Shown here in pieces: positions 1-32,574 of a DNA stretch of 32,574 nt (the first letter of the stretch is position 1; every line of letters begins with the position of its first letter). The notes under the pieces are model-generated. The model saw only the letters and a program-made list of their open reading frames with translations, did not search any database and was not told where the DNA came from. Source of the DNA: an uncultured Bacillota bacterium (GTDB lineage Bacteria > Bacillota > Dethiobacteria > DTU022 > UBA8154). Both the position numbers and the translations under genes were made by a program. Location: positions 1 through 32,574 of the forward strand of contig CALJJZ010000086.1 in NCBI GenBank assembly GCA_937973635.1, read 5' to 3'.

Positions 1-56
1 ACGTCAACGCCGCCAAGGTGATCCTGCAAAGAGCGCTCGAAAAGCTGGCGGCATAG
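1..56 (+). CDS. tnpB: TnpB (IS200/IS605 family) C-terminus, partial
   Basis: Only the last codons are in the window, ending in TAG at 54-56. Read in frame they give (D)VNAAKVILQRALEKLAA. The D-V-N-A-A-x-x-I-L run is the usual C-terminal signature of TnpB/OrfB proteins, where the Asp is the last acidic RuvC residue. TnpB is the RNA-guided nuclease of these elements; the rest lies outside the window, so integrity cannot be judged. The call rests on this short motif together with the right-end structure that follows directly. Confidence 0.72.
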   Translation, partial: VNAAKVILQRALEKLAA

Positions 57-211
57 GGCCCAAGCGCCGCGGGGCACGCGGCAGCTGCCTGTGGAGGGTT
101 AGAGCAAAAGCTCCCCGATGAAGCAGGAACCAGCGCGAAACTGTAAGGGAACAGCGCCCCTGACGTTGTTCAGGGAATCCCGCCCCCTTTAGGGGGTTGG
201 GAAGATGTCAA
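57..211 (+). ncRNA. Putative omega-RNA (reRNA) scaffold of TnpB
   Basis: In IS200/IS605 elements the stretch from the tnpB 3' end to the right end is the scaffold of the TnpB guide RNA, and the guide is read from the first bases of flanking DNA. Here the scaffold would include the hairpin at 183-196 and stop at about 211, so the natural guide would start at 212 (TTGTAGAACC...). Position and structure are seen; RNA identity is inferred from the family. Confidence 0.5.
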
Positions 212-337
212 TTGTAGAACCTTACGCCGTCCTTGCCGACAGGGAGGGCCGGCGTTTCGGCGACCGCTGGGCGCGCACCCGGGTAGTAAGGGTAAAGGAA
301 TAAAAGCTGAAAGGAATAAACGCTGGAGGGATAGATG

Positions 338-1381
338 ATGGAAAAAAAGTGGTTTGTTTATCAGGACCAGCAGCAAAAAGGGCCTTTTAGCTGGGAGGAG
401 CTCAGGCAGCAGGCCCGCTCCGGGAAAGTCAGGCCCCAAGACCATTTCTGGAGCGAAGGTATGGTCGGCTGGGTACAGGGTAAGGAGCTGCCGGAACTTT
501 TCCCTAAACCTGCGGCGCCGCCTCCGCCCCCGCCACCTCCGCCGGCTAGGCCTGTACCGCCTCCCCCGCCGGCGGCAGCGGCACCTGTACCGCCTCCCCC
601 GGCGAAGTCTGCGACGCGGCCTGCGTCTCCACCGCCTGTACAGCCTGCGTCTCCACCGCCTGTACAGCCTGCGTCTCCGCCGCCCTCGGCAGCACCGCCG
701 CCCGGAGCCGTACCTGTACCGCCGGTACGCCCCTACCGGTCGGCGCCTCCCCCGCCGGCGGCAGCGGCACCCGCATCAACGCCCCAAGCAGCGCCTGCCC
801 CGGGAGCTGGGCCTTTTACTCCTGCGTCGTCTCCCTCTCAGGGCGCAGCCGCCGGCCCCTTTTCTGCCGCGCCTCCCCGCAAAAAGGGCAGGGGTTGCCT
901 TATAGCCCTGATTGTAATCCTGCTTTTGCTGGGGCTCCTTCTTGCCGGGGGGTATTACGCCTACAGGGCCTTCCTTTCCGAGGGGGAAGGGCTGGCAGAA
1001 AGCCTCTCCTTAATGGGGGAAAAAGGAAAGGAAAACGGCTCCGGCACTTCTGCGCTGATCGGATCCTGGTACGGCACGGGAGAATCAAGCACGGATGAGG
1101 GTTACCTTAGATTCAACGCCGACGGCACTTTGAACTTGGCCGACCCTGCCGAAGGCTGGTGGACAACGGTAGAATACCGCATCCAGGAGGAAGGGGGCAT
1201 CTCTTACCTGGAGTTTTTCAACAACGATTTTGAAACATGGGAACGGTATATTTCTTTGGAGCTTGCAGGTAAGGACACGCTGCTCCTAAAGGACGGGGAG
1301 ACCACCGTAGAGCTGAAACGGATCAGCGACCGCCAGTTCGAGGAGGTCATCAGTAGCCTGGCCTATGAAGATATTTATTAA
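338..1381 (+). CDS. GYF_2-domain membrane protein with proline-rich linker
   Basis: A 347-residue protein. Residues 1-52 form a GYF_2 (DUF4339) domain: WFVYQDQQQKGPFSW, then the WEEL and W-x-x-G-M-x-x-W pattern. Residues 53-180 are a Pro/Ala linker made of PPPP runs and PASPPPVQ repeats. Residues 186-212 are a single transmembrane segment preceded by a basic RKKGRG patch, so the GYF domain should be cytoplasmic. Residues 237-345 form an outside domain beginning LIGSWYGTGES, similar in style to lipocalin-like or DUF-type lipid/stress domains. ATG 338 sits 7 nt after GGAGGG (325-330); ATG 335 is the alternative. GYF domains elsewhere bind proline-rich peptides, so self-association or binding by the next GYF gene is plausible. 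Exact role unknown. Confidence 0.8.
   Translation: MEKKWFVYQDQQQKGPFSWEELRQQARSGKVRPQDHFWSEGMVGWVQGKELPELFPKPAAPPPPPPPPPARPVPPPPPAAAAPVPPPPAKSATRPASPPPVQPASPPPVQPASPPPSAAPPPGAVPVPPVRPYRSAPPPPAAAAPASTPQAAPAPGAGPFTPASSPSQGAAAGPFSAAPPRKKGRGCLIALIVILLLLGLLLAGGYYAYRAFLSEGEGLAESLSLMGEKGKENGSGTSALIGSWYGTGESSTDEGYLRFNADGTLNLADPAEGWWTTVEYRIQEEGGISYLEFFNNDFETWERYISLELAGKDTLLLKDGETTVELKRISDRQFEEVISSLAYEDIY
560..771 (+). repeat. In-gene repeats coding the proline-rich linker
   Basis: Two repeat classes are visible. A 24-bp unit coding PASPPPVQ occurs at 620-643 and 644-667, with a partial third copy at 668-684. Separately, a 26-bp stretch at 560-585 recurs exactly at 746-771. Such repeats can change copy number by slippage, so linker length may vary between strains. 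Confidence 0.85.
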
Positions 1382-1446
1382 TAATAAAAGCGTTTGTGCA
1401 AAACAGGGGGAGAAAGAACAAGGAGAAGCAAAAGGAGGTTTTTAAT

Positions 1447-2142
1447 ATGACGGAGCAGTGGTATCTGCATAAAGACGGCAAACAGTACGGCCCCTATACC
1501 TGGGAGGAGCTGGCGGCCTTTGCCCGGGAGGAGAGGGTTTTACCCGATGACAGCGTCTGGAGCAGCAGCACGGCCGGCTGGGTAGCGGCGCGGGAGGTGG
1601 CGGGGCTAATCACCCCGCTCTCTGCAGCGGCCCCGCAGGGGGAAAAAGCCCCTGACCAGACGCCGGAGCGCGGCGAGGAGATCCTGGGCCTTATCCCGGC
1701 GCTGAAGAAAAAAACCGGCCTTTTCAGCAGCAAGATGTACACCCTCGTGGTCACGGAACGGCGCCTTATCTTTGCCGAGCTGACGGGCAAGATGATGCAG
1801 ACGGCGGTGGCGGAAGCCAACGAGGCTTCCCGGGGTAAAGGCTTTTTTGCCCGCATGAAAGAAACGGCTACCTCCCAGCAGCGCATCTACGAGGGCTACT
1901 TGAGGCGGACAGGGGAAGAGATCCTGCGGGAAAACCCCGAAAATTTTGCCGTGGAGAACAGCGAGATCAAAACGGTCCGGGTTCGGCTCGGCCATTACCA
2001 TGTAGACCGGGAAAACAGGCAAAGCGACGAGCTGATTATCCAGACCGCCCAGGGGAAAATAAAGCTGTTCTTCCATTACGATAACCGGACAGGGGAAGCC
2101 AAAAAAGTACTCTGGTGTGCCCTGGGAGAAAGGGTCAAATAA
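1447..2142 (+). CDS. GYF_2-domain protein with PH-like C-terminal domain
   Basis: A 231-residue soluble protein. Residues 1-55 are a second GYF_2 domain (QWYLHKDGKQYGPYTWEEL ... VWSSSTAGWVAA). From about residue 78 on is an alpha/beta domain (LVVTERRLIFAEL, later DELIIQTAQGKIKLFF) with the look of a bacterial PH-like fold; this is by pattern only. ATG 1447 lies 7 nt after AGGAGGT (1433-1439), which decides the start over upstream in-frame codons. It is 65 bp after the membrane GYF gene on the same strand, so they are probably cotranscribed; its stop is 2 bp from the lemA stop on the other strand. Function unknown. Confidence 0.78.
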   Translation: MTEQWYLHKDGKQYGPYTWEELAAFAREERVLPDDSVWSSSTAGWVAAREVAGLITPLSAAAPQGEKAPDQTPERGEEILGLIPALKKKTGLFSSKMYTLVVTERRLIFAELTGKMMQTAVAEANEASRGKGFFARMKETATSQQRIYEGYLRRTGEEILRENPENFAVENSEIKTVRVRLGHYHVDRENRQSDELIIQTAQGKIKLFFHYDNRTGEAKKVLWCALGERVK

Positions 2143-2144
2143 AT

Positions 2145-2711
2145 TTAAAATTTTACCTGTACCGCCTCGCGCTGTGCCGCTTCGGCAACCTGGAAGTAAG
2201 GGACAGGGTAGAAGCCAAGGATGGGGGCGAAGAGGCTGGCGGGAAACATCTGGATGCGCGTATTGTATTTCATGGCTGTATCGTTAAAAAATTGGCGCGT
2301 AAAGGCGATCTTGCTCTCTGTCTCGCTGAGCTCTTGTTGCAGGTGGGCAAAGTTCTGGCTGGCCTGGAGCTGGGGGTACGCTTCAGCCACGGCAAAAAGG
2401 GACTTCAGGGCCCCGCTGAGCATATTCTCCGCCTGCTGGCGCTGCTCCATGTTCTGGGCTCCCAGGGCCATGGCCCGGGCCTGTGTCACCTTCTCCAGGG
2501 TCTCCCTTTCGTGCTCCATATATCCTTTAACGGTGTTGACCAGGTTGGGGATGAGGTCGGCGCGGCGCTTTAGCTGCACGTCGATCTGCGCCCAGGCGTT
2601 CTGTACCAGGTTGCGCGCCAGCACCAGGCGGTTATAAAAAAGTATCAGCGCCAATCCAACAAAAACAAGCAGGGCCAAAAAAGCGATTACCACAATTGCC
2701 AGTCCTCCCAT
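2145..2711 (-). CDS. lemA: LemA family protein
   Basis: A 188-residue protein with the LemA layout: one N-terminal membrane helix (residues 4-26), then YNRLVLARNLVQNAWAQIDV and the strongly conserved RRADLIPNLVNTVKGYMEHE block, ending in a long helical bundle and FAPILGFYPVPYFQV. The N-terminus should lie outside or in the membrane with the helical domain facing one side; the biochemical role of LemA proteins is not established. An AAAGGAGGG ribosome site at about 2720-2728 supports ATG 2711. It converges with the GYF genes, whose products are similarly membrane-linked. Confidence 0.92.
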   Translation of the reverse strand: MGGLAIVVIAFLALLVFVGLALILFYNRLVLARNLVQNAWAQIDVQLKRRADLIPNLVNTVKGYMEHERETLEKVTQARAMALGAQNMEQRQQAENMLSGALKSLFAVAEAYPQLQASQNFAHLQQELSETESKIAFTRQFFNDTAMKYNTRIQMFPASLFAPILGFYPVPYFQVAEAAQREAVQVKF

Positions 2712-2848
2712 CAGGGAACCCTCCTTTAAAGTTTAAAGTTAAGCGTAACGGCCCGCGGCCAGGCAAAAAACCCGGCAGGCTGCTTATATTTTATCTGCAG
2801 CCGGCCCCTTTGCCTATCACCCCTCCCAGGGTGATTTTAACATAAATA

Positions 2849-2902
2849 AAGCCTTTTGCCTAAGTATTTGCCGGAACTATTTAGGCAGCGGCTTGTTTTT
2901 TT
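2849..2902 (+). terminator. Intrinsic terminator / possible attenuator before pyrE
   Basis: Outer arms AAGCC (2849-2853) and GGCTT (2890-2894) enclose inner arms GCCTAAGTA (2858-2866) and TATTTAGGC (2878-2886), followed by seven Ts (2896-2902). No plus-strand gene lies upstream, since lemA is divergent. The likely roles are attenuation of a pyrE leader or insulation. A second hairpin, ATCACCC/GGGTGAT (2816-2835), lies just upstream. Confidence 0.55.
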
Positions 2903-2920
2903 AAGGGCTTATGGTATATT
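2893..2920 (+). promoter_or_regulatory. Candidate pyrE promoter downstream of the hairpin
   Basis: TTGTTT (2893-2898) and TATATT (2915-2920) are separated by 16 bp. If used, transcription would begin near 2927, upstream of the TTG start of pyrE. It overlaps the T-run of the hairpin, so it and an attenuator role are competing readings. Confidence 0.3.
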
Positions 2921-2979
2921 TAAACCGTGCGGTAAAAGCAGGGGAAACAGTGGCAGTGCAGGCAAGGAGGGAAAACAGT

Positions 2980-3546
2980 TTGGAAAAACTGCGGCGGGAG
3001 ATAATCGAGCTTGTGCATAAACGCGCTTACCAGCGGCGCCGCGTGCGCCTTGCTTCCGGCCGGGAGAGCGATTTTTACGTGGACTGCAAAGAGGTTTTAT
3101 TGACCCCCGACGGCCTTTACCAGACGGCCAGGTACGTCCTGACCTGGATGCAGGAAGGGAAAATGGCGGCCCGGGCGGTGGGCGGCCCCATTATGGGCGC
3201 TGTACCTCTGGCCGCTGCCGTAAGCGCCCTCAGCTGGCAGGCCTGGGAACCCGGGCCGCTGGCCAGCTTTTTTGTGCGCCCTGAGGCCAAGGGACACGGG
3301 ACGGGTCGTCTGGTGGAGGGGCCGCTGCTCTCCGCCGGTATGCCTGTTTTAGTGTTGGACGACGTCCTTACCACAGGAGGTTCGGTGCTGCGGGCAGTAC
3401 GGGCGGTGCAGGGAATGGGCTGCCTTGTGGAGCAGGTCCTGGTCATGGTGGACCGGCAGGAAGGCGGTAGAGAAAACCTGGAAAAAGAGGGCCTCTCTGT
3501 CTCCGCCATCCTCACCCGGGAAGATCTGGAAAGCTATAGCCCCTAA
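2980..3546 (+). CDS. pyrE: Orotate phosphoribosyltransferase
   Basis: Transfers the phosphoribosyl group of PRPP to orotate, giving OMP in pyrimidine synthesis. The 188-residue product carries the PRPP-binding signature VLVLDDVLTTGGS and a flexible-loop equivalent around RPEAKGHGTGR, plus the N-terminal SGRESDFYVDCKEV found in this family. The start chosen is TTG 2980, 8 nt after AAGGAGGG (2964-2971). The longer frame from ATG 2911 overlaps a candidate promoter and adds non-conserved residues. The gene stands alone, away from any pyr operon. Confidence 0.9.
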   Translation: MEKLRREIIELVHKRAYQRRRVRLASGRESDFYVDCKEVLLTPDGLYQTARYVLTWMQEGKMAARAVGGPIMGAVPLAAAVSALSWQAWEPGPLASFFVRPEAKGHGTGRLVEGPLLSAGMPVLVLDDVLTTGGSVLRAVRAVQGMGCLVEQVLVMVDRQEGGRENLEKEGLSVSAILTREDLESYSP

Positions 3547-3548
3547 GC

Positions 3549-3590
3549 AAAAAAAGGAGCCCTGCCTTAGGCCAGGGTCCGGTGCAGGGC
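3549..3590 (-). terminator. Intrinsic terminator of the small coiled-coil gene
   Basis: Arms GCCCTGC (3559-3565) and GCAGGGC (3583-3589) are followed on the minus strand by TCC and seven Ts. The stem overlaps the last codons of the small minus-strand gene. It faces the end of pyrE. Confidence 0.55.
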
Positions 3591-3731
3591 CTCTTCTTCT
3601 TTTTCGATCTGCTCTTCCAGGTCCATAATTTTGCTCAGCAGCTCTGCCTTTTCACTGTTGCTGGAGAGGATGTACTGGCGCAGCAGGTCTTCTCTGATGT
3701 GGCGCAGGCCTTTTAGGATCGCCGTCTCCAT
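3567..3731 (-). CDS. Small coiled-coil protein (54 aa), unknown function
   Basis: An ATG at 3731 follows GGAGGT (about 3741-3746) by 9-10 nt and opens a 54-residue frame: METAILKGLRHIREDLLR, then SSNSEKAELLSKIMDLEEQI and a Glu-rich tail. It is predicted to be entirely helical with heptad-like Leu/Ile spacing. It has its own ribosome site and a terminator at its end. It superficially resembles Spo0E-sized regulators, but the SQELD motif of Spo0E is absent. Function not recognised. Confidence 0.55.
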   Translation of the reverse strand: METAILKGLRHIREDLLRQYILSSNSEKAELLSKIMDLEEQIEKEEEALHRTLA

Positions 3732-3825
3732 TTAACCTTTTACCTCCGTCATGGCAAAATTCTTTGCATTTGAATTTAAGACTTATTTTTCCCCCCGCAG
3801 CGGGAAATATACTTTAACCGTAGGC

Positions 3826-3868
3826 TGGAAATAAAAATAAGCCCCCCCGCCCTGGAGCAGGGGGGCTT
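3826..3868 (-). terminator. Intrinsic terminator after HU
   Basis: A strong stem AAGCCCCCC (3839-3847) / GGGGGGCTT (3860-3868) is followed on the minus strand by a T-rich tract (3838 down to 3826). It lies about 30 bp past the HU stop. Confidence 0.8.
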
Positions 3869-3900
3869 ATATAAGGTGAGATGAACGGTAAAAATACAGC

Positions 3901-4182
3901 CTAAGCGTTGAGCCTGTCTTTTAAGCTTTTGCCTGGCTTAAAAGAGGGGACGATGCTGGCGGGTATGGTAATCTTTTCGTTGGTCCCCGGCTTCCTTCCT
4001 TCCCTTGCTTCCCGCTTGCGCGCCATGAAAGTGCCAAAACCGATTATTTGGACTTTTTCTCCCCTGGCGAGCTTCTCCTCAATAGTTTCCACAAAGGCGT
4101 TAAGGAATTCGGTGCCCTGTTTCTGGGTCAGGCCCGTTTTCTGGGAGATCTCCCTTACCAGTTCTGCTTTTCCCGTAGCCAT
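3901..4182 (-). CDS. hup: DNA-binding protein HU
   Basis: A 93-residue nucleoid protein that bends and compacts DNA. It has the HU layout: helical N-terminus (KAELVREISQKTGLTQKQ), dimer core VQIIGFGTFMARKREAREG, the beta-arm segment GRKPGTNEKITIPASIVPSF and C-terminal KPGKSLKDRLN. Length matches the family (about 90). A GGAAGGGG ribosome site precedes ATG 4182. It is monocistronic with its own terminator. Confidence 0.95.
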   Translation of the reverse strand: MATGKAELVREISQKTGLTQKQGTEFLNAFVETIEEKLARGEKVQIIGFGTFMARKREAREGRKPGTNEKITIPASIVPSFKPGKSLKDRLNA

Positions 4183-4316
4183 TAAACTTAATTCCCCTTC
4201 CTAATTAGTATTAGTTTTTACAACTGCGCCGGCTTCCAGGCCAGCACGGTATTGGTTCCTTGTAAAAAAGTTTTTTGCCTCTATCATTCCCTGTACCTGT
4301 GGGAGATTATGTATCA

Positions 4317-5084
4317 TCAGGCTCCCGTGATATGGTACCCTGCATCCACGTAAAGGGTTTCCCCCGTGATGCCCCGGGAAAGGCTGCTTAAAAGGAAAAG
4401 GGCTGCTTCCCCCACCTCCTCGCTGCTGATGTTGCGCCTAAGGGGTGCCTTGGCGGCGGCTGTGTGCAAAAATGAAGAAAAATCTTTGATCCCCCTGGCG
4501 GAAAGAGTATTTACAGGCCCTGCGGAGAGGGCGTTTACGCGGATACCCGCTGGTCCCAGCTCCCCTGCCAGGTAGCGTACCGCCGCTTCCAGGGCGGCTT
4601 TGGCTACTCCCATCACATTGTAGTTGGGGATAAAGCGTTGGCTGCCGAGGTAGGTAAGGGTAACGATGCTGCCGCCCTGGCCCATGAGGGGGACAGCGGG
4701 GCGGGTGACGGCCAACAGGGAATAGACGCTGATCTCCATGGCCAGGCGGAAGCCTTCACGGGAGGTCTGGAGGAAACGGCCTTCCAGGTCTTCCCGGCCG
4801 GCGTAGGCGATGCTGTGCACCAGGAAGTCCAGGCGCCCAAAAGTGCTGGCGATCTGCTCATAAAGCCGGGCTACCTGCTGTTCGTCCTGCACGTCGCAGA
4901 CGAGGACCAGGGGCCTAGCTTTGAGCTCCTCTGCGGCCATCTTTTCTATTTTTTTCACAAAGCGTTCCCCCTGGCAGCTGATGGCCAGGGTTGCCCCTGC
5001 ACTGTCCAGGGCCCTGGCGATGGACCAGGCCAGGCTGTGGTTGTTGGCTACACCAAAGATTACGCCTTTTTTGCCTTGCAGCAA
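4317..5084 (-). CDS. fabI: Enoyl-[acyl-carrier-protein] reductase, NADH-dependent
   Basis: Performs the last reduction of fatty-acid elongation. The 255-residue protein is an atypical short-chain dehydrogenase of FabI type: nucleotide-binding GVANNHSLAW near residue 11, active residues Y145, Y155 and K162 (Y-x6-K), then GPAGIRVNALSAGPVNTLSA and a C-terminal EVGEAALFLLSSLSRGITGE. Start is TTG 5084, 8 nt after AGGAGG (5093-5098). It stands alone rather than in a fab operon. GVANN in place of the commoner GVAND is a mild variation. Confidence 0.93.
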   Translation of the reverse strand: MLQGKKGVIFGVANNHSLAWSIARALDSAGATLAISCQGERFVKKIEKMAAEELKARPLVLVCDVQDEQQVARLYEQIASTFGRLDFLVHSIAYAGREDLEGRFLQTSREGFRLAMEISVYSLLAVTRPAVPLMGQGGSIVTLTYLGSQRFIPNYNVMGVAKAALEAAVRYLAGELGPAGIRVNALSAGPVNTLSARGIKDFSSFLHTAAAKAPLRRNISSEEVGEAALFLLSSLSRGITGETLYVDAGYHITGA

Positions 5085-5326
5085 GGTGGTGTCCTCCTGT
5101 GCATATCTTTAATCTGCGTTTAAAAGAAGCTGGGATGTGCCCCTGTTTTAAAGGCAACTTCCGCCTGAATGATAGTATAGCACTCCTTTCCTTTTTTTAA
5201 AAGTAAAAAGTGTCCTCATGGCGGAAAAACTGGCTAAATCCGGCCTGCAGAGAGAGGGGCCGGTAGGAAAGGAGAAGGAGCTGGCAGCGCTGTATATTGA
5301 TAAGCATAATAAACTGTCTAGCAGAT

Positions 5327-5341
5327 ATAGATATTATCTAT
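5327..5341. promoter_or_regulatory. 15-bp palindromic operator upstream of yedE
   Basis: ATAGATA-T-TATCTAT is a perfect odd palindrome that also satisfies the LysR-type T-N11-A spacing (T5328, A5340). The same ATAGA-N5-TCTAT frame occurs before yedF (17730-17744). A TATAAT (5366-5371) lies downstream, so the site sits upstream of a possible promoter, as expected for an activator. Confidence 0.5.
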
Positions 5342-5413
5342 TTCTCTGGAATGTGGGGTGCAGGTTATAATAAAAAGCGGTATTACATCTTAATTTATTT
5401 GGAAAGGAGTGGA

Positions 5414-6538
5414 GTGTTTTTGCGTGAAAAGACAGCTGTCATTGTCTCGGGTATTGTTATTGGCGTAATTACCCTTTTACTGGTAGTGTGGGGCAATCCG
5501 GCCAACATGGGCTTTTGTATCGCCTGTTTTGTCCGCGATATTGCCGGCGGGCTGGGCCTGCACCGGGCCGCTCCCGTCCAGTACCTGCGCCCTGAAATTA
5601 TGGGGCTGATCCTGGGAGCCTTTGTTACCGCCCTTTTCTTCCGGGAGTTCCGTTCCACGGGGGGGGCCAACGTAACCCTGCGTTTCATGCTGGGGATGTT
5701 TATGATGATGGGGGCCCTGGTCTTTCTTGGGTGCCCCTGGCGCATGTTGCTGCGCCTGGCCGGAGGGGACTTAAACGCTCTGGTGGCCCTGCCGGGCTAT
5801 ATCTTTGGTATCTGGGTGGGGACCCTTTTCCTGCAGCAGGGCTATTCCCTGGGGCAGGCGAAGGAGCAGAGCAGCCTGAACGGCCTTATTGCCCCCCTGC
5901 TGGCCTTTGCTTTGCTGGTCTTGCTCATTACCAGGCCTTCGTTGCTCTTTTTCAGCGAGCAGGGGCCCGGTTCCATGCGGGCGCCTATCTTTGTTGCCCT
6001 CCTGGCCGGCCTAGTGGTGGGGGTGCTGGCCCAGCGCACGCGTTTTTGCACCATGGGCGCCTTCCGCGACATCATCCTTTTCCGTGATTTTCACCTTTTT
6101 TCTGGTATTATTGCCCTTTTTGTGGTGGTTCTGGTGGGGAACCTCTTGCTCGGTTCCTTCAAGCTTGGCTTTACAGGCCAACCCGTCGCCCATACGGAGT
6201 GGCTCTGGAACTTCCTGGGTATGGGGATTGTAGGCTTCGCTGCTGTCCTGGCCGGGGGTTGCCCGCTCAGGCAGCTTATCCTCAGTGGCGAAGGCAATGG
6301 CGACGCTATGGCCACAGTCCTGGGCTTGACGGCAGGGGCCGCGGTCATGCACAATTTCGCCTGGGCCGCTAGCCCGGCGGGAGTGTCGGGGGGCACCAAG
6401 GTGATGGTTGTGGTGGTCTGGATCCTGCTGCTGGCCGTGGGCTGGTTTGTTGCGCGCCAGGCGCGGGAAAACGAGGCCAAAGTGCAGCAGGGGGAAAGCC
6501 TGAAAGGGCAAACCTCGGCAGTTGAAGTGAGCAGTTAA
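5414..6538 (+). CDS. yedE: YedE-type selenium-associated membrane transporter
   Basis: About 374 residues with roughly ten membrane helices, in the YeeE/YedE (DUF395) superfamily of sulfur/selenium-compound permeases. Conserved cysteines sit where expected: MGFCIACFVRD near the start, FLGCPWRMLLR, then in the second half RFCTMGAFRD and AGGCPLRQL, showing the internal duplication. The YedE branch is consistently linked to selenium-using genomes and is proposed to import a selenium species; the substrate is not shown here. The start is GTG 5414, 5 nt after AAGGAG; TTG 5420 is an alternative. It is followed after 35 bp by a TusA-like carrier in the same operon, and preceded by the palindrome at 5327-5341. 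Confidence 0.85.
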   Translation: MFLREKTAVIVSGIVIGVITLLLVVWGNPANMGFCIACFVRDIAGGLGLHRAAPVQYLRPEIMGLILGAFVTALFFREFRSTGGANVTLRFMLGMFMMMGALVFLGCPWRMLLRLAGGDLNALVALPGYIFGIWVGTLFLQQGYSLGQAKEQSSLNGLIAPLLAFALLVLLITRPSLLFFSEQGPGSMRAPIFVALLAGLVVGVLAQRTRFCTMGAFRDIILFRDFHLFSGIIALFVVVLVGNLLLGSFKLGFTGQPVAHTEWLWNFLGMGIVGFAAVLAGGCPLRQLILSGEGNGDAMATVLGLTAGAAVMHNFAWAASPAGVSGGTKVMVVVVWILLLAVGWFVARQARENEAKVQQGESLKGQTSAVEVSS

Positions 6539-6573
6539 AGCGATCATCAAAGGAGAAAGGAAGGGCTTGGAGC

Positions 6574-6798
6574 ATGGGCATAAAAGTGATCGACTGTTGC
6601 GGGCTTTCCTGCCCTGAGCCGGTACTGCGGGTACGGGGGGCTTTGCAGGATCCCAGCCTAGAGGAGGTGCAGGTCAAGGTCAGCGCCGCCGTAGCCAGGG
6701 ACAATGTGAGCCGCGCGGCTAAAAGCCTAGGCTGGCAGGTGGGGGTAGAGGAGGCTGATGACTGTTTCCTGCTCACCTTGAGCCGTAAGGCAAAGTAA
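6574..6798 (+). CDS. TusA/SirA-like sulfur (selenium) carrier
   Basis: A 74-residue single-domain TusA-fold protein. The active motif is C13-P-E-P in GLSCPEPVLRVRGAL; the Cys carries persulfide (or perselenide) in this family. The N-terminal CC pair (C8, C9) is extra. It sits directly after yedE and upstream of a terminator, making a two-gene unit. It is shorter than YedF (no DsrE-like half) and probably hands on the imported chalcogen; that role is inferred from context. Confidence 0.88.
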   Translation: MGIKVIDCCGLSCPEPVLRVRGALQDPSLEEVQVKVSAAVARDNVSRAAKSLGWQVGVEEADDCFLLTLSRKAK

Positions 6799-6823
6799 AG
6801 AAAATTGAAGCCTTAACGGTGGT

Positions 6824-6867
6824 CCAAGGGGCGCTCTGCCAGCTTGAAGCGCCCTTTGGCTTTTTTT
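6824..6867 (+). terminator. Intrinsic terminator of yedE-tusA
   Basis: Stem CCAAGGGGCGC (6824-6834) / GCGCCCTTTGG (6849-6859), one G-T pair, then C and seven Ts. Confidence 0.85.
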
Positions 6868-6894
6868 GCGGTGTTTTGTCCGCCCGCCGCCCTG

Positions 6895-7164
6895 TCAGCC
6901 AGGCCGCCTGCCTCCCAAAAAGGGTTTTCCTTGCTCGTTTTCTGGCAGAAGATGCCCCCCCTCAATGAGGACACCGCAAGCCTGCAGGAAAACCTTTATC
7001 TCCTCTGCATCGGCTGGAGTGCAACGCAAGGCTGTGCCGCAGCTGGAACTGATGCGGCGGGGGACAGGCACCATCTTGAAGGCCCACTTTTGTCCCGACA
7101 GCACCTTTTCCGCTTTGATGGCCTGGTAGGTGCTGATAAAAGTAAAATAATAATTTCCTGTCAT
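6895..7164 (-). CDS. DUF3343 protein (putative Se/S carrier), copy 1
   Basis: An 89-residue protein of the DUF3343 family. It shows the family core YYFTFISTYQAIKAEKVL, KMVPVPRRISSSCGTALRC (paired Cys in SCG-x-ALRC) and a following alpha/beta stretch. The family is predicted to be a selenium/sulfur carrier and travels with yedE, yedF and selD. Start ATG 7164 has GAGAGAGGAA just before it; the frame open further upstream is not conserved. It faces the yedE-tusA unit tail to tail. The C-terminus (after about residue 78) is Gly/Pro-rich and unlike copy 2. Confidence 0.85.
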   Translation of the reverse strand: MTGNYYFTFISTYQAIKAEKVLSGQKWAFKMVPVPRRISSSCGTALRCTPADAEEIKVFLQACGVLIEGGHLLPENEQGKPFLGGRRPG

Positions 7165-7240
7165 TTCCTCTCTCTCCCTCCCCTGCTTATTATAACAGCC
7201 CGCCCTGAAAAAAGGAAACGGCAATCCCTTGCAACCTAAG

Positions 7241-7270
7241 TTGTTTTTTTTCAAAAATAACCTGTATTAT
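7241..7270 (+). promoter_or_regulatory. Candidate promoter for the STAS gene
   Basis: TTGTTT (7241-7246) and TATTAT (7265-7270) separated by 18 bp, about 110 bp before the STAS start. Confidence 0.35.
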
Positions 7271-7378
7271 TTGGCGAGATAGCAGGATTATGGGGAGAAA
7301 ATGACGTATTTAATTTATTATTACTGCCATCTCCTTCCCTTAGACAACCACTCCGTAAACTGGGAGGTATTTAATAAT

Positions 7379-7681
7379 ATGGAAGTGGAAAAGAAAAATG
7401 AGCAGGAGGCCGTTATCCACCTGGGGGAAAAGGTAAATATCGTTAATTCTCCGGAGTTAAAACAAAAGCTGCAGGCCCTTTATGATGAAGGATATAAAAC
7501 AATCATCGTAGATTTTAGCGGGACAAAGATGATAGACAGCTCCTGCCTGGGAAAGCTCCTCATGTTCCAGAAAAAACTAAAAGAGCGGGAGGGAGAGCTA
7601 AGGATTATCAATGTCACCAGCGAATATATCAGCAAAATGTTCAATGTCATCCAGCTGTACAAGGTCATAAACATCAGCTAA
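7379..7681 (+). CDS. STAS-domain anti-sigma factor antagonist-like protein
   Basis: A 100-residue single STAS domain, in the fold of SpoIIAA/RsbV. The pattern AVIHLGEKVNIVNSPELKQK followed by IIVDFSGTKMIDSSCLGKLL matches the family; the S-S pair after IDS is where partner kinases phosphorylate in SpoIIAA-like proteins. ATG 7379 follows GGGAGGT (7362-7368); the frame upstream of it has no conservation. No anti-sigma kinase is adjacent. It lies 90 bp before the c-di-GMP gene, so a joint signalling role is possible but unproven. Confidence 0.85.
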   Translation: MEVEKKNEQEAVIHLGEKVNIVNSPELKQKLQALYDEGYKTIIVDFSGTKMIDSSCLGKLLMFQKKLKEREGELRIINVTSEYISKMFNVIQLYKVINIS

Positions 7682-7771
7682 ACCCGTAGACGCGGCTTTT
7701 GCCCCTTTCTTTGCGGGTTGCTGAGGTTTCTCCTAAACGGGAGGAGAAGGGGAGGAAAGAGGGGTAAGCAT

Positions 7772-9577
7772 GTGGATGTTTTGTTAGTGTCTGGCTATGA
7801 GCCGGCCCTGGAAGAATTGAAGGCCCTGGTCAGGGGCGAGTCCCCTGCCAGCAACCTGTCCTTATGCCTTTCCCTGGACGATGCCCTGTGCCGGGCCGGG
7901 AAAGAGCATTTCCCTGTCATGCTCATTGATTACACCCTCCTGCATAAGGACATCCTGGCCCTGCAGCGGCTGTCCGCCCTGGGAGAGGGGAGTTTCCTGC
8001 TCCTGTACCGTGTGCCAGAGGAGCGGCGGGAGACCTTCGCGGGCGGGGAATATGCCCGCCAGGAAAACCTTTTTACCCTGGGCTTTCCCCACGATGCCGG
8101 TTTCAGCACGGCTTTGAGGATGGCTCTGCGGTTTGCCCGCAGGCTCGCTCCCCTGCCCCATCTCCTGGAAAAGGAAGAGCTATTCCGTTATCTAGCCGAG
8201 TTTTCTCCTTTCCCCCTGGTTATTGTCAGCGCAAAGGGCGTCTATGAGTATATCAACCCCCGTTTCACAGAGGTGTTCGGCTACGGCCTAGAGGATCTGC
8301 CTGACGAGAAGGCTTGGTTTAAACTCGCTTTTCCCGACCCTCATTACCGCAGCAAAGTGGAAAAGGAGTGGCTGGCTTCCCTGGAGGAAGCCGGCCCGGA
8401 GGCGACTGTCCAGGCAGCCCACATCATCACTTGTAAGGGCGGGCGGCGTTGTGAGACCCTCTGCCGGGCTGTAAAGACCAGGAGCGGCAAGCTGCTTTTG
8501 AGCTACGAGGATATGACGGAGCGCAAAAAAGCCGAGGCAAAGCTCCACTATATCAGTTTCCACGACCAGCTCACGGGTTTGTACAACCGTGCTTTTTTTG
8601 AAGAAGAGCTAAAAAGGCTGGATACGGGAAGGCAGCTCCCTTTAAGCCTCATTGTCGGTGATACCAACGGGATAAAGCTTGTCAACGAAGCTTTCGGCCA
8701 CCGGCAGGGGGACGAGCTGCTGACCAGGGCGGCAGGGATCTTGAAAAAGCACTGCCGACGCGAAGATATTGTCTGCCGCTGGGGCGGGGACGAATTTGCC
8801 ATCCTGCTGCCCCGCATGAAAGAAGAAGGCTGCAAGGAGCTGCTAAAGCGCATTAAGGCCGGGCTGGAAGAGGCTACCCCTTTTCCCATTAAACTGAGCA
8901 TGTCCCTTGGCAGCGCCACCAAAAAGGACGTATTCCAGGACGTTGGGGAGGTGCTAAAAATAGCTGAAGCACAGATGTACAGCCAGAAGCTCTCTGAGGC
9001 TAAAGAATTTCGCCAGGCGGTGATCGCTTCCCTCGTGCGCACCCTGGGGGAGAAGGATTACGAGACAGAGGAACATTCCTGGCGCATGCAAAACCTCTCT
9101 GTGCAGTGGGCTGGCTATTTTAAACTTAAAGATAGCGAGCTGGAAGACCTGATTATGGCCGTGACGCTGCATGACATCGGCAAGATCGCCGTCCCGGAGG
9201 AGATCCTTATGAAAACGTCGCCCCTTTCAGAGAATGAATGGGCAATTATCAAGGAGCACGCTGAAAGGGGCTACCGTATCGCCATCTCCTCCGAGGAGCT
9301 GCTCCATGTCGCCCCCTATATCCTTTTCCACCATGAGCGCTGGGACGGGCTGGGTTATCCCCGGGGCCTCAAAGGGGAGGAGATCCCCCTTCTCTCCCGC
9401 ATCCTGGCCATCCTCGATGCCTATGACGTAATGACCAACGGGCGTCCCTATAAGGCAGCCATCAGCGAAGCAGAGGCGATGCAGGAACTCTGGCGTTGCG
9501 CCGGCAAACAGTTTGACCCGCACCTGGTTAAAATATTGCTAGAAGAAATGGGGCCAAAAATAAAAAACAAAGTTTAA
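7772..9577 (+). CDS. REC-like / PAS / GGDEF / HD-GYP c-di-GMP signalling protein
   Basis: A 601-residue protein that could both make and break cyclic di-GMP. Residues 1-125 look like a receiver: MLID53 is in the phospho-acceptor place, but the N-terminal acidic pair is replaced by SG, so it is probably degenerate. A PAS domain spans about 145-255 (FSPFPLVIVSAKGVYEYINPRF). GGDEF spans 265-425 with WGGDEF intact near 337-342 and an I-site RxxD (RRED) five residues before it, so product inhibition is likely. HD-GYP spans about 430-595, with HDIGK near 467 and HHERWDGLGYP near 520. Start GTG 7772 follows GAGGGG by 7 nt. No membrane segment is seen, so it should be cytoplasmic. Confidence 0.92.
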   Translation: MDVLLVSGYEPALEELKALVRGESPASNLSLCLSLDDALCRAGKEHFPVMLIDYTLLHKDILALQRLSALGEGSFLLLYRVPEERRETFAGGEYARQENLFTLGFPHDAGFSTALRMALRFARRLAPLPHLLEKEELFRYLAEFSPFPLVIVSAKGVYEYINPRFTEVFGYGLEDLPDEKAWFKLAFPDPHYRSKVEKEWLASLEEAGPEATVQAAHIITCKGGRRCETLCRAVKTRSGKLLLSYEDMTERKKAEAKLHYISFHDQLTGLYNRAFFEEELKRLDTGRQLPLSLIVGDTNGIKLVNEAFGHRQGDELLTRAAGILKKHCRREDIVCRWGGDEFAILLPRMKEEGCKELLKRIKAGLEEATPFPIKLSMSLGSATKKDVFQDVGEVLKIAEAQMYSQKLSEAKEFRQAVIASLVRTLGEKDYETEEHSWRMQNLSVQWAGYFKLKDSELEDLIMAVTLHDIGKIAVPEEILMKTSPLSENEWAIIKEHAERGYRIAISSEELLHVAPYILFHHERWDGLGYPRGLKGEEIPLLSRILAILDAYDVMTNGRPYKAAISEAEAMQELWRCAGKQFDPHLVKILLEEMGPKIKNKV

Positions 9578-9616
9578 GAGCAGCGCCTTTTACCTGCACG
9601 GCGCAAGAGGTCAAAG

Positions 9617-9636
9617 CCGGCGCCCCGCCGGTTTTT
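9617..9636 (+). terminator. Intrinsic terminator after the GGDEF/HD-GYP gene
   Basis: CCGGCG (9617-9622) / CGCCGG (9626-9631) followed by five Ts. Confidence 0.7.
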
Positions 9637-9653
9637 GCAGCGGCAAAGGTGCT

Positions 9654-9682
9654 TTGTTTTTTGGGCGTTTTTCTGCTATAAT
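9654..9682 (+). promoter_or_regulatory. tRNA-Arg promoter
   Basis: TTGTTT (9654-9659), a 17-bp spacer and perfect TATAAT (9677-9682), ending 22 bp before the tRNA. Confidence 0.75.
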
Positions 9683-9704
9683 AGGGGCAAACAGTATTTT
9701 ACAT

Positions 9705-9780
9705 GCGCCCGTAGCTCAGGGGACAGAGCAACGGACTTCTAATCCGTTGGCCGGAGGTTCGAATCCTCCCGGGCGTGCCA
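9705..9780 (+). tRNA. tRNA-Arg (anticodon UCU)
   Basis: A 76-nt cloverleaf with CCA encoded. Acceptor arms GCGCCCG (9705-9711) and CGGGCGT pair with one G-U. The D arm contains GCTC-AGGGGACA-GAGC. The anticodon loop is CTTCTAA (anticodon TCT) on an ACGGA/TCCGT stem. The T arm carries GGTTCGAATCC. It decodes AGA and AGG. It has its own promoter and terminator, so it is a single-gene unit. Confidence 0.97.
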
Positions 9781-9794
9781 GATGAAAGCAGCGT

Positions 9795-9836
9795 GGATGT
9801 CCAATTTGTTGGGGTTTTGTGGACATCCTTTTTTTT
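9795..9836 (+). terminator. Intrinsic terminator after tRNA-Arg
   Basis: Stem GGATGTCCA (9795-9803) / TGGACATCC (9820-9828) followed by eight Ts (9829-9836). Confidence 0.9.
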
Positions 9837-9902
9837 CTGCCCGTTGTCCTTCTTACATCCAGCCACTTTATAGCCATTATAATTAAGTGTGATAGTAAAT
9901 AT

Positions 9903-9942
9903 GCCTGTGGGATAACCCTAAAGATGCGGGTTATCCACAGGC
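9903..9942. repeat. Inverted repeat carrying a perfect DnaA box
   Basis: Arms GCCTGTGGGATAACCC (9903-9918) and GGGTTATCCACAGGC (9928-9942) differ by one inserted base. The right arm contains TTATCCACA (9931-9939), the consensus DnaA box; the left arm has it broken by the extra base. There is no T-run after it, so it is not a normal terminator. It lies in a 330-bp AT-rich gap between the tRNA terminator and marR. Confidence 0.6.
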
Positions 9943-9995
9943 TCTATAATTGCTTGGACAACACTGCGTGCTGCCCGTACCTTTCGTATTTGTTG

Positions 9996-10007
9996 ACAGT
10001 TAACTGT
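9996..10007. promoter_or_regulatory. Palindrome ACAGTTAACTGT, possible distal MarR site
   Basis: A perfect 12-bp palindrome sharing the GTTAAC core with the two marR promoter sites below. It overlaps a TTGACA (9993-9998) that has no convincing -10 partner. Confidence 0.35.
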
Positions 10008-10100
10008 TCTAACTGAAATTTGTTTTTACACAAAATTTAGGACTTGATCGACCTGTAAAAAGTTTATCCTAATTTACTAAAAATTTTCTTCTGCAAAATA

Positions 10101-10155
10101 GTTTACAAGTTAACCAAAGCGGCATATAATATTTATATATAGTTAATATGTTAAC
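10101..10155 (+). promoter_or_regulatory. marR promoter with two flanking GTTAAC-type operators
   Basis: A near-consensus promoter, TTTACA (10102-10107), 17 bp, TATAAT (10125-10130), is bracketed by GTTTACAAGTTAAC (10101-10114) over the -35 and GTTAATATGTTAAC (10142-10155) near the start site. Both elements share the GTTnA-N4-GTTAAC frame. This layout suits autorepression by the MarR protein encoded immediately downstream. Confidence 0.6.
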
Positions 10156-10169
10156 CGAGGAGGGCTCCC

Positions 10170-10637
10170 ATGGCCGGCATCAGAGAGATCTGGTTTTTTG
10201 CCCACAATATCATTCGCTCCTCCAGGCAGATGATTAACGAAGGGTTAAAACCCCTGAATTTAAGCAGTGCCGAAGGAAATATCCTGCTGCACCTTTTAAC
10301 GCGGGAGGAGGGGCCCTGGCAGGAGGAAATTGTGGAGCAGCTGGATGTCAGCAAGCCCGCCGTCTCCCGTGCCTTGGAATCCCTGGAACGGAAAGGGTAT
10401 GTGACGCGGGAGAAAGACCCTGTTGATAGGAGGGCCAGCCGCGTGTTCCTTACAGCTAAAGCCCGCAAGATTGCCGCCCCCGTAGAGCAGGTATATAATG
10501 AGGTTTTCTCTGTGGCAGCAGAGGGGATCAGCGAAGCGGAGATCAGGGATTTCATCGGGCTGTTTGGCCGTGTCTCGGAAAACTTTACGGCAGCCCGGGC
10601 TAGGATAAGCGGGCGGCAAACAGGGGGGTGCTGCTGA
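10170..10637 (+). CDS. MarR-family transcriptional regulator
   Basis: A 155-residue winged-helix repressor-type protein. The DNA-binding region is LSSAEGNILLHLLTREEGPWQEEIVEQLDV then SKPAVSRALESLERKGYVTR and the wing EKDPVDRRASRVFLT, all typical of MarR. ATG 10170 follows GAGGAGGG. It heads an operon whose next gene starts at the overlapping TGATG (10635-10639). Likely ligand unknown; the regulated genes are membrane proteins, and the repeated GTTAAC sites upstream suggest autoregulation. Confidence 0.9.
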   Translation: MAGIREIWFFAHNIIRSSRQMINEGLKPLNLSSAEGNILLHLLTREEGPWQEEIVEQLDVSKPAVSRALESLERKGYVTREKDPVDRRASRVFLTAKARKIAAPVEQVYNEVFSVAAEGISEAEIRDFIGLFGRVSENFTAARARISGRQTGGCC

Positions 10638-11368
10638 TGCGGGGGGATCTTCTGGGCGCAGCCATCCTGCTGGCTTATTACCTGGTAATTTGTGTGCTGC
10701 TGCCAACCCTGCTGAAGGTGCACTTAAGGGTGCCCGGCGAATTGGTGCGGAAGATGCAGCATGTGGCTTACAGCCTTTCTGTCTTCCTGCTTCTGGAGCT
10801 TTTCAGCAGGTGGTATTTTGCCGTGGGTGCTGCTTTGCTGCTGCTCCTTCTGGCTTACCCCGTGCTTTTGCTGGTGGAAAAAACGTCCTTTTATCAGCGG
10901 ACCTTTGTGGACCGCACGGCAAAGGGAGGCGAACTGCGCAGGCAGCTTATCTATGTGCAGCTTTCCTTTGCCCTCCTTATTTTTATCTTCTGGGGTCTGC
11001 TGGGTGCCAGGTGGCACTACGTGGTGGCGGTGGCCGTGATGGCCTGGGGCTTTGGCGATGCGGCGGCGGCCCTTGTGGGGAAAGCCTGGGGCTGCCGCCG
11101 TGTAATCAACAAATATATTGAGCGGGCCAAAACTTATGAAGGGGCAGCCGCCATGATCCTGGTGGCGGCGCTGGCCCTCTTTTTTACCCTGCTTTGCTAC
11201 GCGGGCAAGGTGTGGTATGTAAGCCTGCCCGTGGCCCTCATTGTGGCACCTGTCTGCGGCATTGTAGAGCTGTTTTCCAGGCGGGGCATTGATACGCTGA
11301 CGGTACCCCTTTCTGCAGCCGCCCTGCTTTTGCCCCTGATCCAGCTATTTTCTTTTCTGGGGTGGTAA
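10637..11368 (+). CDS. COG0170-type membrane kinase / cytidylyltransferase family protein
   Basis: A 243-residue protein with about seven membrane helices. The loop AWGFGDAAAALVGKAWG followed by a KTYEGAAAM motif is the signature shared by dolichol kinase, phytol kinase and phosphatidate cytidylyltransferase-like proteins. These act on lipid alcohols or phospholipid precursors using a nucleoside triphosphate. Which substrate this one uses cannot be read. ATG 10637 overlaps the marR stop, with a G-rich ribosome site (10623-10628); GTG 10628 is possible. Translational coupling with marR is likely. Confidence 0.75.
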   Translation: MRGDLLGAAILLAYYLVICVLLPTLLKVHLRVPGELVRKMQHVAYSLSVFLLLELFSRWYFAVGAALLLLLLAYPVLLLVEKTSFYQRTFVDRTAKGGELRRQLIYVQLSFALLIFIFWGLLGARWHYVVAVAVMAWGFGDAAAALVGKAWGCRRVINKYIERAKTYEGAAAMILVAALALFFTLLCYAGKVWYVSLPVALIVAPVCGIVELFSRRGIDTLTVPLSAAALLLPLIQLFSFLGW

Positions 11369-11370
11369 CG

Positions 11371-12021
11371 ATGGAAGGCCTTAATGAAAAACAGACAGCC
11401 GGCCGGGAAAAAACCTTGCTTGCCGCGCTGCTGCTGAGCATGTGGGCACCTCTGGCTACGGGCCTGGCCGTGTTCATGAGCAGCTCCACCACCCAGCTGG
11501 CCGATTTTATCCGCCGTAGCGTGGAGCTCTTTTCCCTGTTTGTCTCGTGGTGGTTTTTTCGCTGCCTGAAACAGCAAGAAAAACCGGACCCCCGGGAAAA
11601 GGCTATGCTGGAGTCTGTTGCGGGTCTCGGCGTGGCTGCCGCCCTCTTTTGCTCTGCTGTTGTGATGTTGATCCTGGCCTTTTCCCGTGCCGGTGTTCCT
11701 GCGCCGGGTGGCAACGTGTACCCGGGGCTGGCCATTGCCGTTTTGGGGCTGATAACCAATACCTGGTTCTGGCGTCGTTATACAACCTATATCAGGGAAC
11801 AATTCAACCCCGTCATCGAGGCCCAGCGGCAGCTGTACCGCGCCAAAGCCTGCGTGGATCTCTGTATCATTATTGCCCTTGGCGCCGTGGCGGTGTATCC
11901 GGGCCATGCGGCCACGCGCTACGTGGACTTCACAGGCTCGCTTATTGTGGCCGCATACCTGCTCTGGAGCGGCTTTGCCGCCCTGCGCACGGTAATACAG
12001 AACGGGCTTACGGTCACCTAG
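11371..12021 (+). CDS. CDF-like (cation efflux) transmembrane-domain protein
   Basis: A 216-residue protein with about six membrane helices. The stretch SSTTQLADFIRRSVELFSLF resembles the helix-2 metal-site region of cation diffusion facilitators, and DFTGSLIVAAYLLWSGFAAL matches their helix 5-6 region. The usual HxxxD metal residues are altered (RxxxE), and the cytoplasmic C-terminal domain is absent, so metal transport is uncertain. It starts at ATG 11371, two bases after the previous stop, in one operon with marR. Confidence 0.65.
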   Translation: MEGLNEKQTAGREKTLLAALLLSMWAPLATGLAVFMSSSTTQLADFIRRSVELFSLFVSWWFFRCLKQQEKPDPREKAMLESVAGLGVAAALFCSAVVMLILAFSRAGVPAPGGNVYPGLAIAVLGLITNTWFWRRYTTYIREQFNPVIEAQRQLYRAKACVDLCIIIALGAVAVYPGHAATRYVDFTGSLIVAAYLLWSGFAALRTVIQNGLTVT

Positions 12022-12101
12022 AGCTGAAAATTTAGAGGCGAATTAGTGGCGGGAGCTACAGCCCCAGGAAAGGTTATCGGAGAAACTGTGCAGAAAATAC
12101 C

Positions 12102-12924
12102 TTAAACTTTACTTAAGCGGCAGAGCAGCCGCCGGGCACAGGAACCTCCCACAACCGGTTCCCAGTCATTTCTTAAGCTGGTCAATACGTTAATGTTTGT
12201 GCCCCATAATCTTTTTTCCTGATCCTGCTCCTCCGGCAGGTACCAGTGTCCTCTGGTATATACTACATTGTCGTGCAAGCCCTGAACAATATGAGCTTTC
12301 CTATGTACCTTTTCCTTTTTCCCCGGCACTTCTATGGCAACCCAATCTCCCTCACTCTTAACCACAAATGGGCTGTCTTTGTCTCCGGAATGGATCGGGG
12401 ATCGATGACAATAATCTTTGCCCCGGCTTTTCTGGCCCGCTGCACCACTAAGGCTTTAGCCGGGTTTGTGTGCGGCTGGTTGACACCCCATAGCGCAATG
12501 GTTTGCGTTTTGTCGGCATCTTTGTCTGTAATAAGGTTAAAATATGTCAGCAGGCTGCCAAAGGTAAGGTTGTCGGCAACCAACTGCGGTGTAAAACAGA
12601 TATGATGGTCGTGCCTGAAGAAATTGGGCGTTTCTATCGCTTGGGCGAAAGCCAGCCAGATTAATGGATCTTTGAGATCTCCTTTATTGCCTCCTCCCAT
12701 GAAACCCTTTGCCATCTTTGAGCACCCCGTGGTCCTATCTGCTTCAGGGGATACAGGCAAAGGAATCCCCTGGATAAAGGGTTTGCGGGATCACCTTTGG
12801 TCTTAATCTTATCGCCGGTTTTAGAAACGATCATGCCGCAGCAATTAAGACAAAGCTTACAGGTAGTGTTAATTTCGCTCTGCTCTGAATCTGCCCACAC
12901 CAGGTCTTTATTGAGCGTATGCAT
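12102..12924 (-). pseudogene. Molybdopterin oxidoreductase A, frameshifted and internally deleted
   Basis: Three pieces of one gene are readable on the minus strand. 12924-12661: start after GGGGGAG, with the Fe-S segment TTCKLCLNCCGMIV and WQRVSWEEAIKEI, ending in TAA at 12661. About 12665-12370, another frame: LIWLAFAQAIETPNFFRHDH, then AKALVVQRARKAGAKIIVID. About 12380-12102, third frame: DSPFVVKSEGDWVAIEVPGK, the molybdopterin-dinucleotide domain. A full enzyme of this class has several hundred more residues between the second and third pieces, so a large internal deletion is certain in addition to frameshifts. Confidence 0.85.
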
Positions 12925-13223
12925 ACTTTTTCTCCCCCTATCCAAGCCGGAAACCAGTAAATCTACAGGTCAGGCTCCGTCATTTCTTGATGCAACCTCC
13001 CTTGCTGCCTGTTTATTTCCCTTTTCTTGCACTGATTCCTGCTTTCTGGCCCTGAAAAGGTCCTTACATACTTTGCGCTACGGCTATGCTCTCATATCCC
13101 ACATTAATGCGCCAGGTTGCTTACTTGCCGGTATGCGTGAAAATTGCTGGTCAGAAGGAGATAAAGTGCTATAATGAAAAATATGCAGCAGCCCTTTTGT
13201 GTCATTTTATTAGCGGAGGGTGA

Positions 13224-13538
13224 ATGGTTTTGCCTGACGTTACCCAGAAAAAGATCGCCCTGCTCGTAGCAAATTTGTGTACCTTTTCCACGGCTTTTAT
13301 GATTTCCGTAATTAATATTGCCCTGCCTTCCATTGGACGGGAATTCGCCGTGGATACAATATGGTTGAGCTGGGCGGTTACTTCTTTCCTCTTGACTTCT
13401 ACAATGCTGATGCTTCCCGTGGGTAAAGCGGCGGATATTTACGGGCGCAAAAAAATTTTTCTTTACGGCAATATCATTTTCTTCTTGGCCACCCTGCTCT
13501 GTGCCATTTCCCCGGCCATGGCCAGGTTGAGGCTGTAA
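13224..13538 (+). pseudogene. Truncated DHA2-type MFS drug transporter (first ~95 residues)
   Basis: The frame opens after GGAGGG (13214-13220) and gives the N-terminus of an EmrB/QacA-like transporter: helix 1 LVANLCTFSTAFMISVINIAL, the PSIGREF box, then helix 2 and the motif-A-like GKAADIYGRKKIFLYGN, and helix 3. Conservation stops at AISP (about 13513), where the sequence joins antisense DNA of a second molybdopterin oxidoreductase. Only three of fourteen helices remain. TATAAT at 13170-13175 may be the old -10 box. Confidence 0.85.
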
Positions 13539-13837
13539 AGATTGCACATGCAAACCATGCCCGGCGTGATCATGTTTTGCGGGTTACCAAAAAGGTTGAA
13601 AAAACGTGAGCGCGCCCAGAAAAGATCGCTGCGGTAGGTGCCTTCCGCCGCCAGCAGGGTCTCGGGGCCATATTTGTCTTTCAACCTGGAAAGCCTGTCG
13701 GCGATCTCGTCCATGGCCTCTTCCCAGGGTAGGGGCTACCATTTCCCCTCCCCCCTTTTGCCCGTACGCTTCAGGGCATGCTGCAATTGATCGGGGTGAT
13801 AGAGCCACCTGGGGGCGTTGACGGCCCGGTGGTAACT
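13515..13837 (-). pseudogene. Molybdopterin oxidoreductase B fragment with nonsense codon
   Basis: Minus-strand frame reads YHRAVNAPRWLYHPDQLQ, then RTGKRGEGKW-stop-PLPWEEAMDEIADRLSR and further to MCNLYSLNLAMAG, the region following the Fe-S domain in this enzyme class. The stop (TAG, 13736-13738) stands where relatives have Gln (CAG), so it is a C-to-T nonsense change. The fragment lacks both the N-terminal Fe-S cysteines and everything after about 110 residues. It covers the same region as part of oxidoreductase A with different sequence, so these are two different genes. Confidence 0.8.
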
Positions 13838-13950
13838 TGCTCTACGTTTACTATAGCACCAACAAGCCCCTGAGAATATGATAATTTTTAACTTTTTACG
13901 GTCTGCCTGCTGATACCGCTGATACCGTGGTTAAGTTTTATCCTGGAATA

Positions 13951-15090
13951 TCAAAGGGGCACTCGCTTAGAGTACCCCTTTGGAGAAAAGATTACTTTTT
14001 GACAGGAAGTTGATTTCCCTGCGGGCCGCCCGTTATTTTTCAAAAGGTAAGCAAAGCTTCTCTGCGGCTGCTGTTCCAGTCCACTTTGGCCTGGAGGTTT
14101 TCTGCGGCAAAACGCAGGGGCACGTAGGTGCGGCCATTTTGGGACACCGGGGCCACATCCATCATTCATTTTGGTCGCCCCATTGACCCGGATCTCTTTT
14201 TTGTCAAGCCACATTTCCACTGTATTTCCTTTTGCCGTAAGGGTAATTTTGCGCGTCTTCTCCTCCCACTTCAATGTCCCTCCCATGGCCTCGACCACTG
14301 CACGGATGGGGATCATTGTCCTGCCGGAGATGACAATGGGCGTGGTCCCCCGGCCCGGGTCAATTTCCTGGCTGACGCCGTTTACGCTCATCCGCGGGTT
14401 ATCCAGCTGCAAGAGGATATAATTACCGTCTGCAGGCGGTGTTGCCGGGGGCGTACCGGGAGCTGCTGTTTCCCTCCATTCATAGATATAAGCGTAGCCG
14501 TAACCGTTGCCCAGATTCAGCCAGATTGCTTTTTTGTCCCCTTTTTTCCCTGCCGGGATGACTTTGGAGCTTTCAAAATAGGTCTTCATGTTTCTTAAAA
14601 TTTCCCCCCCGCCTGCAGCACGGAAAGGAATTTTCCCCGCCGTGGCGTAGCTGGCACCGGGCAGGTCAGCGGAGTCAAAGTGAGCGCTGGCCCAAACGCT
14701 GGAATCCCACCCGGAGGAGAAACTTAATACCTTCATCTCGATGTTGAAGCCGGTTTTTTTCTCCGGTGCCAGGTAAGCGGGAGGCTTTTCCCAGTTAACC
14801 TGATAGTTGACGTAGGCTAATGTCTTGCCGTTTGCATCTTTGCGGGTATGAGAAAAACGCATTTCCCCTTCAGAACCTTCTCCGGCGAAGGTGTCATAAA
14901 GGCCTCTGCCCTGTTCATAGGCGCCGCCAAGGATGGTTATGTCAAGGGCCGAAGGATAATATTTGCTTTCCACCAGATGCCAGCCGCCCTGCGCGGTAGA
15001 GGCGCAGACTTTGCCGGTGAAAATCATGCCTGACAGCAGGGCAAGGGTGAAGAAAGCCGCAAGGAGAAGGGCTTTGCTGCCTTTTTTCAT
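13951..15090 (-). CDS. Secreted copper-amine-oxidase N-terminal domain protein, C-terminus frameshifted
   Basis: 379 codons as read. Residues 1-31 are a signal peptide (KKGSKALLLAAFFTLALLSG ... VCAS). The middle (about 32-215) is an unrecognised extracellular domain. From about 230 a copper amine oxidase N1-like domain begins: ILLQLDNPRMSVNGVSQEID, GRTMIPIRAVVEAMGGTL and KITLTAKGNTVEMWLDKKEI. The last repeat is broken: after NGATKM the expected DVAPVSQNGRTYVPLRFAAE is in another frame, ending at TGA 14040-14042. The cause is a CATT duplication (14163-14170). The last ~64 residues as read are therefore out of frame. RBS GAGGAGTG supports ATG 15090. Confidence 0.75.
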   Translation of the reverse strand: MKKGSKALLLAAFFTLALLSGMIFTGKVCASTAQGGWHLVESKYYPSALDITILGGAYEQGRGLYDTFAGEGSEGEMRFSHTRKDANGKTLAYVNYQVNWEKPPAYLAPEKKTGFNIEMKVLSFSSGWDSSVWASAHFDSADLPGASYATAGKIPFRAAGGGEILRNMKTYFESSKVIPAGKKGDKKAIWLNLGNGYGYAYIYEWRETAAPGTPPATPPADGNYILLQLDNPRMSVNGVSQEIDPGRGTTPIVISGRTMIPIRAVVEAMGGTLKWEEKTRKITLTAKGNTVEMWLDKKEIRVNGATKMNDGCGPGVPKWPHLRAPAFCRRKPPGQSGLEQQPQRSFAYLLKNNGRPAGKSTSCQKVIFSPKGYSKRVPL

Positions 15091-15285
15091 TTTTTTTCAC
15101 TCCTCAGTTAATTTTCTTTGGGCGTAATTTTAGCCGCTCTTTTCGGGATCAAGCATAACCTTTGCCGGTCCGCCTGCAAACGCCCGAAAGGGGCGGGAAA
15201 ACAAAAAAAGAACCCACACAAAAAAGGTGAGCTCCTCTCTCTGGCAGTAAACTAAAAAAACTGCGGTGGTGGAGAGGCAAGCAAT

Positions 15286-16402
15286 TTAGCAGCGGTTAGA
15301 GGGGAACATTTTTACCAGTTCCATCTTGGAGTTAATATTTAATTTTTGATAAATATTTTTAACATGGTACTTTAAGGTGTTCTCGCTGATATAAAGTTTT
15401 TTTGCTATACCTTTATAGGTATAACCGCACAGGAGCAATTTAATTACTTCCATTTCCTTGGCCGTAAGGTGATAGTTTTCCTTGAAGTCCAGGAAAGCTT
15501 TACCCGGTTTATCTTCCGGGGCTTCCGTAAATTTAATGAGGAAGGGATGATTTTGGAGCTGCCGGAAAAGCTGTACATTCAGGATGGGGAGCAAGATTAA
15601 GACAGCAAAGATGACAACCAGGGCAAGGGAGGATACCGTGAGGTATTCGCTCCCGTAATAGCTGATCCTGTCACCTGCAATGCTGCCGGTCAGGATCCCT
15701 AAAACGTTCATAGACAGCCCGGTACATCAACCCCGAATTTATGGTAATAACAAAAATAAAGAGGCAAAAAAAAATAAAGGGTTTGGCCGTGGCCGTAATT
15801 TGCCGGGGCAGCTCCGTAATGTCGATTTTACTGAAAACCTTTTTCCCGGGAGCGGTTTGCAGTTTAAAGAAAATATACGCCGCCGCTGCCAGGGCAGCCA
15901 CAGCAGCAGCGAGGCCGAGTTCGGCCGATATTTTGACCGCCAGCACGTTGACGGCGATCATTTAAATATTAGAGAAAATAAGCACATCTGCCGCTGTTCT
16001 AAAACGTTGTTCCGGAGCAAAATAGTTTTTAAAACAGTACCCCCAGCCGGCCACCACCAGGCCCGAACAGTATGCCAGCACGACAATTGCCGGCTGCCAT
16101 AGCCGGGTAAAGGGAAGGTAAAAAAGAAGACTTCCAGCCAGAGAAACGCAGGTAGCCATAAAGATTACTCTCTGGGCGGCGGTCAGGTTTTTCAGCAGAA
16201 AACCGGCGCTAAACAAGCCGACAAAAGCCGTGAAGACGGCGGCAGCGGCAAGGGCTGCGCCGTCTGCTGCCGCCTTTGCTGCCAGGGCGTACAGGATCTG
16301 TCCTTCAAAAAGAAAAGATAGATTCCAGGCGCTGAAGCAACAGAAGCCGATAAGGGAGAGGCCTCCCCGGGTCAGTTTTTTTTTCAAAATTATAGTTCCC
16401 AT
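15286..16402 (-). pseudogene. Membrane-anchored LuxR-family regulator, broken
   Basis: One gene in three pieces. 16402-15962: four membrane helices, ending ...DVLIFSNI then TAA (15962-15964). 15961-about 15711: same frame after the stop, helices LAAAVAALAAAAYIF and FIFFCLFIFVITINSG, ending by frameshift. 15711-15286: last helix SSLALVVIFAVLILLPIL, then a LuxR helix-turn-helix, LTAKEMEVIKLLLCGYTYKG and ISENTLKYHVKNIYQKLNIN. Full members have about 12 helices and 480-500 residues; here about four helices are missing at the second junction, so a deletion accompanies the frameshift. Such regulators often sit beside anaerobic oxidoreductases, like the two fragments nearby. Confidence 0.82.
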
Positions 16403-16849
16403 CTGTCTATGTTTATACCCTATTTTTCTAAGGAGCTGCTTTTTAAGGACGTCTTTTTGCGTCTTTTTCTATTTATGGTCTGCTTTCTGCCCTGGGGAAA
16501 TTTTATTTTTCATTGCAAAGATTGGGACTATTATAACAAATACTGGAATTGCCCGCAAGAACCATTTGTCAAATAACAGCGAGAGGACAAGGGCCGTCTC
16601 CCTATCTTGTTCAGGGGAAGTTGTTTGAAGATAGGCCTAAAAAGCCGTTTGCTGTCCCGCCAAACATGACGGCTGGATGTACATGTTTGACCACCATGCC
16701 TTCTTCCACAGCAGGCTCTCTTACCTGGCTGGAAATAGAATTTTTTGGGGCGGTTTCTGGCGGCTTTGCAGGAGATCGGCCCTCTGGTGCCGAATAATTT
16801 TATCAGTAACACAATATTTACTTTTGATAACACTACTGGAGGGTTCGAG
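16403..16849 (+). other. 447-bp gap before fmdE with two leader hairpins
   Basis: No credible gene is seen. Two hairpins stand out: CCTATCTT (16601-16608) / AAGATAGG (16628-16635), and AGCCGT (16643-16648) / ACGGCT (16669-16674) with a TTTG/CAAA extension inside. A leader of over 180 nt may therefore be made. No riboswitch class could be matched by eye, and no terminator stem was found between the hairpins and fmdE. Confidence 0.35.
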
Positions 16850-17470
16850 ATGTGCAGGGAAAAAACACCATGGGAACGGGCCGTGGAATTTCACGGCCAT
16901 ACCTGCATGGGGCTGGCTGTGGGCTTCCGGGTAGCGGAGGCGGCGCTGCAGGCCCTGGGAAATAAACGGGATGTGGACGAAGAGATGGTGGCCGTTGTGG
17001 AAAATGACAGCTGTGCTGTGGATGCCATCCAGGTAATAACGGGCTGTACCGTGGGGAAAGGGAACATGATCCTACGCGATTACGGCAAACACGGCTATAC
17101 CTTTGCTTTGCGGAAGCAGAAAAAAGCAGTGCGTGTTCTGGCGAAATTCCCTGTCGGGCCTAAGCGGGCGGAACTGATGGCGCTGCGCCAGAAAGTCTCT
17201 GCTGGCGAAGCTTCTAAAGAGGAGCAGGCCCTTTTGCAGGAGCTGGGCAGAGAGCAGCTTGAAAGTTATTTTGCCCAGCCCCTGGAGGAGGTCTGCGAGG
17301 TCAAAGAAGTACCCTTTGACCTGCCGGAAAAAGCGCGTATCTTCCCTTCGGTAACCTGCGCCAGCTGCGGCGAGGAAGTGATGGAGCCCCGGGCCCGCCT
17401 GAAAAACGGCAAGCCCGTCTGTCTACCCTGTGCTGAAAAGTACGGACGGGGCTGGGGGGGCGGCTGCTAG
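16850..17470 (+). CDS. fmdE: FmdE family (formylmethanofuran dehydrogenase subunit E-like) protein
   Basis: 206 residues. The N-terminal FmdE domain contains FHGHTCMGLAVGFRVA (H15, H17, C19) and later VVENDSCAVDAIQVITGCT, residues that bind a metal in this family. A C-terminal zinc ribbon (TCASCGEEV ... PVCLPCAEKY) follows. Despite the name, stand-alone FmdE proteins in bacteria lack the methanogenesis enzyme; they occur with molybdenum/tungsten enzymes and their role is not settled. ATG 16850 follows CTGGAGGG. It is monocistronic, ended by the terminator at 17567. The neighbouring oxidoreductase remnants fit a molybdenum-linked past. Confidence 0.9.
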   Translation: MCREKTPWERAVEFHGHTCMGLAVGFRVAEAALQALGNKRDVDEEMVAVVENDSCAVDAIQVITGCTVGKGNMILRDYGKHGYTFALRKQKKAVRVLAKFPVGPKRAELMALRQKVSAGEASKEEQALLQELGREQLESYFAQPLEEVCEVKEVPFDLPEKARIFPSVTCASCGEEVMEPRARLKNGKPVCLPCAEKYGRGWGGGC

Positions 17471-17566
17471 CAGGCCGGGTCCGTACCACGGCCCAAAATA
17501 AAGGGAAAGGCAAGAGAATGATTTTTCTGCCTGGGATCCCGATGGAAGTATTTCGCCTGCTAGATA

Positions 17567-17620
17567 AAAAGGGGTGTAGGGTTATGCTCAGCAATTCCTG
17601 TACCCCTTTTATATTTTTTA
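17567..17620 (+). terminator. Intrinsic terminator of fmdE
   Basis: AAAAGGGGTGTAGG (17567-17580) pairs with CCTGTACCCCTTTT (17597-17610), followed by an AT-rich tract with TTTTTT. The remaining gap to yedF (17621-17825) holds no gene; it carries the palindrome at 17730-17744. Confidence 0.85.
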
Positions 17621-17729
17621 TATTTTATATCTTGAATATCTTGAGCTTCCCTGTGCCGGGGCTTGTTGTTGCCAATTATGAGGCTGTAAAAAGGGTTATA
17701 GGTGTAAATTAATCAAAGGGGTTGTGTCC

Positions 17730-17744
17730 ATAGAAAGATTCTAT
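17730..17744. promoter_or_regulatory. 15-bp palindromic operator upstream of yedF
   Basis: ATAGAA-AGA-TTCTAT, perfect arms with a 3-nt centre, T-N11-A spacing (T17731, A17743). It has the same ATAGA-N5-TCTAT frame as the yedE site, about 80 bp before the yedF start. Confidence 0.5.
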
Positions 17745-17825
17745 TAGCCAGGGCAGTATGCTTCTGCTATGCTCAAAAAGGGAAGTCGGCTTTAATTTTA
17801 TGGCTCAAAGAGGAGGGTTCTGCTA

Positions 17826-18452
17826 TTGCAGCGTAAAGAAATCGACAACAGGGGTTTAGCCTGCCCTCAGCCAGTGGTCAATACCAAAAAAGCCTTGGCT
17901 GAGCTGGCCGGGGAAGGTTCTCAAGCTTTTATGCTAACAGTCATTGTGGACAACGAGGCGGCCAAGGAAAACGTCAGCCGCTATGCCCGGGCGGCGGGGC
18001 ATCAGGTCTCGGTGGAAGAAAAAGAAGACGGTACCTATATCTTTATTCAAAATAAAACTACGGATGACCTGGAGGTCGGAGAGCTTTCCTGCGGCGAGGC
18101 CGGCCAAACACAGAGGGGAACAGTCTTTCTCATTACTTCCGCCACGCTAGGCCAGGGCAGCGAAGAGCTAGGAAAAATCTTAATGCGCAGCTTTATTTTT
18201 GCCCTGAAAGAAGGCGGCGTTTTGCCTGCCAAGATGCTGTTTTTAAACAGCGGCGTCTTCCTCACGACGGAAGGGAGCCCCGTTTTGGACGAGCTGAAGG
18301 AGCTGGCGGCAAGGGGCACGGAGGTCTTCTCCTGCGGCACCTGCCTGGATTTTTACCAGCTTAAAGAGAAGCTGCAGGTGGGCCAGGTAACCAACATGTA
18401 TGATACGGTGGAAAATATAAGTTCTGCTGCGTTTAAATGTATTACCCTCTAA
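17826..18452 (+). CDS. yedF: YedF, selenium-associated sulfurtransferase-like protein
   Basis: A 208-residue two-domain protein. Residues 1-75 are a TusA-like domain with the active C13-P-Q-P (GLACPQPVVNTKKAL). From about residue 95 is a DsrE-like domain: GTVFLITSATLGQGSEELGK, FLNSGVFLTTEGSPVLDELK, and the conserved FSCGTCLDFYQL cysteine pair. This fused form is the hallmark of selenium-using genomes and is thought to handle selenide or perselenide for SelD. Start TTG 17826 follows GAGGAGGG by 8 nt. Convergent with the LysR gene 27 bp away. Confidence 0.92.
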   Translation: MQRKEIDNRGLACPQPVVNTKKALAELAGEGSQAFMLTVIVDNEAAKENVSRYARAAGHQVSVEEKEDGTYIFIQNKTTDDLEVGELSCGEAGQTQRGTVFLITSATLGQGSEELGKILMRSFIFALKEGGVLPAKMLFLNSGVFLTTEGSPVLDELKELAARGTEVFSCGTCLDFYQLKEKLQVGQVTNMYDTVENISSAAFKCITL

Positions 18453-18479
18453 AGAGGGCCGGAGCTTTGTTCTTTTTAG

Positions 18480-19403
18480 TTATGATTTTAAAGGTGCTGC
18501 AGCGTGCCCGGGGGAGAGGGAGAGGAGGCTTTTGCTGTAAGTGATGAATTCAAAGAGGTAAGGGGGCTGGGTTTTCTTTTTGTTATAGGCGAAGTAAAAG
18601 GTGCGTTTTTCTTTAAGCTCTTTTAGCCTGTAGGCGTTAATGTAACCGCTTTGCTGGTAATCCAGGGCGGCGATCTCCGAGATGATAGCCAGCCCCATCC
18701 CTTCCCTGACGGCCTGCTTGATGGATTGGACGTTGTCAAAGTAGGCGCTGGCGCGCAGGCGGGTTAAGGAGATGCCCGCCTGTCTGAGCATTTTCTCTAG
18801 GACCGCCTGGGTGCCCGAACCGGGCTTCCGGAGGATAAACTGGTAGTGCAACAGGGAATGGAGGGAAAGGGGTTCTTTGAAGCTTAAATTTTGGGGGGTG
18901 ATCAAGACCAGGTCCTCCTCCAAAAGGGTTATATATTCCAGCCTTTCGGTGAAATATTTTTCGCCCAGGATGCCCAGGTCTGCATAGTTTTTGAGCAGGC
19001 TCTCCGCCACGATTTCGGAGCTGTTTTGGGAGAGGGTAAAGGAGATCCCCGGGTACCTTAATGAAAATTGGGAGATGAGAAAGGGGGCAAGGTACTGGGC
19101 CGGGACCGTGCCTGCCCCCAGGCGGAGCGTCCCTTCTACCCTGCCTGTCCATTCTTTTAAGTCCCAGAGGGCCGTTTCCTGGAGCTTTAACAACTCCCGG
19201 CTCCAGTAATAGAGGCGCTCCCCAAAAGGGGTGAGCACCACCTCTTTCCCCAGGCGGTCAAAGATCTTTTGCCCGAAATGTTTTTCCAGGCTGCTGATGT
19301 GGGTGCTTACTGTGGATTGGCTGAGGAAGATCTCTTCCGCGGCTTTGGAAAAACTTTTTTTCTCTGCTACCTGGACAAAGATAGAAAGTTGGTGCAGCTG
19401 CAC
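18480..19403 (-). CDS. LysR-family regulator linked to selenium genes
   Basis: 307 residues. The winged helix-turn-helix (about 1-60) reads FSKAAEEIFLSQSTVSTHIS then LEKHFGQKIFDR. The rest is a LysR substrate-binding domain of the CysB-like type (GTLRLGAGTVPAQYLAPFL, LRKPGSGTQAVLEKML, VREGMGLAIISEIAAL). Start GTG 19403 follows GGAGGG by 6 nt. It lies 34 bp after the second DUF3343 gene in the same direction, so they are probably cotranscribed. LysR genes of this branch are known beside yedE/yedF/selD; the shared palindromes at 5327 and 17730 are candidate targets. Effector presumably a sulfur or selenium compound. Confidence 0.9.
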   Translation of the reverse strand: MQLHQLSIFVQVAEKKSFSKAAEEIFLSQSTVSTHISSLEKHFGQKIFDRLGKEVVLTPFGERLYYWSRELLKLQETALWDLKEWTGRVEGTLRLGAGTVPAQYLAPFLISQFSLRYPGISFTLSQNSSEIVAESLLKNYADLGILGEKYFTERLEYITLLEEDLVLITPQNLSFKEPLSLHSLLHYQFILRKPGSGTQAVLEKMLRQAGISLTRLRASAYFDNVQSIKQAVREGMGLAIISEIAALDYQQSGYINAYRLKELKEKRTFYFAYNKKKTQPPYLFEFITYSKSLLSLSPGHAAAPLKS

Positions 19404-19437
19404 AGTTCACCCTCCACACAGAGGCTTAACTCCTTTT

Positions 19438-19689
19438 TTATCCCCTGGCAAGTTGCTTCCTTGTCTCTGCAAGGCAATGGATACCACTATAGCTGACGTT
19501 ATGTTCCTGCAAAACCTTTTTAATCGGTTCTACCTCTGCCTTTTCACAGCGCAGGGCGATGCCGCAGCTCGTGCTGAGGGCACGGGGCACCGGGACCATG
19601 GCAAAGGGGCAGGGTGTATTTTGCAGGACCCGTTCAGCTTTGAGGGCAAAAAACATGGTGGGAAAAGTAAAATACCAGAGATTGGACAC
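19438..19689 (-). CDS. DUF3343 protein (putative Se/S carrier), copy 2
   Basis: An 83-residue DUF3343 protein, WYFTFPTMFFALKAERVL then AMVPVPRALSTSCGIALRC and a short C-terminal part, without the Gly/Pro tail of copy 1. The paired cysteines in SCG-x-ALRC are conserved. Start is GTG 19689, with AGGAGGG about 11 nt before it. First gene of a probable two-gene unit with the LysR regulator. Only moderately similar to copy 1, so not a recent duplicate. Confidence 0.85.
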   Translation of the reverse strand: MSNLWYFTFPTMFFALKAERVLQNTPCPFAMVPVPRALSTSCGIALRCEKAEVEPIKKVLQEHNVSYSGIHCLAETRKQLARG

Positions 19690-19857
19690 CGCCGCCTAGC
19701 CCTCCTGTTGGCAAAAGCATTAATGGTTTGTGCCTTTAATCAGCCGGCCCTTCTCTTTTTATTATAAAGAAAAAGGATGCTTTTTGTGATTGCTATTTGA
19801 AATGGGAAAGGCACTTCGTATCGTTGTTTTAAATAAGGGGGATCCTTTTTTAGCTAT

Positions 19858-19900
19858 TGATATATCAGATAAGAGGCCAAGGATTATATTGAATAAATAT
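19858..19900. promoter_or_regulatory. Palindromes between divergent DUF3343-LysR and the double-cubane gene
   Basis: Two elements: TGATATATCA (19858-19867), a perfect 10-bp palindrome, and ATATT-GAATA-AATAT (19886-19900), inverted 5-bp arms with ATA-N9-TAT spacing like the yedE and yedF sites. The arms do not match ATAGA/TCTAT, so these are weaker candidates. The region is AT-rich, so chance palindromes are possible. Confidence 0.25.
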
Positions 19901-19936
19901 ATTGGTAAGGGGTAGGCTTACATGCTATCTTAATGC

Positions 19937-20986
19937 TTGGCTGGGCCAAGGGTGGCGCATTTTTCCCCAGTGCCCGGCGCTATTCCCGTGGGCCTATGCG
20001 GCACGCGGGAGGAGCCCATTGCGGCGGCGGAAGAGACCCTACCCCGCAACCTCTGCCCCTTGATCAAGTCTTCTTACGGTTTTGCCGTTACCGATACCTG
20101 CCCCTATTTCTTTTTCTCCGACTTGATCGTGGGAGAGACCACCTGTGACGGCAAGAAGAAGATGTTTGAGCTCTTGAATAAAATTAAGCCGGTGCACGTG
20201 ATGCAGCTGCCTTACAGCAAGGGTGATGGAGCTGCTTTGGAGCTCTGGATCGCGGAGATCAGGCGCTTGCGGGAAAGGATGGAAAGGGAATTCCACACAA
20301 AAATACAGGACGAGGAGATCTGGCAGGCCATCGAGCTGGTGGAGCGGGAAAGGAGGGCCTTGAAGGCCCTCTGCGACCTGAATAAACTGGACCCGCCGCC
20401 GCTGCGCGGCCTGGAGCTCTTGTCCGTGCTGTGGTCGAAATCATTCAGCGCCGATATGCACGAAATCAACCGGATGTTGGAGGAATTGGAGGCAGCGTAT
20501 CAAGAAAGGATTGAAGAAGGGACGTTAAACGTCCCGGCTGTTCCTGCCCGGCCCCGCGTGCTACTTACCGGTTGCCCTGTGGGCATGGGCAGCGAAAAAG
20601 TGATCCGCCTGATGGAAGAGCTGGGGGGTGTTGTCGTGGCCATGGAAAACTGCACCGGCTATAAGACGCTGGAGCTGCAGGTGGAGAAAAAGTACGACGA
20701 CCCTGTGGTGGCCCTAGCCCACAAATATATCCAGATACCCTGTTCCTGTATGAGCCCCAACGAGTACAGGTTTGAGCTCCTTGGGCGCATGATGGAAGAG
20801 TTCAAAGTCCAGGCCGTGGTGGACTTGACCTGGCAGGCCTGCCATACTTATAATATTGAAGCTGCGGCCGTGCAAAGGCTGGTCAAGGCGAGGGGCGTAC
20901 CTTACCTGCACCTGGAGAGCGACTATTCAAGTTCAGACCTGGGGAACTTACGGGTGCGCTTGGGAGCCCTGCTGGAGATGGTCTAG
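19937..20986 (+). CDS. 2-hydroxyacyl-CoA dehydratase / double-cubane cluster protein, N-terminally short
   Basis: 349 codons of the HgdB/YjiM-type family that carries a double-cubane or related Fe-S cluster. Seen: GAIPVGLCGTREEPIAAAEE, LPRNLCPLIKSSYGFAV, TDTCPYFFFSDL, GETTCDGKKKM; second half LLTGCPVGMGS, MENCTGY, IPCSCMSPNEYR and WQACHTYN. All these cysteines are kept. The N-terminus before GAIPVGLCG is only about 15 residues; relatives usually have about 50-60 more. An ATG with a ribosome site (19922) is followed by TAA after three codons, so translation must start at TTG 19937, GTG 19952 or later. No ATPase activator partner is adjacent. May be a decaying gene. Confidence 0.72.
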   Translation: MAGPRVAHFSPVPGAIPVGLCGTREEPIAAAEETLPRNLCPLIKSSYGFAVTDTCPYFFFSDLIVGETTCDGKKKMFELLNKIKPVHVMQLPYSKGDGAALELWIAEIRRLRERMEREFHTKIQDEEIWQAIELVERERRALKALCDLNKLDPPPLRGLELLSVLWSKSFSADMHEINRMLEELEAAYQERIEEGTLNVPAVPARPRVLLTGCPVGMGSEKVIRLMEELGGVVVAMENCTGYKTLELQVEKKYDDPVVALAHKYIQIPCSCMSPNEYRFELLGRMMEEFKVQAVVDLTWQACHTYNIEAAAVQRLVKARGVPYLHLESDYSSSDLGNLRVRLGALLEMV

Positions 20987-21136
20987 GCTAATTTTCTAGC
21001 GGTATTTTGCTGAGGAAACTTTTTAGCGGTAAAAATGTTGCTGCTGCGGGGGATAAGTCCCGGACCAGAGCAGGACCTTTTTAGCCCGCCTCGTGCTCGT
21101 GGAAAAGGGATCGTACGCTTAGCTTAGTTTCAAAAG

Positions 21137-21162
21137 AGGCCCGGGTTCCGCTCCCCGGGCCT
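21137..21162 (-). terminator. Intrinsic terminator immediately after selD
   Basis: AGGCCCGGG (21137-21145) / CCCGGGCCT (21154-21162), followed on the minus strand by CTTTTG. It starts at the base next to the selD stop and could also serve the plus-strand gene ending at 20986. Confidence 0.7.
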
Positions 21163-22212
21163 TTAATATACCACTATCTTTGCTGCGGGGGCGGCGGTAA
21201 TCGTGCCGATTGCTTTCCCCTCTGCTCCCTGTTCCTTTAACTCGCGCAGGAGTTTTTCCAGGCGCGAGGGGGGAACGGAGATAAGCAGGCCGCCCGAGGT
21301 CTGGGGGTCGGCGAGGAGGATGAGGAAGTCTTCCAGGGCGCTGTCTTCCCTTTCCAGGAGGATGTCCTTACGGTAGAATTGGAGATTGCGGTAAGCTCCC
21401 CCGGGTAGGAAACCTTGCTCGGCCAGTTCCCGGGCGCCAGGGTAAAAGGGCACCTCTTTGGTATGGAGGCGCGCCCCGACGCCGCTGGAGATGAGCATCT
21501 CCAGCAGGTGTCCCAAAAGGCCGAAGCCGGTCACATCGGTGCAGGCGGAGACGCCAACCTGCAGCATGGCCCTGCTGGCAGCAGCATTTAAGCGTGCCAT
21601 CCCTTCCAGGGCCGCTGCCGCCTCTTTGGCGGAGAGCACGCCCCCTTTAAGGGAGGTCACAATCACGCCTGTGCCCAAGGGTTTGGTCAAGACCAGGCAG
21701 TCTCCCGGCCTGGCCCCGGAACCGGTGACCATCTTTTGCAGCTCGACTAGGCCGGTAACAGAGAGCCCGTACTTGGGTTCGTTGTCGTCCACGCTGTGCC
21801 CCCCCACCACCTCTGCGCCGGCTTCTCTGACTTTGGCCAGCCCTCCTTGCAGGATCGCCTCCATATCGTCAAGGGGGAGCTTGCAGGAGGGGAAGCAGAG
21901 GATATTTAATGCTGTCAGGGGCCTCCCGCCTACGGTATAAACATCGCTGAGGGAGTTTGCCGCAGCGATCTGCCCGAAAAGGTAGGGGTCATCGACCACG
22001 GGCGTAAAAAAATCTACGGTCTGCACCAGCGCCAGCTTATCGTTTAAGCGGTAGATGCCTGCGTCGGAAAAGTGCTGGTCCCGGTTAATATAATTGGGGT
22101 CTGTGCTTGCAGGTAGGCGACACAGGACCTGTGTCAGGGCCTCCGGCCCGATCTTGGCTGCTCACCCTGCGCTGGACGATAACGACGTCAGCCGGCATTT
22201 TCCGTCTTCCAC
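21163..22212 (-). CDS. selD: Selenide, water dikinase; selenoprotein with in-frame UGA
   Basis: Makes selenophosphate, the selenium donor for Sec-tRNA, from selenide and ATP. The frame runs from GTG 22212 (GGGAGGT ribosome site at about 22219-22225) through TGA at 22162-22164 to TAA 21163. Reading TGA as Sec gives 349 residues beginning VEDGKCRLTSLSSSAGUAAK, so U17 and K20 fall at the positions of catalytic C17 and K20 of E. coli SelD. It continues ALTQVLCRLPASTDPNYIN and QTVDFFTPVVDDPY, all conserved, then GAEVVGGHSVDDNEPKYGLS and TDVTGFGLLGHL. A caller that stops at TGA would start at Gln (about 22026) and lose the ATP-site N-terminus. The gene stands alone. Confidence 0.93.
22130..22164 (-). 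promoter_or_regulatory. Candidate bacterial SECIS element in selD
   Basis: Directly after the TGA (22162-22164) the minus strand reads GCAGCCAAGATC and then GGGCC-GGA-GGCCC (22149-22137), a compact GC stem with a G-rich apical loop about 18-20 nt past the UGA. This is the place and size expected of bacterial SECIS hairpins bound by SelB. Confidence 0.6.
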
Positions 22213-22446
22213 ATTTTTTACCTCCCTTATTTATTTGCCCTATGCTGATCATAATCATAACAGAAAAAAGCCCCAAGCTAAAATATTATTTTATAATTTA
22301 AACGGGATAATCTATTTAAAAAGCTGATGCCCGGGGTAAAAAAATGGGGCTGCCCCCTTGCCAAAAATAAGCGGCTTATGTACATTTTATAAGGTAGCAG
22401 CAATAAAAAATTTATGGCCTTTGGCACAGAGAGAAGGCGGAGCGGA

Positions 22447-22917
22447 ATGTTGAAGCTGGAGATACCGGGAAGAGGGGCCTATGTGTTCAAAAACCTGTTG
22501 CTGGACCTGAACGGGACACTGGCAGTGGACGGAGAGCTGGCTGCAGAAACGTTGTCCCTCTTAAACCAGGCGGGGGAGATCCTACAGGTCCATATCTTGA
22601 CGGCGGACACCTGGGGTCGCGCGGCGGAGCTCAAGCAGAAACTAAAAGGGGAGATCCACGTCTTTGCCGGGGAAAATATAGGCGCGGCCAAAGCAGAGTT
22701 TATTGACCGCCTGGGGCCCGAGGCGACCATTGCCGTGGGCAACGGTGATAACGACGCAGCCATGTTGCGGAAAGCGGCTATCGCCATCGCTGTACTTGGG
22801 ACGGAAGGGTGTTCTGTGAGGGCGCTGCAGTGTGCCGATCTCTTTGTAAAAGAGATCAGGGATGCCCTGATGCTTATTTTAAAGCCCAGGCGGCTGCTAG
22901 CCGGCCTTCGTTCTTAA
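22447..22917 (+). CDS. HAD-fold soluble P-type-ATPase-like protein (COG4087)
   Basis: 156 residues. Motif I is LLLDLNGTLAVDG (D20, with N22 where typical phosphatases have the second Asp). Then HILTADTWGRAAELKQ supplies motif II, and TIAVGNGDNDAAMLRKAAIA supplies motif IV. This DLNGT variant is characteristic of the small stand-alone HAD proteins called soluble P-type ATPases. Loss of the general acid Asp suggests ATPase or slow phosphatase behaviour rather than ordinary phosphatase; substrate unknown. Start ATG 22447 has GGCGGA before it; ATG 22414 is in frame but has no clear site. Confidence 0.8.
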   Translation: MLKLEIPGRGAYVFKNLLLDLNGTLAVDGELAAETLSLLNQAGEILQVHILTADTWGRAAELKQKLKGEIHVFAGENIGAAKAEFIDRLGPEATIAVGNGDNDAAMLRKAAIAIAVLGTEGCSVRALQCADLFVKEIRDALMLILKPRRLLAGLRS

Positions 22918-22958
22918 ACTGCCCGCCACGCCTTGCCGGCAGGGCCATGGGGAAGGGC

Positions 22959-23006
22959 AAAAAAAGCGGGCGCCTTCCCAGCAGGGGGGGAAGGCGCCCG
23001 CTTTCA
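22959..23006. terminator. Bidirectional intrinsic terminator
   Basis: A perfect 15-bp stem AGCGGGCGCCTTCCC (22965-22979) / GGGAAGGCGCCCGCT (22988-23002). Seven As lie before it, giving a T-run on the minus strand after the RDD gene; on the plus strand TTTC follows, ending the HAD gene. Confidence 0.85.
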
Positions 23007-23029
23007 GGCCCCCAAAATAAGCAGTGCTG

Positions 23030-23503
23030 CTATTCTTCCCGGTCTGCCACTGCCGCAGCAGGCATGGTGTCGATGACCTGGGTATGGGCGATCTTGTCGC
23101 CCAGGCGCTTGCCGTCGGGCTGGGTTAAGACGAGGACGGATTCAATAATTCCCAGGATTGCAGCGACAATGGAGCCTACCACCCAGCCTATGAGAGGGAT
23201 AACCATGATTATGGTCCCGATGGCCAGGGGGATGTTGCGGCGCACAGAGATCGCCCAGTCGATCTCCCCATCTCCTTCGCTGAGGACGACCTCAAGGTTC
23301 ATTAATTTTTTGCCGATACTTTTGTTGCGGAAATCATTGTTTTTCAGGAGCTCAAAGACAATGGCGTCCTTGGTCAGGATATAGGCCGCTCCGATCAGGA
23401 ACCCGATAAAGGGAATAACTGAAGAGAAGATACCGGCAATAACTCCGTCAATTAAGGCAGCGACGAAGCGGCGGACCAGGTTGGCCTTCGGTAATGCAGG
23501 CAT
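23030..23503 (-). CDS. RDD-family membrane protein
   Basis: 157 residues with three or four membrane helices. The N-terminal NLVRRFVAALIDGVIAGIFS has the Arg and paired Asp pattern (R...D) that names the family, followed by RNKSIGKKLMNLEVVL and DGKRLGDKIAHTQVID, both standard RDD blocks. RDD proteins are poorly characterised; some act in ion transport. ATG 23503 is 8 nt after AGGAGG (23512-23517); the GTG at 23512 overlaps the ribosome site and is rejected. Confidence 0.88.
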   Translation of the reverse strand: MPALPKANLVRRFVAALIDGVIAGIFSSVIPFIGFLIGAAYILTKDAIVFELLKNNDFRNKSIGKKLMNLEVVLSEGDGEIDWAISVRRNIPLAIGTIIMVIPLIGWVVGSIVAAILGIIESVLVLTQPDGKRLGDKIAHTQVIDTMPAAAVADREE

Positions 23504-23696
23504 GGATGCCACCTCCTTCCTTCATAATATTCCCCAGACAATTCATTATACCTAAGGCTACGTGGAAAAACAATCTTTTTCCCAGGGGGTAGCTAGTGCA
23601 GGCATTTCAGCTTTTAAAATCCGGGCGGGGGTTGCTGCTGGTTTGCTAGGGCGGCTTATGCTTTATGCCTACCCTAAAGGTGAAAAAACGGTAGTA

Positions 23697-23736
23697 AATT
23701 TTGCGGGGTAACGGAGCAGCCGTTAATTTTGCGGGG
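23697..23736. repeat. 12-bp direct repeat around an AACGG/CCGTT hairpin
   Basis: AATTTTGCGGGG occurs at 23697-23708 and again at 23725-23736, flanking AACGG-AGCAG-CCGTT (23710-23724). The second copy is the last codons of the EamA gene, so this may be a short tandem duplication of its 3' end. Confidence 0.5.
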
Positions 23737-24631
23737 CAGCAAGACGGTTTTTGCTGTTACGGCCGGCAGCGGTAACCAGGGAGATGCCCAGGATTACAAC
23801 GGCACCTCCCAGCAGCTGTGTGGTGCCCAGCACCTCCTGCAGGGTAAAGGCCCCTCCCAGCACGCCAAAAACCGGTACCAGGTTGATGAAAGCTGTAGCC
23901 GTGGTGGAGCCCAGGGTTTTCAGGCCGTAGAGATAAAGAAAGTATGCCGCTGCGGAACAAAAAACGCCAAGGTAAGCCAGGTTAAGGATAACGACGGGCG
24001 TGAACAGGGCGCTGTCTAGCCCCTGCGGCAGGGCCAGGGCGCCCATCAGGGCCATACCCGTGAGGGTCTGGAAAAAGGTCAGATAGAAGCTGTGATATTT
24101 TAACAGCAGGGGCACGTTGAGCCTTGTATATAAGACCCAGGTGCCGGCGGCGAGGAAGACGAGGAGGTTGCCCCGCAGGTTTTCCAGGGCCGGCTGGTTA
24201 TGGGCAGCGGCAGTAACAATGATGTAGACGCCGGTTATGGAAAGGAGGATCCCGCACCAGCGCAGGAGGGGATGGCGTTCCTTTAAAAAAATAGTCCCGG
24301 CCAGGGCATTGAGGGCTGGTGTTGCCGCCACGATGAGGGAAGCGGTGCCGGCGGTGGTAAAGCGCAGGCCGTTGTTCTCGAAAATAAAGTAGAGGAACAT
24401 GCCCGTGGCGCCGCCGGCGGCCATACGTAGCAGGTCGCGGCCGGACGGTTTCCGGCGGGGGCTTAAAAGGGCGGCCAGGCCCAGGGGCAGAGCGGCCACG
24501 GCCAGGCGGAGAAAGGCGACCTGGACGGGAAGCAGGGTCCCGAGGAGGACCTTAGTGCTGCTGAAACTAAGGCCCCAGAAAAAGGCGCTAAAGAGTAAAG
24601 CCAAAACGGCGGCTGCCTGTTGCTGCTTCAT
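23723..24631 (-). CDS. EamA / DMT-superfamily permease
   Basis: 302 residues, ten predicted membrane helices arranged as two EamA halves. N-terminal ALLFSAFFWGLSFSSTKVLL, then FLRLAVAALPLG, LYFIFENNGLRFTTAGTASL and LNALAGTIFLKERHPLLRW are the family blocks; the second half ends INLVPVFGVLGGAFTLQEVL. Likely an exporter of amino acids or small metabolites; substrate unknown. AAAGGAG before ATG 24631. A TATAAT on the minus strand at about 24670 may be its -10. Monocistronic, divergent from hflX. Confidence 0.9.
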   Translation of the reverse strand: MKQQQAAAVLALLFSAFFWGLSFSSTKVLLGTLLPVQVAFLRLAVAALPLGLAALLSPRRKPSGRDLLRMAAGGATGMFLYFIFENNGLRFTTAGTASLIVAATPALNALAGTIFLKERHPLLRWCGILLSITGVYIIVTAAAHNQPALENLRGNLLVFLAAGTWVLYTRLNVPLLLKYHSFYLTFFQTLTGMALMGALALPQGLDSALFTPVVILNLAYLGVFCSAAAYFLYLYGLKTLGSTTATAFINLVPVFGVLGGAFTLQEVLGTTQLLGGAVVILGISLVTAAGRNSKNRLAAPQN

Positions 24632-24739
24632 AGATGAAAGCTCCTTTGCGCGGCACTTTAATAATTATAACAATATGCTAAAATAAAAACAGCAGGAGGC
24701 AAAATTTTTTACTCTGTACCTATACCTAGAAAAAAGGAG

Positions 24740-26026
24740 ATGTTGACTGTCAGCCAGAGAGAAAAAGCTATCCTGGTGGGCCTTTTTAAGGGGGGCAGCC
24801 GGGAAGAGAAAGAAACGGCCATGCAGGAGCTGGCGCTCCTGACCCGGACGGCAGGGGCAGAGGTGGTGGCTGTACTTACCCAAAAGAGGGCGGAACCGGA
24901 TGCGGCCTACTATATCGGCGAGGGTAAAGCGGCGGAGCTGGCAGAGACGGCGCGCCGGCACGGAGCCGGCCTGGTCATCTTTAATGACGAGCTTTCCCCT
25001 TCCCAGCTGCGTAACCTTGACCGGCTGACGGGGTTAAAGATCATCGACCGCACGGCTCTGATCCTGGATATCTTTGCCGAGCGCGCCAGGTCCCGGGAGG
25101 GGAAGCTGCAGGTAGAGCTGGCTCGTCTGCAGTATATGTTGCCCCGTTTAAGCGGCCTGGGCAACCAGCTCTCCCGCCTGGGCGGGGGTATTGGCACCCG
25201 CGGCCCCGGGGAAACCCAGCTCGAAGCGGACCGCCGGGTTATCCGCCGCCGTATCGGCGAGTTAAAAAAAGAAATAGCCGCCCTTAGACAGCACCGCTCC
25301 CTGCACCGGCAGCGCCGGCAGAAAAGCGGTATTCCCTTGCTCAGCCTGGTGGGCTATACCAACGCAGGGAAATCGACGCTGCTTAATGCCCTGACAGGGT
25401 CGGATCTCTACACCGAGGACAAACTGTTTGCCACCCTGGATCCCTCTGTGCGCCGCGGCACCCTTACTGCCGGACGCAGTGTCCTCTTTGCCGATACGGT
25501 GGGCTTTATCCACCATCTGCCGAAGACCCTGGAGACGGCCTTTCGCGCTACCCTGGAGGAGATCTCGGCCGCCGACCTGTTGTTGCACGTGGTTGATCTG
25601 AGTCACGCCGCTTATCTGGAGCATCTGGCCGTGGTCAGGGAGCATTTAAAGCGGCTCCTGCCCGACTACCATGCCCGGGAGCTCCTTGTTTTTAATAAGG
25701 TGGATCTCTGCCGGGACACGGGGGACTTTGCTTGCCTGGAACGGGAATTCCCCTGGTCCTGTTTTATCTCCGCCCGGACAGGCCTGGGCCTGGAGCATTT
25801 GCGCTATAAAGCGGCCTTGCTCCTGGAAAGGGAATTCCGGCAGATCAAGGTCTACCTTCCCTATGGCGAGGGCGCCCTTTACCAGGAGATCCGGCGGAGC
25901 GGCAATGTGCTGGCGGTGGAATACAAGCCCACCTACCAGACTGTAATCGCCCGGGTGGACCGGGCCCTGGCGGCGCGTTTGCACCCGTTTCTGGAAGAGC
26001 CGGAGACTGAGCCGGGCCTGCATTAG
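24740..26026 (+). CDS. hflX: GTPase HflX
   Basis: 428 residues. The N-terminal HflX domain (about 1-190) includes YYIGEGKAAELAE, DELSPSQLRNLDRLTG, IDRTALILDIFAERARSREG and the loop GGIGTRGPGETQLEADRR. The G domain follows: G1 GYTNAGKSTLLN near residue 205, G2 region around ATLDPSVRRG, G3 DTVGFI, G4 NKVD, G5 ISART. HflX binds and splits 70S ribosomes, especially after stress. AAAAGGAG abuts ATG 24740 with no spacer, which is unusual; TTG 24743 is next in frame. Followed 79 bp later by the B3/B4 gene in the same direction. Confidence 0.95.
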   Translation: MLTVSQREKAILVGLFKGGSREEKETAMQELALLTRTAGAEVVAVLTQKRAEPDAAYYIGEGKAAELAETARRHGAGLVIFNDELSPSQLRNLDRLTGLKIIDRTALILDIFAERARSREGKLQVELARLQYMLPRLSGLGNQLSRLGGGIGTRGPGETQLEADRRVIRRRIGELKKEIAALRQHRSLHRQRRQKSGIPLLSLVGYTNAGKSTLLNALTGSDLYTEDKLFATLDPSVRRGTLTAGRSVLFADTVGFIHHLPKTLETAFRATLEEISAADLLLHVVDLSHAAYLEHLAVVREHLKRLLPDYHARELLVFNKVDLCRDTGDFACLEREFPWSCFISARTGLGLEHLRYKAALLLEREFRQIKVYLPYGEGALYQEIRRSGNVLAVEYKPTYQTVIARVDRALAARLHPFLEEPETEPGLH

Positions 26027-26105
26027 GCGGCCCCCGGAAGCCCGGGTGCGGCGGCGGAGATCCGGCCGCAGAGCTTTAAGGATATAAAAACAGGAGGCTA
26101 AAACG

Positions 26106-26810
26106 ATGCGCTTTATCGTTGCGGAGGAGGTCTTTAGTGTTCTTGCGGACGCCTGTTTTGGCGTCGTGGTGGCCAGGGGGATCGACAACCGGGCTGGAAG
26201 GCCAGAGATCCGGGAGATGCTGGCCGACAGCGTTAAGAAGGTGGTGGCGGAGCTGGGCCCGGCCAAGATCAAGGAAGACGCCAGGATCGTCCCTTACCGC
26301 CAAGCTTTTTTGCAGCTTGGCTTTAACCCCAATAAGTTTGCTCCTTCCGTGGAGGCGCTGCTTGGCAGGGTCCTCAAAGGGGGGCAGGTGCCGAGCATCA
26401 ACAATATCGTTGACCTGGCCAACGCCGTCTCTGTTAAATATATTCTCCCCATCGGCGCCCATGACCTGGATCAAGCAGCAGGCGATATCTTTGTCCGTTT
26501 TTCGGTGCCGGGTGATACCTTTGTTCCCTTTGGTTCCACCGAGGCCGAGGCCCCTGCTCCCGGGGAGCTTGTGTACGCCAGCGGTAGCGAGATTAAAACG
26601 CGCCGGTGGATCTGGAGACAGAGCGAAAAGGGCAAGATTACGGAAGAAAGCCGCCATGTCTTTTTCCCCATCGATGGTTTCCGCACGGTGAACGGTGCTG
26701 CTGTGCTCGCGGCCCGCGACGAGCTAGCGGTGGCAGTGCGCCGTTTTTTTAATTGTGAGGTTAAAACCGGGTTTGTGGACAGAGACAACCAGTCCCTGGC
26801 CCTGGACTAA
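26106..26810 (+). CDS. B3/B4 tRNA-binding domain protein
   Basis: 234 residues related to the B3/B4 editing domain of the phenylalanyl-tRNA synthetase beta chain (COG3382). Seen: GVVVARGIDNRAGRPEI, then YRQAFLQLGFNPNKFAPSVEALLGRVLKG and PSINNIVDLANAVSVKYILPIGAHDLD, which is the family core, with RRWIWRQSEKGKIT and FFPIDGFRTVNG later. A free-standing protein of this type may deacylate mischarged tRNA; this is family inference. AGGAGG ribosome site before ATG 26106. Probably cotranscribed with hflX. Confidence 0.9.
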   Translation: MRFIVAEEVFSVLADACFGVVVARGIDNRAGRPEIREMLADSVKKVVAELGPAKIKEDARIVPYRQAFLQLGFNPNKFAPSVEALLGRVLKGGQVPSINNIVDLANAVSVKYILPIGAHDLDQAAGDIFVRFSVPGDTFVPFGSTEAEAPAPGELVYASGSEIKTRRWIWRQSEKGKITEESRHVFFPIDGFRTVNGAAVLAARDELAVAVRRFFNCEVKTGFVDRDNQSLALD

Positions 26811-26836
26811 GCAGTTGAGTGGAAAGACTTTTTCTC

Positions 26837-27670
26837 TCACCCCTCGATCTGCAACAGCTTTGCTGCATTGCCTCCCAGTATTTTTTCTATGGCCTCCCGG
26901 GAGAGGGGCAGGTTCCTGATCGTTTCCACATTTTTGGCCAGATCGGGCACCCCGGGCCAGTCGGAACCGAAAAGCACTTTGTCCGCCAGTTTTTCCAGTT
27001 CGGGGAAATAGGTCATGAGCTTGTGGGCGGGGAGCCCGGCAACTTCAAGGTATACGTTGGCGTGCAGGCGGCTGAGGAAAGCGGCCTGGTCATACCAGAA
27101 TCCCCTGCCCCCGTGCACGAGGATGATGGTCATGCCGGGGAAATCGACGGCCACATCATCGAGGTAAAGGGGTTCTCCGTATTTTATCTTTGCTCTCCGA
27201 AAAACAGAAGAGCCGGTATGGAACATGACCGGGATCTGCAGTTTCTCCGCCCGGGCATAAAGGGGGTACAGGGAACTTTCGTTGGGGTAAAAGTGCTGGT
27301 ATGTGGGATACATCTTTAAGCCGCGGAAACCCAGCTCCACGAGGCGGGACAGCTCCTGAGCCATATCCACGCTCAAAGCGGGGTTGATGCTGGCAAAGGG
27401 AATGAGGCTTTTGCGCCCGCGGCAAAACTCAAGGACGTATTCATTAGAGCATATCCCTGTTACGGCGGGGGTGAGCTCCGCCATTACCACTCCGTAATCG
27501 ATGCCGCATTGCTGCAGGTACTCGCAGAACAAGTCCGGGTCTTGGTAACGGCAGATGACGCGCTGCCATTTTTCCTCGCCGTGCATGGTCTTAATCCATT
27601 CCCGGTAACTTTCGTTATATTGCTCATAAAAGACGGTATGGAGATGAAAATCAATAACGGGTGCAGCCAA
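26837..27670 (-). CDS. Amidohydrolase-2 family metal-dependent hydrolase
   Basis: 277 residues with a TIM-barrel metal site. VIDFHLHT near the start has the H-x-H pair, IPVMFHTGSS and IILVHGGRGFWYD supply later metal His residues, and VLFGSDWPGVPD gives the C-terminal Asp. The family includes decarboxylases such as ACMSD and amidohydrolases; substrate unknown. Start TTG 27670 is chosen because GGAGGAGG stands 7 nt upstream; the frame extends to GTG 27694. Stop at 26837 is 27 bp from the convergent B3/B4 gene. It follows the MFS gene by 20 bp in one operon, so a transported compound may be its substrate. Confidence 0.85.
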   Translation of the reverse strand: MAAPVIDFHLHTVFYEQYNESYREWIKTMHGEEKWQRVICRYQDPDLFCEYLQQCGIDYGVVMAELTPAVTGICSNEYVLEFCRGRKSLIPFASINPALSVDMAQELSRLVELGFRGLKMYPTYQHFYPNESSLYPLYARAEKLQIPVMFHTGSSVFRRAKIKYGEPLYLDDVAVDFPGMTIILVHGGRGFWYDQAAFLSRLHANVYLEVAGLPAHKLMTYFPELEKLADKVLFGSDWPGVPDLAKNVETIRNLPLSREAIEKILGGNAAKLLQIEG

Positions 27671-27690
27671 AAGTATTCCTCCTCCGGTAA

Positions 27691-28872
27691 TCACTCCGGG
27701 TTTTTAAAAGCCCCTTTTTTAAGGAAGTACTGCGGTAAGGCCGGGGTAAGGAAAAGGGAGACGGTAACAGCCGTCAAAAAGGGGGAGACGGCCGCCGGCG
27801 ATTGCTTGAGCAGGCCGCCAAGGGGCGGGACCAGGGCGGCGCCCAGGGAAAAAAAGATAAAAAAAATCCCCGTGGCCAACCCTTTCCACGCCGGGTCGCT
27901 GTATTTGGCCACCAGCTCCAAGAGGGCGGGGAAGAGGAGGCCAAAACCCAGCCCGTAGAGGGCCAGGGCCAAGAAGAGGGCCGGGAGATGATGCAGATAG
28001 TAAATTAAAAAAAGGGCAAGGTTAAAAAGGGCAAAACCGGCCAGGATATAGCTTAATAGCTTATGCCGCGCCGCCAGCAAAGGCCAGAACAGCTGCGCGG
28101 TTATGGCTGCAGCGGCAAAAACGGCGAAAAGCGCGCCCGTTACAGCCGGAGAAGCGCCCAGGGCTTCGGCCTGCAGGGGCAGAAAAGAGGCGAGGGTCCC
28201 CGTAGCCCCCATCAGGGCAAAGATCATGAGGAAAGCCAGCCTCAGGGGGCCGGTACCCATGATCTTCCTGTAGTCTTTGGCCGGGGAGATCCTTCTGCCG
28301 GTGGGCTTTGTGTGCTCTTGCCAAAAAAAGATAATCAAAATGGCCGGCAGGACCATGAGCGCAGCTATGGTCAGGTAAGCCTGGGCATAGCCGCGCCAGG
28401 CGGCGAGGATACCTGCCAGCGGCGGGCCGGTGAGGGAGGCTAGGCCGATGGAGACGCCAAAAAAAGACATCCTCCGGGATAAGTTGTCTTTGAGTTCCCT
28501 GGCGGGCACAGCCGTGAGGTAAACCAGCGTAACCGGCACCACCAGCCCGCCGGCAAAGCCGTGGACGGCCCTGATAAGCAGCAGAGCCGGGGCTGAAGGG
28601 GCCCAGGCATAGGCGAAAAGGCTGATGGTGATCATTACGATGCCCGCCGTTAGGGGCTGCTTCCAGTTTTTGGCGTCACAGCAGTGGCCGCCGAGGAGGT
28701 TCCCCAGGATATTAAAAAGGGAGTACGTGCCCACGATGAGGCCCAGCAGGAAGGGGGTGGCCCCCAGAGAACGGGCCAGAGGCGCAAGGAGGGGCAGCTG
28801 AAAATGGGTGTCAAAAAAGAGGAAATAGACGACGATAAAGACGATGTAAAGGTTTTTCCCCTCGGTGTTCAT
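27691..28872 (-). CDS. MFS transporter
   Basis: 393 residues, twelve predicted helices. Helix 1 FIVVYFLFFDTHFQLPLLAP, motif region SLFNILGNLLGGHCCDAKNW between helices 2 and 3, RAVHGFAGGLVVPVTLVYL in helix 4, and GPPLAGILAAWRG in helix 5 are standard MFS features. It is upstream of the amidohydrolase in a two-gene operon. No ribosome site precedes ATG 28872, and an extended -10 promoter ends only a few bases before it, so the mRNA may be leaderless. Confidence 0.9.
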   Translation of the reverse strand: MNTEGKNLYIVFIVVYFLFFDTHFQLPLLAPLARSLGATPFLLGLIVGTYSLFNILGNLLGGHCCDAKNWKQPLTAGIVMITISLFAYAWAPSAPALLLIRAVHGFAGGLVVPVTLVYLTAVPARELKDNLSRRMSFFGVSIGLASLTGPPLAGILAAWRGYAQAYLTIAALMVLPAILIIFFWQEHTKPTGRRISPAKDYRKIMGTGPLRLAFLMIFALMGATGTLASFLPLQAEALGASPAVTGALFAVFAAAAITAQLFWPLLAARHKLLSYILAGFALFNLALFLIYYLHHLPALFLALALYGLGFGLLFPALLELVAKYSDPAWKGLATGIFFIFFSLGAALVPPLGGLLKQSPAAVSPFLTAVTVSLFLTPALPQYFLKKGAFKNPE

Positions 28873-28879
28873 GGTTATA

Positions 28880-28909
28880 ATATTAGCATATCCGGGCAGG
28901 TAAGCTCAA
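28880..28909 (-). promoter_or_regulatory. Promoter of the MFS-amidohydrolase operon (leaderless)
   Basis: On the minus strand TTGAGC (28909-28904), an 18-bp spacer, and extended TGC-TAATAT (-10 at 28885-28880). A normal start site would fall at 28873-28872, that is, at the ATG itself. Confidence 0.45.
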
Positions 28910-28943
28910 TAAAAAATCTTTATCTTTTAAGGAGGCTGCAGCT

Positions 28944-29465
28944 ATGGGCGGCGCGCTGTTGGTGATCGATATGCTGAAGGATTTCCTGGAACGGGAAGGC
29001 GCCCTTTATCTCGGAGAGGGGGCCACAGAGGAGTTCAGGCAAAAAGTGGCCTCCCGCCTGGAAGCGTGGCGCCAAAAAGGAGGGCCGATTTTCTATGTCA
29101 TGGACAGACATCTGCCCCATGATGCGGAGTTTAAAATGTTCCCGCCGCACTGCCTGGCCGGCGCCTGGGGCGGCGAGGTGGTGGAGGAGCTGGCGCCCCG
29201 CCAGGAGGATTACCTGGTCTTTAAACGCCGTTACAGTGCCTTTTATGGCACAGACCTTGATTTAACCCTGCGGGAGCTGGGTGTGACCGAGCTGGAACTT
29301 GCAGGGGTCTGCACCCAGATCTGCGTCCTCTATACGGCGGCTGACGCGCGGATGCGCCATTATGGGGTAACGGTGAGGAAAGACTGCGTGGCCTCTTTTG
29401 ACGCGGCGGCCCATGCCTTTGCTTTGAAGGAGATGGAAAAAACCCTAGGTGTGAAAGTAATTTAA
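28944..29465 (+). CDS. Isochorismatase-fold cysteine hydrolase (nicotinamidase-like)
   Basis: 173 residues. The cysteine-hydrolase triad is visible: D9 in LLVIDMLKDFL, K94 in VFKRRYSAFYGT and C127 in GVCTQICVLYTAADA. A nicotinamidase-style metal site is suggested by D54, H56 and H69 (MDRHLPHD ... FPPHC). It may therefore hydrolyse nicotinamide to nicotinate, feeding NAD synthesis, but relatives act on other amides. AAGGAGG lies 7-8 nt before ATG 28944. It is divergent from the MFS operon and ends at a shared terminator. Confidence 0.88.
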   Translation: MGGALLVIDMLKDFLEREGALYLGEGATEEFRQKVASRLEAWRQKGGPIFYVMDRHLPHDAEFKMFPPHCLAGAWGGEVVEELAPRQEDYLVFKRRYSAFYGTDLDLTLRELGVTELELAGVCTQICVLYTAADARMRHYGVTVRKDCVASFDAAAHAFALKEMEKTLGVKVI

Positions 29466-29481
29466 GGGCGGCGGGGAAAAG

Positions 29482-29515
29482 GCGGCCCCGGCCATGGCAG
29501 TCTGGCCGGGGCCGC
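29482..29515. terminator. Strong hairpin terminator between convergent genes
   Basis: 13-bp stem GCGGCCCCGGCCA (29482-29494) / TGGCCGGGGCCGC (29503-29515). On the minus strand CTTTTCC follows, serving the Ig-like gene; on the plus strand the T-run is poor. Confidence 0.75.
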
Positions 29516-29553
29516 AGCTTATGGTTTATCTTGGTGCAGCAGGCCTTTTTGCC

Positions 29554-31017
29554 TTACGCTCTGGTACTGTCTGTGGACAGCCGCACTACAAAGACGGCAA
29601 AAAGATTGTCGCTAACCGCCCAGATCCAGAGAGTCCCCGCTTCGGCTTCGTCCGTAACGGTGAGCACTCCCTTGTCCAGCGTTGCCCCGGGGATTGGGGT
29701 CTGGCTGCCGCCCTGGGGCGACAGCAGCCAGACGACCTCTTCTGTTGCTATCTCCTGGCCGTACTGATCCAGGACAGCGGCCGTATATACTGCCTCCACT
29801 TTTTGGCCCTCTTCCGGCAGGATGACCTCTTCTTCCCCTGCAATGACTATGCTTGTAGCTACGGGATGGTAGACCTTGACGGCCTTCTGGGCACTGAGTG
29901 TAAGGTTATCGCCGGTGGTATGGGTAGCTTTCAGGGTGAAGACTGTTTCTTCGCCGGCTCCGGGCAGTTGGGTCAGGGTGACTTTCCCCTTATCCAGCAC
30001 CAGCCCGGCAACGGGGTCTGCCGACCAGGCAACGGCGGCATTTTCCATGACTTTACCTTCTTGGTCCCTGACCAGGGCCGTGTACGTAAGGGAGAGGCTT
30101 TCTTGCCCCTCCTGCAGGGCTACAAAGTCTTTGCCCAGGATCTCCAGGGTGTAAGCCTGCGGGATATAGACTTTGACCTCAAGGGTGGCGCTAAGCTGGC
30201 CGCATGTCGCCTTTACGGTGAAACTCCCTGCCCGGGGAGGGACGACGACTGTCAGGTCGCCGTCAATGGAGATGGAGATATCTTCATAGTCCTGCGTAAT
30301 CACGAACCAGCTCACAGCTTCCCCCGGCATGGCTGTACCTTTCTGGTCTTTGACGGTGGCGCTGTAAGTCAGGGTCAGGGGCCCCGTGGCTCCTGCCTGG
30401 AAAGTTACGAGGGCTTCGCCCTTAAGTTCAATGGCGCTGGCTTTTTGCTTGTACAGCTCCACGTCAAGCTTTGCCGTAAAAACCCTTTGACTCTCCCCTT
30501 CATTATAAACGGCTTGAAGGGTTATGGTCTGCGGTCCGGCAAGGGAGGTGACCAGGAGGACACCGCTGGCGGTATCAAGGCTTACCCCCGGTGTGGCGTC
30601 TTGCAGGGACCAGGCCGCGTCAACTTTTGTTTCTTTATTTTCCTTGTCCACGAGCAATGCTGCGTAGGTCACGGTTACGGCCCCTTCTGCAGGGATAACA
30701 ACCTGTTCCTGGCCTTTAAGTACCATTTTTACGGCTTCTTTTCCCTGTTCGACCCTGTTTCTTAGGGCCTCGGCAAATCTGAGCCGGATACCCGGGGGTA
30801 GTACCTCCCTGCCCTGCAGCCCTGGCGGCAGGCCGCCTTTTTCCACCAGCCCGGGCGGGATCTCTTTCCCCGCCAGCCCGGGCGGGAAGACTTCAGGCGA
30901 GCCATTTGTTGTTTTTCTGACAAGGCCAGGCGGCGCTGCCGCGGCCAGGGCCGCCAGCCCCAGGGAAAGGAGTAAGATAAGGGTTAAAGTGAGGGCTCCT
31001 CGAGAAAAATTTTTCAT
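29554..31017 (-). CDS. Secreted protein with PPGL repeats and Ig-like domains
   Basis: 487 residues. Signal peptide 1-28 (FSRGALTLTLILLLSLGLAA). Residues 29-80 contain four PPGL motifs and a PPGI, spaced 9-16 residues apart with Lys, Arg and Glu between them. Four tandem Ig-like (Big-type) domains follow, at about 95-190, 190-290, 290-390 and 390-487, each beginning with an IEL or LEI strand and a V-T-Y-A/T-A block. No transmembrane anchor or sortase motif is at the C-terminus, so it is probably released or held by PPGL interactions. AAGGAGG before ATG 31017. Role unknown; adhesion or envelope binding is an inference. Confidence 0.85.
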   Translation of the reverse strand: MKNFSRGALTLTLILLLSLGLAALAAAAPPGLVRKTTNGSPEVFPPGLAGKEIPPGLVEKGGLPPGLQGREVLPPGIRLRFAEALRNRVEQGKEAVKMVLKGQEQVVIPAEGAVTVTYAALLVDKENKETKVDAAWSLQDATPGVSLDTASGVLLVTSLAGPQTITLQAVYNEGESQRVFTAKLDVELYKQKASAIELKGEALVTFQAGATGPLTLTYSATVKDQKGTAMPGEAVSWFVITQDYEDISISIDGDLTVVVPPRAGSFTVKATCGQLSATLEVKVYIPQAYTLEILGKDFVALQEGQESLSLTYTALVRDQEGKVMENAAVAWSADPVAGLVLDKGKVTLTQLPGAGEETVFTLKATHTTGDNLTLSAQKAVKVYHPVATSIVIAGEEEVILPEEGQKVEAVYTAAVLDQYGQEIATEEVVWLLSPQGGSQTPIPGATLDKGVLTVTDEAEAGTLWIWAVSDNLFAVFVVRLSTDSTRA

Positions 31018-31093
31018 TATTTTAGGCCTCCTTAAGATGTTCTCTCTAAAATAATACTACGTCCACAAAAAATTTTTTAGGGGTATGTCCTGC

Positions 31094-31126
31094 GAAAAAA
31101 AAACAGGGCAAAGCAGAGCTCCCTGT
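31094..31126 (-). terminator. Intrinsic terminator of the phosphodiesterase gene
   Basis: ACAGGG (31103-31108) / CCCTGT (31121-31126) followed on the minus strand by nine Ts. Confidence 0.7.
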
Positions 31127-31160
31127 CCTGGAAATTTTGGCCGGGGCTTTGGCGTTAATG

Positions 31161-31688
31161 CTAATAAAGGGGCAGTATCTCCCCTTTAAGCTCGTTCTCC
31201 TGCAGGTAAAGGCGGCCGCAGCTCGGGCCGCTGCCCGAGCGCGGGTCTCCCGGGGAGCCGGGGTTAAAGAGCAGGACCCCGCCTGTGTACCCCAGGTAAG
31301 GGAAATGGCTGTGCCCGAAGACGATGCCTTTTAAGCCTTCACCTTTAAAAAACTGCATGGCCCATTGGGGCAGCTTGCTGCGGTCGCCCCCGCTCCCGTG
31401 GACCAGGCCGATCTTTATCCCCCCGCGTAGCTCGATTATCTTTGCTTTTCCCAGCCTTTGCTGCAGGTAAGGGGGGTCCATGTTGCCTGCCACGGCCTCT
31501 ACCGGTGCTATGGCCTTTAACTCCAGCAAGACCTCTTCTTCCACCAGGTCCCCTGCGTGCAGGATCAGTTCCACTCCCTCCAGCGCTTTAAAAAGGGACG
31601 GGGGCAGCAAAACCGCCCGCGTGGGGATATGGGTGTCGGAGACGACCCCGATCAGGCCTCGCACCAGGTTGTATTTTACCCTTTGCAT
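31161..31688 (-). CDS. Metallophosphoesterase (YfcE-like phosphodiesterase)
   Basis: 175 residues with the calcineurin-like metal motifs in order: GVVSDTH (D18, H20), ILHAGDLV, AVAGNMD, LVHGSGGDRS and GIVFGHSHFPY. The size and the compact layout match the YfcE/MJ0936 group of phosphodiesterases. ATG 31688 follows GAGGGGAACGCC. No partner gene; the MFS remnant upstream is in the same direction. Substrate unknown. Confidence 0.9.
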   Translation of the reverse strand: MQRVKYNLVRGLIGVVSDTHIPTRAVLLPPSLFKALEGVELILHAGDLVEEEVLLELKAIAPVEAVAGNMDPPYLQQRLGKAKIIELRGGIKIGLVHGSGGDRSKLPQWAMQFFKGEGLKGIVFGHSHFPYLGYTGGVLLFNPGSPGDPRSGSGPSCGRLYLQENELKGEILPLY

Positions 31689-31769
31689 GGGCGTTCCCCT
31701 CCTTTAGTGGCAATGACGCTTTTTGGTTTCTGGCTTAAGCTGCCCTGTTCAGGTGCAGCGGCTGCCGCT

Positions 31770-32301
31770 TCAATCTAGTCCGGTTGTCGCCGCCGCGCTC
31801 CTTTGTACCAACAGGCTCTGGATCCGGAATAACCCCAGGCCCAGGAGTATAAAGAGACCGAAGGCTAAGAAAGAGGCCTCATAGGAGTAGGCCTGCTGCA
31901 GGTAACCTCCCAGCAAAAGAGCCAGGGCGCCCATGCGTCATCAGGTTCATGCTGATGGGATGGTAGCCGCTGAAGCCCAGACCCGCCAGGAAAGTGAAAA
32001 ACAAAAGCAATTGATAGCCCGTGCTCCAGCCCCAGCCCAGGAGCGCCAGGGAGAGGAGGAAGACTCCCGCGGCCAGGGTGTCCCTGGGCCGGCCCAGGTA
32101 ATCCCCCAGGAGGGAGATGGGCAGCTGGCCCACCGCCGAAGCGATGGAGTAAACGCTCATGATTTGGGCCGCCTGGATGGTGGTAAAGCCAAATTCAGGG
32201 GAAAAGACGACGAGCAGCGGCGGCAGGACGACTACATAGCCGTCGTTGGCCCAGTGGGAGAGCAGCAACGCCGCGATTTTACTGCTTTTGGCTTTCAGCA
32301 T
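31770..32301 (-). pseudogene. MFS transporter with internal deletion and frameshift
   Basis: From ATG 32301 the first four or five helices are normal: LLLSHWANDGYVVVLPPLLV, SVYSIASAVGQLPISLLGDYLG and LLFFTFLAGLGFSGYHPISM. After NLMTH (about 31935) the frame runs on as RPGSFAGRL, but another frame continues with LGALALLLGGYLQQAYSYEA, FLAFGLFILLGLGLFRI and ends at TGA 31770-31772, which is the last helix of the same kind of transporter. About half the gene is missing at the junction. Confidence 0.8.
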
Positions 32302-32335
32302 GGCCCCTTTTCTTCTCCTCTTTTGGTTGGTGGGG

Positions 32336-32574
32336 CTAAGGAGCCCGGTTGTAGCTTTCTTTTAGTTTAAACCTCTGGATTTTGCCGGTGGCCGTGCGCG
32401 GCAATGCCTCTACAAAGACGACCTGACGCGGGTACTTGTAATGGGCGGTCCTGCTGCGCACAAAATCCTGCAGCTCGCGCTCCAGCTCGGGGGAAGGGTG
32501 AAAACCCTCTTTGAGGACAACAAAAGCCAGGGGTTTTTCCAGTTCGGCCTGATCGGGCACTCCCACCACGGCGC
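32336..32574 (-). CDS. Acyl-CoA synthetase (AMP-forming) C-terminus, partial
   Basis: The last 78 residues of an ANL-superfamily ligase, running off the window edge. YKYPRQVVFVEALPRTATGKIQRFKL is the C-terminal domain signature; the Lys in TGKIQR is the catalytic adenylation Lys. The wording is closest to benzoate- or short-chain acyl-CoA ligases, but specificity sits in the missing part. It ends 34 bp before the broken MFS gene in the same direction, so that transporter may have supplied its substrate. Confidence 0.9.
   Translation of the reverse strand, partial: AVVGVPDQAELEKPLAFVVLKEGFHPSPELERELQDFVRSRTAHYKYPRQVVFVEALPRTATGKIQRFKLKESYNRAP

What the first reader, a model, noticed from the sequence alone, without database searches (positions are those of the whole stretch)
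5327..17744. Shared ATAGA-N5-TCTAT palindrome upstream of two selenium units
Two perfect 15-bp palindromes with the same half-sites occur 12 kb apart, at 5327-5341 before yedE-tusA and 17730-17744 before yedF. Both obey the LysR-type T-N11-A rule, and a LysR gene lies in the second cluster. I did not find the motif at other genes in this window. A selenium regulon with a named regulator and a defined operator would be a useful new prediction. The link from this LysR to these sites is inference.
Basis: partly seen in the sequence, partly recalled or inferred. Interest (0 to 1): 0.72.

Follow-up and report, generated by a model that had tools for sequence, protein, structure and literature searches.

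The report
Shared switch for bacterial selenium genes
The two matching DNA palindromes are real and are part of a widely conserved control site (two boxes 31 bases apart, at a fixed distance from the promoter) that sits in front of selenium uptake and handling genes in many anaerobic bacteria; it is probably read by a selenium-linked LysR regulator encoded elsewhere in the genome, not by the one in this window.

Summary
Confirmed and extended. Both perfect ATAGA-N5-TCTAT palindromes are at the stated coordinates. Their number in the genome is near chance (6, against 4 for the reversed control), but three of the six precede selenium-type genes, and the site is conserved in relatives. In 89 regions upstream of yedE, the real element is a tandem pair of LysR-type boxes, ATWG-N7-CWAT, 31 bp apart (30 in some), the second starting 38-39 bp before the -10. 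Exact boxes occur in 39/89 regions, against 3.9±1.7 in shuffles. A profile trained only on yedE promoters, this genome held out, also finds it before DUF3343-Sec-lyase operons, Sec-lyase genes, selD, lysR_Se and yedF in relatives. selA lacks it. In the window it precedes yedE, yedF (weaker) and selD (degenerate).

The likely regulator is a LysR_Se protein (NF040786), but not the window's copy: that subtype occurs in 5 of 121 genomes. This genome's other LysR_Se (contig C35) belongs to the clade found in the yedE operon or divergent from yedE in about 35 relatives, and its recognition helix covaries with the operator. No description of the operator was found in the literature searched. Binding and selenium response are untested.

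The parts
5296..5310 (+). box 1 of the yedE operator, ATTGATAAGCATAAT (upstream LysR-type box, one mismatch)
   Evidence: exactly 31 bp before box 2, as in relatives
5327..5341 (+). box 2 of the yedE operator, the perfect palindrome reported
   Evidence: conserved upstream of yedE in relatives
5366..5371 (+). predicted -10 of yedE, TATAAT, 39 bp from the start of box 2
   Evidence: same spacing (38 or 39) in 60 of 65 aligned promoters
5420..6538 (+). yedE (TIGR04112 putative selenium transporter), TTG start
   Evidence: 492 bits against cut-off 200
6574..6798 (+). TusA-like gene, same unit as yedE
   Evidence: PF01206
17730..17744 (+). box 2 of the yedF operator, the second perfect palindrome; no TTT after it and a poor box 1
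   Evidence: same arrangement before yedF of relative G005
17768..17773 (+). predicted -10 of yedF, TATGCT, with an extended TG, 38 bp from the start of box 2
17826..18452 (+). yedF (TIGR03527)
   Evidence: 224 bits against cut-off 110
18480..19403 (-). window LysR (NF040786 family) of a rare subtype; probably not the main reader of these sites
19438..19689 (-). DUF3343 / Se_S_carrier (PF11823), upstream of lysR on the same strand
   Evidence: operator upstream only marginal
22314..22328 (-). box 1 of a degenerate selD operator, ATCAGCTTTTTAAAT
22283..22297 (-). box 2 of a degenerate selD operator, ATTATAAAATAATAT followed by TT (AT-N11-AT)
   Evidence: stronger sites before selD in G007, G015 and G016
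22254..22259 (-). predicted -10 of selD, TATGAT, 38 bp from the start of box 2
21163..22212 (-). selD (TIGR00476) read through an in-frame TGA at 22162-22164, so SelD is predicted to be a selenoprotein; GTG start

Best explanation
The palindromes are the promoter-proximal boxes of a tandem LysR-type operator: ATWG-N7-CWAT, 16 bp, ATWG-N7-CTAT-TT. Box 1 lies about three helical turns upstream of box 2. Box 2 abuts a weak -35 and starts 38-39 bp before the -10. The operator defines a selenium supply regulon: yedE-tusA, yedF, DUF3343-Sec-lyase, selD in some genomes and lysR_Se itself in some. Most likely a tetramer of the yedE-linked type of LysR_Se (NF040786; in this genome the contig C35 copy) bridges the two boxes and activates these weak promoters when selenium is short. 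Shown by sequence: the operator, its geometry, its conservation and its targets. Inferred: the regulator's identity (strong comparative support), activation rather than repression (geometry), and the selenium signal (analogy with Methanococcus).
For: Footprint upstream of yedE: exact boxes in 39/89 regions against 3.9±1.7 shuffled; pairs at 30/31 bp 90 against 27±5.5; box 2 to -10 is 38 or 39 bp in 60 of 65. A profile trained without this genome finds yedE here (E 7e-5) and a Sec-lyase-like gene (E 0.003), and in relatives DUF3343-Sec-lyase, selD, lysR_Se and yedF promoters. The three top-scoring places in the window precede yedE, selD and yedF; 0/200 local shuffles reach each. 43 of 72 yedE regions of named genomes carry it. 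LysR_Se is divergent from yedE within 500 bp in about 27 relatives and in its operon in 8 (hand count). Recognition helix PT[VI]SxH against PSVSxR covaries with canonical against degenerate operator, 35/39 against 4/26. Tree: C35 LysR groups with the yedE-linked LysRs, the window LysR is a separate clade.
Against: No binding or expression data. The profile search did not report the yedF site, which lacks the TTT and a good box 1. The own C35 lysR has no operator upstream. The Sec-lyase sites in this genus have the -10 about 45 bp away rather than 38-39. The helix-operator covariation largely follows lineage. Activation under selenium limitation is analogy only.
Confidence: 0.78

Rival explanations
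1. The window's own LysR (18480-19403) reads both sites and controls the regulon, or at least controls the yedF site.
For: It is an NF040786 member, lies next to yedF and DUF3343, and has the His in its recognition helix (STVSTHISSLE).
Against: Its subtype is in 5 of 121 genomes, while the operator is in dozens without it, including G005, which has a near-identical yedF site. It forms a separate clade. G073 has the subtype but no operator before yedE. Its orthologues elsewhere are not next to yedE or yedF but next to genes that look like redox enzymes or are unassigned.
Confidence: 0.12
2. Another regulator, for example of the CRP/FNR family, reads a palindrome near -43; LysR_Se is only a neighbour.
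For: Box 2 is a symmetric palindrome just upstream of -35, a position also used by such activators (general knowledge).
Against: T-N11-A symmetry, a second box at 30/31 bp, the intergenic place between divergent lysR_Se and yedE, operators before lysR_Se itself (G020, G021), and helix covariation all point to a LysR protein.
Confidence: 0.07
3. Chance AT-rich palindromes, or plain promoter or terminator sequence, with no regulator.
For: The exact pattern is about as frequent in the genome as its reversed control (6 against 4), and likewise in most relatives.
Against: Conservation at fixed promoter geometry, recovery of other selenium genes by a held-out profile, local-shuffle controls, and absence before selA.
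Confidence: 0.03

Closest known systems
LysR_Se subfamily (Lin et al. 2015, PMC5322559; NCBIfam NF040786 LysR_Sec_metab)
   Same: The protein family and its link to selenium genes are already proposed there; both LysR_Se of this genome exceed the NF040786 cut-off.
   Different: The paper mentions no binding site or palindrome. Here an operator, its promoter geometry, a target list and a separation of paralogues are added. It suggested control of Sec biosynthesis genes; here selA shows no site, while supply genes do.
HrsM of Methanococcus (archaeal LysR_Se relative)
   Same: A LysR protein controlling selenium-dependent genes; yedE mRNA rises on selenium depletion there (PMC11097638).
   Different: HrsM is described as a repressor of Cys-encoding isogenes that binds between the frc and vhc operons.
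Classic LysR-type tandem operators (recognition and activation sites)
   Same: T-N11-A boxes, two sites on one face of the helix, regulator often divergent, proximal site next to -35.
   Different: Two similar palindromes at a nearly constant 31 bp, shared across several unlinked selenium genes. The comparison rests on general knowledge.

Membership tests
LysR-type tandem operator | T-N11-A palindrome | tested here: met
   Both palindromes, and the box consensus in relatives
LysR-type tandem operator | Second box on the same face of the helix | tested here: met
   31 bp in 51 and 30 bp in 14 of 65 aligned promoters; met before yedE and selD in the window, poor before yedF
LysR-type tandem operator | Fixed place relative to the promoter | tested here: met
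   Box 2 start to -10 is 38 or 39 bp in 60 of 65
LysR-type tandem operator | Regulator gene divergent from or linked to the target | tested here: met
   About 35 relatives; not in this genome, where the C35 copy is unlinked
LysR-type tandem operator | Binding by a LysR protein | not testable with these tools
   Needs gel shift or footprint
LysR_Se (NF040786) | Score above the curated cut-off of 250 | tested here: met
   Window copy 291.5; C35 copy 304.6
LysR_Se (NF040786) | yedE-linked clade, for the window copy | tested here: not met
   Separate clade with 100/100 support, found in 5 of 121 genomes
LysR_Se (NF040786) | yedE-linked clade, for the C35 copy | tested here: met
   Groups with yedE-linked LysRs of its family
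Selenium regulon | Targets are selenium genes beyond those used for training | tested here: met
   Sec-lyase, DUF3343, selD, lysR_Se and yedF in relatives
Selenium regulon | Includes the Sec-decoding gene selA | tested here: not met
   No convincing site in 17 genomes
Selenium regulon | Expression changes with selenium supply | not testable with these tools
   Needs RNA-seq or reporters

The most novel reading that the evidence does not exclude
A selenium-supply regulon spread across Clostridia and relatives, with one defined tandem operator read by LysR_Se of the yedE-linked type, which senses a selenium metabolite and tunes uptake, trafficking and selenophosphate synthesis together; operator and recognition helix have co-diverged between lineages.
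Probability: 0.65. Interest if true: 0.72.

Novelty: new member of a known kind. Interest (0 to 1): 0.64.

Why it matters
How bacteria sense selenium and control its uptake is poorly known. A LysR subfamily has been suspected since 2015, with no binding site in the papers read here. A sequence-level operator makes the regulon predictable in any genome, points to the right regulator among paralogues, supports YedE, YedF, DUF3343 and the Sec-lyase-like enzyme as one functional unit, and offers a route to the signal molecule and to new selenium genes.

Tried and rejected
Counting exact palindromes genome-wide: uninformative, near chance. Terminator reading of the C17 site: its stem is formed by the inner halves of the two operator boxes, which are conserved before the Sec-lyase gene in three sister genomes. 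Sites before FmdE: none; before the double-cubane gene and the DUF3343-lysR pair: marginal only. selA: none convincing. Rfam: only a tRNA in the window. Literature: no operator for LysR_Se or HrsM in the open papers found or read; the HrsM binding studies themselves are subscription papers and were not readable.

Full report
1. The observation. Exact ATAGA-N5-TCTAT occurs twice in the window, at 5327-5341 and 17730-17744. The genome has six exact sites against four for the reversed control pattern, and in most relatives the pattern is about as common as its control. The string alone therefore proves nothing. Of the six sites, three precede yedE, yedF and a Sec-lyase-like gene (C17; TIGR01977). 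Two lie inside unrelated genes and one at an intergenic spot with no selenium gene evident.

2. What the site is. I collected 89 regions upstream of yedE from relatives. Many carry the site at a constant place, usually with a second copy 31 bp upstream (30 bp in many members of family f7). The consensus is ATWG-N7-CWAT, 16 bp, ATWG-N7-CTAT followed by TTTC or TTGT. The second box starts 38 or 39 bp before the -10 in 60 of 65 aligned promoters. Exact boxes are in 39 of 89 regions against 3.9±1.7 in shuffles, and pairs at 30/31 bp number 90 against 27±5.5. The promoter search that placed the -10 preferred a distance of 39, so this constancy is partly built in; the alignment shows it without that preference. 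The -35 hexamer would begin right after box 2 and is poor. This is the layout of a LysR-type activator site (general knowledge of that family).

3. In the window. yedE has box 1 (5296-5310), box 2 (5327-5341) and TATAAT (5366-5371). yedF has box 2 (17730-17744) and TATGCT (17768-17773) at the same spacing, but a poor box 1; relative G005 has the same arrangement before its yedF. A matrix scan of the window puts yedE (41.4), selD (27.7, minus strand, boxes 22283-22297 and 22314-22328) and yedF (20.0) on top; shuffled windows reach at most 8.1. Those shuffles use window-wide composition, so the local shuffles are the fairer control: 0 of 200 reach any of the three.

4. The regulon. A sequence profile from 37 yedE promoters, with this genome left out, was searched in 120 genomes. 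Apart from yedE it finds DUF3343-Sec-lyase operons, lone Sec-lyase genes, lysR_Se (G020, G021), selD (G015) and yedF (G002, G003). In the distant genome G102 it finds genes of a PrxU-type peroxiredoxin and a C_GCAxxG_C_C protein, families that include selenoproteins. Weak hits before unrelated genes also occur. selA has no convincing site in the 17 genomes tested, so the regulon looks like selenium supply rather than Sec decoding. Where yedF sits inside an operon, as in most of family f3, it has no site of its own.

5. Breadth. 43 of 72 named yedE regions carry the operator with at most 1 of 100 shuffles as good. They include Caloramator proteoclasticus DSM 10124, Flavonifractor An82 and An306, Maledivibacter halophilus and Sedimentibacter hydroxybenzoicus DSM 7310 (names, sites).

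6. The regulator. LysR_Se (NF040786) is divergent from yedE within 500 bp in about 27 relatives and in the yedE operon in 8 (counted by hand), so the operator lies between the two genes or at the head of the operon. This genome has two LysR_Se over the cut-off: the window copy and one at C35:82915-83829. They are 36% identical. Window-type proteins (at least 56% identity) occur in 5 of 121 genomes and form a separate clade. The C35 copy groups with the yedE-linked LysRs of its family. The recognition helix is mostly PT[VI]SxH where the operator is canonical (His type: canonical in 35 of 39 genomes) and PSVSxR where it is degenerate (canonical in 4 of 26). One genus of family f3 has LysRs nested in the C35 clade (G033, G060), and its members G033, G037 and G061 have canonical operators. 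This fits co-inheritance of regulator and operator, though the whole locus may have been transferred. The window LysR also has the His, so some cross-binding is possible.

7. Mechanism. Most likely a LysR_Se tetramer bridges both boxes on one face of the helix and activates weak promoters when selenium is scarce. Activation is inferred from geometry. The signal is inferred from Methanococcus, where yedE mRNA rises about 5 log2 units on selenium depletion and selenophosphate has been suggested as the cue (PMC11097638).

8. Comparison. Lin et al. 2015 (PMC5322559) proposed LysR_Se as a selenium regulator from gene context and mentioned no binding site or palindrome. HrsM is its archaeal relative. 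The operator, its geometry, the target list and the separation of paralogues appear new within the open literature that could be searched.

Noticed in passing
window 21163-22212 (-): selD has an in-frame TGA at 22162-22164 in the catalytic N-terminal region, so SelD is predicted to be a selenoprotein; all relatives with a full-length selD match show the same single TGA.
   Followed up: partly
L286:4252-4297 (own genome, contig C17, about 137251-137296): A tandem pair of boxes lies downstream of the Sec-lyase gene and upstream of a sugar-type ABC transporter operon followed by a double-cubane-like gene; perhaps a transporter under selenium control.
   Followed up: partly
window 6895-7254 (-): A second DUF3343 / Se_S_carrier gene (PF11823) lies convergent to yedE-tusA.
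   Followed up: no
window 12102-13714 (-): Several short open frames look like pieces of one molybdopterin oxidoreductase, suggesting a broken gene (by eye, no family search).
   Followed up: no
L334-L337: Orthologues of the window LysR in G020, G073, G076 and G096 sit beside genes that look like redox enzymes (FAD or 2Fe-2S type) or are unassigned, not beside yedE or yedF; this subtype may control something else.
   Followed up: partly
L004:1501-1515 (own genome, contig C57): An exact intergenic ATAGATAATGTCTAT lies 63 bp upstream of a small minus-strand gene with a CxxC-CC motif, with no selenium link evident.
   Followed up: no
L268 and L275 (G102): In a distant Bacillota genome the operator precedes genes of families that include selenoproteins (PrxU peroxiredoxin, C_GCAxxG_C_C), so the regulon may include selenoproteins in other lineages.
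   Followed up: partly
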